Shown one piece after another: positions 1 through 64,000 of a stretch of DNA of 64,000 nt. Numbering within the stretch: position 1 is the first letter of the stretch; every line of letters begins with the position of its first letter. The DNA comes from Halofilum ochraceum (GTDB lineage Bacteria > Pseudomonadota > Gammaproteobacteria > XJ16 > Halofilaceae). Under the pieces are notes generated by a model that saw nothing but the letters and a program-made list of their open reading frames with translations, had not been told where the DNA came from and did not search any database. The stretch is taken from assembly GCF_001614315.2 (NCBI RefSeq), contig NZ_LVEG02000004.1, positions 310,001-374,000 of the forward strand, read 5' to 3'. Both the position numbers and the translations under genes were made by a program.

Positions 1-1673
1 GCGACACTTTCGATCTCGAAGCCGTCGGTATTGCGCTCGCCGACCTGGGCCTGGGCGCCGCCGCCGGTGGTCGCCAGCGTGTTCTCTTCCTCGATCCGGT
101 AGGCCGCAGCCGTCACGTAGCCGTCGAGGTGGCGCGGCGCATATTTGACGCCCGCCTCGAGCTGACGCCCCTGAATGGGGTCGTACAGGTCGCCATTCTG
201 GTCGGTGCCGGCGATCGGCTCGAACGACTCGGTGTAGCTGAGGTACGGATTGAGGCCGTTATCGGCGATGTACATCAGCCCGGCCGACAGCGAGGTCTCG
301 TCGACATCGGCCTCCTGGCCGCTGACCCTGTCGCTCACATCGGCCTGGTCGTGGCGCGCCCCGGCGAGCAGCACCCAGCGGTCGTCGATGCGCAGCTGGT
401 TCTGGGCGTAAAGCCCGATCTGCTCCTTGTTGATGTGCTGGTCCATGATCTGTGCGCCGCTCGGCGGCGTGAAGTTGCCGTACTGCGGATCGAACAGGTC
501 GATCGTGCCGAAGGTGCCGAACAGGTTGGCCTGCTCGCCCTGTTTTTCGAGATCCTGGTAGTCGAGGCCGAGCAGGAGCGTGTTCTCGGTACGATCGGTA
601 AACCATTTGCCGACGACCCGGTTGTCGAGTGTCCACGAGTCGATCCGGCCGTCGCGATACGTCAGCCCCTGGGCGCCGGTGCGAGGACCGGTCTGGAATG
701 CGATATAGCTGCTCCGCAGCAGCAGATCGACCTCGCTGTAACGCATGCGTTGTTCGACGCGCCAGGTGTCGTCGATGCGGTGGTCGAGTTCATAGCCGAT
801 CCGGCTCTGCTCGCGCTCATTGGTGTCGTAGCTGGGCTCGCTGTAGCTGGTCGAGGGGTCGACTTTGCCGAAGGGCGTGTCCTGGACCGTGCCGTACGGC
901 AGCTTGAAGCCGTTGTAGGGAACCGCGTCATCCTTCTGGAAACTGGAGAGCAGTGTCAGTTCCGTATCCTCGGTGACGTCCCATTCCAGGCTCGGGGCGA
1001 GGTAGTAGCGCTCGTTCTCGGTGAAGTCGATGTCGCCTTCGCCGGAGCGGAACAGGCCGACCATACGGTAGCGGACATCGTCGGTTCCCGCGGCCGGGCC
1101 GGAGACATCGATGCCGACCTGCCGATGCTCATAGTTTCCGGCCTGGACCTCGACCAGCCCACGCGATTCTTCGGTCGGCCGCTTGCTGATCGCGTTGATC
1201 ACGCCGCCGGGCGGTGTCTCCCCATACAGGATCGAGGCCGGTCCCTTGAGCAGTTCCACCCGCGACAGGCCGAACGGCTCGGGCAGCCACTGGTAGAAGC
1301 CATCGCGGTACACCCGCAGCCCGTCCTGATAAGTGGACTGGTCGTAGCCGCGGATCTTGAACCAGTCCGTGTCATTGTCGTCGCCGAAGTGTCCGGAGAG
1401 AACGCCAGCGCGGTACCGGAACGTCTCGTCCAGCGACTGCACGTTGCGTTCATCGAGCTCCTCGCGCTCGACCACGGACGCCGGGCGCGGCGTCTCCACC
1501 AGCGGCACGTCGACCTTCAGCGCGGTCTCGGTGACCACCACGGCTTCCATCTCCCCGGTTTCATTCTCGGCGGCCGCTGCGATGGTGGCGGGTGATGCAG
1601 TCAGGAGGATGGCAGGCAGCGCGTGGAGTGTGGCGCGTATCACACGACAAGCAGGCATTGGCTCACGGGACAT
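1..1673 (-). CDS. TonB-dependent siderophore receptor (3' end cut by window edge)
   Basis: Outer-membrane TonB-dependent receptor of the ferric-siderophore (FhuA/FpvA-like) class, which would import an iron chelate using TonB energy. The translated frame starts with a signal peptide (MSREPMPACRVIRATLHALP, then a hydrophobic stretch and an Ala-rich cleavage region). It continues with a plug domain carrying the typical segments LSRVELLKGPASILYGETPP and GGVINAISKRP, then beta-barrel sequence with alternating aromatic residues. About 557 codons are present; the C-terminal part of the barrel lies beyond base 1. The start at 1673 is chosen because GAGGTGA lies just upstream; an in-frame ATG at 1658 is the alternative. 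A Fur-box-like site lies about 110 bases upstream. No siderophore synthesis or ABC genes are in view, so the ligand is unknown. Confidence 0.9.
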   Translation of the reverse strand, partial: MSREPMPACRVIRATLHALPAILLTASPATIAAAAENETGEMEAVVVTETALKVDVPLVETPRPASVVEREELDERNVQSLDETFRYRAGVLSGHFGDDNDTDWFKIRGYDQSTYQDGLRVYRDGFYQWLPEPFGLSRVELLKGPASILYGETPPGGVINAISKRPTEESRGLVEVQAGNYEHRQVGIDVSGPAAGTDDVRYRMVGLFRSGEGDIDFTENERYYLAPSLEWDVTEDTELTLLSSFQKDDAVPYNGFKLPYGTVQDTPFGKVDPSTSYSEPSYDTNEREQSRIGYELDHRIDDTWRVEQRMRYSEVDLLLRSSYIAFQTGPRTGAQGLTYRDGRIDSWTLDNRVVGKWFTDRTENTLLLGLDYQDLEKQGEQANLFGTFGTIDLFDPQYGNFTPPSGAQIMDQHINKEQIGLYAQNQLRIDDRWVLLAGARHDQADVSDRVSGQEADVDETSLSAGLMYIADNGLNPYLSYTESFEPIAGTDQNGDLYDPIQGRQLEAGVKYAPRHLDGYVTAAAYRIEEENTLATTGGGAQAQVGERNTDGFEIESV

Positions 1674-1780
1674 TCCGGATCACCTCGGCGGTTGTGAATG
1701 GCGACTGGTGACGAGACTTGAGCGAAACGGCGGTGTAGTTGTTATGAATCGCGAAGCGTGAATCCTGCAGATTACGAAGT

Positions 1781-1799
1781 GTTAATGCAAATCAATCTC
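1781..1799. promoter_or_regulatory. Candidate Fur box upstream of the TonB receptor
   Basis: GTTAATGCAAATCAATCTC matches the 19-base Fur consensus GATAATGATAATCATTATC at 14 of 19 positions by eye, in an AT-richer patch than its surroundings. It lies 108-126 bases upstream of the receptor start. Iron repression of a siderophore receptor is the expected arrangement; binding is inferred only. Confidence 0.5.
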
Positions 1800-1898
1800 A
1801 CTCGCGAAGCCGCCTTCCGCCTTCCGCCTGAACCGATACGCAACGGCAACTCCCAGGAAAGCTCTGAGCAAAACCAGGCAGCGCGTTGGGGGAACGAT

Positions 1899-1964
1899 GT
1901 AGGTCGGGCTTATAGCCCGACAGATCAGAGGGTTACGGGTGTCGGGCTGTAAGCCCGACCTACA
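1899..1964. repeat. Inverted pair of REP-like hairpins (GTAGGTCGGGCT class)
   Basis: Two copies of a GTAG-headed hairpin lie in opposite orientation. The first reads GTAG then GTCGGGCT-TAT-AGCCCGAC. The second, on the other strand, reads the same with TAC as the loop. The pair sits 13 bases beyond the stop of the E1 dehydrogenase gene, so it may also end transcription or stabilise that message. The 1674-1977 gap holds this pair and the Fur-like site; no gene was seen there. Confidence 0.75.
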
Positions 1965-1977
1965 GGGCTCCCTGCAA

Positions 1978-4266
1978 TCAGAGGTTCCCGTGGTGGGCCC
2001 CGAGCAGGCGTCGACCCGCGGCGACGATCTCCGTCTCCGATACCAGCACGCGGTTCGCGGCCTCGCCGAGGGGGACATAGCTGTCGGCACCGGCGACGCG
2101 GGCCATCTGCACCGAGGGCCCACAGTCTTCCATCAGGCTGGTGATGATCTGTTCGGCAATGCCACCGGTCTCGCGCTCTTCGTCGACGACCAGCACGCGA
2201 CCGCATTCCCGCGCATGACGGGCGATGGATTCGCGATTCAGCGGTTTTAGCCAGCGCAGGTCGAGGATCCGCGGGCGGCTGCCCGTGTCCGCTTCGATCC
2301 GGCGGGCGGCACGCAGGCTCATCGGTACGCCATTACCGAACGTGACGATCAGCAGCTCATGCGCCTCGGGCGCGTAAACGCGCGGTTCCCCGAACGGGGC
2401 CGCCGCGCCCGACGCGGGATACGGGAACAGCCATTCACCATCACCCGCTTCATGCAGGTCTTTGGTCATGTACAGCGCGATCGGTTCGATGAATGTCACC
2501 ACACGGCCGTCGACCTGACACAGCGCTGCACAGGTGCGCAGCATCGACGCGGCATCGTCGCCGCGCGACGGGCAGGCGATCACCAGTCCGGGGATATCGC
2601 GCAGGGCCGCGAACGCGTTGTCGTTGTGGAAATGCCCGCCGAAGCCCTTCTGGTACGCCAGTCCCGCGATCCGTACCAGCATCGGGTTGGCGTACTGGCC
2701 GCTGGAGAAGAACTGCAGCGAGCAGGCCTCGCCGCGGAGCTGGTCGGCGGCATTGTGGACGTAGGCCAGATACTGGATCTCGGGGATGGGCAGCAGCCCC
2801 ATCAGGCCGGCACCCTGGGCCAGGCCGAGGATCGTGGTCTCGTCCAGCAGGGTGTTGAATACCCGGTGCGGCGGGTAGCTCTCTGACAGCCCGCTGGTGA
2901 CGGTATAGACGCCACCCTTCGCCGCGATGTCCTCGCCGAACGCGATCGCGCCTTTGTATTTGGCGAGCAGGTCATGCAGCGCGCGCCCGATCTGGATCGC
3001 GAGGTGCCGTGGCGGCAGCTTTTCCGGCAGTTGGTCGTGGCCGCCGAAGGCGGTTTCGCGCGCGGCCCCGTAATCGTTACGCTCGGCCTCCGCCCGCACG
3101 CGGCTGGGCGTGTCTGGGGCCAGCGGCGCCATGATCTCCGCGCGACGCTGCAGGCGGGGGCGCCGCGCGGCGCGCACCGCGGCCTCGTGCACCCGCTCCC
3201 GCGCAGCCTCGTAGCGAGCCATCAACTCGTCCGGTGTGACCAGCCCGTGGTCGAGCGCGATGGCCGCGCTGCGCAGCAGCGGGTCGTTCGCCTCGTCGCG
3301 CTCGATGTCCGCCATCGGGCGATAGCGGCTCTCGACGTCGCTGCCCGCGTGCGCGAGCAGGCGCACGAGCGTCAGGTGCAGGCAGGCCGGGCGCCGTGCC
3401 CGCCGCACGTAGTCGACGGCCTCGCGCGCGACGGCGTGGGCCGCTGCGACGTCACAGCCGTCGGCGTGGAAATACCGGATACCGGGGCGGTCGCGGAATG
3501 ACGCCGCGACCCACCCCTTCGGGGTCTGTACGGAGACGCCGATGCCGTTGTCCTCGCAGACGAACAGGATCGGGCAGGGCAGGTGCTGGTATGCGGTCCA
3601 GGCCGCGGCGTTGAAGCCCGACAGGGCGGTGGCGTGATTGATAGCGGCGTCACCGAACGAGCAGACGACCAGGGCATCGTCGGGCACCGGGCGTGGTGTC
3701 CCGCAGCGCCCGGCGATCCCGTGCGCGATGGCCGTGCCCACTGCCTTGGGCAGGTGCGAGGCGATGGTCGAGGTCTGCGGCGGCACGTTCAGCGCGACCG
3801 ACCCCCAGACTTTGTGGCGACCGCCGGAAATCGGGTCCTCGGCGCTGGCGGCCAGCGACAGGGCCGTGTCGTACACGGCATCGACGTGTGGCAGTGCACG
3901 GGCCCGTTCCAGCATGAACGCGCCGGAGCGATAGTGCAGGAAGGCCGGGTCGGTATGCCGGCTGGCCTGGGCAACCGCGGCGTTGCCCTCGTGGCCGGCG
4001 CTGCCGATCGTGTAGAAGCCCTCCTCCCGGGCCCGCATCGCGCGCGCCTCGAAGTCCAGGTGACGCGAAAGCATCTGGGACTCGAACAGCTCGAGGAATC
4101 CGTGGCCGCTGAGGTCCGGGCATCCGGGCAGTGCGGCATCCGGATCCTGCCGGGCGGGCGACGCCTGCCGGCTCTCGACGAATGCGCGGAAATTGCCGTC
4201 GACGATCTCGACGCGGCTGGTGGGGCCAGCGCTGCCGCTGGTGTTGCCGGAGCGGGTACGCGTCAT
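1978..4266 (-). CDS. Fused alpha-beta E1 component of a 2-oxoacid dehydrogenase (TPP-dependent)
   Basis: About 762 residues combining both halves of a heterotetrameric-type E1. The N-terminal half resembles the alpha subunit, with a thiamine-diphosphate motif around GDAAINHATALSGFN and a following CEDN. The C-terminal half resembles the beta (transketolase-like) subunit, with GEDIAAKGGVYTVTSGL and the C-terminal segment RPRILDLRWLKPLN. It would decarboxylate a 2-oxoacid and hand the acyl group to a lipoyl E2. No E2 or E3 gene lies nearby, so the substrate (branched-chain, acetoin or other) is open. The start at 4266 is preferred over an upstream one at 4383 because GGAGG lies 11 bases ahead and the 39 extra residues look unlike protein. 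It appears monocistronic, with a REP pair after the stop. Confidence 0.82.
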   Translation of the reverse strand: MTRTRSGNTSGSAGPTSRVEIVDGNFRAFVESRQASPARQDPDAALPGCPDLSGHGFLELFESQMLSRHLDFEARAMRAREEGFYTIGSAGHEGNAAVAQASRHTDPAFLHYRSGAFMLERARALPHVDAVYDTALSLAASAEDPISGGRHKVWGSVALNVPPQTSTIASHLPKAVGTAIAHGIAGRCGTPRPVPDDALVVCSFGDAAINHATALSGFNAAAWTAYQHLPCPILFVCEDNGIGVSVQTPKGWVAASFRDRPGIRYFHADGCDVAAAHAVAREAVDYVRRARRPACLHLTLVRLLAHAGSDVESRYRPMADIERDEANDPLLRSAAIALDHGLVTPDELMARYEAARERVHEAAVRAARRPRLQRRAEIMAPLAPDTPSRVRAEAERNDYGAARETAFGGHDQLPEKLPPRHLAIQIGRALHDLLAKYKGAIAFGEDIAAKGGVYTVTSGLSESYPPHRVFNTLLDETTILGLAQGAGLMGLLPIPEIQYLAYVHNAADQLRGEACSLQFFSSGQYANPMLVRIAGLAYQKGFGGHFHNDNAFAALRDIPGLVIACPSRGDDAASMLRTCAALCQVDGRVVTFIEPIALYMTKDLHEAGDGEWLFPYPASGAAAPFGEPRVYAPEAHELLIVTFGNGVPMSLRAARRIEADTGSRPRILDLRWLKPLNRESIARHARECGRVLVVDEERETGGIAEQIITSLMEDCGPSVQMARVAGADSYVPLGEAANRVLVSETEIVAAGRRLLGAHHGNL

Positions 4267-4585
4267 GTCGGCCGCGGCCTCCAGTGCCGATGTGACCGCG
4301 GAGATTATTTCCCCGGGCGAAGCGACTGCGGCGATTGTATCAGCGGTTTTCAGGCGTGAAGGGCGGGGGGGTCCGGCCACCACTTCTCCCGGTGCCGTGA
4401 CTGCGCTATTGTCGGCGCCCGCTCACGAACGTTCGCGGCAGGAAGCCGGCGCCTTGTCGATCGGAACGGATTCCGTTTCATGACTCATTCCCGCGCATCC
4501 TCCGAATTCGTCCCGGGCGCCGCAGCGCGACTCGCCGCCAAGGGCGAGCGCGTATCTACACGCAAAATAATCTCTGGAGTCCACG
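4267..4585. other. Intergenic region between divergent genes
   Basis: This 319-base stretch separates the E1 gene from a secreted hypothetical protein on the other strand and should hold both promoters. A short hairpin (CTCGCC / GGCGAG) lies near 4530-4546. No convincing sigma-70 promoter, RNA gene or extra ORF was recognised. Confidence 0.5.
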
Positions 4586-5083
4586 ATGTTGCGATATGTA
4601 CGCCGGATCCTGCTGATATGTTGTCTCATTGCCTCGCCATTCAGCGCGTTGGCCGGGAGTGCCATTGTGCCGTTCAACCCGGAGCCCGTGACTCTTCCTG
4701 CGGAACTGGGCGGGGATCGGGTGACGCGTGCCGTGATCGAGGCCCTCGTGATCCGTGGCTGGCGCATGACCGAGATCAACCGGGATGCCGGCTACATCGA
4801 TGCCGAGCTGCCCGTGCGCGCGCATGTAGGGCGCGTGCGCGTCCGGATCGGTGATCGCTCCATATCGTTCGAGTATCGGGAAAGCGATAACCTCGATCAC
4901 GGTTGGTTGACGGCCCCGCCGACCGGCTCAAGGGGCGACTCCGGTGAAATGCATTTCAGCCCTGTGCGGCAGAGCGAAGAGGCCGTCGAGGCGGTACATC
5001 GGAATTACCTCGCCTGGGTGAATGAACTCGCACGCACGATCGACGGTACGCTGATGCTGGCCGGTATGGAGCAGAATGGATAA
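4586..5083 (+). CDS. Secreted hypothetical protein
   Basis: A 165-residue protein not recognised as a named family. It begins with a clear signal peptide (two early Arg residues, hydrophobic LLICCLIASPFSALAGS) and probably matures near residue 24. The mature part is a mixed alpha/beta sequence without Cys pairs or metal motifs. The segment ALVIRGWRMTEINRDAGYID followed by short beta-like strands suggests a small periplasmic fold. GGAG lies ahead of the ATG. It is transcribed alone, away from the E1 gene, and is followed by the 272-bp palindromic repeat. Function unknown. Confidence 0.7.
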   Translation: MLRYVRRILLICCLIASPFSALAGSAIVPFNPEPVTLPAELGGDRVTRAVIEALVIRGWRMTEINRDAGYIDAELPVRAHVGRVRVRIGDRSISFEYRESDNLDHGWLTAPPTGSRGDSGEMHFSPVRQSEEAVEAVHRNYLAWVNELARTIDGTLMLAGMEQNG

Positions 5084-5130
5084 GTACCGATTCGGGGTCG
5101 GTTGACGGCCCCATCGCGCGCGTTCATGCG

Positions 5131-5402
5131 GCTAGTGGGCCATGCGGGCCGTTCGGTTATTCTCTGCGGCGCTGTGCGTGCCTGTCGCAAGGCGCGAGGA
5201 GCGCGTGTAGCGTCGCTACACAAGCGACCGAGCAACGCCGCGACAGGTGCCGCACAGCACCGCCCTTCGGGAGCGGACATGGCGGCCCACCACGGCGTTG
5301 CGCCTCACTTACGTAAGAGGCGCTACGCAAGATCGGCGCGCCTTGTGCTGAACCGCCATGTCGGCTCAGAGAGTAACCGAACGGCCCGCATGGCCCACTA
5401 GC
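5131..5402. repeat. 272-bp structured palindromic element with 36-bp terminal inverted repeats
   Basis: Bases 5131-5166 and 5367-5402 are inverted copies of each other with one mismatch in 36. The interior has further nested pairs: GCTGTGCGTGCCTGTCGC near 5171 against GCGACAGGTGCCGCACAGC near 5240; ACATGGCGG against CCGCCATGT; a perfect TGTAGCG / CGCTACA hairpin; and GCGCCTC / GAGGCGC around TTACGTAA. The RNA or single strand would fold into a branched structure. No transposase or long ORF lies inside, so it resembles a non-autonomous (MITE-like) element. The right arm contains the stop codon of the neighbouring LysR gene. Confidence 0.8.
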
Positions 5403-6304
5403 TCGATGGCGTCCCAGACGCTGTCGAGCGTGTCGAGCGCGGCGCTGATTACCGGCTCTGCGGCCCGGTCCGCGGGCCAGATGAAACTGAGCGCGCAGGG
5501 CACTCGCACGCCCTCCGCGATCACGAGTCCACGTTCCTGCCGCTCGGCCATCGCCAGGGCATCGCGCGCCAGGCTGAGTCCGATGCCGGCGCGGACGAGA
5601 TCCAGCATGCAGGCCTCCTGATCGACCTGGGCGACGCCGTTGGGCGTGAGGCCTAGCGGGTCGAGTATCCCCCCCAGCAAACGGCTATGGACCGAGTCCG
5701 AAGGCGTGACGATCCAAGGCAGCGCCGCGAGATCCTCCCAGCCGGCGCGTTGCAGGCGATCGCCCCAGCCTGGCGGTGCGACCACGTGGTAGTGGAAGTG
5801 AGTCAGTTCGCGGTAGCTCACCGCCGGCGTGCCGGCCGGGGGGCCGCTCCCCGGCGCGGCCAGATAGAAGCCGACGTCGAGCTCGCCATTGCGTACCCGA
5901 GTCAACACGTTGCCGCTCATCCCGTGACTGAGCTCGGTCTCGATCTGCGGGGCCCGTTCGACCAGCCGCTGGAGAAACGCCCCGAGGCGGATAAATTCGG
6001 GGTCGACGATGGTGCCGATCCGCAGGCGACCCCGAAGCGTGCTGTGCAGTGCGAGGGCGCTCTCGTTGAAAGCGGACATGGCCGCGAGCGCTTTCTCCGC
6101 TACCGGCAGCAGGGTCTGCCCGTCCGGCGTCAGCGTCAGGCCCTGCGGGTGACGGCGGAACAGCGTGAGTTCCAGCGTCTGCTGCAGCTGCTTGAGCTTG
6201 AGGCTGACCGCCGGCTGCGTCAGATGAAGCCGTTGCGCGGCACGCGAGACGCTCCCTTCGCGGGCGACGGCGACAAACGCACGGAGGATGTGGATGTCCT
6301 GCAT
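5366..6304 (-). CDS. LysR-family transcriptional regulator
   Basis: A 312-residue LTTR. Residues 1-60 hold the winged helix-turn-helix (FVAVAREGSVSRAAQRLHLT then QPAVSLKLKQL); the rest is the periplasmic-binding-protein-like effector domain. GGAG sits about 11 bases before the ATG. The gene diverges from the GMC oxidoreductase and CoA-transferase-like pair, which it most likely controls together with itself: a perfect inverted repeat lies just upstream of its own start (6326-6346). The last ten residues, VGHAGRSVTL, and the stop are encoded by the right arm of the 272-bp repeat, so the C-terminus seems to have been remodelled by the element. The effector is unknown. Confidence 0.9.
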   Translation of the reverse strand: MQDIHILRAFVAVAREGSVSRAAQRLHLTQPAVSLKLKQLQQTLELTLFRRHPQGLTLTPDGQTLLPVAEKALAAMSAFNESALALHSTLRGRLRIGTIVDPEFIRLGAFLQRLVERAPQIETELSHGMSGNVLTRVRNGELDVGFYLAAPGSGPPAGTPAVSYRELTHFHYHVVAPPGWGDRLQRAGWEDLAALPWIVTPSDSVHSRLLGGILDPLGLTPNGVAQVDQEACMLDLVRAGIGLSLARDALAMAERQERGLVIAEGVRVPCALSFIWPADRAAEPVISAALDTLDSVWDAIELVGHAGRSVTL

Positions 6305-6325
6305 GGTTGGGGCACTCCGGGCATT

Positions 6326-6346
6326 GATATAAGCTAAGGTTATATC
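6326..6346. promoter_or_regulatory. Candidate LysR operator in the divergent promoter region
   Basis: GATATAA-GCTAAGG-TTATATC is a perfect 7-base inverted repeat with a 7-base spacer and contains the T-N11-A pattern typical of LysR sites. It ends 22 bases upstream of the LysR start. A further single half-site TTATATC lies at 6507-6513, about 60 bases before the GMC gene start, fitting the usual recognition-plus-activation-site layout. Confidence 0.6.
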
Positions 6347-6571
6347 CCAGTTCCGGATTTCTCAATTGATACGCACGACCATTACGGTAACCTTTCCGAT
6401 GCAGAACGCCCGGCTGTATCGGGGTCCGGGCTTCATCCAGGGAGGCATGGACCATCAGAGTGACAATTCCCCGCGGGGTGCCTGATGGCGCCGGGGTGGT
6501 TGATTGTTATATCGATGGGTAAATGTCACCGGCTTGCGACACCTGCTCATATCCCGTAAGTGGACGCGGTC

Positions 6572-8230
6572 ATGGCGGATGATGAATTCGACTACATCGT
6601 AGTCGGCGCTGGCACCGCCGGCTGCCTGTTGGCGAATCGCCTGAGTGCCGATCCGGCCAACCGTGTCCTGCTGATCGAGGCCGGTGGCCGCGACAATTAT
6701 CACTGGATCCATATCCCGGTCGGGTATCTGTATTGCATCGATAACCCGCGCACGGACTGGCGCTACCGCACGGAACCCGACGAAGGTCTCAATGGCCGGT
6801 CACTGATCTATCCCCGCGGCAAGACGCTGGGCGGCTGTTCCAGTATCAACGGCATGATCTACATGCGCGGGCAGGCGCGTGACTACGACGCCTGGGCCCG
6901 TCTTACCGGCGATCCCGAGTGGTCCTGGGAACGCTGCCTGCCCGAATTCATGCGCCATGAGAACCACTACCGGCTCGATGACGATGGCGATGCGGACCCG
7001 GACCATCGACGGTTTCACGGCCATGGCGGCGAGTGGCGGATCGAGCACCAGCGGCTGAAATGGACGGTGCTCGATGATTTCATCAAGGCCGCGGAGCAGG
7101 CCGGCATTCCGCGTACGCGCGACTTCAACCGCGGCTGTAACGAGGGCGTCGACTATTTCGAGGTGAATCAGTCTCGCGGTTGGCGGTGGAACACGTCGAA
7201 GGCGTTCCTGCGCGACCATCTGCGGCGGGATAACCTGGTTCTCCGCCATTCCACGCAGGTACTGGGGCTCGAGCTGGCCCGTAACGACGAGGGCGCGCTG
7301 TCCTGCACGGGTGTCCGGGTCGCCGACGGCGGTGACGAACACCGTATCCGGGCCCGCAGGGAAGTGGTCCTCGCCGCCGGCTCGGTCGGCTCGCCGCAGT
7401 TGCTCCAGGTCTCCGGCATCGGCCCGGCGGATCATCTGCATGCAAAAGGGGTCGCCGTGAACCATGATCTTCCCGGGGTCGGAGAGAATCTGCAGGATCA
7501 TTTGCAGATCCGCTCGGTGTATCGGGTGACCGGAGCGAAGACGCTGAATACGATGATGAAGACCGTGTCCGGCAAGGCGCGGATCGCACTCGAGTACCTG
7601 TTGCGGCGCTCGGGCCCGATGAGCATGGCGCCCTCGCAGGTCGGGGCGTTCACCCGGAGTTCGGCGGACGAGCCCGCGCCGAATATCGAGTATCACGTCC
7701 AGCCGCTGAGTCTGGAGGCCTTCGGCCAGCCCCTGCATGACTTCCCCGGGATCACGGCCAGCGTCTGCAACCTGAATCCGACCAGCCGGGGCTCGGTCCG
7801 TATCGATGGTCCGGATCCGCGTGACGCCCCGAAGATCAGGACGGGGTATCTGAGTACCGAACGCGATCGGAAAGTGGCCGCCGATTCGCTGCGGGTTACG
7901 CGCCGGATCGCGAGCCAGCCGGCGTTGGCACGGTATGCACCGGAGGAGGTCAAACCGGGCATGGAGTATCAGAGTGACGAGGACCTCGTGCAGCTGGCGG
8001 GTGATATCGGCACGACGATTTTCCATCCGGTGGGAACGACCCGCATGGGCTCCACGGACGATCCCATGGCAGTGGTCGACAGCCGCCTGCGCGTGCGCGG
8101 CGTGGCCGGTCTGCGCGTGGCCGATGCCGGCATCATGCCGACGATAACCAGCGGCAACACGAACTCCCCCACATTGATGGTGGCCGAGCGGGCCGCTGGC
8201 TGGATGCTCGCGGACCGGAATCGGGATTGA
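6572..8230 (+). CDS. GMC-family FAD oxidoreductase (choline/alcohol dehydrogenase-like)
   Basis: A 552-residue flavoprotein that oxidises an alcohol to an aldehyde or acid. The ADP-binding motif GAGTAG is at residues 12-17, followed by LLIEAG. The first GMC signature region (RGKTLGGCSSINGMIYMRGQ) and second (GSVGSPQLLQVSGIGP) are present. The catalytic His (FHPVGT, about residue 485) and Asn (GNTNSPT, about 531) match the choline-oxidase family pair. A GTG four codons earlier (6560) is possible; the ATG at 6572 gives the usual N-terminus. It precedes the tandem CaiB-like gene by a few bases, so the two form an operon, probably under the divergent LysR. Choline is only one candidate, since the family is broad and no betaine-aldehyde dehydrogenase is adjacent. 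Confidence 0.88.
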   Translation: MADDEFDYIVVGAGTAGCLLANRLSADPANRVLLIEAGGRDNYHWIHIPVGYLYCIDNPRTDWRYRTEPDEGLNGRSLIYPRGKTLGGCSSINGMIYMRGQARDYDAWARLTGDPEWSWERCLPEFMRHENHYRLDDDGDADPDHRRFHGHGGEWRIEHQRLKWTVLDDFIKAAEQAGIPRTRDFNRGCNEGVDYFEVNQSRGWRWNTSKAFLRDHLRRDNLVLRHSTQVLGLELARNDEGALSCTGVRVADGGDEHRIRARREVVLAAGSVGSPQLLQVSGIGPADHLHAKGVAVNHDLPGVGENLQDHLQIRSVYRVTGAKTLNTMMKTVSGKARIALEYLLRRSGPMSMAPSQVGAFTRSSADEPAPNIEYHVQPLSLEAFGQPLHDFPGITASVCNLNPTSRGSVRIDGPDPRDAPKIRTGYLSTERDRKVAADSLRVTRRIASQPALARYAPEEVKPGMEYQSDEDLVQLAGDIGTTIFHPVGTTRMGSTDDPMAVVDSRLRVRGVAGLRVADAGIMPTITSGNTNSPTLMVAERAAGWMLADRNRD

Positions 8231-8278
8231 GCCGTGTCCCCCTTGGAATCGGGCAACGAAACACCGAAGAGCATTTCG

Positions 8279-10795
8279 ATGTCAGAAGCGACGGATTCCC
8301 GGCTGCCGCTGCGCGGCGTGCGGGTCATCGACTTCGGTCAGTACATGGCCGGGCCCGCCGTGGCGATGATCCTCGCCGATCTGGGCGCGACGGTCGTCCA
8401 TGTCGATCCGCCCGGCGGGCCACTGTGGGATACGCCCGCCAACGCGACACTGAATCGAAACAAGCTTTGCCTGCGTCTGGATCTCAAATCCAGCGACGGA
8501 CTGGAGCAGGCGCTGGCGTTGATCGACGAGGCCGACATCGTCATCGAGAGTTTTCGCCATGGGGTCATGCAGCGGCTCGGGATCGATTTCCAGGCGCTGC
8601 GCGCGCAGCGGCCCGAGTTGATCACGCTGTCCATTCCGAGTTTCGCGTCCAATGACGAGCTGCGGCGTGAATGGCGTGCGTTTGAAAGCGTGGTTGCCGC
8701 CAGTTCCGGCGTGTTCACCGATATGGGCCTCAACCGTGTGCTGATGGGGGTCAATCCATCGTTCTCGCCATTGCCCCTCGCATCGGCCTACGGGACGGTG
8801 CTGGCCGGGTCGGCGGCCGTGCTTGCCCTGCAGGCGCGTGAGCGCAGCGGCGTCGGCGATCATATCGAGGTCCCACTGGCCTGTTCGCTGATGGAAGGGC
8901 TCTGTTACAACTCCATCGAGGTCGAGGGCATACCCGAGCGCTACAAGACCCAGCGCGAAAAGGAAATCGAGCGTCGGCGGGAAGAGGGCCTGCCGATGAA
9001 CATCAGCTATGACGAACTGCAGGAGCTGCTCGATCCGTTCTTCCGCAATTACAAATGCAAGGACGGGCGCATGTTCTATGTCGTCTGTCCCAGCCACAAG
9101 GGCCATGTGCAACGCTGCCTGAAGACCCTCGGCCTGTACGACGAACTCGTGGCCGCGGGCCTGCCCGAGGAAGAGGATACCTACCAGCCGAGCAGCGAGT
9201 GGAAAGCGGATGCCGCGATGGGGGTCTACCCCCTGCCGAAACACTGGGCCGATCACATCGCGCAGCGCATGAAGGAGGTATTCATCACGCGAACCGCAAA
9301 GGAATGGGAAAAGCGCTTCGGCCGCGCCCGTTGCCCCGGTTCGCCCCAGCGCTGGCTCCAGGAATGGATGCATGACGACCACGCGGAAACGACCAACCTG
9401 GTGGTCGAGGTCGAAGATCCCGAATACGGGCTGATGATGCAGCCCGGACCCATCCTCTGGCTGCGGGACAGCGCCGAGGAAATGCTGGCCCCGCGGGCGC
9501 GGCGGCAGGTCGGGTTCGACGACGCCATGGCGGCACTGGTGGCGGTGGGCGACAGCCGTACTGCTTCGGTCGGTGAGGCAAACGACGACGGTTCCGGCTG
9601 GCTGGAGGGCGTGCGTGTCCTCGATCTGTGCAATGTGATCGCCGGTCCGCACTCGGCCACGTACCTGGCCCGCTTCGGGGCGGAGGTGATCAAGCTCGAT
9701 CCGACCCAGCCGTTCTATGATGCCTGGAACACCGTAATCTACGGTATGTCCCACATGCGTTCGAAGCGTTCGTTGTTGACGGACATTACCCAGCCACGGG
9801 GAAGACAGATCCTGGAAGAGCTGATCCGCTCGGTCGACGTGGTCGTGTGGAACGCCACCGATCGCCAGGTGGAGACCATGGGCCTGTCGGAAGACGCGTT
9901 GCGGGCGATCAACCCCGAGGTCATATTCTGTCAGCTCGACTGTTTCAGCGGCGTCAATACCGGGCCGCGCAGCAACTACCTCGGTTACGATGACCTGGTT
10001 CAGGCCACCACCGGCATCATGCTGCGCTTCGGCGGCAGTATGGATACGCCGGAAGAGCACGCACATGTCGGCACGATCGACGTCATGTGCGGGTTCGCCG
10101 CATCCATGGGGATCGCCACGGCGCTATACCGAAAGTACCGCACGGGGGAGATCGGCCGCGTCAAAACCTCGCTCACGGCACTGAGTGGCCTCGCCCAGAT
10201 GCCGTTCTTCTACGACTACGAACGACGCGGGCTGTTCGACGAACCGTCGGGGCGTTACGCCAACGGTTATGACGAACTGACACGTTTCTACTTCACCGCG
10301 GACGGGATTCTTCTGCTCAGCGCTTATGATACGGATCTGTCGAAATTCGCGACCGTGCCCGGACTGGAAGAGGCGCCGGAGACGCCGCGTGATGAACTGG
10401 CGGCGTATTTCTCTCATGCGTTTCTGAAGGCCCGGGCGAGCGACTGGGTAGAACGCCTTCAGGCCGCTGGCATTGGGGCCGCCGTGTGCGAGAATCTCGA
10501 AACCATCCGGGCGTACAACAGCCGGCCGGCTGATGGCAGGACCGGTATCGAAAACGGCAGCTACTCGTTTTCGGTCTATGAGGATCACCCCAGTGGCCAC
10601 ACCGTGACCCAGCTCGACCCGTACGCGGTGCGCCCCAGCCGCAGCAGAATCCATCCACTTACGCCGGCCGAGAAATACGGCGCCTCTACACGCAATGTCC
10701 TGCGCGGTATGGGATACGACGATGCGGAGATCGATGAACTGATCGACGCGGGCGTCGTTTCGGAGAGCTGGAGCCGCGACTACCTGCCGACCTGA
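8279..10795 (+). CDS. Tandem family III CoA-transferase-like protein (two CaiB/BaiF domains)
   Basis: About 838 residues containing two successive class III CoA-transferase folds. The first starts at LRGVRVIDFGQYMAGPAVAM, the second (about residue 450) at LEGVRVLDLCNVIAGPHSA. Single-domain relatives are about 400 residues and move CoA between carboxylic acids. By eye, the position of the catalytic Asp of formyl-CoA transferase (in VAMQDAV) falls on Cys in the first half (EVPLACSL) and Ala in the second (KTSLTALS), so classical chemistry is doubtful. An in-frame GTG at 8234 would start just 3 bases after the upstream stop; the ATG at 8279 is chosen because the family consensus begins soon after it. 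It is co-transcribed with the GMC oxidoreductase, so the pair may act on one substrate. Confidence 0.8.
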   Translation: MSEATDSRLPLRGVRVIDFGQYMAGPAVAMILADLGATVVHVDPPGGPLWDTPANATLNRNKLCLRLDLKSSDGLEQALALIDEADIVIESFRHGVMQRLGIDFQALRAQRPELITLSIPSFASNDELRREWRAFESVVAASSGVFTDMGLNRVLMGVNPSFSPLPLASAYGTVLAGSAAVLALQARERSGVGDHIEVPLACSLMEGLCYNSIEVEGIPERYKTQREKEIERRREEGLPMNISYDELQELLDPFFRNYKCKDGRMFYVVCPSHKGHVQRCLKTLGLYDELVAAGLPEEEDTYQPSSEWKADAAMGVYPLPKHWADHIAQRMKEVFITRTAKEWEKRFGRARCPGSPQRWLQEWMHDDHAETTNLVVEVEDPEYGLMMQPGPILWLRDSAEEMLAPRARRQVGFDDAMAALVAVGDSRTASVGEANDDGSGWLEGVRVLDLCNVIAGPHSATYLARFGAEVIKLDPTQPFYDAWNTVIYGMSHMRSKRSLLTDITQPRGRQILEELIRSVDVVVWNATDRQVETMGLSEDALRAINPEVIFCQLDCFSGVNTGPRSNYLGYDDLVQATTGIMLRFGGSMDTPEEHAHVGTIDVMCGFAASMGIATALYRKYRTGEIGRVKTSLTALSGLAQMPFFYDYERRGLFDEPSGRYANGYDELTRFYFTADGILLLSAYDTDLSKFATVPGLEEAPETPRDELAAYFSHAFLKARASDWVERLQAAGIGAAVCENLETIRAYNSRPADGRTGIENGSYSFSVYEDHPSGHTVTQLDPYAVRPSRSRIHPLTPAEKYGASTRNVLRGMGYDDAEIDELIDAGVVSESWSRDYLPT

Positions 10796-10889
10796 AGCAT
10801 CCTTGCGCCCTGCGAGCAACCCGCAGGCAAGGCCCCGTCGGCGTGTGCATCGCCGGCGAATATGGTGAATCCCGGGTGCCGATAGATCC

Positions 10890-10904
10890 ATAGGTAAAGG
10901 CTAT
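10890..10904. promoter_or_regulatory. OxyR-like half-site upstream of katG
   Basis: ATAGGTAAAGGCTAT fits ATAG-N7-CTAT, the half-operator of OxyR, with an extra ATAG at 10882-10885. A weak sigma-70-like pair, TTGGAT (10926-10931) and TATCCT (10950-10955) with an 18-base spacer, follows. Transcription from there would leave a leader of about 250 bases before katG. The rest of the 10796-11210 gap shows no gene. Confidence 0.4.
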
Positions 10905-11129
10905 CGTATGGCCCGGGAGATTCAATTGGATTGATCGACCAGTCAGCGTTATCCTCACGTTCCGCGAAGCGGTGCGTCGGCATCGGACGGCGCCGTTTCG
11001 CTTGTAGCCAGCACTTTTTGCCGCGCTGGGCTGAAAGCGCCGATCAGCGGGGCGGTGCGCCGCGCCTATCAGGCAGACAGGGCTGGCGGGACCCACGAGA
11101 TCAACTCGCGAGTGGCGCGCGGGCGATGA

Positions 11130-13397
<2,268 letters not shown>

Positions 13398-13413
13398 TCC
13401 CCGCCGGGAGAAT

Positions 13414-13505
13414 CCGGGCGCGACCGCGTCCCCGCGGTCGCGCCCGGGGCCCAGAAGATGTGAATCGCACCGGCGCCAGCCGGTGCGATCATTCTTTTTC
13501 TTTCA
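13414..13505. terminator. Two hairpins between convergent katG and hydroxyacid dehydrogenase genes
   Basis: A perfect 15-bp GC-rich stem (13414-13428 with 13433-13447, loop TCCC) is followed by a second 11-bp stem (ATCGCACCGGC, 13464-13474, with 13479-13489). The second leads into CATTCTTTTTCTTTC on the plus strand, which fits an intrinsic terminator for katG. The second stem overlaps the stop codon of the minus-strand gene. Confidence 0.75.
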
Positions 13506-14487
13506 GCACCTCCGGATTGACCAATCCTTCCGACGTCCGGCCTTCGAGCGCCTCGATGGCGTAGTGTGAGCCCAGTTCCCGGCAGCGCCGTTCGGCCTCG
13601 CGTGAGTACCAGGCCGCGTGCGGCGTGACGATGACGTCTTCGCGCCCCAATAGCGGGTGATCCGCCGGCGGCGGTTCCGCGGACAGGACATCCAGCCCGG
13701 CGCCGCTCAGCTGGCCGGCGTCGAGTGCGGCCACGAGGGCGCCCTCGTCGATGATACGTCCGCGCGCGGTGTTCACCAGAACGGCGCCGGGCCGCATCAG
13801 CCCCAGCGTGCGCTCGTTCACCATGCCCTCCGTTTCCGACGTCAGCGGACTGTGGAGCGAGAGGACGTCGGCACGGGCGAACAGTTCATCGAAGGCAACC
13901 GGCTCGGCCCCGGCGGCGGCGATCGCGTCGCCGGGAATATGCGGGTCATGCGCGATGATGGGGCAGCCCAGTGGCCGGGCCAGTTTCGCGGCGGAACGCG
14001 CCTTGCGGCCGTACCTCAGAAAAGCGAACGTGGCATCGGTGACCGATCCACCGGGCGCGGCGTGGTGGAAATCCCAGCCACCGGTGTCGACGTGGGTATC
14101 GTATTGCGGAAGCCGGCGCCAGAGGGCGAGCGCCATGGCGAAGACGTGCTCACCGACCTCCGCATCGCAGTATTCGGGGATCCGCGTGACGCGGATCCCG
14201 CGCCGGGTGGCCGCCTCCAGATCGACTCCGTCGACGCCGGTCGCGTAGCGCACGATCACCTCGGGACCGATGGCCGCCATGGCGGCATCGTCGATCTCCG
14301 TGTAGTGGGTCAGCAGTACATGGGCGGGCCCGATCTCCGCGAGGTTCCCGCGTTCAGCGGGCCAGATGGCATCGAAGACGATATTCCCGCAAGCCGCTTC
14401 GAAGACCGCCCGCTCCATACTCACATCGCCGAAGCCGTCGGGATCGAGATGGACGATACGGATCGTGTCCGGCTGCTGCTCGGTCAC
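13489..14487 (-). CDS. D-isomer-specific 2-hydroxyacid dehydrogenase family protein with eroded NAD motif
   Basis: A 332-residue member of the D-2-hydroxyacid dehydrogenase family. The catalytic Arg (VNTARGRIIDEGAL), Glu (LDVLSAEPPPADHP) and His (VTPHAAWYS) are all present. The dinucleotide loop normally reading GxGxxG appears as RYGRKA within TFAFLRYGRKARSAAKLA, so two of three glycines are replaced. NAD binding may be altered or the enzyme inactive. The GTG start at 14487 is chosen because GGGGAG lies 6 bases ahead; upstream in-frame codons are unlike the family. It lies 133 bases after the small unknown gene in the same direction, possibly in one transcript. Confidence 0.82.
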   Translation of the reverse strand: MTEQQPDTIRIVHLDPDGFGDVSMERAVFEAACGNIVFDAIWPAERGNLAEIGPAHVLLTHYTEIDDAAMAAIGPEVIVRYATGVDGVDLEAATRRGIRVTRIPEYCDAEVGEHVFAMALALWRRLPQYDTHVDTGGWDFHHAAPGGSVTDATFAFLRYGRKARSAAKLARPLGCPIIAHDPHIPGDAIAAAGAEPVAFDELFARADVLSLHSPLTSETEGMVNERTLGLMRPGAVLVNTARGRIIDEGALVAALDAGQLSGAGLDVLSAEPPPADHPLLGREDVIVTPHAAWYSREAERRCRELGSHYAIEALEGRTSEGLVNPEVLKEKE

Positions 14488-14620
14488 TGTGATCTCCCCT
14501 GCGTTGTCGATGGACACCGGCGCACAGACTACTGGCCCGGTGGTCGCCAAGGCCACACCCGTGGCACGGAGGGGATCCCCAACTCTCTTGAGCGTCGCTA
14601 CTGAGGACTCGGGGCGGACT

Positions 14621-14902
14621 TCAGCGGATCGCGTGCCACCCGGGGCCCTGTGGCGTCCCGCGCGTGCGGCCGTCGAAATCGTCCCGGATGTGCAGGAACT
14701 GCCCCTCGACGAGGCCCTCGAGCGTCTCATGCAGCTCGCGGTCGCGTTTCCCGCAGGCGAGATCGGCCGCCAGTTCGGTGACGGTGTGCTGACCGTCGGC
14801 AATGATGAGAAGACGGCGCGCCATCGGCGACAGCCGGTGCGAGCGGGTGCGGATTTCCTCGCGGCCGCGCGGGGTTTTGAGCAGGATCGCGTTGATGTCC
14901 AT
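14621..14902 (-). CDS. Small conserved protein of unknown function (paralogue of the one at 27511)
   Basis: A 93-residue soluble protein with no signal peptide. The core TPRGREEIRTRSHRLSP then ARRLLIIADGQHTVTEL looks like a helical, winged-helix-like domain, followed by a second helix (TLEGLVEGQFLHI). A paralogue of about 94 residues lies at 27511-27795; roughly 60 percent of the aligned positions are identical, including PRGREEI, ARRLLI and ADGQHTV. A strong AGGAGG lies 8 bases before the ATG. It precedes the hydroxyacid dehydrogenase and diverges from the diguanylate cyclase gene. Function unknown; a regulatory or adaptor role is a guess. Confidence 0.75.
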   Translation of the reverse strand: MDINAILLKTPRGREEIRTRSHRLSPMARRLLIIADGQHTVTELAADLACGKRDRELHETLEGLVEGQFLHIRDDFDGRTRGTPQGPGWHAIR

Positions 14903-15146
14903 CTGTATCCCTCCTGATCCGCCGTTGACGGAAAACGGACACTTGGTGGCCGTTTGTGCGCGTGATGGCGCGTAAAAATTGACGTTATGAGTCGTAAAGC
15001 AATGTCCGGGCCAACTTTTCGTCCGTAGCGTGCCCGAAACCCGCGAGCACTGGACTCATTGACCCGGGTACGTGTGGTTCGGGCGCGCGCAGCACTCCGG
15101 GTGATCGTGATGCCCTGCCGAGTGCCACCGGAGGTGACAATCCTCC

Positions 15147-16523
15147 ATGGAAGTTGCGTATATTCGGCGGATGTCCCATGCGCTCCACGAGCCCCCGCAA
15201 TATTTCATGGACCTGCTGCTCGATGCGGTCTGCGTGGTCGATCGCGAGAGCCGGTTCCTGTTTATCAGTGCGGCCGGCGAGCGGATATTCGGATATCCGC
15301 CCGACGAGATGATCGGGCGCCCGGTGCTCGACTTCGTTCATCCCGAGGACCGGGAACGGACCCGGAGCGCGATTCGCGAAATTCTCGACGGTGAGCAGAA
15401 ACCGCACTTCGAGAATCGCTACCTGCGCAAGGATGGCAAGACGGCACATATCATGTGGTCCGCGCGCTGGTCGGCGCGCGACCAGGTCCGGATCGCCGTC
15501 GCCCGCGACATCACCGAGCGCAAACGGGCGGAATCCCTCCAGAGGGCCATTTACGCCATCTCGGAGGCGGCCAATCGGGATGAGGGCCTGCTGACGCTGT
15601 TCCAGGGCATCGACGCAACGCTCCGCGATCTGCTCCCGATCGATGATCTGGTCGTCACGCTTGTCGACGCCGACACGGGAGAGGCTGGATGCCCCTGGCC
15701 CATCGAACCGGATGACCCGGGCGGCGATCCGGAGCGCGAGCTGATGCGGCAGCTCGGGTCTGTCGTGGCGGAGGACGGCGAAGCCCTGTTGTTGACGCCG
15801 GATTCCGTCGACGCGACGAAACAGCCGTTCGACACCCCGCCCGATGCACTTAATCACATCGCGGTCCCGCTCGAGTCGGGAAACGGTGTCGTCGGTTCGC
15901 TGGTCGCCCGCGCTGATCTCGGCTCGGTACGTTTCAGCGATGAGGATCGGAACCGGCTCCAGCTTATCTCGGTCCAGATCGCGGCGGCGATCGAACGCCG
16001 GGTGTTGCACCTCCGTCTTGAGCGCATGGCGCGGTACGATCAATTGACGGGACTCCCGAACCGGGCGCTTTTCCTCGATCGTCTCGCGACCGCCGTAACA
16101 GCGACGGCCCGAAAGCAGGCGCATCTTGCGGTGCTATACCTCGATCTCGATGAGTTCAAGCACGTAAACGATACTTTCGGCCATGCGGCGGGCGATCAAC
16201 TGCTGAAAGAAGTCGCTCATCGCTTGACCGATTGTATTCGTGGTGCGGACACCGTCGGCCGCCTCGGTGGTGATGAGTTCGTCGTATTGCTGGAGGGCAT
16301 CGAACGGGTCACGGATGGTGCAACCATCGCGAAAAAGATCGCCGCGGCTTTTGCAGCACCTTTTGGCCTCGCGGCCGGTACGGTGCAGGTATCGAGCAGT
16401 ATTGGAATCGCCGTATATCCTGAAGACGGACTGAATGCCGATGAACTGATCGGGCATGCCGACACCACGATGTACAGGGCGAAACGATCGCAGACGGGAA
16501 CCGGGCCCGGTTGGACTCTGTAG
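15147..16523 (+). CDS. PAS-GAF-GGDEF diguanylate cyclase
   Basis: A 458-residue cytoplasmic sensor that would make cyclic di-GMP. A PAS domain with PAC segment spans about residues 17-130 (FGYPPDEMIGRPVLDFVHPE, VARDITERKRAE). A GAF-like domain spans about 140-285, then a GGDEF domain starts at RYDQLTGLPNRALFLDRL. The active loop GGDEF (374-378) is intact, and RGAD (365-368) sits where the inhibitory I-site RxxD is found, so product feedback is expected. No membrane segment is seen. The start has GGAGG ahead of it, but a CCTCC directly before the ATG can pair with it; an alternative ATG lies at 15171. It is transcribed alone. Confidence 0.92.
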   Translation: MEVAYIRRMSHALHEPPQYFMDLLLDAVCVVDRESRFLFISAAGERIFGYPPDEMIGRPVLDFVHPEDRERTRSAIREILDGEQKPHFENRYLRKDGKTAHIMWSARWSARDQVRIAVARDITERKRAESLQRAIYAISEAANRDEGLLTLFQGIDATLRDLLPIDDLVVTLVDADTGEAGCPWPIEPDDPGGDPERELMRQLGSVVAEDGEALLLTPDSVDATKQPFDTPPDALNHIAVPLESGNGVVGSLVARADLGSVRFSDEDRNRLQLISVQIAAAIERRVLHLRLERMARYDQLTGLPNRALFLDRLATAVTATARKQAHLAVLYLDLDEFKHVNDTFGHAAGDQLLKEVAHRLTDCIRGADTVGRLGGDEFVVLLEGIERVTDGATIAKKIAAAFAAPFGLAAGTVQVSSSIGIAVYPEDGLNADELIGHADTTMYRAKRSQTGTGPGWTL

Positions 16524-16675
16524 TATCCACGCGCTCCGGGGGTGGATTTTACGGGCGTGTCTTTGACCCGGATCAAGTTGTACGTGCCGTGGAATGGTAG
16601 GGTAATCGCACTGTTCGGTGGTCGTAACGCCGCTGCGGGCGGTTTCCCTGTCGATCCGTAGCGCGAGTCCGGTTC

Positions 16676-17140
16676 ATGCGCGTGATCAGCCCGGCTTTTG
16701 AGGACGGTGAAATCATCCCCGCGCACTGGTGCGCGCCCGCTAGCGATACCTTGCCACGGCTCGAGATAGAGGGTGTTCCGCCATGCGCGGCCTCACTGGT
16801 CGTGATCCTCGAGGACCCCGAATCGCCCCTGGGGACGGTGACACACTGGCTCGTGTGGAATATCCCGCCGGAAACCCGTTACCTCGATCCCGCCGACCTT
16901 CCCGATGGTGCAACGGTTGGCCTCGATACGTATGGCGGGACTGGAGAGATGGGTCCTCCGCCGCCCACCGGGCGCCGCCATTATCGGTGGGAAATTCTCG
17001 CCCTGGACACCGCGCTCGATCTGCCGACCGGGGCTTCGCGCGTTCAACTTGACCCGGCGCTGCGGGGGCATGTGCTTGAGCGCGCGAGGTTGACCGCGAT
17101 CGTCGAGCAGCCGGAGCCCGGAGACACGCCCGGTGAGTGA
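16676..17140 (+). CDS. YbhB/YbcL-type PEBP family protein
   Basis: A 154-residue member of the phosphatidylethanolamine-binding/Raf-kinase-inhibitor-like family. Diagnostic segments are LVVILEDPESPLGTVTHWLV, WNIPPETRYL and TGRRHYRWEILALDT, which form the small anion-binding pocket. No signal peptide is present, so it is cytosolic like YbhB. The biochemical role of bacterial PEBP proteins is not established. It lies 36 bases upstream of the first BCCT gene in the same direction and may share its transcript. Confidence 0.88.
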   Translation: MRVISPAFEDGEIIPAHWCAPASDTLPRLEIEGVPPCAASLVVILEDPESPLGTVTHWLVWNIPPETRYLDPADLPDGATVGLDTYGGTGEMGPPPPTGRRHYRWEILALDTALDLPTGASRVQLDPALRGHVLERARLTAIVEQPEPGDTPGE

Positions 17141-17176
17141 GGCGACACCTGGTGGCATGACCGGAGCGGGTTCTTC

Positions 17177-18715
17177 ATGACGGGGCGGTTCCGGGCCTTC
17201 TTCGCGACGGTGAACCCGACGGTATTTACCGCGTCTGCGCTGATTGTGGTCACGTTCGTCGGCTTCGGGACCGGTTTTCCCGTGACCGCGAGCGCCGTGT
17301 TCGCAGACATCCATGCCTGGATTACTGAATATCTCGGCTGGATGTACCTGATCGTCGCCACCTTCTTCGTCGGGTTCCTCGTCTGGCTCGGCTTCAGCCG
17401 TTACGGAGGCATCCGTCTCGGTGAGCCCGGGGACCGGCCCGAGTTCGGCTTCTTCGCATGGTTCGCGATGCTGTTCAGTGCCGGGATGGGTATCGGTCTC
17501 GTCTTCTGGAGCGTGGCGGAGCCGATGCTGCACTACCAGCGGCCGCCGTATGCTGAAGGCGGAACGGCGGAGGCGGCGCGTCAGGCGATGGTGTATACGT
17601 TCTTCCACTGGGGGCTGCACGCGTGGGCCGTGTATGTCGTGCTCGGTCTGTCAATTGCGTATTTCAGTTTCCGGCATGGCCTCCCCCTGACGATCCGCTC
17701 AATCTTCTATCCGCTGCTAGGCGATCGGATCTACGGCCCGATCGGGCATGTGATCGATATACTGGCTGTGTTCGGCACCCTGTTCGGGCTCGCGACCTCG
17801 CTCGGCTTCGGTGCGATGCAGCTCAATACCGGCTTGAACCGGCTGGTCGGCCTGCCCGTCTCGCCTGGGTGGCAAGTGGGTGTGATCGCGACGATCACCA
17901 CGGTGGCGGTGCTGTCGGTCATATCGGGCCTCGATCGTGGCCTGAAATGGCTCAGCGTCTTCAACCTTGTGCTCGCACTGATCATGCTCGTGTTCGTGCT
18001 GATCGCTGGACCGACTCTGTTCATCATCCGTTTTTTTATCGATTCCACCGGTAGTTACTTTCAGCAGTTGATCGGGCTCAGTCTTACTGCCGATGCGATC
18101 TCCGGGTCCGCATGGCAGAAGGACTGGACGATGTTCTACTGGGCATGGTGGATCGCCTGGTCGCCGTTCGTCGGCATGTTTATCGCGCGCGTCTCGCGCG
18201 GGCGGACGATCCGTACGTTTATCCTGGGCGTGCTGGCGTTGCCGTGCCTGTTCGTATTCGCCTGGCTGGCCGTCTTCGGTGGCACGGCCCTGGAGCTGGA
18301 ACTGTTCGGGGACGCGGGAATCGCCGCCGCCGTCGCTGAGGACAATACCGTAGCGCTGTATCTCATGCTCGAGCAGCTACCCCTGGCGACGATCGCATCG
18401 ACGGTAATGACGCTGCTCATCGCCGTGTATTTCATTACGTCCTCGGATTCCGGCACGCACGTCGTCGATGCATTGATGTCGCGCGGCAGCGAACACTCGC
18501 TCAAGCGCCAGCGCGTGATCTGGGGCATCACCGAGGGTGGCGTGGCCGCAACACTACTCGTCATTGGCGGCGAGCAGGCACTTGACAGTCTCCAGACCGC
18601 CTCAGTGACCGCCGGCCTGCCGGTGGCCGTGATCCTCGTGTTCGCCTGCGCCAACCTTACGCGTGCATTGCGACGGGAGTATCAGGTCGCAGGGGTTGGT
18701 CCAGCCTCGAATTGA
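17177..18715 (+). CDS. BCCT-family osmolyte transporter (copy 1)
   Basis: A 512-residue secondary carrier of the betaine/choline/carnitine family with about 12 membrane segments. The family signature around FYWAWWIAWSPFVGMFIARV and SRGRTIRTF is clear. The unwound helix carries GMGIG, the glycine pattern seen in the Na+-coupled betaine carrier BetP. FFHWGLHAWAVY and a Trp-rich substrate box are also present. No long C-terminal osmosensory tail is seen; the protein ends about 30 residues after the last helix. It probably imports glycine betaine or a similar quaternary amine for osmoprotection or as carbon. A second BCCT gene lies at 37926. Confidence 0.95.
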   Translation: MTGRFRAFFATVNPTVFTASALIVVTFVGFGTGFPVTASAVFADIHAWITEYLGWMYLIVATFFVGFLVWLGFSRYGGIRLGEPGDRPEFGFFAWFAMLFSAGMGIGLVFWSVAEPMLHYQRPPYAEGGTAEAARQAMVYTFFHWGLHAWAVYVVLGLSIAYFSFRHGLPLTIRSIFYPLLGDRIYGPIGHVIDILAVFGTLFGLATSLGFGAMQLNTGLNRLVGLPVSPGWQVGVIATITTVAVLSVISGLDRGLKWLSVFNLVLALIMLVFVLIAGPTLFIIRFFIDSTGSYFQQLIGLSLTADAISGSAWQKDWTMFYWAWWIAWSPFVGMFIARVSRGRTIRTFILGVLALPCLFVFAWLAVFGGTALELELFGDAGIAAAVAEDNTVALYLMLEQLPLATIASTVMTLLIAVYFITSSDSGTHVVDALMSRGSEHSLKRQRVIWGITEGGVAATLLVIGGEQALDSLQTASVTAGLPVAVILVFACANLTRALRREYQVAGVGPASN

Positions 18716-18782
18716 ACGGGGTGATCACGGGAGCGTCGAGTGGCGCCACCGGGCATCGATCCGCAGCGCGACGGGAGAGGGC

Positions 18783-21521
18783 ATGAGCCGAAGAGACCAG
18801 GAAAGCGGGGCGTCGGGTGGATCCACGGATTCGGTGACCTGGCACGCCCTCACAGCCGATACCGTCCTGGATCGGCTGCGGTCGACCCGGGCGGGGCTTT
18901 CCTCGGAGGAGGCTGCACGGCGGCGGGCCGAAGTGGGCCCCAATCGTCTGCCGGAGAGCCGTGGGCGCAGCCCGGTCAAACGGCTCCTGAGTCAGTTCAA
19001 TAATCTCCTGATTGTCGTGCTCCTCGTGGCGGCGACGCTGTCCGCGCTCATGGATCACTGGGTCGACGCGGTGGTGATTCTGGGGGTGGTCCTGGTCAAT
19101 GCGGTGATCGGATTCGTTCAGGAAGGGCGAGCCGAGGAAGCCTTGAACGCGATCCGGGGCATGCTCGCGCCAAAGGCGTCCGTGAAGCGCGATGGCAAGC
19201 GCGTGCAGATCCCGGCGGAGGATCTCGTGCCGGGCGATATCGTCCTGCTCGAGCCCGGCGATCGGGTGCCGGCGGATGTGCGGGTGCTGCAGGGCCGGGG
19301 GTTGCACACGCATGAGGCCGTACTGACGGGGGAATCGGTCGCCGTAGAGAAGTCCGCTGAAGTGGTCCCTGAGGATGCGGCTCTCGGCGACCGGGGTTCG
19401 ATCGCGCATTCGGGGACGCTGGTCGTATCGGGACAGGGCGAGGGCGTTGTCGTGACCACCGGGCCCGCGACCGAGATCGGTCGCATCAGCGGCATGCTCG
19501 CCGGTGTGCAGGAGCTCACGACACCGCTGCTGCAGCAGATGTCGGTGTTCGCCCGACGACTGACTGCGGTGATCGGTGTCGTCGTAGCGGCCGTATTCCT
19601 GTACGGATGGGGCCTGCAGGGACAGCCCGGCGCCGAGATGTTCATGATCGTGGTCGGCCTTGCCGTGGCGACGATCCCGGAAGGCCTCCCGACGATCCTG
19701 ACCGTAACGCTTGCAATCGGCGTGCAGCGCATGGCCGGGCGCAACGCGATCATACGCCGGCTCCCGGCGGTCGAGACGCTGGGCGCGCTCTCCATCATCT
19801 GTTCCGACAAGACGGGCACGCTGACGCGCAACGAGATGATGGTCGCTTCCGTGGCGACCGCGGATGACATCTTCTCGGTGACCGGGAACGGCTACGACCC
19901 GCACGGCGATTTCCGGCGCGATGAGCGGCCCGTCGATCCCGATACGGAGCCCGCGCTGATGGAACTGCTCCGTGCCGGTTGCCTTTGCAACGACGCGGCC
20001 CTGCAGCATCGCGAAGATATCTGGTCCGTGAACGGGGACCCGATGGAAGGCGCATTACTGGTTGCCGCGATGAAAGCGGGGCTCGATCCGGTGACCGAGG
20101 GTGAACGCCTGCATCGGGTAGACGTGATCCCGTTCGACTCGGAGCACCGTTTCATGGCGACGCTGCACCATGATCACGCGGGGGGCGCGCCCGTGTTCTT
20201 GAAGGGGGCTCCGGAGCGGGTGCTGGAGATGTGTACGTTTCAGCGGCGTGACGGCGAAACCGTGGCGCTGGACATCGCGCCCTGGCGGGCGCGCATCCAG
20301 GAACTCGCCGGGCGCGGCCAGCGGGTGCTGGCAGCGGCGACGTTCCATCCCGCCGATGAGCCGGATCGACTTCATTTCAGCGATGTCGAAGGCGAGCTGG
20401 AACTGCTGGGACTTTTCGGTCTGATCGATCCGCCGCGTGATGAGGCGATCGCCGCGGTGCAAGATTGCCGCGCCGCCGGGATCCGGGTAAAGATGATCAC
20501 CGGTGATCATGGGACGACCGCGGGCGCCATCGCGCGGCAGCTCGGGCTGGAAAACCCGGATGACGTCGTCACCGGGCCGGATCTCGATGCACTCGACGAT
20601 GCAGCGCTGCGTGAGAGGGCGCCCGCGGTGGACGTGTTCGCCCGCACCAGCCCGGCACACAAACTGCGTCTGGTGGAAGCGCTGCAGTATCGGGGCGATG
20701 TGGTCGCCATGACCGGAGACGGCGTCAACGATGCACCGGCGCTCAAGCGCGCGGACGTCGGCGTGGCAATGGGGCGCGGCGGTACGGAAGCGGCACGGGA
20801 GTCGGCCGAGATGGTGCTGGCCGATGACAATTTCGCGTCGATCGCCGCAGCGGTGCGCGAGGGGCGAACGGTCTACGACAATCTGAAAAAGGCGATTCTG
20901 TTCCTGTTGCCGGTGAATGGTGGCGAAGCGATCAGCATCCTGCTCGCGGTGCTCGCGGGGCTGACGTTGCCGATTACGCCTTTACAGATCCTGTGGGTGA
21001 ATATGGTGAGTTCGGTCGCATTGGCGATGGCGCTCGCCTTCGAGCCCACGGAACCGGATGCCATGCGGCGCCCACCGCGCCGTCGGGACGAGCCGATCCT
21101 TTCGCTGCTCGTGGTCTGGCGCGTGGCCTTCGTATCGGCATTGTTCGCACTCGGTATTTTCGGGATCTTTGCGTGGACCCGAAGCCAGGGTGCCGATCTT
21201 GAACAGGCACGAACCTATGCGGTCAACACGCTGGTGGTCATGGAGATCTTCTATCTGTTCAATGTGCGTTATCTGGCCGGTCGCTCGCTGACGCTGCGCG
21301 GCATCCTTGGTACCCGGGCGGTGCTGATCGCGCTCGCGGCGGTCGTCGTGCTGCAGCTTATGTTCACGTACGCACCGTTCATGTCGCATTTCTTCGATAC
21401 GCGACCGGTGGAGTTCGTGCATGGCGTCGAGATTCTGGCGATCGGGATCGTGCTGTTCGCGATCCTGGAGCTGGAGAAGGCCGTACGACGCCACTGGGCC
21501 CCTCGAGCCGGAGAGGCCTGA
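18783..21521 (+). CDS. P-type cation-transporting ATPase (P2-like)
   Basis: A 912-residue ATP-driven cation pump. It has an N-terminal cation-ATPase domain, the actuator TGES loop (182-185), phosphorylation site DKTGTLT (Asp342), and hinge motif GDGVNDAP (646-653). Helix M4 reads IPEGLP, as in SERCA and PMR1-type pumps, and M5 keeps a Glu (NGGEAI). In M6 the segment LWVNMVSS replaces SERCA LWVNLVTD, so the Ca2+-site Asp is Ser; specificity (Ca2+, Na+, K+ or other) is therefore open. GGGAGAGGGC precedes the ATG at 18783; a more upstream frame overlaps the BCCT gene and looks spurious. It follows the BCCT gene by 67 bases. Confidence 0.92.
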   Translation: MSRRDQESGASGGSTDSVTWHALTADTVLDRLRSTRAGLSSEEAARRRAEVGPNRLPESRGRSPVKRLLSQFNNLLIVVLLVAATLSALMDHWVDAVVILGVVLVNAVIGFVQEGRAEEALNAIRGMLAPKASVKRDGKRVQIPAEDLVPGDIVLLEPGDRVPADVRVLQGRGLHTHEAVLTGESVAVEKSAEVVPEDAALGDRGSIAHSGTLVVSGQGEGVVVTTGPATEIGRISGMLAGVQELTTPLLQQMSVFARRLTAVIGVVVAAVFLYGWGLQGQPGAEMFMIVVGLAVATIPEGLPTILTVTLAIGVQRMAGRNAIIRRLPAVETLGALSIICSDKTGTLTRNEMMVASVATADDIFSVTGNGYDPHGDFRRDERPVDPDTEPALMELLRAGCLCNDAALQHREDIWSVNGDPMEGALLVAAMKAGLDPVTEGERLHRVDVIPFDSEHRFMATLHHDHAGGAPVFLKGAPERVLEMCTFQRRDGETVALDIAPWRARIQELAGRGQRVLAAATFHPADEPDRLHFSDVEGELELLGLFGLIDPPRDEAIAAVQDCRAAGIRVKMITGDHGTTAGAIARQLGLENPDDVVTGPDLDALDDAALRERAPAVDVFARTSPAHKLRLVEALQYRGDVVAMTGDGVNDAPALKRADVGVAMGRGGTEAARESAEMVLADDNFASIAAAVREGRTVYDNLKKAILFLLPVNGGEAISILLAVLAGLTLPITPLQILWVNMVSSVALAMALAFEPTEPDAMRRPPRRRDEPILSLLVVWRVAFVSALFALGIFGIFAWTRSQGADLEQARTYAVNTLVVMEIFYLFNVRYLAGRSLTLRGILGTRAVLIALAAVVVLQLMFTYAPFMSHFFDTRPVEFVHGVEILAIGIVLFAILELEKAVRRHWAPRAGEA

Positions 21522-21554
21522 TCAGAATCGATTGCCGTTGAGCCTGGAGACCGC

Positions 21555-22784
21555 ATGAGTACGCTCGATATCGACTTCGTCCGCAACCAGTTCCCCGCGT
21601 TCAGTGAGCCCTCACTGCAGGGGCAGGCGTTTTTCGAGAACGCCGGCGGTTCCTACGCGTGCGGTCAGGTCATCGACCGCCTTGACCGGTACTATCGGGC
21701 GCGCAAGGTCCAGCCATACGCCCCTTATGCGGCCTCCGCGGCGGCCGGCGCCGAGATGGACGAGGCGCGTGAGCGCCTGGCCGCATTGCTGAACGTGCAT
21801 GCGGACGAGCTGCACTTCGGCCCGTCAACCAGTCAGAACACCTACGTGCTTGCCTGTGCGTTCGGCGAACGGCTGCAGGCGGGCGACGTGGTGGTCGTAA
21901 CCGACCAGGATCACGAGGCCAATTCCGGCGTGTGGCGCCGACTCGCCAGCCGGGGCGTCGAAATCCGTGAATGGCGGGTCGACCCGAACAGTGGGCGGCT
22001 CGATCCCGCGGGACTGCAAGCGTTGCTGGATGACGATGTCGCGCTGGTCTGCTTCCCGCACTGTTCGAATATCGTCGGTCAGGAAAATCCGGTCGCCGAG
22101 TTGTGTCGCATGGCGCACGCGGTCGGTGCGCTGACCTGTGTCGATGCGGTGTCGTTCGTACCGCACGGTTTTCCCGACGTGCGCGCGCTCGGTACCGATA
22201 TTTATCTCTTCTCGAGTTACAAGACGTACGGGCCGCATCAGGGCATCATGGTGATGACCCCGGAAACGAACCAATGGCTACCGAATCAGGGCCATTGGTT
22301 CAACGGCGACAGTCCGACCAAACGCTTCTCTCCGGCCGGCCCCGATCATGCGCAGATCGCCGCGAGCGCAGGGATCGCGGATTACGTTGACGCGCTGTAT
22401 GCGCATCACCATGGGCAAGAGGCCACACCGGCCGGACGGGCGGCCGCGGTGCGCGGGTTGCAGGTCGAACACGAACGGCGGTTACTGGAACCTCTGCTGG
22501 ACTACCTGCGCGAACGGGATGATCTGCGTTTGATCGGCCCGGATCGGCCGGCGGAGCGGGTGCCGACGGTCGCATTGCATCTGGACCGCCCCGGCGTGGA
22601 GGTGGCCGCGGATCTCGCCCGCCACGGCATCATGGCTGGCGGTGGCGATTTCTATGCCGTGCGTCTGCTCCAGGCGCTCGGTATCGATCCGGATCATGGC
22701 GTGCTGCGGCTGAGTTTCGTCCACTATACCCATCCGGACGAGATCGATCGGGTGATCGCGGCGCTGGATGCCGTGCTGCGGTAG
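21555..22784 (+). CDS. Class V aminotransferase / cysteine-desulfurase-like PLP enzyme
   Basis: A 409-residue fold-type I PLP enzyme. The Schiff-base Lys is about residue 223 in FSSYKTYGPHQG. An Asp that would contact the pyridine ring lies in CVDAVSFVPHGF, and DQDHEANSGVW contains the His that stacks on PLP. An active-site Cys loop of true NifS/IscS desulfurases is not evident, so an aminotransferase or lyase role fits better. It begins 34 bases after the ATPase stop and is followed 21 bases later by another PLP enzyme, suggesting an operon for amino-acid metabolism. The substrate cannot be read from the sequence. Confidence 0.85.
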   Translation: MSTLDIDFVRNQFPAFSEPSLQGQAFFENAGGSYACGQVIDRLDRYYRARKVQPYAPYAASAAAGAEMDEARERLAALLNVHADELHFGPSTSQNTYVLACAFGERLQAGDVVVVTDQDHEANSGVWRRLASRGVEIREWRVDPNSGRLDPAGLQALLDDDVALVCFPHCSNIVGQENPVAELCRMAHAVGALTCVDAVSFVPHGFPDVRALGTDIYLFSSYKTYGPHQGIMVMTPETNQWLPNQGHWFNGDSPTKRFSPAGPDHAQIAASAGIADYVDALYAHHHGQEATPAGRAAAVRGLQVEHERRLLEPLLDYLRERDDLRLIGPDRPAERVPTVALHLDRPGVEVAADLARHGIMAGGGDFYAVRLLQALGIDPDHGVLRLSFVHYTHPDEIDRVIAALDAVLR

Positions 22785-22805
22785 CGGGAGCGGAGCGATG
22801 CAGGC

Positions 22806-23774
22806 ATGAACGAGTATCCGGCGATCGCGGACATCAGGCGCGCGGACGACGCGATCAGGCACGCGGTGGTCGAGACCCCCGTGTTCCGCTGGGACACGTC
22901 GGAGATCAACGACGCCCTCGATGCCGGGACCGAGGTGCATCTGAAGCTGGAACTGTTTCAGCGCACCGGCACGTTCAAGGCGCGCGGGGCGATCGTCAAC
23001 GCGCTGCGCCTGGATGCGGACCAGCGACGCCGCGGCATCACCGCGGTGTCCGCCGGCAACCACGCGATCGCGGCGGCCTACGCGGCCTCGGTGGTTGGCG
23101 CATCCGCGAAGGTGGTGATGCTCTCGGGCGCCAGCCGGATCCGCCGCGCCAAATGCGAGGCGTATGGGGCCGAGGTGGTGCTGGCGGATGATGTCCACAC
23201 CGCCTTCGAAATGGTCAAGTCGATCGAGCGCGATGAGGGCCGGACCCTGCTGCACCCGTTCGAGGGCGAGGGCGTGGCATTGGGGACCGGGACGCTCGGC
23301 CGCGAGTTCCATCGCCAGGCGGGCCCGGATGCGGTGATCGTGCCGATCGGTGGCGGCGGCCTCTGTGCGGGGGTGTCGGCGGCATTGAAGCAGCTCGATC
23401 CCGATGTCCGGGTCTACGGGGTCGAGCCCGAAGGGGCCGATACCATGAGCCGCAGTTTCGCGCGCGGTGAACCGGTCGGCATCGACGCGGTGACCACGAT
23501 CGCCGATTCACTCGGGGCGCCGTACGCAATGCCCTACAGCTTCGGTGTCTGCCGCCGATTCGTGGACGACATCGTGACCGTGAGCGATAACGAACTGCGT
23601 GACGCGATGGTGCGGTTGTTTACCGGCATGAAGCTCGCCGTCGAACCCGCCGGCGCGGCCGCCACGGCGGCGCTGATCGGCCCGCTCCGGGAACGCCTTG
23701 CCGGTCAGCGGGTCGGGCTTATCGTCTGTGGCAGCAATATCGGGACGGCGGATTACGCGGCGATCGTCGGGTAA
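22806..23774 (+). CDS. Threonine/serine dehydratase-like PLP enzyme
   Basis: A 322-residue fold-type II PLP enzyme of the threonine dehydratase/serine racemase group. PLP Lys is about residue 58 in RTGTFKARGAIVNAL; SAGNHAIAAA binds the substrate carboxylate; the tetraglycine-type loop PIGGGGLCAG binds phosphate. Length matches the short catabolic or racemase forms lacking an ACT domain. It would convert threonine or serine (or a beta-hydroxy amino acid) to a 2-oxoacid and ammonia. It directly follows the class V aminotransferase-like gene. Confidence 0.88.
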   Translation: MNEYPAIADIRRADDAIRHAVVETPVFRWDTSEINDALDAGTEVHLKLELFQRTGTFKARGAIVNALRLDADQRRRGITAVSAGNHAIAAAYAASVVGASAKVVMLSGASRIRRAKCEAYGAEVVLADDVHTAFEMVKSIERDEGRTLLHPFEGEGVALGTGTLGREFHRQAGPDAVIVPIGGGGLCAGVSAALKQLDPDVRVYGVEPEGADTMSRSFARGEPVGIDAVTTIADSLGAPYAMPYSFGVCRRFVDDIVTVSDNELRDAMVRLFTGMKLAVEPAGAAATAALIGPLRERLAGQRVGLIVCGSNIGTADYAAIVG

Positions 23775-23801
23775 CCCGCCGTTTCAGCTGTCGCGCTACC
23801 C

Positions 23802-24347
23802 TCAGGCCCTGCCCAGGCGCTCGAGCGTGTCGGCCTGCAGGATCTCGATCCAGTAGCCGTCCGGATCCTTCACGAACGCCAGCCCCTTCATGTTGCCGTC
23901 GTCGGGGCGCTTCACGAATTCCGTGCCGAGTCTTTCCAGCCGTTCTGCAGTCGAATACACGTCGGGTACGGTGATGCCGATGTGACCGTAGCCCTTCGGT
24001 TCCTCGTTGCCGCTGTGGAACTGGAGGTCAGGTTTCTCTTCGTCGCCCCAGTTATGGGTCAGTTCCAGTAGTGCCTCACGCCCGAAATTGAACGTCGTGC
24101 GTTTGGCGTCGTCGCCGGGAACGCTGGCGGCCTCCGCCTCGCCGAGATAGCCAAGGAAATACAGACTGAACTGCATGTCCTCGAAATCGAGACGCCGGAT
24201 CAGGCGCATCCCGAGACCACGGGTGTAGAAATCCAGGCTGCGCTCGGGGTCCTTGATCCGGACCATGGTGTGATTGAGCCGGTACTGATCGGTTTCCGTG
24301 TCCGGCCGCTCGCAGAGGCCGGGGGCATGATCGAAATGGCGGGGCAT
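23802..24347 (-). CDS. gloA: Lactoylglutathione lyase (glyoxalase I)
   Basis: A 181-residue glyoxalase I that isomerises the methylglyoxal-glutathione hemithioacetal to S-lactoylglutathione. The metal set His/Glu/His/Glu is visible in LNHTMVRIKDPERSLDFY, LLELTHNWG, GHIGITVPDVY and GYWIEILQ. The length and inserted loop (NWGDEEKPDLQFHSGNEEPK) match the longer, Zn2+-type forms found in eukaryotes and pseudomonads. The start at 24347 is supported by GGAGG 9 bases ahead. It is convergent with the threonine-dehydratase-like gene and lies 52 bases downstream of the PagL-like gene in the same direction. Confidence 0.95.
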   Translation of the reverse strand: MPRHFDHAPGLCERPDTETDQYRLNHTMVRIKDPERSLDFYTRGLGMRLIRRLDFEDMQFSLYFLGYLGEAEAASVPGDDAKRTTFNFGREALLELTHNWGDEEKPDLQFHSGNEEPKGYGHIGITVPDVYSTAERLERLGTEFVKRPDDGNMKGLAFVKDPDGYWIEILQADTLERLGRA

Positions 24348-24399
24348 GTTTTCTATCCTCCGAGTCGCTGTAATCTGCGGGCAGAATGACCGGCGATTC

Positions 24400-24957
24400 T
24401 CAGAACCGGCTGCCGATTTCCACGGCAATCAGATCAACCCCGGGGTTGGCGTCATAGATCCCGGCATTCGATGTGTGCTGCACGCGGGCGCCGACAACCC
24501 AGTCCACTTTGGGGTACCAGCGCAGACCGATGTGACTGGTGAACTCGAACGGGCCTCCCAGATTGCGGTTATCGCTTTCGTAATCCGAGAACAGCGTCGG
24601 CTGGATACCGAGTGCGAGACGCCAGCCGTCCGCGCGCAGCGGATACTCGAGCGTGGGACCGACCGCGAATACGATCGCATGGTCGCCGCCGCCCTGCCAG
24701 TAGCTCAACGCGGTTTCCCAGCGCGCGGTGCCACCTTCCGGGAGCCAGGGATCCAGCACGTGCTCCTGGATGAACCGGGCTTCCCAGCGGGCATAGAATT
24801 CCGCGGTGTTCACGCCGTCGCCCGCGGCGGTGCGGATCCCGATCTCACGCTCGTTGGCACCACCTGCGCCGTCTGCATGAGCGGGTCGGGGGGTGAGCGA
24901 CGAAAACACGAGCAGCATGAGCAGCGTCGCCAGCGTGAACTTGATTGCCGTGTGCAT
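24400..24957 (-). CDS. PagL-like lipid A 3-O-deacylase (outer membrane)
   Basis: A 185-residue outer-membrane beta-barrel. A signal peptide (FTLATLLMLLVFSSLTPRP then AHA) precedes alternating aromatic strands and a C-terminal Phe. The C-terminal motif HTSNAGIYDANPGVD matches the His-x-Ser-Asn active site of PagL, which removes the 3-hydroxyacyl chain at position 3 of lipid A. The acidic residue 14 positions after the His is Asp, where Pseudomonas PagL has Glu. The start at 24957 has only a weak ribosome site. Confidence 0.78.
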   Translation of the reverse strand: MHTAIKFTLATLLMLLVFSSLTPRPAHADGAGGANEREIGIRTAAGDGVNTAEFYARWEARFIQEHVLDPWLPEGGTARWETALSYWQGGGDHAIVFAVGPTLEYPLRADGWRLALGIQPTLFSDYESDNRNLGGPFEFTSHIGLRWYPKVDWVVGARVQHTSNAGIYDANPGVDLIAVEIGSRF

Positions 24958-25317
24958 AGCGGTTGCTTCAGGGTGCTGGTAGCGGTCGCCGTGATTCCTA
25001 CGGCGGTGCACGCAGATGATCGTGGTGATTGCCTTTGCCGTGTACCGCTGGACGTCTGACGGGCAAGCTGGCCGGTCTCTGGCAGAGGGGGATTGTAATA
25101 ATTTTCTCCCTCGCCAGGTAAGTGGCCCGCGATCGGTTGCCCCCTCTGACCGCCAATCGGCCGAGCGCAAACCGCACCAGTCGTTTTAGCGGTGCCCTTG
25201 CCTATCCCGATTCGGGTGAGCCGGTTCGGTCATGTCGCCGGAGCGTGGGGCGTGAGCGGATCGATGAATCCTGTCGCCGGCCACGGGGCAGATCGGTACC
25301 GGTACCGCCGCGACGGA
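24958..25317. other. Intergenic region upstream of the PagL-like gene
   Basis: This 360-base stretch separates two minus-strand genes. A possible minus-strand -10 element TACAAT (25092-25097) lies in an AT-rich patch flanked by GAGGG and CCCTC, about 135 bases before the PagL-like start; its -35 partner is weak. No ORF or RNA gene was recognised. Confidence 0.35.
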
Positions 25318-25746
25318 TCAGTAGGGCGAGACCTTGCGCACCGTGAAGGTAACGGGGAGGGGATCGAAGCCCTGGAACTCCAACTGGATATCGGCCGTGT
25401 CGCCCGGTTCCAGGCGACCGCTCTGCACGAAGAGCATCATCCGGGGGCCGTCGGGACCGAACGTGAGCGTACGGTCCGGCTCGATCAGCCGGGGCAGGGA
25501 CAGCGGATCCCACATGGTAAACGCGCTCTGGCTCGGCCGCTGGAACTCGATGCGTGCGAAATCGTCACTGCGCGCGCCCGTGAGCCGCAACGAGCGTTCG
25601 CCCGTGTTCGTGAGACGCACGAACGCCGCGTGCGGCATGACAAGACCCGGCACCCAGGCGATGGTTGCGTCTTCGACCTGCACCGGTGGTGTCCTCGCCA
25701 CGGCGGGCTGAACGGCCAGCAGTGCGACCAGCAACAGTATACGCAT
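25318..25746 (-). CDS. PCuAC-family periplasmic protein with degenerate copper motif
   Basis: A 142-residue exported protein with the PCuAC (DUF461) fold, a family that delivers Cu(I) to cytochrome oxidase. A signal peptide (MRILLLVALLAVQPAVA) is followed by AFVRLTNTGERSLRLTGARS, typical of the family. The usual H-x10-M-x21-H-x-M ligand set is largely lost: by eye the positions read Gln (EFQRP), Asp (TMWDP), Arg and Met (GPRMM). Only the last Met is kept, so copper binding is doubtful. GGAG lies 7 bases before the ATG. It diverges from asnB; no oxidase genes are near. Confidence 0.75.
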   Translation of the reverse strand: MRILLLVALLAVQPAVARTPPVQVEDATIAWVPGLVMPHAAFVRLTNTGERSLRLTGARSDDFARIEFQRPSQSAFTMWDPLSLPRLIEPDRTLTFGPDGPRMMLFVQSGRLEPGDTADIQLEFQGFDPLPVTFTVRKVSPY

Positions 25747-25962
25747 GGGTTCTCCGGGCTCTTGCGCAACGGCCTCGCTTTCCAATGCCGATGATCGCGC
25801 CCGTGGACGGTGCCGCAAAACCCGCAGATGGTTCTGTATCCTGAAAGCGACGCGAAAACGTCGCACATGCGATAAGAGTCGTCGAGTCGAGTCGGTCTCG
25901 TGCCCATGCACTCCCGCATGATGTCCGTGAACTCATTCAGGCAATGGAGCCCCAATCTCACA

Positions 25963-27456
25963 ATGTGTGGAATCGTTGCCCTCCAGGGCGAGACCGATCC
26001 AGCAACTGTCCATAGTATGCTCGATACCATCCAGCACCGCGGCCCGGACGATCGAGCCGTCCATGACCACCGCGCCGGCGCCACGCTCGGTCATACCCGA
26101 CTCTCCGTGATCGATCCGGGCGGCGGCCGCCAACCGCTCACCGCCGACGGCACCGCGCTCGTGTGCAACGGGATGATCTACAACGATCGGCTGTTGCGTG
26201 CGCGCATCGGGCCGGACCGTTTCAGCACCGAGACCGACAGCGAGAGCATCCTGCAGGGGTATCTGGCCTGGGGCACGGCGGTCGTGGACCACATCGACGG
26301 CATGTTCGCCTTCGTCCTGGTTGATCGCGACGGGCGCTGCGTCGCCGCCCGCGATCCGCTCGGCAAGAAGCCCCTGTTCTGGGGGCGTATCGGCACGGCG
26401 ATCGTGTTCGCCTCGGAGATCAAGGCGCTCGATGGCCTCGCCGACGATATCGAAATATTCCCGGCCGGTTGCGTCTGGGACAGCCGCGACGGAATGCGCC
26501 AGTATTACGCAGTGCCACAGCCAAGCGATGGCGGCTACGGTGAGTGCGACGCGCTGGCGAGCGTACGTGTCGGGCTGGAACGCGCCATTGCCCGGCGTCT
26601 GCGTTCCGACGTCCCCTTGGGTGCGTTTCTCTCGGGTGGACTCGACTCGTCGGTGATTGCCGCGATCGCGCAGCGCCACCTGGGCAATCTGCACACGTAT
26701 GCGGTCGGCCTGCTCGGTTCAAGCGACCTGGCGGCGGCGCGTCGGGTCGCTGAGCACCTCGGCACGATCCACCATGAATATGTCATCGGTCCCGAGGAGA
26801 TCACCGCCGCCTTGCCAGGGGTGATCCGCCATCTCGAGAGTTACGATCGCGACCTCGTTCGCAGTGCCGTGCCGACCTGGTTCGTGGCCCGTGAAGCGGC
26901 TCGGCACATGAAGGTGGTGTTGACCGGAGAGGGGGCCGACGAGCTGTTCGCCGGCTATGCCTATCATGCCGATTACACGGACGATGAAGCGCTGCAGGAG
27001 GAACTGCATCGCTCGCTGACGGCGATGCATTCCATCAACCTGCAGCGCGTCGATCGCATGACCATGGGGCATTCACTGGAAGCGCGTGTCCCGTTTCTCG
27101 ATCGGGAGATGATCGATCTCGCGATGAGTCTGCCGGCCGCACTCAAGCAGCGGCCGGAGCAGGGGTGCGACGGCGAGAAGTGGATCCTGCGCAAGGCATG
27201 CGAAGACCTCCTGCCGCCGGAGATCGTCTGGCGTGGAAAGCTCCAGTTCGACGAAGGCAGCGGCTTCTCCGAGTACCTCGCCGATCATGCCGATCGGGCG
27301 TTCGAGGCCGGTGAGATTGAATCGGTGGGGCCGGATGAGTCTGTGGAAGAGGCCCTGTACCGGCAGTTGCTGCGCGACTCGGATATCCATACCGATGCCG
27401 TCATGGGTTTGACGGACCATTGGCGCAGTGGGCGCACCATTGATCACGCTGCCTGA
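25963..27456 (+). CDS. asnB: Asparagine synthetase (glutamine-hydrolysing)
   Basis: A 497-residue two-domain enzyme forming Asn from Asp, ATP and glutamine. The start must be 25963 because processing of MCGIVALQGE exposes Cys as the N-terminal nucleophile. The glutaminase domain has QHRGPDD, HTRLSVID and CNGMIYN. The synthetase domain carries the pyrophosphate loop LSGGLDSSV and the later TGEGADELFAGY and SLEARVPFLD. At about 497 residues it is shorter than the 550-residue E. coli AsnB but within the family range. The gene stands alone and converges with the small unknown gene at 27511. Confidence 0.92.
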   Translation: MCGIVALQGETDPATVHSMLDTIQHRGPDDRAVHDHRAGATLGHTRLSVIDPGGGRQPLTADGTALVCNGMIYNDRLLRARIGPDRFSTETDSESILQGYLAWGTAVVDHIDGMFAFVLVDRDGRCVAARDPLGKKPLFWGRIGTAIVFASEIKALDGLADDIEIFPAGCVWDSRDGMRQYYAVPQPSDGGYGECDALASVRVGLERAIARRLRSDVPLGAFLSGGLDSSVIAAIAQRHLGNLHTYAVGLLGSSDLAAARRVAEHLGTIHHEYVIGPEEITAALPGVIRHLESYDRDLVRSAVPTWFVAREAARHMKVVLTGEGADELFAGYAYHADYTDDEALQEELHRSLTAMHSINLQRVDRMTMGHSLEARVPFLDREMIDLAMSLPAALKQRPEQGCDGEKWILRKACEDLLPPEIVWRGKLQFDEGSGFSEYLADHADRAFEAGEIESVGPDESVEEALYRQLLRDSDIHTDAVMGLTDHWRSGRTIDHAA

Positions 27457-27510
27457 ACCCCATGGGGCCCGATTGTTGCGGCAGTCGGGCGTCCCGGCCG
27501 CGCATGGGCC

Positions 27511-27795
27511 TCACGCGCTCGCCTGTTTCCCGCCCTTGGGAGGCGTCCGGCGTCGATCGTATTCGTCGCTGATGTGCAGATAGCGACCATCGACGAGTTG
27601 CTGCAGTGTCTCCAGCAACCCGGAATCCGCCGGCGTGCATGCGAGTTCGCGTGCGAGATCGCTGACCGTATGCTGACCATCCGCCATGATCAGCAACCGT
27701 CGAGCCAGTGGAGTCAGATCGTGCTCACGGGTCTGGATTTCTTCACGGCCGCGAGGGCTTTTCCGCAGAATCGTGTCCTTGTCGATCACGGACAT
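27511..27795 (-). CDS. Small conserved protein of unknown function (paralogue of the one at 14621)
   Basis: About 94 residues, clearly related to the protein at 14621-14902 (PRGREEI, then ARRLLIMADGQHTVSDLA and LVDGRYLHI). The ATG at 27795 is chosen by alignment with the paralogue, whose start is fixed by a strong AGGAGG. This start lacks a good ribosome site, and an in-frame ATG at 27942 would add 49 basic, Gly/Ser-rich residues. The C-terminus is a basic tail (RRRTPPKGGKQ). It diverges from the class IV aminotransferase gene and converges with asnB. Function unknown. Confidence 0.72.
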   Translation of the reverse strand: MSVIDKDTILRKSPRGREEIQTREHDLTPLARRLLIMADGQHTVSDLARELACTPADSGLLETLQQLVDGRYLHISDEYDRRRTPPKGGKQASA

Positions 27796-28011
27796 CGTCG
27801 ATTGGGCCGCGTTCCCATCACTTGATCCGCCGGAATCCCCGGGTTGATTTCCGTTTTTGCGTCTACGGGAAAACAGACCGATCCCCCAAAAGGGCTTTCC
27901 GAACGTGTAGATTATGCGTGCGGAAAACGCAAGGGATCGCATGGCTCACGAGTTGCGGCTCCATTCCAGTCTGAGAAACCACGCGGAAATATTTCTACAG
28001 GGTAAGCGCTT

Positions 28012-28938
28012 ATGAATGCGGATCCGGGGGCGGGCGTCGCGCTGATCGAAGACGAAATCGTGCCGGTGGCGGAAGCACGGCTGCCGATCCTCGACTGGGG
28101 CTTTCTGCATTCCGATGCGACTTATGATGTCGCGCATGTATGGCAGGGGCGTTTCTTCCGCCTGGAAGAGCACCTCGACCGCTTTTTCGCGGGAATGGAC
28201 GCGCTGCGCATGTACATCCCGCACGACCGCGAGGCGGTAAGTAACCGCTTGCACGACCTGGTTGCGGCTTCGGGTCTGCGCGATGCCTATGTCGAGATGA
28301 TCTGCACCCGGGGCCAGCCGCGAGCGGGGTCACGGGATCCGCGCACCTGCACGAACCGCTTTCTTGCATTCGCGGTCCCGTTCGTATGGATCGCCGACCC
28401 GGCGAAACAGGAAACCGGGCTGCATCTCACGATCAGCCGCATGCAGCGCATTCCGCCGGCCTCGGTGGATCCGACGGTCAAGAATTACCACTGGCTGGAT
28501 ATGGTGCAGGCACTGTTCGAGGCCTATGATCGCGGCGCCGAGACCGCCATTACCGTGGATGCGGAAGACAACGTCGTGGAAGGCCCCGGTTTCAACCTCT
28601 TCGTAGTGCAGGGCGGTGATCTCGCGACTCCGGCGACCGGTGTCCTGCCGGGGGTGACGCGCCGTACCGTGATCGAACTTGGAGATGCGCACGGCCGCGG
28701 CGTGCAGGCGCAATCCGTCCGTGCCGACACGGTGCGTGGTGCCGACGAGGTGTTCATCACGAGCACCGCTGGCGGGGTGATGCCGGTCACGCGCGTCGAT
28801 GGCGCGTTGATCGGCGACGGAAAACCGGGGCCGGTTACCCGGGCCCTGCGCGATGCGTACTGGCGGCTGCACGAGGAGCCATGGTACACGCAGGCGGTAA
28901 GCTATGAACGTGCTGCGGGAGTCCGCCATGGCGACTGA
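28012..28938 (+). CDS. Class IV PLP aminotransferase (branched-chain/D-amino-acid type)
   Basis: A 308-residue fold-type IV PLP enzyme. The Schiff-base Lys is about residue 157 in TVKNYHWLDMVQA; a Glu (NVVEGPGFNLFVV) contacts the PLP ring nitrogen; GVLPGVTRRTVIEL forms the phosphate loop. The start of the fold (RLPILDWGFLHSDATYDV) matches ilvE and D-amino-acid transaminase relatives. Substrate specificity cannot be set by eye. It overlaps the next gene by 11 bases, so the two are translationally coupled. Confidence 0.85.
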   Translation: MNADPGAGVALIEDEIVPVAEARLPILDWGFLHSDATYDVAHVWQGRFFRLEEHLDRFFAGMDALRMYIPHDREAVSNRLHDLVAASGLRDAYVEMICTRGQPRAGSRDPRTCTNRFLAFAVPFVWIADPAKQETGLHLTISRMQRIPPASVDPTVKNYHWLDMVQALFEAYDRGAETAITVDAEDNVVEGPGFNLFVVQGGDLATPATGVLPGVTRRTVIELGDAHGRGVQAQSVRADTVRGADEVFITSTAGGVMPVTRVDGALIGDGKPGPVTRALRDAYWRLHEEPWYTQAVSYERAAGVRHGD

Positions 28939-29404
28939 GGCATCGACAGAGCAGATCGTTCAGGCAACGCTCGAAGACAGTCGTTATGCCGTGCTGGCGA
29001 CGGAATCCGGCGGACAGCCCCATGCCAGTCTCATGGCCTTTGGCGTGATCGACGGTGGCCGGGAACTGGTGTTCGCGACCTATCGAAGCACGCGCAAGCA
29101 CCGCAATCTTGAAGTCAATCCGCGCGTCGCGCTTCTGATCGATCATCGCGAAACGGCGTGGCTGCGAGCGGGCCGGCGCCTCGCCTTGACCGCGATCGGC
29201 AGTGCGTATGCGATCCCCGAGCGGGAGATTGAGCCCGCACGCGAAACCCTTGTCTCGAGGCATCCCGATCTCGAAGGGTTTGTTCACGACGCGGATTGCG
29301 TGCTCATGCGGCTGGTCGTCGAGTGGTATCAGGTCGCTGGCGGTATCGACGATATCGGCTGGTGCAGCGCGGAAGCACTCGGGGCGGGCAGGCCGACCGC
29401 CTGA
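28928..29404 (+). CDS. Pyridoxamine 5'-phosphate oxidase-fold protein
   Basis: A 158-residue split-barrel flavin- or haem-binding protein of the PNPOx-like superfamily (YRSTRKHRNLEVNPRVALLI is typical). Specific PdxH substrate residues are not evident, so a generic FMN/F420-like reductase or haem-utilisation role is equally possible. The ATG at 28928 is chosen for the GGGAG 8 bases ahead, and it overlaps the aminotransferase stop by 11 bases. The coupling to a PLP enzyme is suggestive of B6-related chemistry but does not prove it. Confidence 0.78.
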   Translation: MATEASTEQIVQATLEDSRYAVLATESGGQPHASLMAFGVIDGGRELVFATYRSTRKHRNLEVNPRVALLIDHRETAWLRAGRRLALTAIGSAYAIPEREIEPARETLVSRHPDLEGFVHDADCVLMRLVVEWYQVAGGIDDIGWCSAEALGAGRPTA

Positions 29405-29536
29405 TCGCACCCCCGCGGCCCCAGAGCCGCGAGGGTTCACGCGGCGTTGTTGAACCGGGAGGGGCTGGCGGGCCCGAACCCTCCCCGGGGCGCGGTCTTT
29501 TGATGTCGGGTGCCCCGAAACCATTGGGATCGTTCC

Positions 29537-30742
29537 ATGGAGACCCCGATCATATTCACGACCCTGGGCGCGTTGCTGCTGGGTGGCCTTGCGGTCGAGT
29601 GGGCCGGGCGCCATCTGCCACTGCCCCGGGTCACGCTGTTGATCCTGTTTGGTGTGCTGATCGGGCCGGAGGTCCTTGATCTGCTGCCAACCGGTGCCTC
29701 CGAACGCTGGTTCGAACCGGTCACGACGCTCGCGCTGGTGATGGTCGGTTTCCTGGTCGGGGAGCGTTTCTCGATCGATCGCCTGCGTGTCCGCGGGCGG
29801 GCCGTGTTGACGATCTCGGTGATCGAGGCACTGGGCACGGCGCTGCTGGTGACGCTCGGGATGCTCATGTTCGGCGTGTCGCTGCCGGTCGCGCTGCTGC
29901 TCGGCGGTATAGCGCCCGCGACCGCGCCGGCTTCAACCTATGACGTCGTCCATGAAAGCGGGGCCGAAGGGCCGTTTACCGAAACCCTGCTCGGTGTCGT
30001 TGGTGTCGATGACGCCTGGTGCCTCGTGATCTTCAGTCTGGCGGCGGCTGCCGCGGCGACGCTCGGGGGAGAGGGGGGCGGTGGCGTATTCATCGTCGAG
30101 GCCGTGCGCGAGATCGGTGGCGGTATCCTGCTCGGCGTGATTCTTGGTCTTGCCGCCGGACTGCTGACGCAGCGTATCGCCCCCGGTGAACCCACTTTGC
30201 TCGAGGCGGCGGCGATCGTATTGCTGACCGCCGGTCTGGCCACGCTGTTCGACCTCTCATTCGTGCTGACCGCGATCGTGCTCGGGGCGGTCATGACCAA
30301 TGTCGCCCGCCACCACGACAGCGCATTCCATGAGATCGAGCATCTCGAGTGGCCGTTCATGCTGTTGTTCTTCGTGCTGGCGGGGGCATCGCTGCACATA
30401 GAGGCACTGGTGGGGATCGGTGCCCTCGGGCTCATCTATGTCGCGCTGCGGGTGATCGGCAAGGTCGTTGGTGCCGGGGTCGGGGCGAGGATGGCCGGTG
30501 CGCAGCGCGCTATCCGCGACTGGACCGGGCTCGCGCTGCTGCCACAGGCTGGCGTCGCGCTCGGGCTGGCGCTGCTCGCCGACCAGCGTTTCCCCGAACT
30601 GGGGGAAACGCTGCTCCCTCTGGTCATCGCCTCGACCGTTGTATTCGAACTGCTGGGGCCGGCGGCCACGCGCATGGCGTTGCAGCGCAGCGGTGAGACG
30701 GCAAAGGCGTATGACGGTTCAGACGGTGACAGCAGGTCCTGA
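29537..30742 (+). CDS. Monovalent cation:proton antiporter (CPA2/Kef-like)
   Basis: A 401-residue integral membrane protein with about 12 helices and no cytosolic RCK/TrkA domain. The paired acidic motif in GVVGVDDAWCLVI matches the ion-binding DD of electrogenic Na+/H+ antiporters. The preceding LLGGIAPATAPASTYDVVHE is the unwound-helix region. It likely exchanges Na+ or K+ for H+ and helps a halophile handle salt and pH. The ATG at 29537 is preferred over a GTG at 29510, since it begins just before the first helix. It is convergent with the GABA-type aminotransferase gene. Confidence 0.88.
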   Translation: METPIIFTTLGALLLGGLAVEWAGRHLPLPRVTLLILFGVLIGPEVLDLLPTGASERWFEPVTTLALVMVGFLVGERFSIDRLRVRGRAVLTISVIEALGTALLVTLGMLMFGVSLPVALLLGGIAPATAPASTYDVVHESGAEGPFTETLLGVVGVDDAWCLVIFSLAAAAAATLGGEGGGGVFIVEAVREIGGGILLGVILGLAAGLLTQRIAPGEPTLLEAAAIVLLTAGLATLFDLSFVLTAIVLGAVMTNVARHHDSAFHEIEHLEWPFMLLFFVLAGASLHIEALVGIGALGLIYVALRVIGKVVGAGVGARMAGAQRAIRDWTGLALLPQAGVALGLALLADQRFPELGETLLPLVIASTVVFELLGPAATRMALQRSGETAKAYDGSDGDSRS

Positions 30743-30812
30743 GCCGAAGCGTCACTGGATGGGGGGCATGATGTTGCCGTGGACCCTGGCACCCGCTCGC
30801 GGCGATCCAGAG

Positions 30813-30834
30813 TCCGCTTGCGTTCTCAAGCGGA
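30813..30834. terminator. Hairpin between convergent genes
   Basis: TCCGCTTG and CAAGCGGA form a perfect 8-bp stem with a 6-base loop, 71 bases after the antiporter stop and 45 bases from the stop of the facing aminotransferase gene. No clear T tract follows on either strand, so termination is only possible. Confidence 0.35.
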
Positions 30835-30878
30835 AACCCGGGAAGCCGCCGCGGTGACGGCTCCCCGGAGCGTATCCT

Positions 30879-32177
30879 TCAACCAGTCGCCTGCGCCTTG
30901 CTGCTGGTCAATTCCTCAATGGCCTGTTCGATGATGCCGAGGCCTTCCTCGAGGACATTCTCGTCGACCGTGACCGGCACGAGATTGCGGATCGTATTGC
31001 CGTAGAAGCCGCACGACAGCAGGATCAGACCGCGCTCGCGCGCTTTGGCCACGACCGCCTGCGTGAGTTGCGCATCGGGCGTATTCGACTTCTTGTCGGT
31101 GACCAGGTCGAATGCGGTCATGCCACCGAGATTGCGTACATGCTCTACGCACTCGAAGCGCTCACGCCATTCGCCGTAACGCTTGACCAACTGCTCACCC
31201 AGCTTGCGGCTGCGCTCGAGGATGTTCTCCTCCTCGATGACGTCGAGAACCGCCAGCGCTGCGGCGCATGAGACCGGATTGCCGGCGTAGGTGCCACCGA
31301 GCGAATTGGGCCCGGACGCGTCCATGACCTCCGCGGTGCCGACGACTGCCGACAACGGCATACCATCGGCAAGGCTCTTCGCCATGGTGACGATATCGGG
31401 CTGTACCCCGCTGTGCTCGATCGCGAACAGTTTGCCGGTCCGTGCAAAGCCGCACTGGACCTCGTCGGCGATCAGCATGATGCCGTGTTCGTCACAGATG
31501 GCGCGCAGGGACTCCAGGAAGGACTTCGATGCAATGTGGAAGCCGCCTTCGCCCTGCACGGGTTCGATCACGATCGCCGCGGTGCGATGCGGTGCGATAT
31601 CCGTCTTGAACAGGGTCTTCAGCGCGTGCAGCGAGTCTTCTTCGCTGATGCCGTAATAGGGCATCGGGAACGGCGCCCGGAAGACATCGCCGGGCATCGG
31701 CCCGAAATCGTTCTTGTACGGCAGCACCTTGCCGGTCATCGCCAGGGTCATCATGGTGCGGCCGTGGAAACCGCCGTCGAAGCCGATGATGCCGCTGCGG
31801 CCGGTGGCGGCCCGCGCGACCTTGACGGCGTTTTCCAGCGCCTCGGCGCCGGAATTGACCAGCATGGCCTTGCGCTCGCCGCGCGCGGGGGTGACTTCGC
31901 ACAGGCGCTGGCAAAGCTCCACGTAGGGCGCGTAAGGCATCACCGTCTGGCAGGTGTGCATGACCTTGTCGAGCTGGCCCTTGGCGGCCTCGACCACCTT
32001 CGGGTGGCGATGCCCCAGGTTCAGGACGCCGATCCCGCCGCCGAAGTCGATGAAGCGATTGCCGTCCGCGTCCCAGACCTCGGCATTCTCCGCGTGATCG
32101 GCGAACGCCGTCGCGCCGCTGGCGGCGCCGGCGGCGACGTAGCGTTTCTTCAGTTCATTCAGTTCCGCATTGTTCAT
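30879..32177 (-). CDS. gabT: 4-aminobutyrate aminotransferase-type class III aminotransferase
   Basis: A 432-residue fold-type I enzyme that most likely converts GABA and 2-oxoglutarate to succinate semialdehyde and glutamate. PLP Lys267 lies in DIVTMAKSLADGMPLSAVVG; the cofactor Asp is in LIADEVQCGFARTG; the phosphate loop is MLVNSGAEALENAVKVA. The length fits GabT/PuuE. GGGAG 8 bases ahead supports the start at 32177. It is preceded in the same direction by an XRE-cupin regulator of the PuuR type, which controls GABA and putrescine genes in E. coli, supporting a GABA or polyamine role. Confidence 0.9.
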   Translation of the reverse strand: MNNAELNELKKRYVAAGAASGATAFADHAENAEVWDADGNRFIDFGGGIGVLNLGHRHPKVVEAAKGQLDKVMHTCQTVMPYAPYVELCQRLCEVTPARGERKAMLVNSGAEALENAVKVARAATGRSGIIGFDGGFHGRTMMTLAMTGKVLPYKNDFGPMPGDVFRAPFPMPYYGISEEDSLHALKTLFKTDIAPHRTAAIVIEPVQGEGGFHIASKSFLESLRAICDEHGIMLIADEVQCGFARTGKLFAIEHSGVQPDIVTMAKSLADGMPLSAVVGTAEVMDASGPNSLGGTYAGNPVSCAAALAVLDVIEEENILERSRKLGEQLVKRYGEWRERFECVEHVRNLGGMTAFDLVTDKKSNTPDAQLTQAVVAKARERGLILLSCGFYGNTIRNLVPVTVDENVLEEGLGIIEQAIEELTSSKAQATG

Positions 32178-32324
32178 TACGCTGCTCCCGCGGTGACCAC
32201 CGCTTGCTGGCACGTACGCTCGTGCATTACAGCGCCATTGTAGACCCTCGTGGGCCGTCGATCCTATCGGGGGCATTTCGGGAATCCCCACGGATGCGCC
32301 CACGGGCGGGTCTGCCGGCTTCGT

Positions 32325-32903
32325 TCAGTAGACCGGCGGCGAAATCACCCAGATTACGATCGTGGTCTCATCCCCCGGGTTCTGCCATCGGTAGCGTTCA
32401 CCGCTGAAGCGGAAACTGTCGCCCGTCTCGAGGTCGAAAGTCCGGTCATCGAGGAACAGCCGCAGCCGACCGCTGACGAGATAACCGGCCTCCTCGGTGT
32501 TGCGGCGCTCGGCGACGGCCATCTCGGCGCCGGGCTCGAACACGCTGCGAAACACCTCGAAACTGCCGCCGAGGTCCGGTGAAAGCAGTTCCTCCACCAG
32601 GCCGCCCTCACGGGCCCCGACCTGTCGCCGGGCGTTGCTCCGGACCACGTACCCGCGCTCTTCCGGCGGGGCCGGGTCATTGATGAAGAACCAGCTCAGC
32701 GGGACATCGAGCGCGCGGGTGACCTGCTGCAGATCGGCGACCGAGATCTCCGACAGCCCGCGTTCCACCTGACTGAGGAACCCGACCGAGCGCCCCGTGG
32801 CCGCGGCCAGTTTCTTGATCGTGATGCGCTTGAGCCGCCGCAGGCGGCGGATGTCCTGGCCAACGCTCGCGCGGATCCGTTGTCCATCCGTGGCCGGTGT
32901 CAT
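32325..32903 (-). CDS. XRE-family regulator with C-terminal cupin domain (PuuR-like)
   Basis: A 192-residue DNA-binding regulator. Residues 14-70 form the helix-turn-helix (LAAATGRSVGFLSQVERGLS), and residues 105-190 a cupin sensor domain (SGRLRLFLDDRTFDLETGDS). Related proteins control amino-acid, polyamine or betaine catabolism. GGGAGG lies about 8 bases before the ATG. It diverges from the dimethylglycine-dehydrogenase-like gene and lies upstream of the GABA-type aminotransferase in the same direction. Two palindromes in the shared promoter region (32928-32959) are candidate operators, so it may control both directions. Confidence 0.9.
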   Translation of the reverse strand: MTPATDGQRIRASVGQDIRRLRRLKRITIKKLAAATGRSVGFLSQVERGLSEISVADLQQVTRALDVPLSWFFINDPAPPEERGYVVRSNARRQVGAREGGLVEELLSPDLGGSFEVFRSVFEPGAEMAVAERRNTEEAGYLVSGRLRLFLDDRTFDLETGDSFRFSGERYRWQNPGDETTIVIWVISPPVY

Positions 32904-32927
32904 GGGGTACCTCCCTGTCGATATGGT

Positions 32928-32959
32928 GAAAATATTGGTATTTTCTTCACGTACGTGAA
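32928..32959. promoter_or_regulatory. Two abutting palindromes in the XRE-cupin / dehydrogenase promoter region
   Basis: GAAAATA-TTGG-TATTTTC (32928-32945) is a perfect 7-base inverted repeat, and TTCACGTACGTGAA (32946-32959) a perfect 14-base palindrome that directly follows it. A further ATTTTCA lies just downstream. This AT-rich patch stands out from the GC-rich surroundings and is the natural operator zone of the regulator. Confidence 0.6.
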
Positions 32960-33061
32960 ATTTTCAAGCCATGATGGGTGCCGGCCCGATTCGCAGGGGC
33001 GGGCACACTCGCCCGCTCGTGACGAAGTGCGCGGGTTTCGCAACCGTAATGGGGGTAATCC

Positions 33062-35503
33062 ATGACAAAGCTTCTTCCCGGGCGCGCGCAGGTCGTGATC
33101 GTCGGCGGCGGCGCTGTCGGCTGCTCGGTGGCCTACCATCTTGCCCACCGTGGCTGGCGCGATGTTCTGCTGCTGGAGCGGGACCAGCTTACCAGCGGCA
33201 CCACCTGGCACGCCGCCGGCCTGGTCGGGCAGCTGCGCGCGACGCCGAATATGACCCGGCTCGCACAGTACGGCACGGAACTCTACGGTGCTCTCGAGGC
33301 CGAGACCGGCCAGCCCACGGGGTTCCTGCAGCGCGGCTCGATCATGCTGGCAAGTTCGGATGGTCGCATGGATGAAATCCGCCGCGCGCACTCGACTGCG
33401 AACTGTTTTGGCCTCGAAACGCATCTGCTGGCCCCGGAAGAGATCCAGGAGCGCTGGCCGCTTGTCGATACCGAGGGGGTGCGCGGCGGAATCTGGCTGC
33501 CGAAGGACGGCCAGATCAACCCGGCGGATCTGACCCAGGCACTGGCCCGCGGGGCGCGCCAGCACGGTGTGACCGTACGTGAGCGTACACCCGTGCGCGG
33601 AATCCGGCGCGCAAATGGCCGGGTGGCCGGCGTCGATACCGACGAGGGCACGGTCGAGGCCGAATATGTTGTCAACTGTGCCGGCATGTGGGGCCGCGAG
33701 CTCGGGCGTATGGCCGATGTGGACGTGCCGCTGCACGCGGCCGAGCACTTCTACGTCGTGACCGAGAACCTGGCCGAGCCCCCCGGCGCGCTGCCGGTCC
33801 TGCGGGACCCGGATCATGCGATTTACTTCAAGGAGGATGCCGGCAAGCTGCTGGTCGGCATGTTCGAGCCGGTCGCGAAGCCCTGGGGCATGGATGGCAT
33901 CCCCGAAGACAGTTCTTTCACGCAACTGCCTGAGGACTGGGATCACCTCGCCCCGCAGCTGGAGGCCGCGATGGAGCGGGTACCCGCGGTCGGCGAGGCG
34001 GGGATCCAGCTGTTCTTCAACGGCCCGGAGAGCTTTACCCCGGACGACCGCTATCTGCTGGGTGAGACGCCCGAACTGCCGGGCTTTTTCGTCGCCAGCG
34101 GTTTCAACTCCGTGGGCGTGCAGTCGGCGGGCGGGGCCGGGCGCGTGCTCGCGGACTGGATCGTCGACGGCCATCCGCCCATGGACCTGTCCGACGTCGA
34201 TATCCGGCGCATGCTTGGATTCCAGAACAACCGCAACTACCTGCATGACCGGACCGTCGAGGGTCTGGGGCTGTTGTACGCGATGCACTGGCCGTATCGC
34301 CAGTACGAGACGGCCCGCAATGTGCGCCGTTCGCCCCTGCATGACCGCCTCGCCGCGCGCGGTGCCGCCTTCGGCGAAGCCGCCGGCTGGGAGCGGCCGG
34401 ACTTCTACGGCGACCCCGGTACGACGCCGACCTACGACTACAGTTTCGGTCGCCCCGGCTGGTTCGAGGATCACGCCGCCGAGCACCGCGCGGCCCGCGA
34501 GGACCTGGTGCTGTTCGACCAGAGCGCCTTCGCCAAGCTGCTGGTGCAGGGCCCGGATGCCGAGGCGGCGCTGCAGTGGGTCAGCTCCGCCCGCGTGGAC
34601 GTCGAACCCGGGCGCTCGATCTATACGCTGCTGCTCAACGCGCGCGGCGGGATCGAGTCGGACGTGACCATCACCCGCCTGGACGAAGAGCGGTTCCTGA
34701 TCGTCTCCCCCGCGACCGCCCAGCGCCGCGACCATGAGTGGTTGCGCGCGAACCTGTCGCGAGACCTGCACGTCACGGTCACCGACACCACCTCGTCCGA
34801 GGCCGTCATGGGCCTCATGGGCCCGCGTTCGCGTGACTTCTTGCAGGCCCTCACCGGTGCCGACCTGTCCAATGAGGCCTGTCCATTCGGGCACTTCGTC
34901 GAGCTCGATATCGGTTATGCCCGCGTACGGGCCGTGCGTATGACCTACGTCGGCGAACTCGGCTGGGAACTCTACGTGCCGACCGAATTCGCCGCCGGCG
35001 TGTTCGACACGATCATGGGCCAGGCCGACGCACCGCGGCTGGCCGGTTTCCACGCGTTGCACTCCCTGCGCACCGAATCGGGCTATCGCCACTGGGGCCA
35101 TGATATTACCGACGAGGACGACCCGCTGGCCGCGGGCCTCGGCTTCGCGGTCGCGCGCGACAAGGATTTCATCGGCCGCGAGGCGGTGGATGCGCTGCGC
35201 GAACAGCACCGTTCGAAACGGCTGGTCTCGATCCGCCTCGATGACCCGGAACCACTGCTGTTTCACGACGAACCCATCCGGCTCGACGGCCGGATCGTCG
35301 GGCGCACGACCTCTGGCCGCTATGGGCACAGCGTGGGGGCCGCAGTCGCGCTCGGCTGGGTCGAGCATCCGGATGGGGCGCATATCGACGCCAACTTCCT
35401 TGAAGGCGATGGCTTCGAGGTCGAGGTCGCCGGTGAGCCGGTGGCGGCGCGGCTATCGCTGAAGCCGTTTTACGATCCGCGGCGTGAGCGGGTGAAAGGC
35501 TGA
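33062..35503 (+). CDS. Dimethylglycine/sarcosine dehydrogenase-like flavoprotein with GcvT domain
   Basis: An 813-residue two-domain enzyme. The N-terminal DAO/FAD domain carries GGGAVG (15-20) and TSGTTWHAAGLVG, in which His50 corresponds to the His that binds FAD covalently in dimethylglycine dehydrogenase. The C-terminal half (from about residue 430) is a folate-binding aminomethyltransferase (GcvT) domain, with TYVGELGWELYVP and SLRTESGYRHWG. It would oxidatively demethylate dimethylglycine, sarcosine or a related N-methyl amine and pass the one-carbon unit to tetrahydrofolate. With two BCCT carriers in the window, betaine-derived substrates are plausible. It is controlled from the region shared with the XRE-cupin gene. 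Confidence 0.88.
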   Translation: MTKLLPGRAQVVIVGGGAVGCSVAYHLAHRGWRDVLLLERDQLTSGTTWHAAGLVGQLRATPNMTRLAQYGTELYGALEAETGQPTGFLQRGSIMLASSDGRMDEIRRAHSTANCFGLETHLLAPEEIQERWPLVDTEGVRGGIWLPKDGQINPADLTQALARGARQHGVTVRERTPVRGIRRANGRVAGVDTDEGTVEAEYVVNCAGMWGRELGRMADVDVPLHAAEHFYVVTENLAEPPGALPVLRDPDHAIYFKEDAGKLLVGMFEPVAKPWGMDGIPEDSSFTQLPEDWDHLAPQLEAAMERVPAVGEAGIQLFFNGPESFTPDDRYLLGETPELPGFFVASGFNSVGVQSAGGAGRVLADWIVDGHPPMDLSDVDIRRMLGFQNNRNYLHDRTVEGLGLLYAMHWPYRQYETARNVRRSPLHDRLAARGAAFGEAAGWERPDFYGDPGTTPTYDYSFGRPGWFEDHAAEHRAAREDLVLFDQSAFAKLLVQGPDAEAALQWVSSARVDVEPGRSIYTLLLNARGGIESDVTITRLDEERFLIVSPATAQRRDHEWLRANLSRDLHVTVTDTTSSEAVMGLMGPRSRDFLQALTGADLSNEACPFGHFVELDIGYARVRAVRMTYVGELGWELYVPTEFAAGVFDTIMGQADAPRLAGFHALHSLRTESGYRHWGHDITDEDDPLAAGLGFAVARDKDFIGREAVDALREQHRSKRLVSIRLDDPEPLLFHDEPIRLDGRIVGRTTSGRYGHSVGAAVALGWVEHPDGAHIDANFLEGDGFEVEVAGEPVAARLSLKPFYDPRRERVKG

Positions 35504-35540
35504 ATCGGATGCCTCGGCCGGGGCGAGTGTCGATTGTTTT

Positions 35541-35577
35541 TCGCGCAGAGCCGCGGTGCTCGCGGAGAGCGCGAAGA
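35541..35577. repeat. Dispersed CGCAGAGCCGCGG-type repeat
   Basis: CGCAGAGCCGCGG followed by a GCGGAGAGCGCGAAG segment resembles the two inverted elements at 57025-57052 and 57228-57261 (shared core CGCAGAGCCGCGG). It lies 37 bases after the dehydrogenase stop. No coding role is seen. Confidence 0.6.
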
Positions 35578-35630
35578 GGGAAAAAAACGGGCGGCGTGGA
35601 GGCATGGAAACTGCCCAAGATGACACCGAC

Positions 35631-35748
35631 GTAGGCGCGTTTTCGCCGAAGGCGAACGCGCGCGGTCTGCGCGGGGCCGGGCGCCGGCGCTTCGGGCGTG
35701 CCGCGCGCATTCGCTCGGTGCGGTGGCGCCGATCGAAGACGCGCCTAC
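35631..35748. repeat. REP-like element, GTAGGCGCG class (copy 1)
   Basis: It begins GTAGGCGCG and contains the stem GCGCGTT..TCGCC-GAA-GGCGA.ACGCGC, and ends with the inverse GCGCCTAC. A shorter copy of the left part is at 51568-51597. The 35504-35877 gap contains this element and the CGCAGAG repeat, with no gene recognised. Confidence 0.7.
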
Positions 35749-35877
35749 GGCAGGCCATAATGCTTCGAGGTACGTAGGCAGGCCTTGACCGGCGCGTGGA
35801 TGGCGGATCGGATGGGTACGCCGGTCGGCGCGCCGGGCAATGCCGGCAGACGCGTCTCCAACTCCCGAACGCCCCGC

Positions 35878-36387
35878 TCAGGAACCCGGGCGCTGCTCAA
35901 GGATGAGCCGCCCGCCGACCTGGCGGAATTCGACCTCGCGCAGGAAGGTCATGCCGAGCAGGATGTCCTCGCCGCCCATGGAGGGATTGATCGAGCCGCG
36001 CACGTCACGGAGCTGGATACCCCCGACGGCGATGCGGTCGATGCGGGTGTTGTAAGCGGTGGTTGCGCCATTGGCCGTCATCACCCGGATTTCGGCGCCC
36101 CGCTCCAGCCCGAGTCGGTCGGCCACGCCCTGCGGAACGGCTACATGGCTCGCTCCGGTATCGACCAGGAACGATACCCGTTGACCATTGATCTGGCCGG
36201 GCACCCGGTAATGTCCACCAGGCCCGGCCTCGAGCTCGATCCGCTGCGGTCCATCGGCGCCGGTCGACAGGTCCCGGTTCGGGTTGTCACGGCGGTCGAC
36301 CAGCGCGTCCATGCCGAACCAGAGCAGGGCGAACAGCAGCGCGAAGGTAGCGATCACCGGTGCCAGCGCCCGCAATGAATCCTGCAT
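35878..36387 (-). CDS. Membrane-anchored retropepsin-like aspartic protease (clan AA)
   Basis: A 169-residue protein with one N-terminal membrane helix (ALAPVIATFALLFALLWFGM) and a periplasmic single-domain aspartic-protease fold. The catalytic motif is FLVDTGASHVAVPQ; further on, the family segments RIDRIAVGGIQLRDVRGSI and DILLGMTFLREVEF are present. It matches the bacterial retropepsin-like family, whose members act as dimers because each chain supplies one Asp. Cellular targets are unknown. It stands alone between repeat-rich spacers. Confidence 0.9.
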   Translation of the reverse strand: MQDSLRALAPVIATFALLFALLWFGMDALVDRRDNPNRDLSTGADGPQRIELEAGPGGHYRVPGQINGQRVSFLVDTGASHVAVPQGVADRLGLERGAEIRVMTANGATTAYNTRIDRIAVGGIQLRDVRGSINPSMGGEDILLGMTFLREVEFRQVGGRLILEQRPGS

Positions 36388-36492
36388 AGTGGTTATTCCG
36401 GTGGAAACGTATCGCCGGCGCGATTATGGCCGGAATGACAGGGATGGTAATCGCCCGGCCGTAGCGGTGCGAGGCGGGTCCGGTATCAGGTG

Positions 36493-36664
36493 GCGCTGTA
36501 GGAGCGGGCTTGCCCGCGAACCGCTATCCAGCGGCGATTATCGCTCTGGCGTCTCGCTGTTTTCATCCCGTGTCCCTATGGCGCCCCCAGCCGTACCGTG
36601 TCGACTGCCTGGTCCCCTGTGGCTGCGGGAAAACGGTTCGCGGGCAAGCCCGCTACTACAGCGC
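36493..36664. repeat. Inverted pair of REP-like hairpins (GTAGGAGCGGGC class)
   Basis: Bases 36493-36523 and 36634-36664 are inverted copies with 30 of 31 bases identical. Each has the GTAG head and the stem GCGGGC-TT-GCCCGC. The 110 bases between them carry no gene. The class resembles the common pseudomonad REP. Confidence 0.78.
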
Positions 36665-36716
36665 CCGAAGCAAATGATCCCGCCCTGACGCCGACTGAAA
36701 ACCGGGAAAAGCGATC

Positions 36717-36804
36717 TCTCGCCAGGACGCCAGGCTCGCCGGGGGACGCATTTCAATTCTGTTTTTTTATTCGTTTTCTTTGCGGGCCTGGCGTCTTGGC
36801 GAGA
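36717..36804. repeat. Inverted TCTCGCCAGGACGCCAGGC repeats around an AT-rich core
   Basis: TCTCGCCAGGACGCCAGGC (36717-36735) and its inverse (36786-36804) match at 18 of 19 positions and flank about 50 bases that include a run of seven T. A diverged relative lies near 57069. The right arm ends 13 bases from the stop of the EamA gene, so it may act as a terminator as well. The rest of the 36388-36817 gap is the REP pair and unassigned sequence. Confidence 0.65.
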
Positions 36805-36817
36805 AAACTTCATGGCA

Positions 36818-37714
36818 TCAACCACGCGAGGTCCTCGCGGCGATCGCGACACCGATCGCGGCCAGAACGATGCCGGGCCACGCCAGCAGTGGCATGGTTT
36901 CCCCGAGGACACCCCAGGCGATCAGCGCCGCCCCCGGCGGCACGAGGAAAAACAGGGCCGAGACGCGTGCGGCCTCGCCGTGGCGGATCATCGCGAGCAG
37001 CAGGGTGATCGCGATCAGCGAGTTGAAGACCACCAGGTAACCGAGCGAGATATAGAGTTCGGGTACCCATTCCACCTGCATGGTCTCGGTGAGCATTGCG
37101 ACCGGCAGGATCAGTGCGAACGCGACCAGGTACTGGATGGCGTTCGCCGTGACCGGATGATGGCTCACGCCGAAGCGCTTCTCGTACAGGGTTCCGCCCG
37201 TGATCGACACCAGCGCGGCCACCGCGGCCAGGATGCCGATCATGGATGTGGCACCCACGGCTGAGCGGGCCGCGATCACGAGCATCGCGCCGGTAAGCCC
37301 CATGATGAGACCGGCCCAGCGGCGCAGCCCCACCTTTTCCCCCGCCGTCCACGGTACGAACAGCGCGACCAGGATGGGTTGCAGCGAGACGATCAGGGCG
37401 ACACCACCGGCGGAAATACCGAGTTCGAACGAGTAATACGTCAGACCGAAGTAGATGCCCTGGATGAGGGTGCCGACCGCCGCCAGATGGCCCCAGTCGG
37501 CCGCGCGCCGCGGCAGCGGTGGCCGCATCAGCAGGACCAGCGGCAACAGCACGATCAGCACGCTGCCATAGCGCATGGCAAGGAACGTCATCGGCTCGGC
37601 ATGCTCCAGTCCGAGCTTGCCGAAGGTGAACCCCGCCGACCAGAACAGCAGGAACAGCACCGGCGCCGCGCGCAGCCAGAGCGGCGTCCCGGTGTTACCA
37701 GGGTCGGGGGACAA
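36818..37714 (-). CDS. EamA/DMT-family transporter
   Basis: A 298-residue inner-membrane protein with ten predicted helices as two EamA repeats. Typical segments are LFLLFWSAGFTFGKLGLEH near the N-terminus and SALFFLVPPGAALIAWGVLGE in the last repeat. Family members export amino acids or other metabolites, and the substrate here is unknown. Translation probably starts at the TTG at 37714, because GAGGAAAG lies just upstream and no better ATG precedes the first helix. It diverges from the second BCCT gene. Confidence 0.88.
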   Translation of the reverse strand: MSPDPGNTGTPLWLRAAPVLFLLFWSAGFTFGKLGLEHAEPMTFLAMRYGSVLIVLLPLVLLMRPPLPRRAADWGHLAAVGTLIQGIYFGLTYYSFELGISAGGVALIVSLQPILVALFVPWTAGEKVGLRRWAGLIMGLTGAMLVIAARSAVGATSMIGILAAVAALVSITGGTLYEKRFGVSHHPVTANAIQYLVAFALILPVAMLTETMQVEWVPELYISLGYLVVFNSLIAITLLLAMIRHGEAARVSALFFLVPPGAALIAWGVLGETMPLLAWPGIVLAAIGVAIAARTSRG

Positions 37715-37925
37715 GTGCTTTCCTCATGCCTTTGCTGTAGGGGGTTTTGATGGCGCGCCGTATGCGCGTCATATCGGGAACCGGGCACTATACCGGTGGT
37801 GACGTCCGCTCGCAGCCCGCCGCTTCAGGCCCCGTCTGTATCGCGTCGGTGGCGGGGCGGGGTGCATGCCGGCGGTTGCCTGATTGGTGTACCGTGGCCC
37901 CGCGCACCCGATCCAGAGGTCCCCC

Positions 37926-39479
37926 ATGGAGCCCATTCCGCACAAGCCGCTGTTGTTCGGACTGTTCAAGCGGACCAGCCGCCCGGTGTTTATCGGTTCC
38001 GCCATGATCCTGTTCGGACTGATCGCGTTCGTCCTGCGGGATCCCAGTGGTGCCGAGGCCACCTTCGCGTCGCTGCAGTCCGACGTGACCGCGGCGTTCG
38101 GCTGGGTGTATCGCTACACCATGACGGCGGTGTTGCTCTTTTCCCTGCTCATGCTCGTCAGCCGTCACGGGGCACTGCGCCTCGGCGATCCCGCCAGCAA
38201 GCCCTCTTTCAAGCGCGTGAGCTGGTTCGCGATGATGTTCGGTGCCGGTATGGGGATCGGGCTGCTGTTCTGGAGTGTGTCGGAACCGCTGGCCCATTTC
38301 GCCAACCCGCCGAGCGGCGCCGCCGGCACGGCCGACGCCGCCCAGCGCGCGATGCGACTGACGTTCTTCCACTGGGGGCTACACGCTTGGGCCGTCTACG
38401 CCGTCGTGGGGCTGGCGCTCGCGTATTTCGGGTACCGGCGCGGACTGCCGCTGACCATCCGCTCGACGCTGTTCCCGCTGTTCGGGCGCCGGATCATGGG
38501 ATGGCCCGGGCATACGGTCGACATCATCGCGGTCGTGGCGACGATGTTCGGCGTGGCCACCTCTCTGGGGCTCGGTGCGATTCAGCTCAATGCCGGTCTG
38601 CAGTACCTCTTCGGCGTGCCCGTGTCCGCGCTGGCCCAGTTGCTGATCGTGGCGGCGATCACCGCGCTGGGGACCTGGGCGCTGGCGCGCGGACTCGACA
38701 AGGGGATCGAAGCGGTGAGCCGGCTCAATATCGCGATCGCGGTGATCCTGCTGGTCGCCGTGCTGCTGCTGGGCCCGACCGTGCGGCTGCTGGAACTGCT
38801 CGGTCAGGCGACGACCGACTATCTGGTCAATATCCCGACGCTCTCGCTGTGGAGCAACGCGTTCGGCACGCCGGACTGGCAGCAGCAGTGGACGCTGTTC
38901 TACTGGGCCTGGTGGATCTCCTGGTCACCGTTCGTCGGTATGTTCATCGCCTGGATCTCACGCGGACGCACGATCCGCGAATTCCTGGCCGGCGTGCTGC
39001 TGGTGCCTGCCGGAGCGACGCTGATCTGGCTCTCGGTTTTCGGCGGCACGGCCCTGAATATGGAGCTGTTCGAGGGCGCGGAGATCGCCGATGCGACCGC
39101 CGCGGACGTCAGCAGCGGGCTGTTCCTGATGTTCGATGCGTTGCCGCTGTCGTGGCTGCTCGGGGCGATCGCCTGCATCGCGCTGGTGACCTTCTTCGTG
39201 ACCTCGTCGACGTCCGGTGCGTTCGTGATCGATGTCCTCACGGCCGGTGGCGATCCGGATCCGCCGCGCCTGCAGCGCGTGTTCTGGTCGGTCATGACCG
39301 GCGTGGTCGCTGGCAGCCTGTTGCTGGGCGGTGGCCTGGTCCCGCTGCAGACGGCCGCCATTCTGGCGGGGCTGCCGTTCACGATCGTGCTGTTGCTGCT
39401 GTGTGTCGGCGTCTGGCGTGCCGTGTTGCTGGAGGAAAGCAGCGGGCGGCAGTCGGACGCGGATGCCGCGGGCGGCTGA
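37926..39479 (+). CDS. BCCT-family osmolyte transporter (copy 2)
   Basis: A 517-residue carrier homologous to the one at 17177. The signature FYWAWWISWSPFVGMFIAW with SRGRTIREF, the GMGIG loop (FGAGMGIGLLFW) and FFHWGLHAWAVYA are conserved. About 12 helices are predicted with short termini and no extended regulatory tail. GAGG lies 7 bases ahead of the ATG at 37926, which discards 14 upstream in-frame residues. It probably takes up betaine, choline or another zwitterion. It converges with a small membrane protein gene 11 bases away. Confidence 0.94.
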   Translation: MEPIPHKPLLFGLFKRTSRPVFIGSAMILFGLIAFVLRDPSGAEATFASLQSDVTAAFGWVYRYTMTAVLLFSLLMLVSRHGALRLGDPASKPSFKRVSWFAMMFGAGMGIGLLFWSVSEPLAHFANPPSGAAGTADAAQRAMRLTFFHWGLHAWAVYAVVGLALAYFGYRRGLPLTIRSTLFPLFGRRIMGWPGHTVDIIAVVATMFGVATSLGLGAIQLNAGLQYLFGVPVSALAQLLIVAAITALGTWALARGLDKGIEAVSRLNIAIAVILLVAVLLLGPTVRLLELLGQATTDYLVNIPTLSLWSNAFGTPDWQQQWTLFYWAWWISWSPFVGMFIAWISRGRTIREFLAGVLLVPAGATLIWLSVFGGTALNMELFEGAEIADATAADVSSGLFLMFDALPLSWLLGAIACIALVTFFVTSSTSGAFVIDVLTAGGDPDPPRLQRVFWSVMTGVVAGSLLLGGGLVPLQTAAILAGLPFTIVLLLLCVGVWRAVLLEESSGRQSDADAAGG

Positions 39480-39490
39480 TCCGGTCGTAT

Positions 39491-39904
39491 TCAGTCGCTC
39501 GCGCGAAACTTGCCGCACAATTCCCGCGCAAGGTCCTCCAGCATCGCCGTCATGACGATGACCACCGCCGCGGGGGCGGCGCGCTCGCCGGGGAGCTGCA
39601 GCCATCCGTGCAGCGATTCGGGCGTGTGGATCCAGGCGGCGGCCATCAGCGCACCGAGGAATGCGCCGGCGGCCAGATCGTATACCGCAGCCCCGTGGCG
39701 AGGGCGGGCGCGATTGTAGCGGCGCAGCCAGACTCCGGCGGGGAAGACCGCTGCCAGCACCAGCAGGAACGACGTTGTCGGTGTGTCGCTCGCCAGCACG
39801 GCCGCGGCGATCAACCCGAGCGCCAACGACGCGCACAGTGCGCGCCTCTGTGTCCCTTCACCGTTGATGCGTTGCAGTTCTCGTTCCAGTTCGCGGTCGT
39901 GCAC
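39491..39904 (-). CDS. Small hypothetical membrane protein
   Basis: A 137-residue protein starting at GTG with a charged N-terminus (HDRELERELQRINGEGTQRR) and probably three to four membrane helices (ALCASLALGLIAAAVLA; TSFLLVLAAVFPAGVWL; YDLAAGAFLGALMAAAWI; AAVVIVMTAMLEDLARELC). It lies 87 bases downstream of the dctM stop in the same direction, so it may be the last gene of the TRAP transcript. Not assigned to a known family. Confidence 0.6.
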   Translation of the reverse strand: MHDRELERELQRINGEGTQRRALCASLALGLIAAAVLASDTPTTSFLLVLAAVFPAGVWLRRYNRARPRHGAAVYDLAAGAFLGALMAAAWIHTPESLHGWLQLPGERAAPAAVVIVMTAMLEDLARELCGKFRASD

Positions 39905-39991
39905 GCGCGCCGTCCGTTCGTGACATGGCCGCGCAGGATGCCACGGCCGGGGTGGCGAGGGCAGACCCGTCGGCCACCGGAAGGTCTCCTC

Positions 39992-41281
39992 CTACCGGCC
40001 CGGCAGCCACAGCGACAGCGCGGGCACGTAGGTGATGATGAGTACGGCCGCGAGCAGCAGGAAGAAGAACGGCAGGGTCGCCCGGTACAGCGTCATGACC
40101 GGCTTGCCGAAGCGGAAGCTGGCGATGAACAGGTTCATGCCGACCGGCGGCGTGAAATAGCCGATCTGCATGTTGGCGAGGAAGATGATGCCCAGGTGCA
40201 GCGGATCGATCCCGTAGCCGAGTGCGACCGGCAGCAGGATCGGCACGATGATCACCAGCGCCGAGAAGATATCCAGCATCATGCCGAGGATCAGCAGGAA
40301 AATGTTCAGCAGGATCAGGAACGTCCAGCGGTTGTCGACCACGGACTGGATCCACTCGAACAGCCGGGTCGGCACCCGGGCGTCGATCATGATGTTGGTC
40401 GAGGCGAGCGAGACGCCGAGGATCAGGAGGATGGCCCCGACGAGTTTCATCGCATCCACGAGTACGTCCGGCAGGCGGCGCCAGTGGATGTCGCCGCGGA
40501 TCATGACCTCGACCACCAGGGCGTAGACGGCCGCCAGCGCCGCGGCCTCGGAGATCGCGATGAGGCCGCCGTAGATACCGCCGAGGACGAACAATGGCAG
40601 CGGCAGTTCCCAGCCGGCGTCACGGATCGCGGCCCATGCCTCGCGGCGGTCGAAACCCGGGTGGTCCGGCGAGCGCAGTCCCCGGCCGTGGTAGACGCTG
40701 TACGCGCTCAGGATCACGAGCATCAGCACGCCCGGCAGCAGCCCGGCAAGGAACAGGTCATTGATGCTCATGCTGATCGGCAGGTCGAGCTGCTGGGCGA
40801 CCACCCCGTAGAGGATCAGCGGCAGGCTGGGCGCGAACAGGATGCCGAGGCTCCCCGAACTGGTGACCAGTCCGAGGCTGAAACGGTCACCGTAGCCGGC
40901 CGTCTTCAGCGCCGGGTAGAGCAGGGCGCCGAGGGCGACGATGGTGATGCCGGAGGCGCCGGTGAATGCGGTGAACAGCGCGCAGGCGATCAGTGCCACG
41001 ATCGCCAGCCCGCCGCCGAAGCCCCCGAGCAGCGCGTCGGTGAGGCGGACAAGGCGCCGTGGCGCATCGCTCTCGCCGAGGATGTAACCGGCGAGCGTAA
41101 ACAACGGGATCGCCACCAGGATCGGCATATCCGCGATCCGGTAGATCTCGATGATTACGGCCTGACCATCGATGCCGGCGAGGTGGAAGCCGATCAGTGC
41201 GCTGGCACCGATTACCGCGAACAGCGGTGCGCCCGCCAGCGCGGCGAACAGCAGGATCAGGGTGACGATGGCCGTCGTCAC
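39992..41281 (-). CDS. dctM: TRAP transporter large permease (DctM)
   Basis: A 429-residue membrane subunit with about 12 helices, the Na+-coupled translocation channel of a tripartite ATP-independent periplasmic transporter. The ADMPILVAIPLFTLAGYIL, GASGITIVALGALLYPAL and FTPPVGMNLFIASF segments are characteristic. The GTG start at 41281 shares a 4-base GTGA overlap with the dctQ stop; longer upstream readings of the frame run through dctQ and are not used. The substrate is set by the binding protein encoded upstream. Confidence 0.95.
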   Translation of the reverse strand: MTTAIVTLILLFAALAGAPLFAVIGASALIGFHLAGIDGQAVIIEIYRIADMPILVAIPLFTLAGYILGESDAPRRLVRLTDALLGGFGGGLAIVALIACALFTAFTGASGITIVALGALLYPALKTAGYGDRFSLGLVTSSGSLGILFAPSLPLILYGVVAQQLDLPISMSINDLFLAGLLPGVLMLVILSAYSVYHGRGLRSPDHPGFDRREAWAAIRDAGWELPLPLFVLGGIYGGLIAISEAAALAAVYALVVEVMIRGDIHWRRLPDVLVDAMKLVGAILLILGVSLASTNIMIDARVPTRLFEWIQSVVDNRWTFLILLNIFLLILGMMLDIFSALVIIVPILLPVALGYGIDPLHLGIIFLANMQIGYFTPPVGMNLFIASFRFGKPVMTLYRATLPFFFLLLAAVLIITYVPALSLWLPGR

Positions 41282-41787
41282 GATTGCGGCCGCCCGAGGG
41301 GGTCGCGGCCGCGCAGGAAGGCGACGGCGAAGAGTGCGTAGCGTAGACCGATCAGGCCAAACGCCAGCGGCAGGATCGTCACGACGGCCCAGGTGGGTAC
41401 CCCGGCGAAGGCGGTGCCGGCGAACCCGTATTCGAGTACTACGTAACGGACGCCGTGCCAGACGATCGCAGCGCACACCAGCGTGGTGAAGATACAGGCG
41501 GTGGCCTGCAGGCCCCGTCGCCACCGATCGGGCAGTGCCCGGGTGAGGATATCGATCGCGATATGGCTGCCGTCACGGCTCGCGGTCACGGCGCCAAGCA
41601 GGCCGACCCAGAGCACGAGCGAGCGCAGGGTCGGCTCGATCCAGATCTGGCTACTGCCAAAAACGTTGCGCAGTACGATCTGCAGTGCCGCGAGGATGAC
41701 CATCGCCAGCACGGCGACGACCAGCAGTCCGTTCTCCGTGAGGTGCAGTCCGCGGCGCAGCCGTTCGATGGGTGTGTCAGTCGTCAT
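41278..41787 (-). CDS. dctQ: TRAP transporter small permease (DctQ)
   Basis: A 169-residue four-helix membrane protein that scaffolds the TRAP permease. Characteristic segments are LALQIVLRNVFGSS-like (seen as LAALQIVLRNVFGSSQIWIE) and SRDGSHIAIDILTRALP. The ATG at 41787 overlaps the end of dctP by 11 bases (ATGACGACTGA), and its stop overlaps dctM by 4 bases, so the three are translationally coupled. Confidence 0.94.
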   Translation of the reverse strand: MTTDTPIERLRRGLHLTENGLLVVAVLAMVILAALQIVLRNVFGSSQIWIEPTLRSLVLWVGLLGAVTASRDGSHIAIDILTRALPDRWRRGLQATACIFTTLVCAAIVWHGVRYVVLEYGFAGTAFAGVPTWAVVTILPLAFGLIGLRYALFAVAFLRGRDPLGRPQS

Positions 41788-42799
41788 TCCGCGCGCGGTA
41801 TTCGCTGACCAGCCCACGTACGCGTTCGAGCAGTTCCGTGTCGAAGCGCCCTTCCTGTTCCATATTGTTCAGCGTTTCGCGGGCGATGGCTTCCCACTCG
41901 CGCTCCTCGGGCGGTCGCGCCGGCTCGACGGCGGATATCCCCCGGGATTCGAGCGCCGCCAGCGCCTCGCGATTGTCTTCGGCCGTGATGTCGTCGAGGC
42001 GCTCGAAGGTGTCTTCCAGTACCGTCTGCACGGTTTCCCGGTCGCCGGCCTCCATGCCTTCCATTGCGCGTTCGTCGACGACCATCATCGCGATCAGGAA
42101 CAGCAGCGGCGCATTGGTGTAGTGATTGACGCCCGTGTGCCACTGCAGCGCGATCGCGCCGGATGGGTTGATCGCGACCGTATCGACCAGCCCCGTCTGC
42201 AGGGACGTATAGACGTCCGACACCGGCAGGGACACCGGTTGGCTCTCCGCCGCCTCGAACATCCGCGCGGTGATCTCGTCGCCCTGGGGGACCCAGACCC
42301 TGGCGTCACCGAGATCCTGGACGCTGTCGATCGGGTCCTTGCTGAACAGATACGTGAAACCACCCTCGCTGATGCCGGTGACGACAAAGCCCTCGGAGCG
42401 CACGCGCTCCCGGATCACCGGGTCGATGCGTTCACGTACGTACTCGACTTCCTCGCGGTTGCGGAAGACGAACGGCAGGCTGTAGACCTGTGCATCGGCG
42501 TGGATCTTCGACAGGGCGTTGGCGGTGATGACGGCGCCGTGGAGCTGGCCGATCCGGATCTTGCGCAGGACCGCCTGATCGTTGCCCATGACGCCGCCCG
42601 GAAACAGCTTGAGCTCAACCCGTCCATCGGTACGCTCGGCGATCGTATTGCCCGCCTTCTTCAGTTCTTCGATGAACGTGGTCCCGGCCGGAACCGACGT
42701 GGCGATCTTCAGGGTGCGGGCTGCACTCGTATTCGAGGCGACACCCAGCAGCGCGCAGGCAAGCGCGAGCGCTGCAAGGGGGTGGAAACGGCGAACCAT
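41777..42799 (-). CDS. dctP: TRAP transporter substrate-binding protein (DctP family)
   Basis: A 340-residue periplasmic receptor with a signal peptide (LAALALACALLGVASNTSA). It has the DctP fold: LKIATSVPAGTTFIEELKKA near the N-terminus, VYSLPFVFRNREEVEYV, and the central LGDARVWVPQGDEITARMFE where the conserved substrate-carboxylate Arg is expected. Most family members bind organic acids, but the ligand cannot be read here. It follows the TatT-like lipoprotein gene by 23 bases and overlaps dctQ. Confidence 0.92.
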   Translation of the reverse strand: MVRRFHPLAALALACALLGVASNTSAARTLKIATSVPAGTTFIEELKKAGNTIAERTDGRVELKLFPGGVMGNDQAVLRKIRIGQLHGAVITANALSKIHADAQVYSLPFVFRNREEVEYVRERIDPVIRERVRSEGFVVTGISEGGFTYLFSKDPIDSVQDLGDARVWVPQGDEITARMFEAAESQPVSLPVSDVYTSLQTGLVDTVAINPSGAIALQWHTGVNHYTNAPLLFLIAMMVVDERAMEGMEAGDRETVQTVLEDTFERLDDITAEDNREALAALESRGISAVEPARPPEEREWEAIARETLNNMEQEGRFDTELLERVRGLVSEYRARNDD

Positions 42800-42822
42800 C
42801 GGCGTACTCCAGGGCAGGACGG

Positions 42823-43674
42823 CTAGAAGAAAGAGTCGGCGCTGGAGCGCAGTTCCTGCGCCCGTTCCTGCGCCAGTCGATTGGACAGCGTGAGGTCACC
42901 GGCGGCCGGGTCCGCCTCGATCACTTCGGTTACGAGGCGGTCGTGGAGTTCCCGGTCATACACAAGGCGCGCGTAATTCTCCGCGAACAGCGCCTTGGCC
43001 ATGAGGTTGCGCCCGCCGGAGAGCTCGATCGCGCGCTCGAAATGCGCGCGGGCCTCTTCCGGTTCGCCGCCCAGAGCGGCCGGGCGCTGGGACAGCAGAA
43101 CGCCCTGGTAGACGTGGGCGAAGCCGTGGTCGGTTTCCGGTGCGATCGCGATCACGCGCTCGAAGGCCACCTCGAGTTTGGGCAGATCGGCGAGTGCAGC
43201 GTAGTCGTCGGAGCGCGCCCGCAGCCAGCCGGCCCAGACCGCGGCAAAGCGGTACAGGGTTTCGGCCTCGTCCTCGTTGTCGACCGTTTCATTGACCGCG
43301 TCCCTGAACGCGGGGAAGCGTCCGTCCAGCGTCTCGCAGACGGCTTCGAGGCGCAGGCACAGGCCGGAGCGCGCGTAGTCGTAAGCGGTCTGCGACAGGA
43401 TTCGCCGACGCTCGGGGTCCTCGACAAAGCTCCCGGCGTAGGTCCCGTACAGACGTCCGGCGGTGAACTGTGCGCCGGCGTCGTCGGGCGAGCGGCGTGC
43501 GAGCGTATCCGCGAGGATCAGGTACGATGGCGCGCCATCGCGGACCACCGCCGGATCGCTCTGTGAGGCGATCGACTCGCCCAGGCTTTGCGAGAGGCCG
43601 CCGAAGCCCGTGCACCCGGTGGCTGCCGCGAACAGGGCCGCCAGTACGATGCCCCGCGGGATGATGTTGCGCAT
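42823..43674 (-). CDS. TatT-like lipoprotein, TRAP transporter T component
   Basis: A 283-residue lipoprotein. A signal sequence ends in the lipobox FAAATGC, with Cys at residue 21. The body is helical with TPR-like repeats (for example RAHFERAIELSGGRNLMAKA), matching the T component of tripartite TRAP systems described in Treponema (TatT with TatP), thought to pass hydrophobic ligands to the DctP-type receptor. It is the first gene of the four-gene TRAP unit. GGAG lies about 11 bases before the ATG at 43674. Confidence 0.86.
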   Translation of the reverse strand: MRNIIPRGIVLAALFAAATGCTGFGGLSQSLGESIASQSDPAVVRDGAPSYLILADTLARRSPDDAGAQFTAGRLYGTYAGSFVEDPERRRILSQTAYDYARSGLCLRLEAVCETLDGRFPAFRDAVNETVDNEDEAETLYRFAAVWAGWLRARSDDYAALADLPKLEVAFERVIAIAPETDHGFAHVYQGVLLSQRPAALGGEPEEARAHFERAIELSGGRNLMAKALFAENYARLVYDRELHDRLVTEVIEADPAAGDLTLSNRLAQERAQELRSSADSFF

Positions 43675-43814
43675 TGCGTGCCGTCTCCGATTGTATCCGT
43701 CCCAGCGTACGGCGCCCGTCGCGCTATGCAACCCTTCAGCAGCCTGCGCCGGCCGATTGCGGATCTTACCCTGGTAGACCGCTGGGTTGATGCGCACGCA
43801 TCGCATGGACCATT

Positions 43815-45920
43815 TCAGCCGCGTTGCCGGGGCGGGGACCGCAGTCGCCGGGCGAACGCCGCGGCGGGCTCGGGGCGGCCGTACCAGAAGCCCTGCACCT
43901 TGTGGCAGCCCAGTTCGCGCACGAGTTGGAGCTGGCGTTCGGTCTCCACTCCCTCGCCCACGACATCGAGGTCGAGTTCCCGGGCCAGGGCGATGACGGC
44001 ACGAATGATCGCGCGGACGCCACGATCGGCCTCTGCCTGTACGACGAACGAACGGTCGATCTTGAGGCCGTCGAGCGGCAGGTGGGTGAGGTAATTCAGC
44101 GCCGAATAACCGGTGCCGAAATCGTCGATGTAGATCGCGCAGCCCATGGCCTTGAGTGCCCGGCAGGTGGCGACGACGGGCTCCGGATCCGCCATGAACT
44201 GGCTCTCGGTCAACTCCAGGACCAGGCGCCACCCGGAGCCGGCGTGCCGGGCGAGGATCCGCCGCACCTGGCCGACGAACTCCGGTGCCTTGAGTTCCTG
44301 CAGGGAGACATTGACGGCGACATCGAGCCCGTGACCCGCGCGCCCCCACGCGGCCGCCTGGGCACAGGCCTCGTCCGTCACCCGGCGCCCAAGCGCCGCG
44401 ATCAGGCCGGTCTGTTCGGCAACGGGGATGAAGCGGTCGGGAGGGATCTCGCCCAGTTCGGGGTGATTCCAGCGCAGCAGCACCTCGGCGCCCACGGTGT
44501 GGCCGTTCCCGAGGTCAACGACGGGCTGCCATGCGAGAGAGAAGTCATTGGTGTCGATCGAATGCCGCATTGCGCGCTCGATCTCGCGACGCTCGCGGGC
44601 CTGCAGATCGAGTGCGGCGGCGTAATAAGTGATGGTGCCGGACGCGTCGGCAGCGCCGCTGTGCAGCGCGAGTTCGGCCCGGGCGAGCAGGTCGCGCGCG
44701 TCGCCGGCGTCGGTCGGGTAGACGGCGACCCCCATGCTGACCGTGAGGAAGATTTCCTGGCCATCGACATCGATGCGTACCGGGAAAGCATCGGCGAGCC
44801 GGCCGGCGAGGCGGGAGACCGGGTTGCTGTCGTCCACGTCCGCGAACACGACGGCGAACTCGTCGTTGCCGAGCCGGCCGATGCTGTCGCCCGGACGGAT
44901 CCGCTCCGCAAGGCGCTCCGCCACGGTGTGGAGAACCCGGTCGCCGGCGTGGCGTCCGCTGGTGTCGTTGATGGCCCGGAACCCGTCGATATCGAGCACG
45001 ATGGCCGCGATGGTCCGACCACTGCGTTCGACCGCATTGACCGCCTGCACGAGCCGGTTCTCGATCAGTGCCCGGTTGCCGATCCCGGTCAGATCATCGT
45101 GGTAGCTCAAATGCTGCAGCGTGTGCTGCTGTCGCAGATAGCCCACCCCGAGTCCGATGTTGTCGGCGATCTCGGTGAGCAGCGCGCATTCCTCCTGGTC
45201 CTCGAAGAAACCGCGTGCGCCGGCGTAGATCGCGATCAGGCCGATGACCGTGCCGCCGCTGCGCAGGGGGACGAGGGCGATTTCCGAGAAGGTGCCGACG
45301 GGTGGGCCGCTGTGATCCAGGATCCCGCCTCCGCCCGCCTCGATGCGCGCGAATTCGCCGTCGCTCAGGGCGCTGGCGAGTGGGCCGGCGGCGGCGAGTT
45401 CCGCCGCTGGGACCTCGATACCGACCGCGGGCAGGCCCTCGGCCGTCGCTGATGCCACCGTCCGCAGCGTGCCGTCTTCGGGGCCGAGCAGACCGATCCA
45501 GGCGCAGGGGAAATGGCCGCCATGTACCAGTGCCCGGCAGGCCTCCTCCAGCAGCAGATCGCGATCCTGCACGCGCAACAGGCTCGCATTGACCATGCGC
45601 AGCACGTCCTGGACACGGTTCACCGCCGCCAGGCGGTCATGCTGGTGGCGCAGCACCCGGTCGCGGCGCTCCAGTTGGCGTGCGTATCGCTGGACAAGTA
45701 TGTACAGGAGGGTTCCGGTAACGAGGACGAAACCGATGCCCTTCACCGATTGTACCCAGGCCATCTGCCCCGGCGCCCAGGTCAGCGCCGCGGCGAGGCG
45801 ATCGGAGAGCGTGATCCAGACGGCCGCGATGAGCACGTAGCTCAGCGCCACGAACAGCGCGAATCGCCGTGGCTGTAGCGGTGCACCGCGCGTTCTGGTA
45901 TCCATCCGCGGACGCGGCAT
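43815..45920 (-). CDS. Membrane GAF-GGDEF-EAL protein, probable c-di-GMP phosphodiesterase
   Basis: A 701-residue protein with two N-terminal membrane helices (ALFVALSYVLIAAVWITL; GIGFVLVTGTLLYILVQ), a GAF-like domain (about 100-260), a GGDEF domain (about 275-435) and a C-terminal EAL domain. The cyclase loop reads GNDEF, not GGDEF, which probably abolishes synthesis; RPGD upstream may bind c-di-GMP. The EAL domain keeps EVLLRW, NVSLQ, LELTES, YIDDFGTGYS, LKIDRSFV and VGEGVET, so hydrolysis is likely. AGGAAA lies 8 bases before the ATG. It is a single-gene unit and would oppose the cyclase at 15147. Confidence 0.92.
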   Translation of the reverse strand: MPRPRMDTRTRGAPLQPRRFALFVALSYVLIAAVWITLSDRLAAALTWAPGQMAWVQSVKGIGFVLVTGTLLYILVQRYARQLERRDRVLRHQHDRLAAVNRVQDVLRMVNASLLRVQDRDLLLEEACRALVHGGHFPCAWIGLLGPEDGTLRTVASATAEGLPAVGIEVPAAELAAAGPLASALSDGEFARIEAGGGGILDHSGPPVGTFSEIALVPLRSGGTVIGLIAIYAGARGFFEDQEECALLTEIADNIGLGVGYLRQQHTLQHLSYHDDLTGIGNRALIENRLVQAVNAVERSGRTIAAIVLDIDGFRAINDTSGRHAGDRVLHTVAERLAERIRPGDSIGRLGNDEFAVVFADVDDSNPVSRLAGRLADAFPVRIDVDGQEIFLTVSMGVAVYPTDAGDARDLLARAELALHSGAADASGTITYYAAALDLQARERREIERAMRHSIDTNDFSLAWQPVVDLGNGHTVGAEVLLRWNHPELGEIPPDRFIPVAEQTGLIAALGRRVTDEACAQAAAWGRAGHGLDVAVNVSLQELKAPEFVGQVRRILARHAGSGWRLVLELTESQFMADPEPVVATCRALKAMGCAIYIDDFGTGYSALNYLTHLPLDGLKIDRSFVVQAEADRGVRAIIRAVIALARELDLDVVGEGVETERQLQLVRELGCHKVQGFWYGRPEPAAAFARRLRSPPRQRG

Positions 45921-46026
45921 CCGGTGTTTCCTTTCTCCCGAGTACGGGCAAACTGCTGCGAACCCCCCGCCAAGTCAATAGTCGGGTGGTTCTCACGCCC
46001 GATCCGCTTGCGCCGTCACGTCCCGC

Positions 46027-46587
46027 CTACAGCGGTTCGATGGCATACAGCACCGGCGCACCGGGTGCCGGCTGGTCGGGTTCACGGGCCAGCAGGCGTA
46101 TGCGCGCGGTCTCCAGCCACGCCCGTACCGCGGCCGCTTCGCGCGCCCCGCCGGCGTGACCGCGATAGCAGATCACGGTCAGCCGCGCGCCGGGCCGCAG
46201 CAGTGCCACGGCCGCGGCCAGCGCTGCCGTGGTCGAGGCGGGTGTGGTGATGATGTTCGAGTCGCTCCGCGGCAGCCAGCCGAGGTTGAACATCGCCGCA
46301 TCAAGCCGGATTGATTCCAGCACGTCGGCGAGTCCGGCGTGGTCCCGCTGGTACCACTGGATCGCTGTGCCGGTGGCGGCGGCATCGAGGCGGCGCCGGC
46401 TGCGCTCGATCGCCGCAGCCTGGAGGTCGAAGGCATGTACGGTACCGCCCGGGGCGACCGCGCGGGCCAGAAACAGGGTGTCGTGGCCGTTGCCGCAGGT
46501 GGCATCCAGGGCTGTGCCCCCGGGCGCGAGCACCGGCTCCAGCCATTGGTGGGCACGGGTGGTCAGATCGATTGCGGGTGCAGGCAT
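46027..46587 (-). CDS. SAM-dependent methyltransferase of the YtqB/MnmM type
   Basis: A 186-residue class I methyltransferase. The SAM-binding motif is ALDATCGNGHDTLFLA; the family-specific segment DAAMFNLGWLPRSD followed by ITTPASTTAAL matches the YtqB group. Gram-positive and plant members (MnmM) methylate nm5s2U34 in tRNA. In gammaproteobacteria this step is usually done by MnmC, so the role here is inferred from family only. It diverges from the OmpA lipoprotein gene. Confidence 0.78.
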   Translation of the reverse strand: MPAPAIDLTTRAHQWLEPVLAPGGTALDATCGNGHDTLFLARAVAPGGTVHAFDLQAAAIERSRRRLDAAATGTAIQWYQRDHAGLADVLESIRLDAAMFNLGWLPRSDSNIITTPASTTAALAAAVALLRPGARLTVICYRGHAGGAREAAAVRAWLETARIRLLAREPDQPAPGAPVLYAIEPL

Positions 46588-46679
46588 GCGGGTAACGGGA
46601 TGACCGGTTGCGCGCGATTTTATGGGATAATCGAGCGGAATTCGCCACCCAACGCAATCACCCTGGAGTGATCGCTTCC

Positions 46680-47366
46680 ATGCAAAAGTATCGCAGCTTT
46701 GCCGCCGCCGCCGCGCTCGTCCTCGTAGTCGGCTGTGCGGCCAATGACCCCAATCGCGGCGCCAAAACGGGGGCAGTGGTCGGTGCCATCGTGGGCGCCG
46801 TGATCGGCAACCAGGGCAGCAGCGACACGCAGCGCTATGCCGGTGCCGCGGTCGGTGCGCTCGCGGGAGGCGCCGTGGGCAGTTATATGGATCGCCAGCG
46901 GCAGGATCTCGAGAACAGCCTCGCCGACGAGCAGCGGCGCGACGAACTCGATATAACCGAAGTGGGTGACAATGCGCTCAAGATCGGTATCGCCAGCGAC
47001 GCGACCTTCGAGTTCGACAGTGCCGATATCCAGCCGCAGTACCGCCCGACCTATCGCAAGATCGCGGATGTGCTGCGCGAATACGAGCAGACGATCGTAC
47101 ACATCATCGGTCATACTGATTCGACCGGTCCCGCCGACTACAATATGCGCCTTTCCGAGCGACGCGCCGAGTCCGTCGGTCTGTACCTGCGAGACCGCGG
47201 TGTCCAGGGCGATCGCCTGATCTACGATGGTCGTGGTGAGACCGAGTCGGTCGCGAGCAATGAGACCGAAGAAGGCCGGCGACAGAACCGGCGCGTCGAG
47301 ATCGTCATCAAGCCGATCGTCGAAGGTGAAGAGCGCGAGGCCTACACGCCGCCGCCGCGGACTTGA
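46680..47366 (+). CDS. OmpA-family lipoprotein with glycine-zipper segment
   Basis: A 228-residue lipoprotein. The signal ends at lipobox VVGC (Cys about 19), followed by a glycine-zipper segment (TGAVVGAIVGAVIGNQG; AVGALAGGAVGSYMD) and a C-terminal OmpA domain that binds peptidoglycan. The motifs FEFDSADIQPQYRPTY, IIGHTDSTGPADYNMRLSER and GRRQNRRVEIVI contain the expected Asp and Arg for diaminopimelate binding. It links outer membrane and cell wall. GGAG lies about 10 bases ahead of the ATG. Confidence 0.92.
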   Translation: MQKYRSFAAAAALVLVVGCAANDPNRGAKTGAVVGAIVGAVIGNQGSSDTQRYAGAAVGALAGGAVGSYMDRQRQDLENSLADEQRRDELDITEVGDNALKIGIASDATFEFDSADIQPQYRPTYRKIADVLREYEQTIVHIIGHTDSTGPADYNMRLSERRAESVGLYLRDRGVQGDRLIYDGRGETESVASNETEEGRRQNRRVEIVIKPIVEGEEREAYTPPPRT

Positions 47367-47486
47367 GCCGCGGCCAGACCTTTTCGCCGTAACCGTTACC
47401 AGCGTGCCCGGGCGCCTCGTCGCGCCCGGACGATGCCGCGCGTGTTGCCGGCATGATGTTCTCGCGGATGATTCCAGAGTGCCGAT

Positions 47487-48395
47487 ATGACGATTGTCGC
47501 AGCGCGCGAACTGGTCAAAACATACGAAGGGCGTGCCGTGGTGGATGGGGTGGATTTCTCCATCGAGCCCGGCGAGTGTTTCGGTCTGCTGGGCCCGAAC
47601 GGAGCCGGCAAGACCACGACCCTGCGGATGCTGCTTGGCCTGACGCATCCGAGCGCGGGGGATCTGACCGTGCTCGGCTATCGCATCCCCGAGGCGGCCC
47701 GCCCAATGCGCGCCCGCGTCGGTGTCGTGCCGCAGACCGACGCGCTGGATCCCGATTTCACCGTGCGCGAAAACCTGCTGACCTGGGCGAGCTATTTTGG
47801 CCAGGAGCGGGGCATCGGTCCGCGCGTGGACGAGCTGATCCGGTTCGCCGCGCTCGAGGGGCGCGAGGATGCGGGTGTGTCCGCCCTTTCCGGCGGCATG
47901 CGCCGCCGCCTCAGTCTGGCAAGGGCCCTGGTCAATGATCCGGAACTGGTCGTTCTCGACGAACCGACGACGGGGCTCGACCCGCAGGCACGCCAGCACA
48001 TCTGGCAGCGTCTGCGACGACTGCGCGACGACGGCCGGACGCTGATCCTCACCACGCACTACATGGAAGAGGCCGAGCGGCTCTGCGATCGGCTGGCGAT
48101 CGTCGACGGTGGCCGCATCGTCGCCGAGGGGCGCCCGCGTGATCTGATCGCGAACCATATCGAACCCTGCGTGCTGGAACTGCGTGGTGGCGCCGCGTGG
48201 CAGTGGGGGCGCGGCGAGGGCATCGCGCTGGCGGCGCGAAGTGAAGACGTGGGCGACACGCTGTTGCTGTACGCGCATGACGACAGCGAACTGCTGGCCT
48301 CGCTCGGGGAGGCACCGACGATCGAATACCTCAGTCGGCGCGCCAACCTGGAGGATGTATTCCTGCGCTTGACGGGGCACGAACTGCGCGACTGA
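47487..48395 (+). CDS. ABC transporter ATP-binding protein (NodI-like)
   Basis: A 302-residue ABC ATPase. Walker A is GPNGAGKTTT, the signature LSGGMRRRLSLARAL, Walker B LVVLDEPTTGL, and the switch His is in LILTTHYMEEAERLC. The extra C-terminal region (about 230-302, IEYLSRRANLEDVFLRLTGH) fits NodI and related drug or polysaccharide exporters. It pairs with the downstream ABC-2 permease gene, 61 bases away. The exported substrate is unknown; no nodulation context exists. Confidence 0.92.
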   Translation: MTIVAARELVKTYEGRAVVDGVDFSIEPGECFGLLGPNGAGKTTTLRMLLGLTHPSAGDLTVLGYRIPEAARPMRARVGVVPQTDALDPDFTVRENLLTWASYFGQERGIGPRVDELIRFAALEGREDAGVSALSGGMRRRLSLARALVNDPELVVLDEPTTGLDPQARQHIWQRLRRLRDDGRTLILTTHYMEEAERLCDRLAIVDGGRIVAEGRPRDLIANHIEPCVLELRGGAAWQWGRGEGIALAARSEDVGDTLLLYAHDDSELLASLGEAPTIEYLSRRANLEDVFLRLTGHELRD

Positions 48396-48456
48396 TGCGG
48401 CGGCCCGAATGGCCGGCCCGCATGGGCTGGACCGAAAATTTCCCGGAGACAAGGCG

Positions 48457-49242
48457 ATGGCCCGACCCGCACAGCTTCTGCCCGCGCCCAGTCTGCGCTT
48501 TATCCCGATCTGGCGGCGGAATCTGCGCGTCTGGCGCAAGCTGATGGTGCCGTCCGTGTTGGGTAACTTCGGCGAGCCGCTGCTGTATCTTTTCGTATTC
48601 GGCTATGGCTTCGGGCGGCTCGTGGGCGAAGTCGAGCGCATGCCCTACATGGACTTCCTGGCCTCCGGGATCGTGTGCTCCTCGATTATGCTGACGTCGA
48701 GTTTCGAGGCGCTCTATTCCGCGTTCACGCGGATGCATGAACAGCAGACCTGGACGAACATGCTGAATGCGCCGCTGAACGTTGACGATATCGTTCTTGG
48801 TGAAATCGCGTTCGCGGCGACAAAAGGGATGTTCAGCGGCGTGGCCATTCTGGTGGTGGCTTCGCTCGCCGGTTTTGTCGCCGGTCCCGCCGCGCTCTGG
48901 GTACTGCCGATGATGCTGCTCATCGGCTTCTGTTTCGGTTCACTGGCAATGGTGGTCACGGCGATCGCGCCCGGCTACGATTTCTTTCTGTATTACTTCA
49001 CGCTGATCCTGACCCCGATGCTGCTGTTGTCGGGGGTCTTCTTCCCGCTGAGTGAACTGCCGCCTGTCGTGGCCGGTATCGCCCACCTGCTGCCGCTCGC
49101 CAATGCAGTCGCCATCGTGCGCCCGCTGATGACCGGTACGGCGCCCACGGATGTCGTCCTGCACCTGTCGGTGGTGATCGCCTACGGGGTCGTGGCGTGG
49201 ATCTTCGCGACCCATCGCCTGCGTCGTCGCCTTGCCTCGTGA
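48457..49242 (+). CDS. ABC-2 type permease (NodJ-like)
   Basis: A 261-residue membrane protein with six helices, the transport partner of the preceding ATPase. Characteristic segments include LGNFGEPLLYLFVFGYGFG, the re-entrant YMDFLASGIVCSSIMLTSSF and LLLSGVFFPLSELPPVVAGI. GGAGACAAGGCG leads to the ATG at 48457, discarding an upstream in-frame ATG. Family members export lipo-oligosaccharides, teichoic acids or drugs. Confidence 0.92.
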   Translation: MARPAQLLPAPSLRFIPIWRRNLRVWRKLMVPSVLGNFGEPLLYLFVFGYGFGRLVGEVERMPYMDFLASGIVCSSIMLTSSFEALYSAFTRMHEQQTWTNMLNAPLNVDDIVLGEIAFAATKGMFSGVAILVVASLAGFVAGPAALWVLPMMLLIGFCFGSLAMVVTAIAPGYDFFLYYFTLILTPMLLLSGVFFPLSELPPVVAGIAHLLPLANAVAIVRPLMTGTAPTDVVLHLSVVIAYGVVAWIFATHRLRRRLAS

Positions 49243-49360
49243 GCCGCGGCGTGACGCGGTTCACGGTTACACGACGTTCACTTGTAGGGCACCAGACGGC
49301 TTCGTTACCTTGCGCCCGTTCCATGCGAACGGTTCATTGTGACGTTACGGGAGGTGCTGT

Positions 49361-49639
49361 ATGACGAAGACATCGATAGCCGCGATGGTCGGGGCGGCGC
49401 TCGTCTCCTTCCCGCTGATCTCCGGCGCGGCCGAGGGCGAAGAGCGGCCCGGATTCAAGGACGCCGACAGTAACGGCGACGGGCGGATCACGGTCGAGGA
49501 GGCAATCGAACTCGGCGTGCCGGAGGCGGAAGCGAAACGTGAGGATATCGACAACGACGGCAAGCTGACCCGGGCCGACTGGAAGTTTGTCGATATGGAT
49601 GGCCCGGAATCGGGCGACGGGTCGACCGGCGACTCGTAA
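49361..49639 (+). CDS. Secreted EF-hand protein
   Basis: A 92-residue exported protein. A signal peptide (MTKTSIAAMVGAALVSFPLI then SGAAE) is followed by one canonical EF-hand loop, DADSNGDGRITVEE, and a second shorter one, DIDNDGKLTRADW. The C-terminus is acidic and Gly/Ser-rich. It probably binds Ca2+ in the periplasm or outside the cell; its partner is unknown. It lies 118 bases after the ABC permease gene and has GGGAGG upstream of the ATG. Confidence 0.85.
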   Translation: MTKTSIAAMVGAALVSFPLISGAAEGEERPGFKDADSNGDGRITVEEAIELGVPEAEAKREDIDNDGKLTRADWKFVDMDGPESGDGSTGDS

Positions 49640-49846
49640 CGCGGTATCCCCTCCGACCCGTCCCGGTCGCGCGCCCCATCGCCCGTGATCGCCCGGGACG
49701 TGCGGCCGCTCCAGCGGTCGCGCGAATCCGTATGCGCGCCGGATAGCCCGGCGCGGCATTGCCGCCGCCGTAACGAAGCACCGATGTGAATTGACTGCTC
49801 GGGAGTCGCCAGGATCGTACGGGCACGACCGGCGCGGGTAAGGAAG

Positions 49847-49921
49847 TGGTGGGCGATGCTGGTTTCGAACCAGCGACCTCTGCCGTGTGAAGGCAGCGCT
49901 CTCCCGCTGAGCTAATCGCCC
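49847..49921 (-). tRNA. tRNA-Val (anticodon CAC)
   Basis: The minus strand gives a complete cloverleaf: acceptor GGGCGAT/ATCGCCC, D-arm with AGCTCAGCGGGAGAGC, anticodon stem CTGCC/GGCAG with loop TTCACAC (anticodon CAC, reading GUG), and T-arm GCTGGTTCGAAACCAGC. The CCA end is encoded. The sequence is close to known bacterial tRNA-Val genes. Confidence 0.97.
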
Positions 49922-50089
49922 ATCAAGGCGGGATGCTACGGTTTTTATCGGCGGCGATCAATGGATCGATGGCAGTGCTTTTACGTGCGGCTTTCGGGCT
50001 CCCTGAATGGAGCCGGGACTGGTAGGGTTGCGTGGCCCTTGCCTGCCTTACGGGTCGGCCGATAATGGCCGCCAACGACTGGAGCGAAC

Positions 50090-50467
50090 ATGATCGACGG
50101 CCTGCGACACCTGCACATGCTCATGGCGGGGTTATCGATTCTCGGTTTCCTGCTGCGAGGGTTCTGGGCGTGGCGCGTGCCCGGCATGCTGGCGCGCAAG
50201 CCGGTGAAAATCCTCCCGCACGTGATTGATACCCTGCTGCTGGCGAGTGCAATCGCGCTGCTTTTCGCCTATGGCTGGAACCCGTTCGCGCAGGGGTGGC
50301 TGGTAGCCAAGATCGTGCTGTTGATTGTCTACATCGGGCTGGGCCTCGTGGCACTTAAACCCTGGTATGGGGCCAATGTCCGTGTGCCCGCGTTCTTCGC
50401 CGCGGTGGCGGTATTCGCCTGGATCTTCACGATCGCCCGCGCGCACGCCGTGGTGCCGTTCGCCTGA
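50090..50467 (+). CDS. SirB2-family membrane protein
   Basis: A 125-residue protein with four membrane helices (MLMAGLSILGFLLRGF; VIDTLLLASAIALLFAYGW; VAKIVLLIVYIGLGLVAL; FAAVAVFAWIFTIARAH). The pattern RHLHMLMAGLSILGFLLRG and KILPHVIDTLLLASA matches SirB2/YchQ, whose molecular function is unknown. It ends 5 bases before the deacetylase-fold gene, so the two are probably co-transcribed. Confidence 0.87.
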   Translation: MIDGLRHLHMLMAGLSILGFLLRGFWAWRVPGMLARKPVKILPHVIDTLLLASAIALLFAYGWNPFAQGWLVAKIVLLIVYIGLGLVALKPWYGANVRVPAFFAAVAVFAWIFTIARAHAVVPFA

Positions 50468-50472
50468 GTGCC

Positions 50473-51399
50473 ATGAAGGTCGCGGTCTTTACTCATCCCG
50501 ACTGTGCCGCACACGACATGGGCGGCGGTCATCCCGAGCGCCCGGCACGTCTGGCGGCGGTGAACGATGCCCTGACGGCGGACGGTCTGGCGGACTGGCT
50601 CGAGTGGCGCGAGGCGCCACTGGTCGAGCGCGAGGCGCTGTTGCGGGTCCATCCGGCGGCTCATGTCGATCGGCTGTTCGACAGTGCGCCGACCCGGGGC
50701 GAGTGGCGACTGGATGGCGATACGCTGATGATGCCGGCCACGCTGACGGCGGCGCGGCGGGCCGCCGGCGCGGCGATCGCCGCGACCGATGCGGTGCTGT
50801 CCGGCGAGTGCGAGGCCGCGTTCTGCAGCGTGCGCCCGCCGGGCCATCACGCGGAACGCGAACGACCGATGGGTTTCTGCTTTTTCGGCAACGTGGCCGC
50901 GGCCGCCCGCCATGCCCTGGAGGCGCACGGTCTCGAGCGCGTGGCCATCTGCGACTTCGACGTCCACCACGGCAACGGCACCGAGGACCTCGTGGCCGAC
51001 GATCCACGGATCCTGTTCTGCTCGACCTTCGAATTCCCGCAGTTCCCCGGCTACTACGGTGACGATGTCCCGGGACAGCGCGTGAACTGCCCGCTGAGCC
51101 CGGGCACCGACGGTCAGGCCATGCGCGAAGCCGTCGAACGGCGCTGGCTGCCGGCGCTGGAAAACTTCGCCCCGCAACTGGTGCTCGTCTCGGCAGGCTT
51201 CGATGCCCACCGGGACGATCCCATTGGCGGCCTCGCATGGAACGAGGACGACTTCCACTGGGTAACGGAACGCATCGGCGACATCGCCGATCGCCACGCC
51301 GGAGGCCGCATCGTCTCGGTCCTCGAGGGCGGATACGACCTAGACGCCCTCGGCCGCAGCGCGGCCGCCCACGTCCGCGCCCTGCTGCGCCAGCCGTAG
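50473..51399 (+). CDS. Histone-deacetylase-superfamily hydrolase
   Basis: A 308-residue zinc amidohydrolase of the class II HDAC/acetylpolyamine amidohydrolase fold. The general-base His pair is in RPPGHHAER; Zn ligands are in DFDVHHGNGT and in SAGFDAHRDDP; the C-terminal EGGYDLDALG is conserved. Bacterial members deacetylate acetylpolyamines, acetoin-related or protein substrates; the substrate here is unknown. It follows the SirB2 gene by 5 bases. Confidence 0.92.
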   Translation: MKVAVFTHPDCAAHDMGGGHPERPARLAAVNDALTADGLADWLEWREAPLVEREALLRVHPAAHVDRLFDSAPTRGEWRLDGDTLMMPATLTAARRAAGAAIAATDAVLSGECEAAFCSVRPPGHHAERERPMGFCFFGNVAAAARHALEAHGLERVAICDFDVHHGNGTEDLVADDPRILFCSTFEFPQFPGYYGDDVPGQRVNCPLSPGTDGQAMREAVERRWLPALENFAPQLVLVSAGFDAHRDDPIGGLAWNEDDFHWVTERIGDIADRHAGGRIVSVLEGGYDLDALGRSAAAHVRALLRQP

Positions 51400-51420
51400 C
51401 CTGCCACCTCAGCACCGACC

Positions 51421-51519
51421 GTAGGCCGGCTTGCGACCGAAGGGAGCCAGCCGGCGGCCAAGGCGGAGGCCTTGTGCAAGGGCAAGCCGCCTGTTGCCCG
51501 TCGGCAAAAGCCGGCCTAC
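51421..51519. repeat. REP-like doublet, GTAGGCCGGCTT class (copy A1)
   Basis: A 99-bp element that begins GTAGGCCGGCTT and ends AAAGCCGGCCTAC. Each end forms a GTAG-headed hairpin: GCCGGCT...AGCCGGC on the left, and GCCGGCTTTTGCCGA with its partner on the right. Two relatives lie at 57118 and 58406. Position: just after the deacetylase-fold gene. Confidence 0.8.
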
Positions 51520-51567
51520 TTTGCTGCGGCAGGTCGGCCTGCATGGAATTCGGTTTATGGATACCGC

Positions 51568-51597
51568 GTAGGCGCGTTTTCGCGAAGCGAACGCGCG
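51568..51597. repeat. REP-like hairpin, GTAGGCGCG class (copy 2)
   Basis: GTAG followed by the stem GCGCGTTTTCGC-GAA-GCGAACGCGC. It matches the left part of the element at 35631. It lies between the A1 element and pyrD. Confidence 0.72.
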
Positions 51598-51637
51598 CAT
51601 CGCTTGTCAGGAACGTGCCGTTTGGCACCGGTCCCGC

Positions 51638-52660
51638 TCAGCCAGTGCGCTGCGCAGCCCGAACCGCATCCCGGATCAGGCTTGGCCCGCGATAGATCAG
51701 CCCCGTGTAGATCTGAATGAGCCGCGCGCCGGCCAGGAACTTGGCGGTTGCGCCGGCCGCATCGACGACACCGCCGACCCCGACGAGCGCGGTGCGCGCA
51801 TCGACCCGTGCGGCCAGCCGGGCGAGCACGGCGGTCGAGGGCTGCAGCAGCGGCGCGCCGGACAGGCCGCCTTCTTCCTCCGCATGTGGGGCGCCGGCCA
51901 CGCGGTCGCGACTGGCGGTCGTGTTCGTGGCGATCAGGCCGTCGATGTCGTGCGTGGTTGCGGCCGTGGCGAGGGCGTCGATGCCTTCGTTGTCCAGATC
52001 GGGCGCGATCTTCACCAGCAGCGGTACCCGGCGCCCGGCGGCGGCATCCAGCGAACGTCGTGTCTTGTCGAGGCCGGCGAGCAGTTCGGTCAGCGCGTCA
52101 CCCGACTGCAGCGATCGCAGTCCCGGGGTATTGGGCGATGAGACGTTGACCGTGATGTAGTCGGCCACCGCATGCACCCGCTCGAGGCCATGGCGATAGT
52201 CGTCGAGGGCGTGCTCCAGTGGTGTATCGCGGTTCTTGCCGATGTTGACGCCGACGATGCCGCGGTAGCGCCGCCCTTCGAGGCGTTGCACGAGGTGATC
52301 GACGCCGCGGTTGTTGAAACCGAGTCGGTTGATCAGGGCCTCGTGGCGGGGGAGGCGGAACAGGCGCGGGTGGGGGTTGCCGTCCTGGGGGCGGGGCGTG
52401 ACCGTGCCGACCTCGATGAAGCCGAAGCCGAGCGCGCCCAGTGCGTCGACGTGGTCGGCGTTTTTGTCGAGACCGGCCGCGAGCCCGACGGGATTGGGGA
52501 AGTCGAGCCCGAGCGCGTGCACGGGGGCGCGCGGCACCCGGTCGCCGTACAGGCGTCCGAGCAGGGTCGGACCGGCACGGTCGAGGCCGGCGAGGGCGAC
52601 GTCATGGGCCCGTTCCGGTTCGAGCGTGAACAGTGCGCGTCGCAGCAGCGGGTAAGGCAT
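51638..52660 (-). CDS. pyrD: Dihydroorotate dehydrogenase (quinone), class 2
   Basis: A 340-residue membrane-associated flavoprotein for the fourth step of pyrimidine synthesis, passing electrons to quinone. The N-terminal amphipathic helices (PYPLLRRALFTLEPERAHDV) are the class 2 membrane-tunnel domain. Catalytic Ser lies in NVSSPNTPGLR; FMN contacts are in GLAAGLDKNAD, VKIAPDL and VGVGGV, and IQIYTGLIYRGPSL closes the barrel. It lies 31 bases after the HAD hydrolase gene in the same direction. Confidence 0.97.
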   Translation of the reverse strand: MPYPLLRRALFTLEPERAHDVALAGLDRAGPTLLGRLYGDRVPRAPVHALGLDFPNPVGLAAGLDKNADHVDALGALGFGFIEVGTVTPRPQDGNPHPRLFRLPRHEALINRLGFNNRGVDHLVQRLEGRRYRGIVGVNIGKNRDTPLEHALDDYRHGLERVHAVADYITVNVSSPNTPGLRSLQSGDALTELLAGLDKTRRSLDAAAGRRVPLLVKIAPDLDNEGIDALATAATTHDIDGLIATNTTASRDRVAGAPHAEEEGGLSGAPLLQPSTAVLARLAARVDARTALVGVGGVVDAAGATAKFLAGARLIQIYTGLIYRGPSLIRDAVRAAQRTG

Positions 52661-52691
52661 GGATCAGCGGTCCGGTCGCCGGGCCCGGCGG

Positions 52692-53414
52692 TTACGGGTG
52701 CTCCTCCGGCGGCGGTGGCTCGAGCGCGCTGATCAGTTCGGACAGCGAGTGGACGTGCAGGTCGGTCTTGACGCTCTCGCCCGTATCGGGCGTTGCCCCC
52801 GTACCCTCCCGGTCGTGACGGCGTTCGATCCAGGCGGTCGCGAAACCGAAATTCCGGGCGCTCACGAGGTCGTGGTAGCGGCTCTGGGCGCAATGCAGGA
52901 TCTCCTCGCGCTTCGCCCCGAGGCGATCCACGGTGTACTCCCACACGCGCGGGTCCGGTTTGTTCACACCGACCATGTCGCAGGTCACGATCTCGTCGAA
53001 CGGGTCGCCGAGGGTCCGGCTCATCTGCTCCAGCGCCCAACTGTCCGCGTTCGTGACCGCCACCAGCCGGAACCGCTCGTGCAGGGTGCGCAGGCCGGCG
53101 ACGGCGTCGGCGAACGGGGGCCAGTCGCGGATGGAATCGCGGAAATCGAGCGACTCGGACTCGTCGCTGTCGAGCGACCATGATTCCGCGAGCGCGTTAT
53201 GGATCCGGGGCAGCATCGAGGTGAACGGCATTTCCGGGTTGGAGCGCTGCAGGCGGTCCTCCGCGGCGGCGAACGCGCGCAGGATCTCCTCGTCATCGAC
53301 GCGCTGACGATGGCGACGCAGCCAGGGGTGATACCACTCGACGATGCCGGTTTCGAAATCGATGAGGGTGCCGACCACATCGAAGGTCAGCGTGGTGATC
53401 GTATCGAGCCGCAT
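52692..53414 (-). CDS. HAD-superfamily hydrolase (haloacid dehalogenase type II-like)
   Basis: A 240-residue HAD hydrolase. The nucleophile Asp is in LTFDVVGTLIDFE, where the second motif I position is Val, not Asp, as in L-2-haloacid dehalogenases; motif II Thr or Ser is in VAVTNADSW and motif III/IV Lys in DMVGVNKPDPRVW. A real dehalogenase role is uncertain because the family includes phosphatases. The start at 53414 has GGAGG 11 bases ahead; upstream in-frame sequence is not protein-like. It is cotranscribed with pyrD. Confidence 0.85.
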   Translation of the reverse strand: MRLDTITTLTFDVVGTLIDFETGIVEWYHPWLRRHRQRVDDEEILRAFAAAEDRLQRSNPEMPFTSMLPRIHNALAESWSLDSDESESLDFRDSIRDWPPFADAVAGLRTLHERFRLVAVTNADSWALEQMSRTLGDPFDEIVTCDMVGVNKPDPRVWEYTVDRLGAKREEILHCAQSRYHDLVSARNFGFATAWIERRHDREGTGATPDTGESVKTDLHVHSLSELISALEPPPPEEHP

Positions 53415-53623
53415 GGTTTCTGGCGCCTCCAGACTCCCGGGCCGCAGACCCGGTTCGGTTGGGCGGCCCGGAGCGGAACGACCCCGGGCACGCGATCGGG
53501 CGAATGGTGCTGGCGAATCGCCGGGGGTGCAACATGCATCGATCACCGGGGCCGGAATCGGAGCGGGGTAATCGCCCACGGGGCTGTGCGGCGCTACACT
53601 GTGTGGCCACGCCCGGAGGGCCG

Positions 53624-54667
53624 ATGCAGCTACGCTACGACCAGATTGCTACCCAGCTCGCGAAAGGGCTCGCACCGATTTATGTCGTCACCGGCGATGA
53701 GCCGCTGCAGCACGTCGAGGCGGCGGACATGATCCGCCGCACGGCGCGTGAGCGGGGCTTCGGTTCGCGCGAGGTCTTCGATGCCGGCAGCGACTTCGAC
53801 TGGAGCCGGCTCAGCGAGTCGGCCAACAGTTTATCGCTGTTCGCCGAGCAGCGCCTGGTGGATCTGCGCCTGCCGGGCGGGAAACCCGGGCGCGAGGGCG
53901 GCGCCGCCCTGACGGCCTGGGCCGAACGGCCGCCGGAAGACAACGTATTGCTGCTGACGCTGCCGAAGCTGGAACAGCAGGCGCGTCGCGGGCGCTGGTT
54001 CAGCGCGCTGGAAAAAGCCGGGGTCGTGATCCAGGTCTGGCCGATCGACCCGGCCCAGCTCCCGCAGTGGCTCGATAAGCGCATGCAGGCGCAGGGCCTC
54101 AAGCCGAGCCGCGAGGCGGTCGCCCTGCTCGCCGCGCGGGTCGAGGGCAATCTACTCGCGGCGGCCCAGGAGATCGACAAACTCCTCCTCCTGGGCGGGC
54201 CCGGCGCGGTCGACGCCGATCGGGTCGCGGAGGTCGTGGCCGACTCGGCGCGCTGGTCCGTGTTCGATCTGAGCGACGCCCTGCTGGCCGGCTCGACCGC
54301 CCGCGTCGGCCGCATCGTCGCCGGCCTGCACGGCGAGGGGACCCCGGAGCCGGTGATCGTCTGGGCGTTGCAGCGCGATCTGGCGCTGCTCGCGGATGGG
54401 GCCGAACGGGTGGCCGCCGGCATGCCGGCCGCGCGGGCGGCGGACGCCGTCGGTGTATGGAAACGCCGCCAGCGTCCGTTCGCCCAGGCGCTTGGGCGCA
54501 TGGACGTCGCGGGATGGCAGCGGCTGTGCGCTCGCGCGGCGCGTCTGGAACGTCTCGCGAAGGGCGCGGCACAGGGCAGTTTCCGGGACGAACTGCTAGA
54601 ATTGGCACTCACCGCCGCGGGGGCGCGGCGTACCCCGCTGTCGCCCTCGCGTGTTGTTGCACCGTAA
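53624..54667 (+). CDS. holA: DNA polymerase III subunit delta
   Basis: A 347-residue clamp-loader subunit that opens the beta clamp. The start of the fold is IYVVTGDEPLQHVEAADMIR; EGNLLAAAQEIDKLLLL and the C-terminal helical collar (VIVWALQRDLALL) are typical. GGAGGGCCG precedes the ATG at 53624, so about 55 upstream in-frame residues are dropped. It is the first gene of the block leading to nadD; the usual lptE/leuS neighbours are not immediately upstream here. Confidence 0.95.
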   Translation: MQLRYDQIATQLAKGLAPIYVVTGDEPLQHVEAADMIRRTARERGFGSREVFDAGSDFDWSRLSESANSLSLFAEQRLVDLRLPGGKPGREGGAALTAWAERPPEDNVLLLTLPKLEQQARRGRWFSALEKAGVVIQVWPIDPAQLPQWLDKRMQAQGLKPSREAVALLAARVEGNLLAAAQEIDKLLLLGGPGAVDADRVAEVVADSARWSVFDLSDALLAGSTARVGRIVAGLHGEGTPEPVIVWALQRDLALLADGAERVAAGMPAARAADAVGVWKRRQRPFAQALGRMDVAGWQRLCARAARLERLAKGAAQGSFRDELLELALTAAGARRTPLSPSRVVAP

Positions 54668-54685
54668 CCGCAGAGCGAGTCGAGC

Positions 54686-55969
54686 ATGAGCGCACCCGCC
54701 GAGGTCGCCGCACCCGACATTCACGAGTACATGGCGTCATTGACGGCCGCGGCGCACGCGGCCGCGCGCGCGATGGCCCGTTCCGGGACCGCCGAGCGCA
54801 ATACGGCGCTGGAAGCGATCGCGCGGGCGCTGGACAGCCGGCGCGAAGCGCTTGCGGAGGCCAACGAGCGCGATCTCGAGGCCGGCCGCGCGAATGGCAT
54901 CGACGCGGCGACGCTGGATCGGCTGACGCTCACCGACGACCGGATCGACGCCATGATCGCCGGCCTGCGCCAGGTCGCCGCATTGCCGGACCCGGTCGGC
55001 GCCATCGATCATCTCCAGCCGCGGCCGTCCGGTATCCGTGTCGGCAAAATGCGGGTGCCGCTGGGCGTGATCGGGATCATCTTCGAATCGCGTCCGAACG
55101 TGACCGCCGATGCGGCGGCCCTGTGCCTGAAGGCGGGCAATGCCTGCATCCTGCGCGGCGGCTCGGAGGCGCACCACTCGAATCGTGCCATCGGCGATTG
55201 TGTCGCCACCGGTCTCGCCGAAGCGGGCCTGCCGGGTGAGGCCGCGCAGGTGGTCGCCACCACCGATCGGGCCGCGGTCGGTGAACTGCTGGCGGCCGAG
55301 GGCAAGGTCGATCTCATTATTCCGCGCGGCGGGCGCTCGCTGATCGAGCGGGTGGCGCGCGATTCGCGCATCCCCGTACTGAAGCACCTCGACGGCATCT
55401 GCCACGTCTACATCGACGGGGCGGCCGACGCCGAGCGCGCGCGGGCGATCGCGGTCAATGCCAAGACCCACCGGCTGGGTGTCTGCAATGCCATGGAGAC
55501 GCTGCTGATCGACCGGGCGGTGGCGGACGCGCTGCTGCCGAAGATCGCCGTCGCCATCGCCGGGCACGGCATCGAATTGCGCGGTTGCCCGACCAGCCAG
55601 GCGATCGTGCCCGAGATGGTGCCGGCGACCGAGGCCGACTGGGATACGGAATATCTGGGACCCGTACTGGCCGTGCGTGTGGTCGACGGCATCGAGTCCG
55701 CGCTGGAGCACATCGCGGCGCACGGCTCGCACCACACCGACGCGATCGTCACCGAAGACTGGTCGCGGGCCCAGCGGTTCCTGCGCGAGGTGGATTCCGC
55801 TTCGGTCATGGTCAACGCCTCGACGCGGTTCGCCGATGGTTTCGAGTACGGCCTCGGCGCCGAGATCGGCATCAGCACCGACAAGCTCCACGCACGCGGC
55901 CCGGTCGGGCTCGAGGGCCTGACGACGCAGAAGTACGTGGTCCTGGGCGAAGGCCAGATCCGCACATGA
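54686..55969 (+). CDS. proA: Gamma-glutamyl phosphate reductase
   Basis: A 427-residue NADPH-dependent enzyme of proline synthesis that reduces gamma-glutamyl phosphate to the semialdehyde. Catalytic Cys, about residue 267, lies in [41 protein letters not shown] and [17 protein letters not shown] are family landmarks. It lies 18 bases after holA and 32 before nadD. No proB is in view. Confidence 0.97.
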
Positions 55970-56001
55970 AGGGCGCGCAGCCCCTCCGGCCGGGTGCCTG
56001 A

Positions 56002-56625
56002 ATGCGCCGCATCGGCATCCTCGGCGGCACCTTCGACCCGATCCATTTCGGCCACCTGCGCCCGGCCGTCGAGGTACGCGCCGCGCTCGCGCTCGACGCC
56101 ATTCGGCTGCTCCCGTGCCGCGTCTCGCCGCTGCGCGACGAGCCGGCGGCCGCGCCGGAGCATCGCCTCGCCATGCTCGACGCCGCCGTCGCCGGCGAAC
56201 CGGACCTGATCGTGGACGGCCGCGAACTCGATCGCCCGGGGCCGTCGTACACCGCGGATACGCTGGCCGAATTCAGGGCGGAGTATCCCGACGATCGCCT
56301 GTATCTGATCATGGGCGGTGATGCCTTCGCCGCCTTCGACCGCTGGGACCGCTGGCGGCAGATCCTCGCCAGCGCCCATATCGTCGCCACGTACCGCCCC
56401 GGCGCACCGCCGACCGCGCCCGAACCGGTGCGCGATGCCCTTGTCGATGCGCCGCAAGGGCTTGATGAAACGCCGGCCGGCCGGATCTGGATCCAGCCGG
56501 TCACCCAGCTCGACATCAGCGCCACCGCCATCCGCGGGCTCGCCGCCCGTGGCGGCGATCTGCGCTACCTGATGCCCGAATCCGCACGCCACCATCTCGA
56601 GGAACATCGACTCTATGACGCGTGA
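56002..56625 (+). CDS. nadD: Nicotinate-nucleotide adenylyltransferase
   Basis: A 207-residue enzyme of NAD synthesis joining nicotinate mononucleotide with ATP. The nucleotidyl-transfer motif GGTFDPIHFGHL near the start, MGGDAFAAFDRWDRW in the middle and the ISATAIRGL (ISxTxIR) motif near the C-terminus are all present. Its end overlaps the rsfS start by 11 bases. Confidence 0.97.
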   Translation: MRRIGILGGTFDPIHFGHLRPAVEVRAALALDAIRLLPCRVSPLRDEPAAAPEHRLAMLDAAVAGEPDLIVDGRELDRPGPSYTADTLAEFRAEYPDDRLYLIMGGDAFAAFDRWDRWRQILASAHIVATYRPGAPPTAPEPVRDALVDAPQGLDETPAGRIWIQPVTQLDISATAIRGLAARGGDLRYLMPESARHHLEEHRLYDA

Positions 56626-56989
56626 ACAAGGTCCGTCGCCCGAACCGGGCGCCATTGCCGAGGTCGTCCTCGCCGCCATCGACGAACTCAAGGGCGTCGA
56701 TGTGCGCACGCTGGATGTACGTGACCAGACCTCGATCACCGACACCATCATCGTCGTCAGCGGCACCTCCCAGCGCCACCTGAAATCGCTCGCCGATCGG
56801 GTGCTGGAGCGCTCCCGTGAGGCGGGGATCAAACCCCTCGGTATCGAGGGCGAGCGCGGTGCGGACTGGTATCTCGTCGACCTCGGCGATGTGGTGGTTC
56901 ACGTCATGAGCCGCGAGAAACGCGACTTCTATAACCTCGAAAAACTCTGGTCGATGCACGTGGACGACTCGGCCGCCGGATCGGGGTGA
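56615..56989 (+). CDS. rsfS: Ribosome silencing factor RsfS
   Basis: A 124-residue protein that binds ribosomal protein L14 and blocks joining of the subunits under starvation. Conserved segments are DVRDQTSITDTIIVVSGTS, EGERGADWYLVDLGDVVVH and FYNLEKLW. The ATG lies within the end of nadD (11-base overlap). The next gene, rlmH, normally adjacent, is 330 bases away because of an array of repeats. Confidence 0.96.
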   Translation: MTREQGPSPEPGAIAEVVLAAIDELKGVDVRTLDVRDQTSITDTIIVVSGTSQRHLKSLADRVLERSREAGIKPLGIEGERGADWYLVDLGDVVVHVMSREKRDFYNLEKLWSMHVDDSAAGSG

Positions 56990-57024
56990 GCGATCCGGTT
57001 GCGGAGAATTCCGGCGCCGTTTTG

Positions 57025-57261
57025 TTCACGCAGAGCCGCGGAGGGCGCGGAGTATAGTCAAAATCGCCTCTCGCCAGGCACGCCGAACTCGCCCGGGAAG
57101 TAAGGTAAAAACCAGACGTAGGCCGGCTTGCGACCGAAGGGAGCCAGCCGGCGGCTGGGACAGATTTTGTCGAGGTGCATGCCGGCTGTTGCCTTCGGCA
57201 AAAGCCGGCCTACGGTCTTCTTTCGGACTCTTCGCGTGCTCCGCGGCTCTGCGTGAGAAAA
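57025..57261. repeat. Nested composite of repeats between rsfS and rlmH
   Basis: Inverted copies of TCACGCAGAGCCGCGGAG (57026-57043 and 57239-57256, all 18 bases identical) enclose a diverged TCTCGCCAGG element near 57069 and the complete GTAGGCCGGCTT-class element A2 (57118-57213). The 56990-57319 gap holds only this material; no gene is seen. Confidence 0.75.
57118..57213. repeat. REP-like doublet, GTAGGCCGGCTT class (copy A2)
   Basis: A 96-bp element close to A1 at both ends: the first 37 bases (GTAGGCCGGCTTGCGACCGA and on) match A1 almost exactly, and the right end reads TTGCCTTCGGCAAAAGCC then GGCCTAC. The middle 25 bases differ. It sits inside the composite at 57025-57261. Confidence 0.82.
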
Positions 57262-57319
57262 CGCCAGCGCCGGACCTGTCCGACGAGACCAATCCAGCCC
57301 AAAGAACATCGGAGCCCGC

Positions 57320-57787
57320 ATGCGTTTTCATCTCGTTGCCGTCGGTACGCGGGTGCCGGACTGGGTGGCCGAGGGATTCTCGGACTACGCGAAACGCCTG
57401 CAGGGCGGTGCGCGGCTGGAGCTGCACGCGGTGGCGGCGGCGCGTCGGCGCAGCGGAAGCGAGCCGGAGCGGGCGCGCGCCGAGGAGGCCGAGCGGCTGC
57501 GCGCGGCGGTGCCGGGGCGGGCCTATCGGATCGCGCTCGATCTCGGCGGCCGCGCCATGAGCACGGAAGGGCTCGCCGAGCGCGTCCGCGAGTGGAACCG
57601 GACCGGCGACCAGGTCGCATTCCTTGTCGGTGGCCCCGATGGGCTCGATCCGGCCCTGGTCAAAGAAGCGGACGAGCGCTGGTCGCTGTCACCGCTGACG
57701 CTGCCCCACGCGCTGGTGCGCGTTGTCCTGGCGGAGCAGCTGTACCGCGCCGTCTCCATCCTCCATAACCAGCCGTACCACCGTTGA
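57320..57787 (+). CDS. rlmH: 23S rRNA (pseudouridine1915-N3)-methyltransferase
   Basis: A 155-residue SPOUT-family methyltransferase that modifies the helix 69 pseudouridine of 23S rRNA. The knot region FLVGGPDGLDPALVK and the C-terminal LPHALVRVVLAEQLYRAVSI with final NQPYHR are diagnostic. GGAGCCCGC precedes the ATG. It is followed 3 bases later by maf. Confidence 0.97.
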   Translation: MRFHLVAVGTRVPDWVAEGFSDYAKRLQGGARLELHAVAAARRRSGSEPERARAEEAERLRAAVPGRAYRIALDLGGRAMSTEGLAERVREWNRTGDQVAFLVGGPDGLDPALVKEADERWSLSPLTLPHALVRVVLAEQLYRAVSILHNQPYHR

Positions 57788-57790
57788 ACC

Positions 57791-58396
57791 ATGCCGGAGA
57801 AACGCGAAATCGTTGATCTGCTGCTCGCGTCGCGTTCACCGCGGCGGCGGGAATTGCTGGACCAGGTCGGTCTGACTTACAGCGTTCTCGACCCCGATGT
57901 CGACGAAACGCCCGAATCGGGCGAATCGCCGCAGGCGCTGGTCGAGCGCCTCGCACGAGCGAAGGCCCGGGCGGGACGGACCGCCGCGGGGGGGCTGCCG
58001 GTGCTGGCGGCCGATACCGCGGTGGTGGCCGATGGCGTCGCGCTGGGCAAACCGGCGGACGCGGCCCACGCCCTGGCCATGCTCGAACGCCTGTCCGGGC
58101 GGAGCCATGAGGTCGTCAGCGGCATCGCCGTCGACGCCGACGGTGCCATCGCCAGCCGGGTCGTCGAGTCGATCGTCACGCTGCGCCCGACCACCGCCGC
58201 GGAACGCCGTGCGTACTGGGCCAGCGGGGAGCCCGATGGCAAAGCGGGCGGGTACGCGATCCAGGGCCTGGGCGCCGTGTTCGTCGAACGCCTGGAGGGC
58301 AGCTATTCGAACGTGGTCGGCCTGCCCCTGTTCGAGACCCTGGCGCTGCTGCGTGACCATGGCGTCGATCCGCTTGCGCGTTATGTATCCTGTTAG
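57791..58396 (+). CDS. maf: Maf-family nucleoside triphosphate pyrophosphatase (YhdE-like)
   Basis: A 201-residue pyrophosphatase that hydrolyses dTTP/UTP and modified pyrimidine nucleotides, keeping the pool clean. The P-loop-like LLLASRSPRRRELL, DVDETPESGE, the catalytic Asp in VLAADTAVV, and PDGKAGGYAIQGLGAVF are characteristic of the YhdE subgroup. It begins 3 bases after rlmH, so the two are coupled. Confidence 0.94.
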   Translation: MPEKREIVDLLLASRSPRRRELLDQVGLTYSVLDPDVDETPESGESPQALVERLARAKARAGRTAAGGLPVLAADTAVVADGVALGKPADAAHALAMLERLSGRSHEVVSGIAVDADGAIASRVVESIVTLRPTTAAERRAYWASGEPDGKAGGYAIQGLGAVFVERLEGSYSNVVGLPLFETLALLRDHGVDPLARYVSC

Positions 58397-58405
58397 GGCT
58401 TTACC

Positions 58406-58505
58406 GTAAGCCGGTTCGCGAGCGAAGGAGCCGCCAGCCGGCGGACCAGGCCACGGCCCTGAACAGGTTCTTGCCGGTTGTTGCCTTCGGCAAAAGCCGG
58501 CCTAC
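58406..58505. repeat. REP-like doublet, GTAGGCCGGCTT class (diverged copy A3)
   Basis: A 100-bp relative of A1 and A2. The right end (TTGCCTTCGGCAAAAGCC then GGCCTAC) is intact, but the left end reads GTAAGCCGGTTCGCGAGCGA, with the GTAG head changed. It begins 10 bases after the maf stop. Confidence 0.75.
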
Positions 58506-58510
58506 GATCC

Positions 58511-58607
58511 TTGGCCCTTGGCCCTTGGCCCTTGGCCCTTGGCCCTTGGCCCTTGGCCCTTGGCGCTGCCGCCTGCCGCCTGCCGCCTGCCGCCTGCCGC
58601 CTGCCGC
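58511..58607. repeat. Two adjacent heptamer tandem arrays
   Basis: Seven perfect copies of TTGGCCC (58511-58559) run, after a partial eighth copy, into six perfect copies of CTGCCGC (58566-58607). They lie directly after element A3 and about 80 bases before rng. The perfect units suggest recent slippage. Confidence 0.95.
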
Positions 58608-58690
58608 ACGTTTCTTGAGCGCAACGGACCCTGCGCCCGATAATCGTGGCCTGAATGCAGCACCCGCCATAAGCCACCGGACCCCGGCCC

Positions 58691-60205
<1,515 letters not shown>

Positions 60206-60230
60206 TGGGGCGGCGTGACCGGGGATCGAT

Positions 60231-63200
60231 ATGAGGAGTGGTTGGGGGCGTCTGCGGCGGTGGCTCGGCGGGACGGTCGCGTTCGCCCTGATCGCGGCGG
60301 CCGTGCTGTTGACCGTCCTGCGTCTCGCCTTGCCGTTCGCGGCCGAATACCGGGCCGAGCTGGAGGCGCGCGTTGCCGACTATCTGGACACGCCCGTGTC
60401 GATCGGGTCCATGGAAGTCGAATGGCATGGTCTGGGGCCGCGCCTGCGGCTGGTCGATCTGCGGCTCGAAGGGCCGCCGCCCGCGCGCCAGCCACTGCGT
60501 TTTGACGAGGCGTTCGTCGATATCGGTATCGGGCCGGGTATCGGTGGCGAACTGCCGATGTTCATCCGCAGCATGTCGCTGGTCGGCCTGAATCTCGAGA
60601 TCGAATTGAATGAGGATGGGCAGCTGGCGATGTTCGGCCAGCGCGTGCCGGTCGAGGAAGTGATTCCCAAGGGGGAAACACCCCCACCGTTTGTCCAGCG
60701 CATCGGCGGCTGGCTGTTGGGCACTGGCCGTCTGCAACTCCTCGACGCATCGATCGATCTCGTCTCGGTCGACGGCGACCGCTCACGGATATCGGATATC
60801 GATCTCCGTCTTGCCAATGATGAAGATCATCATCGCGCCGCGCTGTCGATGCAGCTGCCGTCCGAATGGGGTGAATCGATTGACGCGGTCTTCGACGTCA
60901 CCGGTGCGGAAATCGGCGACTGGGCGCAGTGGGAAGGCCGCATCTGGGTCGATGCGCAAAACGTCGAGCTGCGGCGCTGGTCGGGGCTGTACCCCGAGCT
61001 GCCGATTCACGTGCGCGACGGGCGCGCATCGTTCGCCACCTGGATCGATTTCGGTAACGGGCGCCTCGGGGAGGTCGCGCTGCACGGCGATAGCGACAAT
61101 CTCGCCGTTGCCGGAGGGCCGATGGAAGTGCCGGTCGCGTTTGAACGCCTCGCGGGGCGCTTACGCTGGCATGGCCAGTCGGGCGGCGACTGGCAGCTCG
61201 ATGTCGGTGACCTGAAGGTCCGGCGCGGCGGCCGGGCCTGGCCCGAATCCGGATTCAGCGTGGCCCGCGAGTCGAACGGCGACGGGGCACGCTGGCGCCT
61301 CGGCGCCGATTTTCTGCGGATCGAGGACAGCCTGGCCCTGGCGCGCCTGACGCCACTGGCCAATGAATTGCCACGGAAGCTTCGGCCACTGGCGCCGGGC
61401 GGGGACCTGTACGATCTGCAGGCGGCTGGAGCGGCCTCCGAACCGATCGCTCTGCGGGCCCGGTTCGAGGACGTGGACTGGACCGCCACCGGTGATATTC
61501 CCGGCGTCCGTGGTGTCGATGGAAGGCTTGAGGCGGGTGGCGGCGGCGCGCGCATTGACCTGGCCGCGCGCGAGGCCAGTCTCGACGCGCCCCGTTTCAT
61601 GGCCGCCCCGCTTGATTTCGCCCGGTTCACTGGCCGTGTCGGTGTCACCTGGCCGGATGACGGGGTTCGGATCCGGGGGCAGGGGTTGCGCGCGGAAAAC
61701 GCGGACGGCACGGCCAGTGGCCGTGTCGAGGCGTTCGTGCCCGGTGACGGGAGCGTCCATCTGGACATCGAGGCCGGCTTCGACAACGTACCGGTGCCCG
61801 CGGTAACCCGTTATATCCCCGCGCGCGAAATCCCCCGGGAAGTCATGTCGGCCCTGGACCGGACCCTGCAGGCGGGCCTTGTCGAGCACGGTGAATTGCG
61901 CCTCGAGGGGCGTGCGCGCGATTTCCCTTACCGGGATGGCAACGGGACGTTCACGGTCGATCTTCAGGCGCGTAACGCACGCATCGATTATGCCCCGGGC
62001 TGGCCCTCGCTCGATCAGGTGTCAGGGCGTGTGCGCTTTGATGGGCCCTCGATGCGTATCGATGCCGAAGCGGCGCGCCTTTTCGGTATCCGGTCGCGGC
62101 GTCTGACGGCGCGTATCCCGGATCTGGAGGAAGGTCGACTCGCCGTGAGCGCCGAGGCCGATGCCCCGATTGCCGATCTGATCCGGCTGGTCAACGAGAG
62201 CCCCCTGGCGGACGAGCTGGGGCGGTTGTTCGCCGGCGCCCGGGGTGACGGCGAGGCACCGTTCAGGCTCGACCTGGAGGTGCCGCTGCGCGCGCCCGAG
62301 CAGACGACCGTCGCTGGCCGTGTCGCGCTCAGCGGTGACAGCCTGGTGCAGCCCCGTTTCGATCTGGACATGCGCGATCTCGATGGCGCATTGCGTTTCA
62401 CCCGGCGCGGGGTCGAGATGGACGGACTCGGCGCAACGGTGCGCGGCCAGCGTCTGACGGTGGATGCCGAGGTCGAAGAGGGCCCCGATCCGGACAACGT
62501 CATCACCGCGAGCGGCATGATGGAGCCGCAGGCGCTGTTGCCGCACTTGTCCACTGTGCTTGCCGAGTATGTAACCGGCGCCGCGCCATGGCGTATCAAT
62601 ATCCGCATCCCGTCGGGCGATGACGAGCCCATTATGCTGAGCGGTGATAGTGCGCTGCGCGGCACCGCCATCGATGTGCCGAGCCCACTCGGCAAGGCGC
62701 CCGATCAGGATCGTCGACTCGCGTTCTCGCTGCCGCTCGAGGACGACGCGCCTCGCGTCGTGCGTCTCGAGTACGGTGACGAGCTGCGCGCACTCGTTGA
62801 ACTGCTGGAGGGCAGGGACGATGGCATCGTGTGCGAGCGCGCGGCGGTGCATTTCGGCGATGGAGCGCCCCGGCTGCGTAAGGAACCCGGGCTGTATATG
62901 GACGGCACGCTCAGGCGGCTCGATCTGCGCGGTTGGGCGCGCACCCTCATCGCCGAGGCGGGCGGGGGAACATCATCGTCCGCCGCGTCACGACCCGCTG
63001 GCGCCGACGGTTTCCCGGGCGCCCCCGGATTCGGAGGTGCCGACCTGGACGTGCAGGCCGCCCGCTACGACGCGTACGTGTTCTCGGATGCACGGCTGAG
63101 GACCCGACGCGAGGGCGGGGACTGGCTGGTGGAACTCGACAGCGACGAGGTGAGCGGCCAGACGCGGATCCCCGCCAATGTGGGTGCCGGTGAGCCGATC

Positions 63201-64000
63201 CGCGTCCGCTATGACTGGATCGATCTGGGTCTGCTTGCGCCTGAGGGCGGGGTGGAGGCGGCCGCCGCCCAGCAGACGGAGGAGGAGACCGGTTTCGATG
63301 GTGTAGACCCCGCCAGCATGCCCCCGCTCGACGTGCGCATCGATCGGCTGAAGACCCGTAATGCCCTGCTGAACGATATCACCCTCGTGACCAGTCCAAC
63401 GTCGGATGGGGTGACGATCCATCGCGTCGGATTCGATAACGAGCATCTGCGGCTCGAGGGCCAGGGGCGCTGGCGCGGTGATCCACGTTCAAGGACCTCC
63501 GTGCGTCTGCAGCTGCGCAGCGGCAACTTCGGTGCGGGGCTGAGCGGCATCGGTTACGGTGGTGCCCTGGTCGAGGGCGATGGCGAGGTGACAGCCAATC
63601 TGGACTGGAATGGCCCGCCCTGGGCGCCGACACTTGAGAATCTCGAAGGGTACGCCCAGCTCCAGCTCGAGGACGGCGTGATTCCGGAAGTGGATCCGGG
63701 CCCGGCGCGCCTGTTGGGTCTCGTTTCGCTGCGAGCGCTGCCGCAGCTGCTGTCCATGGATTTCGGCACTCTCGTTCAGCGCGGTTACGCCTTCGATACC
63801 ATCAATGGCCGCATCGATTTCGATGGTGGCAACGCGTTCAGTCGTGGCCTTGAAGTCGATGGGCCCGTCGGGAAAATGATCATTACCGGGCGGACCGGCC
63901 TGGTGGCGCGGGACTATGACCAGACGGTCGCGTTTCAGCCGGAACTGTCGAGTTCGCTGCCGGTAATCGGCGCTCTGACCGGAGGACCGGTTACCGGGCT
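60231..64000 (+). CDS. yhdP: YhdP, AsmA-like phospholipid transport protein (3' end cut)
   Basis: At least 1256 codons of a very long envelope protein. One N-terminal membrane helix (VAFALIAAAVLLTVLRLALP) is followed by repeated beta-strand sequence typical of AsmA-like bridge proteins; with TamB and YdbH it moves phospholipid toward the outer membrane. The DUF3971 region and the near-terminal LSSSLPVIGALTGGPVTG are recognisable, so only a short C-terminal part is missing. The frame is open to the window edge. GGGGATCGAT precedes the ATG. It normally lies next to tldD, which would be just outside. Confidence 0.95.
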   Translation, partial: MRSGWGRLRRWLGGTVAFALIAAAVLLTVLRLALPFAAEYRAELEARVADYLDTPVSIGSMEVEWHGLGPRLRLVDLRLEGPPPARQPLRFDEAFVDIGIGPGIGGELPMFIRSMSLVGLNLEIELNEDGQLAMFGQRVPVEEVIPKGETPPPFVQRIGGWLLGTGRLQLLDASIDLVSVDGDRSRISDIDLRLANDEDHHRAALSMQLPSEWGESIDAVFDVTGAEIGDWAQWEGRIWVDAQNVELRRWSGLYPELPIHVRDGRASFATWIDFGNGRLGEVALHGDSDNLAVAGGPMEVPVAFERLAGRLRWHGQSGGDWQLDVGDLKVRRGGRAWPESGFSVARESNGDGARWRLGADFLRIEDSLALARLTPLANELPRKLRPLAPGGDLYDLQAAGAASEPIALRARFEDVDWTATGDIPGVRGVDGRLEAGGGGARIDLAAREASLDAPRFMAAPLDFARFTGRVGVTWPDDGVRIRGQGLRAENADGTASGRVEAFVPGDGSVHLDIEAGFDNVPVPAVTRYIPAREIPREVMSALDRTLQAGLVEHGELRLEGRARDFPYRDGNGTFTVDLQARNARIDYAPGWPSLDQVSGRVRFDGPSMRIDAEAARLFGIRSRRLTARIPDLEEGRLAVSAEADAPIADLIRLVNESPLADELGRLFAGARGDGEAPFRLDLEVPLRAPEQTTVAGRVALSGDSLVQPRFDLDMRDLDGALRFTRRGVEMDGLGATVRGQRLTVDAEVEEGPDPDNVITASGMMEPQALLPHLSTVLAEYVTGAAPWRINIRIPSGDDEPIMLSGDSALRGTAIDVPSPLGKAPDQDRRLAFSLPLEDDAPRVVRLEYGDELRALVELLEGRDDGIVCERAAVHFGDGAPRLRKEPGLYMDGTLRRLDLRGWARTLIAEAGGGTSSSAASRPAGADGFPGAPGFGGADLDVQAARYDAYVFSDARLRTRREGGDWLVELDSDEVSGQTRIPANVGAGEPIRVRYDWIDLGLLAPEGGVEAAAAQQTEEETGFDGVDPASMPPLDVRIDRLKTRNALLNDITLVTSPTSDGVTIHRVGFDNEHLRLEGQGRWRGDPRSRTSVRLQLRSGNFGAGLSGIGYGGALVEGDGEVTANLDWNGPPWAPTLENLEGYAQLQLEDGVIPEVDPGPARLLGLVSLRALPQLLSMDFGTLVQRGYAFDTINGRIDFDGGNAFSRGLEVDGPVGKMIITGRTGLVARDYDQTVAFQPELSSSLPVIGALTGGPVTG

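Follow-up and report, generated by a model that had tools for sequence, protein, structure and literature searches.

The window analyzed here, that is, the whole stretch of 64,000 nucleotides from Halofilum ochraceum, contains two small genes, P0003 and P0004, which a preliminary description took to encode related proteins, perhaps acting as adaptors or regulators. The question raised by this locus is what kind of domain these proteins consist of, and whether that domain serves to read DNA or to bind another protein. The features discussed below are listed in Table 1.

Table 1. Positions in the window of the two genes and of the features assigned to them.
Feature	Position	Strand	Basis
P0003, solo winged-helix protein, 93 aa	14621..14902	-	ORF and translation; same-genus orthologue; dN/dS ~0.17
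Shine-Dalgarno-like AGGAGGG upstream of P0003	14909..14915	-	By inspection of the sequence
Family motif KTPRGREEIRTR...L...RRLLI.ADG in P0003	14792..14878	-	Alignments and conservation counts
P0004, solo winged-helix protein, 94 aa	27511..27795	-	ORF and translation; AlphaFold mean pLDDT 84.6
Family motif KSPRGREEIQTR...L...RRLLIMADG in P0004, residues 12-40	27676..27762	-	Alignment and conservation counts
Helix 58-69 of P0004, at the recognition-helix position	27589..27624	-	DSSP of the model; acidic across the family

When the two proteins were compared by BLASTP, 51 of 86 residues were identical and 68 were similar (E 8e-35), and their local alignment score was 254, against a maximum of 54 over 1000 shuffles. 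The four motifs singled out in the preliminary description (PRGREEI, ARRLLI, ADGQHTV and LHI) all occur in both proteins. That description gave no strand for the genes; both lie on the minus strand, and the plus-strand reading of the two stretches yields unrelated residues. Between P0003 and its orthologue in the same genus, whose flanking genes are identical in kind to those of P0003, there were 20 synonymous and 12 non-synonymous changes (dN 0.060, dS 0.35); between P0003 and P0004, dN was 0.30 and dS was 1.05 over 77 codons. That is, P0003 and P0004 are paralogues under purifying selection. Judged from their sequences, both look like real genes. The start codon of P0004 is less sure: its ribosome-binding site is weak, and the reading frame stays open as far upstream as an ATG at 27942. 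A search around the two genes gave no sigma-70-like promoter and no terminator. A GGDEF gene is divergent from P0003.

A genome-wide search of the assembly returned two copies of the domain, namely the same pair. A third match (E 0.11) lies inside a frame that we named MotA/ExbB-like by eye, and we did not count it as a paralogue. Of two other genomes of the genus, G002 is without both genes and G001 is without P0004, and the two proteins are therefore dispensable in parts of the genus.

To define the family, we used a domain of 70 amino acids with the signature KTxKGxxEIxxR...L...RxLLIxxDG, and assigned a protein to it by the motif KTxKGxxEIxxR-x3-L-x4-R-xLL-x3-DG together with a match to an HMM built without the query. 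Both proteins carry this motif with R for K, and P0004 also has S for T. Against the short-form HMM they scored 58.6 (P0003) and 56.0 bits (P0004; E 2e-17 and 1e-16), and against the AsmA-form HMM 41.7 and 33.7 bits (E 4e-12 and 1e-9); the window proteins were excluded from both HMMs, the training sets of which had been collected by searches seeded with them. The best of 1000 shuffles reached 8.4 and 6.1 bits, respectively. P0003 and P0004 are thus free-standing copies of a widespread, unnamed winged-helix domain. Other short forms are three proteins of 107 aa in Solimonas records, a 71-aa ORF in G666 and an 88-aa protein in G266.

Of 369 genomes sampled across the class, 26 contained the domain, and of 200 sampled from one order, 103 did. 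In one search result of 38 genomes, several genomes rest on matches of E 0.001-0.01 that were absent from a later search. Four marginal matches, namely L050 (Lrp/AsnC-like), L051 and L062 (ArsR-like) and L052 (PqqD-like), were set aside by eye as non-family; they account for 3 of the 16 genomes of one search, including both outside the class. A first scan of named genomes with P0004 as the query gave no relative, and a plasmid protein search with the relative L066 gave no match.

As to known families, neither protein exceeded any cut-off in Pfam or NCBIfam, and neither matched PHROGs at E 0.1. In Pfam and NCBIfam we found no model dedicated to the domain. A PDB sequence search with P0004 returned nothing at E 1, and the best E value with the family profile was 0.015. 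Among the open-licence papers listed by searches of PMC, we recognised none on the domain or its AsmA fusion. The suggestion that the pair belongs to no well-characterised family thus holds for the two proteins themselves, although both have relatives in a large family of domains that is uncatalogued.

The AlphaFold model of P0004 had a mean pLDDT of 84.6, with 66 of 94 residues at 90 or higher, and the order predicted by DSSP was strand-helix-helix-strand-helix-helix-strand. This model and its structural matches support the assignment of the domain as a winged helix, in agreement with the winged-helix-like pattern described before. By Foldseek, a SEA-complex chain was matched with a probability of 1.00 and E 0.074. 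By VIA, which re-scored the matches of Foldseek so that families outside that list may still match, a GATOR1 chain gave Z 9.6 over 83 residues (rmsd 3.2) and Rv2067c gave Z 8.0; such values are moderate for a small winged helix, and the tool itself cautions that top scores of 7-8 often arise. The GATOR1/SEA winged helix, from subunits that we take to be of the Nprl2/Nprl3 type, is thus the structure that matches best, along almost the entire domain. It is, however, eukaryotic, part of a large complex and only ~10% identical, and the likeness is structural with no sign of common descent. In Pfam, similarity to both proteins was hinted at by one family alone, PKMT_2nd (PF21782, the C-terminal winged helix of PKMT), at 16.5 and 15.7 bits against a gathering cut-off of 27.8. 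Unlike PF21782/Rv2067c, P0003 and P0004 have no methyltransferase domain.

The relatives place the same domain in larger proteins. Named genomes, most of them Burkholderiales, supplied 77 proteins, of which 68 have a C-terminal three-helix partner domain, as judged with a profile built from 19 members of this set; of the nine short ones, L128 is cut by a contig end. No direct fusion to a signalling domain, as had been considered earlier, was seen in the scanned proteins, but this usual partner domain is also the C-terminal end of two PP2C phosphatases. One relative ends in TonB_C (E 7.5e-11), and L248 has no known partner module.

A second form was found in one order. In each of 33 complete long proteins, the winged helix is followed by a linker, exactly one hydrophobic span and an AsmA-like module. 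Pfam AsmA was matched at E 0.01 or below in 16 of 19 proteins of a first set and 8 of 14 of a second, although among the matches listed all AsmA-clan scores were under the Pfam cut-offs (for example, AsmA 15.2 vs 29.8, YhdP 26.5 vs 46). All 14 proteins of the second set matched the profile of the first (E 7e-75 or better), and the long-form profile matched a TamB chain at E 7e-6. Frames of at least 700 aa were counted by hand in at least 41 genomes among the matches listed, from which the long frames were also chosen by hand. Among 20 newly retrieved loci, five (L194, L204, L206, L208 and L213) matched only with HMMER filters off; L172, L193, L245 and L247, truncated where a locus or contig stops, were left out of the 33, and an out-of-frame PagL row was excluded from one comparison. 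L190, a frame of 526 aa, combines the winged helix with the three-helix domain and lacks a membrane span; long frames are therefore not all of the AsmA type. By analogy with the AsmA family (AsmA, YhdP, TamB, DUF748), the winged helix of the AsmA-like fusions presumably sits on the cytoplasmic side.

In contrast to these relatives, P0003 and P0004 consist of the winged helix plus a short tail, with no membrane span, no AsmA module and no three-helix domain. Searches of G000, G001 and G002 did not find the three-helix domain (best E 0.21), and the best value in the window's own genome was E 0.34. The AsmA module was likewise not found in these three genomes. In the window's own genome, neither PF05170 nor the A9 profile gave a match to it, but this absence is weak evidence, because PF05170 detected something in just 3 of the 14 genomes that served as its control, and there was no control for A9.

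Do these proteins then act on DNA? That they are ordinary small winged-helix transcription regulators would fit the fold itself, the Lrp/AsnC and MarR proteins among the lower-ranked structural matches (Z ~5), one relative that matches HTH_20 (E 3e-4), and one long-form N-terminus that, at 27.9 bits, clears the 21.9-bit cut-off of HTH_24, a general winged-helix model whose name denotes DNA binding. All 48 members compared carry a net positive charge on helix 28-38 (mean +2.1), and the family therefore does have a basic surface that might contact nucleic acid. The basic recognition helix of a DNA-binding protein, however, was not found across these 48 members: residues 58-70, at the recognition-helix position, are net negative in 46 and positive in one, and the wing is net positive in just nine. 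The AsmA and TonB_C forms moreover tie the domain to a membrane span, and recurrent neighbours to regulate are lacking. Among 47 upstream and 45 downstream neighbours, picked by eye from 77 and 70 (the rest were mostly near-duplicates) and defined by a simple longest-ORF rule rather than a gene finder, recurrent Pfam families reached at most 3 of 47 upstream and 7 of 45 downstream, among the families listed (25 of 37 and 25 of 46). The seven are an SMC/AAA-like gene, whose recurrence we ascribe, judging by eye, to Duganella-type records that are close relatives of one another. Few recurrent neighbours would be expected for an adaptor, not for a pathway enzyme. We therefore consider that a regulator in the DNA-binding sense, one of the two roles proposed at the outset, is improbable.

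It also seems unlikely that the pair arose from a two-domain ancestor by loss of the C-terminal helical domain and are now in decay. The frequency of that domain in the relatives and the patchy occurrence of both genes in the genus would suit such decay, but both paralogues are intact, P0003 has a between-species dN/dS of ~0.17, and there are the other short forms named above. Much more remote is the idea that the pair serve a peptide-modification pathway as RiPP recognition elements (RREs). RREs and PqqD are winged-helix-like and bind peptides, not DNA, and TigE (Z 6.5), TglHI (6.2), PbtF (5.8) and TbiB1 (5.0) were among the structural matches, the first two presumably being RRE-type peptide binders. 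The likeness is weak: the NCBIfam match to ApyI reached 20.7 and 16.7 bits against a cut-off of 200, and a PqqC/D chain matched the family profile at E 0.18. An asparagine-synthase-like gene adjoins P0004, but in convergent orientation, and by eye the ORF translations near P0004 made no RiPP maturase or precursor evident, nor were RiPP genes evident near the pair. The strand and helix order of the P0004 model also differs from the strict definition of three strands followed by three helices, as given in PMC12710340.

We thus incline, with somewhat more confidence than doubt, to the view that P0003 and P0004 are a solo, uncatalogued winged helix that docks onto a cytoplasmic protein and does not read DNA. 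We read the domain as a protein-docking module because 46 of 48 members are acidic where the recognition helix would lie, and the adaptor role is favoured because this acidity is combined with fusion to membrane and periplasmic modules. Of the roles proposed earlier, that of adaptor is thus the best supported as far as sequence and predicted structure can indicate. In the relatives, the winged helix stands at the N-terminus, presumably in the cytoplasm, of proteins of three kinds: small, soluble ones with the three-helix domain, inner-membrane AsmA-like ones with one span, and, in one case, a TonB_C protein. The docking would occur through a conserved strand/helix-1 patch, which we place at K12-T-x-K-G-x2-E-I-x2-R23 together with R32, D39 and G40, numbered as in P0004. 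The solo proteins P0003 and P0004 may then act as soluble adaptors or as competitors for the same partner.

A more specific proposal, which we regard as speculative and rather doubtful, is that the winged helix serves AsmA-type lipid-transfer proteins as a handle for control from the cytoplasm. It would sense or recruit a cytoplasmic factor and so link the flow of lipid towards the outer membrane to cytoplasmic events, with the solo proteins as diffusible parts of this control system. Because the partner domain ends PP2C phosphatases, this control factor may be tied to Ser/Thr phosphorylation.

What is new here is that the solo proteins are placed in a domain family with three-helix, AsmA-like and TonB_C fusion contexts. 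According to PMC8912898, AsmA-type proteins have an implied role in carrying phospholipids to the outer membrane. As the domain occurs in about half of the 200 sampled genomes of one order, we think that it merits a dedicated Pfam or NCBIfam model. The domain, found both on the presumed cytoplasmic side of AsmA-like proteins and as small soluble proteins, would offer a point of entry amenable to expression, pull-down and mutation.

The proteins encoded by P0003 and P0004 have 51 of 86 aligned residues in common (E 8e-35), with an alignment score of 254 against at most 54 in 1000 shuffled comparisons. The preliminary description had regarded them as two paralogues of no assigned function, and the relationship was thus confirmed. 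The whole genome of Halofilum ochraceum (3.64 Mb, 35 contigs) was found to hold two copies of the family, namely these two. An AGGAGGG site lies directly upstream of P0003. The start of P0004 is weaker than that of P0003, and its reading frame is open further upstream. Both genes also have CGGCGGATCA upstream of the start (window 14902-14925 and 27795-27835), which is possibly a part of the original duplication or else due to chance.

Positions of the two paralogous genes in the window
Gene	Position	Strand	Product	Basis
P0003	14621-14902	minus	93 aa	ORF and translation
P0004	27511-27795	minus	94 aa	ORF and translation

We compared both genes with two other genomes of the same genus, G001 and G002. 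In G001, a 93-aa orthologue of P0003 has the same flanking genes as in the window, that is, a D-2-hydroxyacid dehydrogenase gene on one side and, further out on the other side, a YbhB-like gene (named by eye). P0004 was not found in G001, and neither gene was found in G002, which retains relatives of one P0003 neighbour and of one P0004 neighbour. Between species, P0003 shows 20 synonymous and 12 non-synonymous changes (dN 0.060, dS 0.35), and between P0003 and P0004 the values over 77 codons are dN 0.30 and dS 1.05. Considering these two divergences together with the lack of P0004 in G001, either the duplication predates the G001 split and P0004 was later lost in G001, or P0004 was acquired from elsewhere. 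The GC3 of P0004 is 0.67, compared with 0.72-0.86 for 14 other genes read in frame, and the asparagine-synthase-like gene adjoining P0004 was not found in G001; these results indicate that the neighbourhood of P0004 is variable. The PAS-GGDEF gene divergent from P0003 in the window is apparently present only as a fragment beside the G001 orthologue (L004:1152-1601; by eye). Elsewhere in the window, two BCCT-type transporters (17177-18715 and 37884-39479) and a dimethylglycine/sarcosine-dehydrogenase-like protein (33062-35503), assigned by eye, suggest osmolyte uptake and use.

No model of Pfam or NCBIfam reached its cut-off with P0003 or P0004, and PHROGs gave no match at E 0.1; that is, there was no confident match to a well-characterised family. 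HMMs trained without the two proteins recovered both far above shuffled sequences, and comparison of the profiles of two separate sets, one of five members and one of 28, gave a probability of 99.7. The profile seeded from five members matched 38 of 369 genomes of the class at E 0.01, and a fuller profile matched 26 at E 1e-4. In the phylum sample 16 of 299 genomes were matched at E 0.001, and the 13 accepted all belong to the same class; three were rejected, since their matches resemble Lrp/AsnC, ArsR and PqqD proteins. A family match occurred in 103 of 200 genomes of one sampled order. A scan of named genomes with one conserved peptide gave 89 relatives, of which 80 loci were retrieved. By our own count and genus assignment from record titles, 51 of these are Burkholderiales, including Duganella, Undibacterium, Ralstonia and Noviherbaspirillum; among the remainder are Accumulibacter, Thauera-type, Solimonas and Thiodictyon records. 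MAGs bearing the labels Nitrospirae (L094, L117) and Synechococcaceae (L071) also occur there, and these labels may be true or the result of misbinning. The family of P0003 and P0004, which the preliminary description did not contain, is an uncatalogued one that is common in one order. Of 77 distinct proteins from the named-genome loci, 68 have another domain of about 65 aa at the C-terminus, among them every protein of at least 146 aa; the nine proteins lacking this domain are shorter, and one of them is cut.

P0004 was modelled with AlphaFold from a 48-sequence alignment; the mean pLDDT was 84.6, 66 of the 94 residues reached at least 90, and the elements follow the order strand-helix-helix-strand-helix-helix-strand. 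In Foldseek the top match (prob 1.00, E 0.074) was a winged helix of SEA/GATOR1. VIA gave Z values of 9.6 for SEA/GATOR1 winged helices and 8.0 for Rv2067c, and several RRE-type proteins that bind peptides scored 5.0-6.5. For the predicted structure, these values support a winged helix, as had been guessed previously, and nothing more specific. In the full-length relative L066, three extra helices lie beyond a disordered linker, without a clear structural match.

A winged helix might be expected to read DNA, and in all 48 members helix 28-38 carries a net positive charge, so that a basic surface exists, which counts against a non-DNA reading. Residues 58-70 of P0004 form the helix at the recognition position, which is, however, net negative in 46 of 48 members and net positive in one. 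Judging from these sequences, we favour the view that the family is no typical reader of DNA. At least 45 of the 48 members retain K12, T13, K15, G16, E19, I20, R23, L27, R32, L35, D39, G40 and L67 (numbered as in P0004, with consensus letters). These residues lie mostly on the first strand, the first helix and the DG turn, a pattern that may represent a protein-binding surface.

Many matches in the sampled order lie in long frames, and at least 41 of its genomes (hand count) have such frames of 700 aa or longer. From a hand-picked part of the long frames, 33 complete proteins of 32 genomes were checked, in sets of 19 and 14. All 33 begin with a winged helix, followed by a linker that is between 37 and about 1200 residues long, a single hydrophobic span and then 342-394 residues. 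Alanine together with charged or Gln residues is abundant in the linkers (18 measured). Pfam AsmA matched the last part of 24 of the 33 at E 0.01 or better (16/19, best 1.4e-13; 8/14), the AsmA-clan scores being below the Pfam cut-offs among the matches listed. All 14 proteins of the second set matched the profile of the first 19 at E 7e-75 or better, and this profile also matched a TamB chain at E 7e-6, with no single stretch passing alone. Taken together, these matches indicate that, over the whole set, the module is AsmA-like. By analogy with characterised AsmA proteins, these proteins presumably have a cytoplasmic N-terminus. No published account of such a fusion was found in our literature search. 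Another protein, L246 (458-1570), has a winged helix, a span and TonB_C (E 7.5e-11); here the presumed cytoplasmic head is the same and the envelope module is another one. The 526-aa frame L190 is without a membrane span.

The three-helix domain, which follows the winged helix in most members, gave 31 matches in 100 genomes of the sampled order, at least three of them in proteins without the winged helix. It stands at the C-terminal end of the PP2C phosphatases L223 (G649) and L228 (G734), and the 107-aa protein L229:705-1028 (G109) contains little else. The gene after the L223 phosphatase is Ser/Thr kinase-like (by eye). Fusion to signalling domains, considered previously for the winged helix itself, was thus seen for its partner domain, in phosphatases that lack the winged helix; we regard this link of the family to signalling as a lead only.

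Of the previous suggestion of "an adaptor or regulator", the adaptor is the better half in view of the acidic recognition-position helix and the AsmA-like and TonB_C fusions, and a regulator in the DNA-reading sense is disfavoured. Most likely, the winged helix is a docking module. As part of a fusion it would recruit something cytoplasmic to the envelope protein; on its own, as in P0003 and P0004, it would bind in solution to a partner that is identical or similar. Neither the three-helix domain nor, in a search without a positive control, the AsmA module of the long-protein type was found in the Halofilum ochraceum genome; PF05170 also gave no match there, in a search that was positive in only 3 of 14 controls. 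Since both partner modules were not found in their own genome, P0003 and P0004 probably use another partner in this organism.
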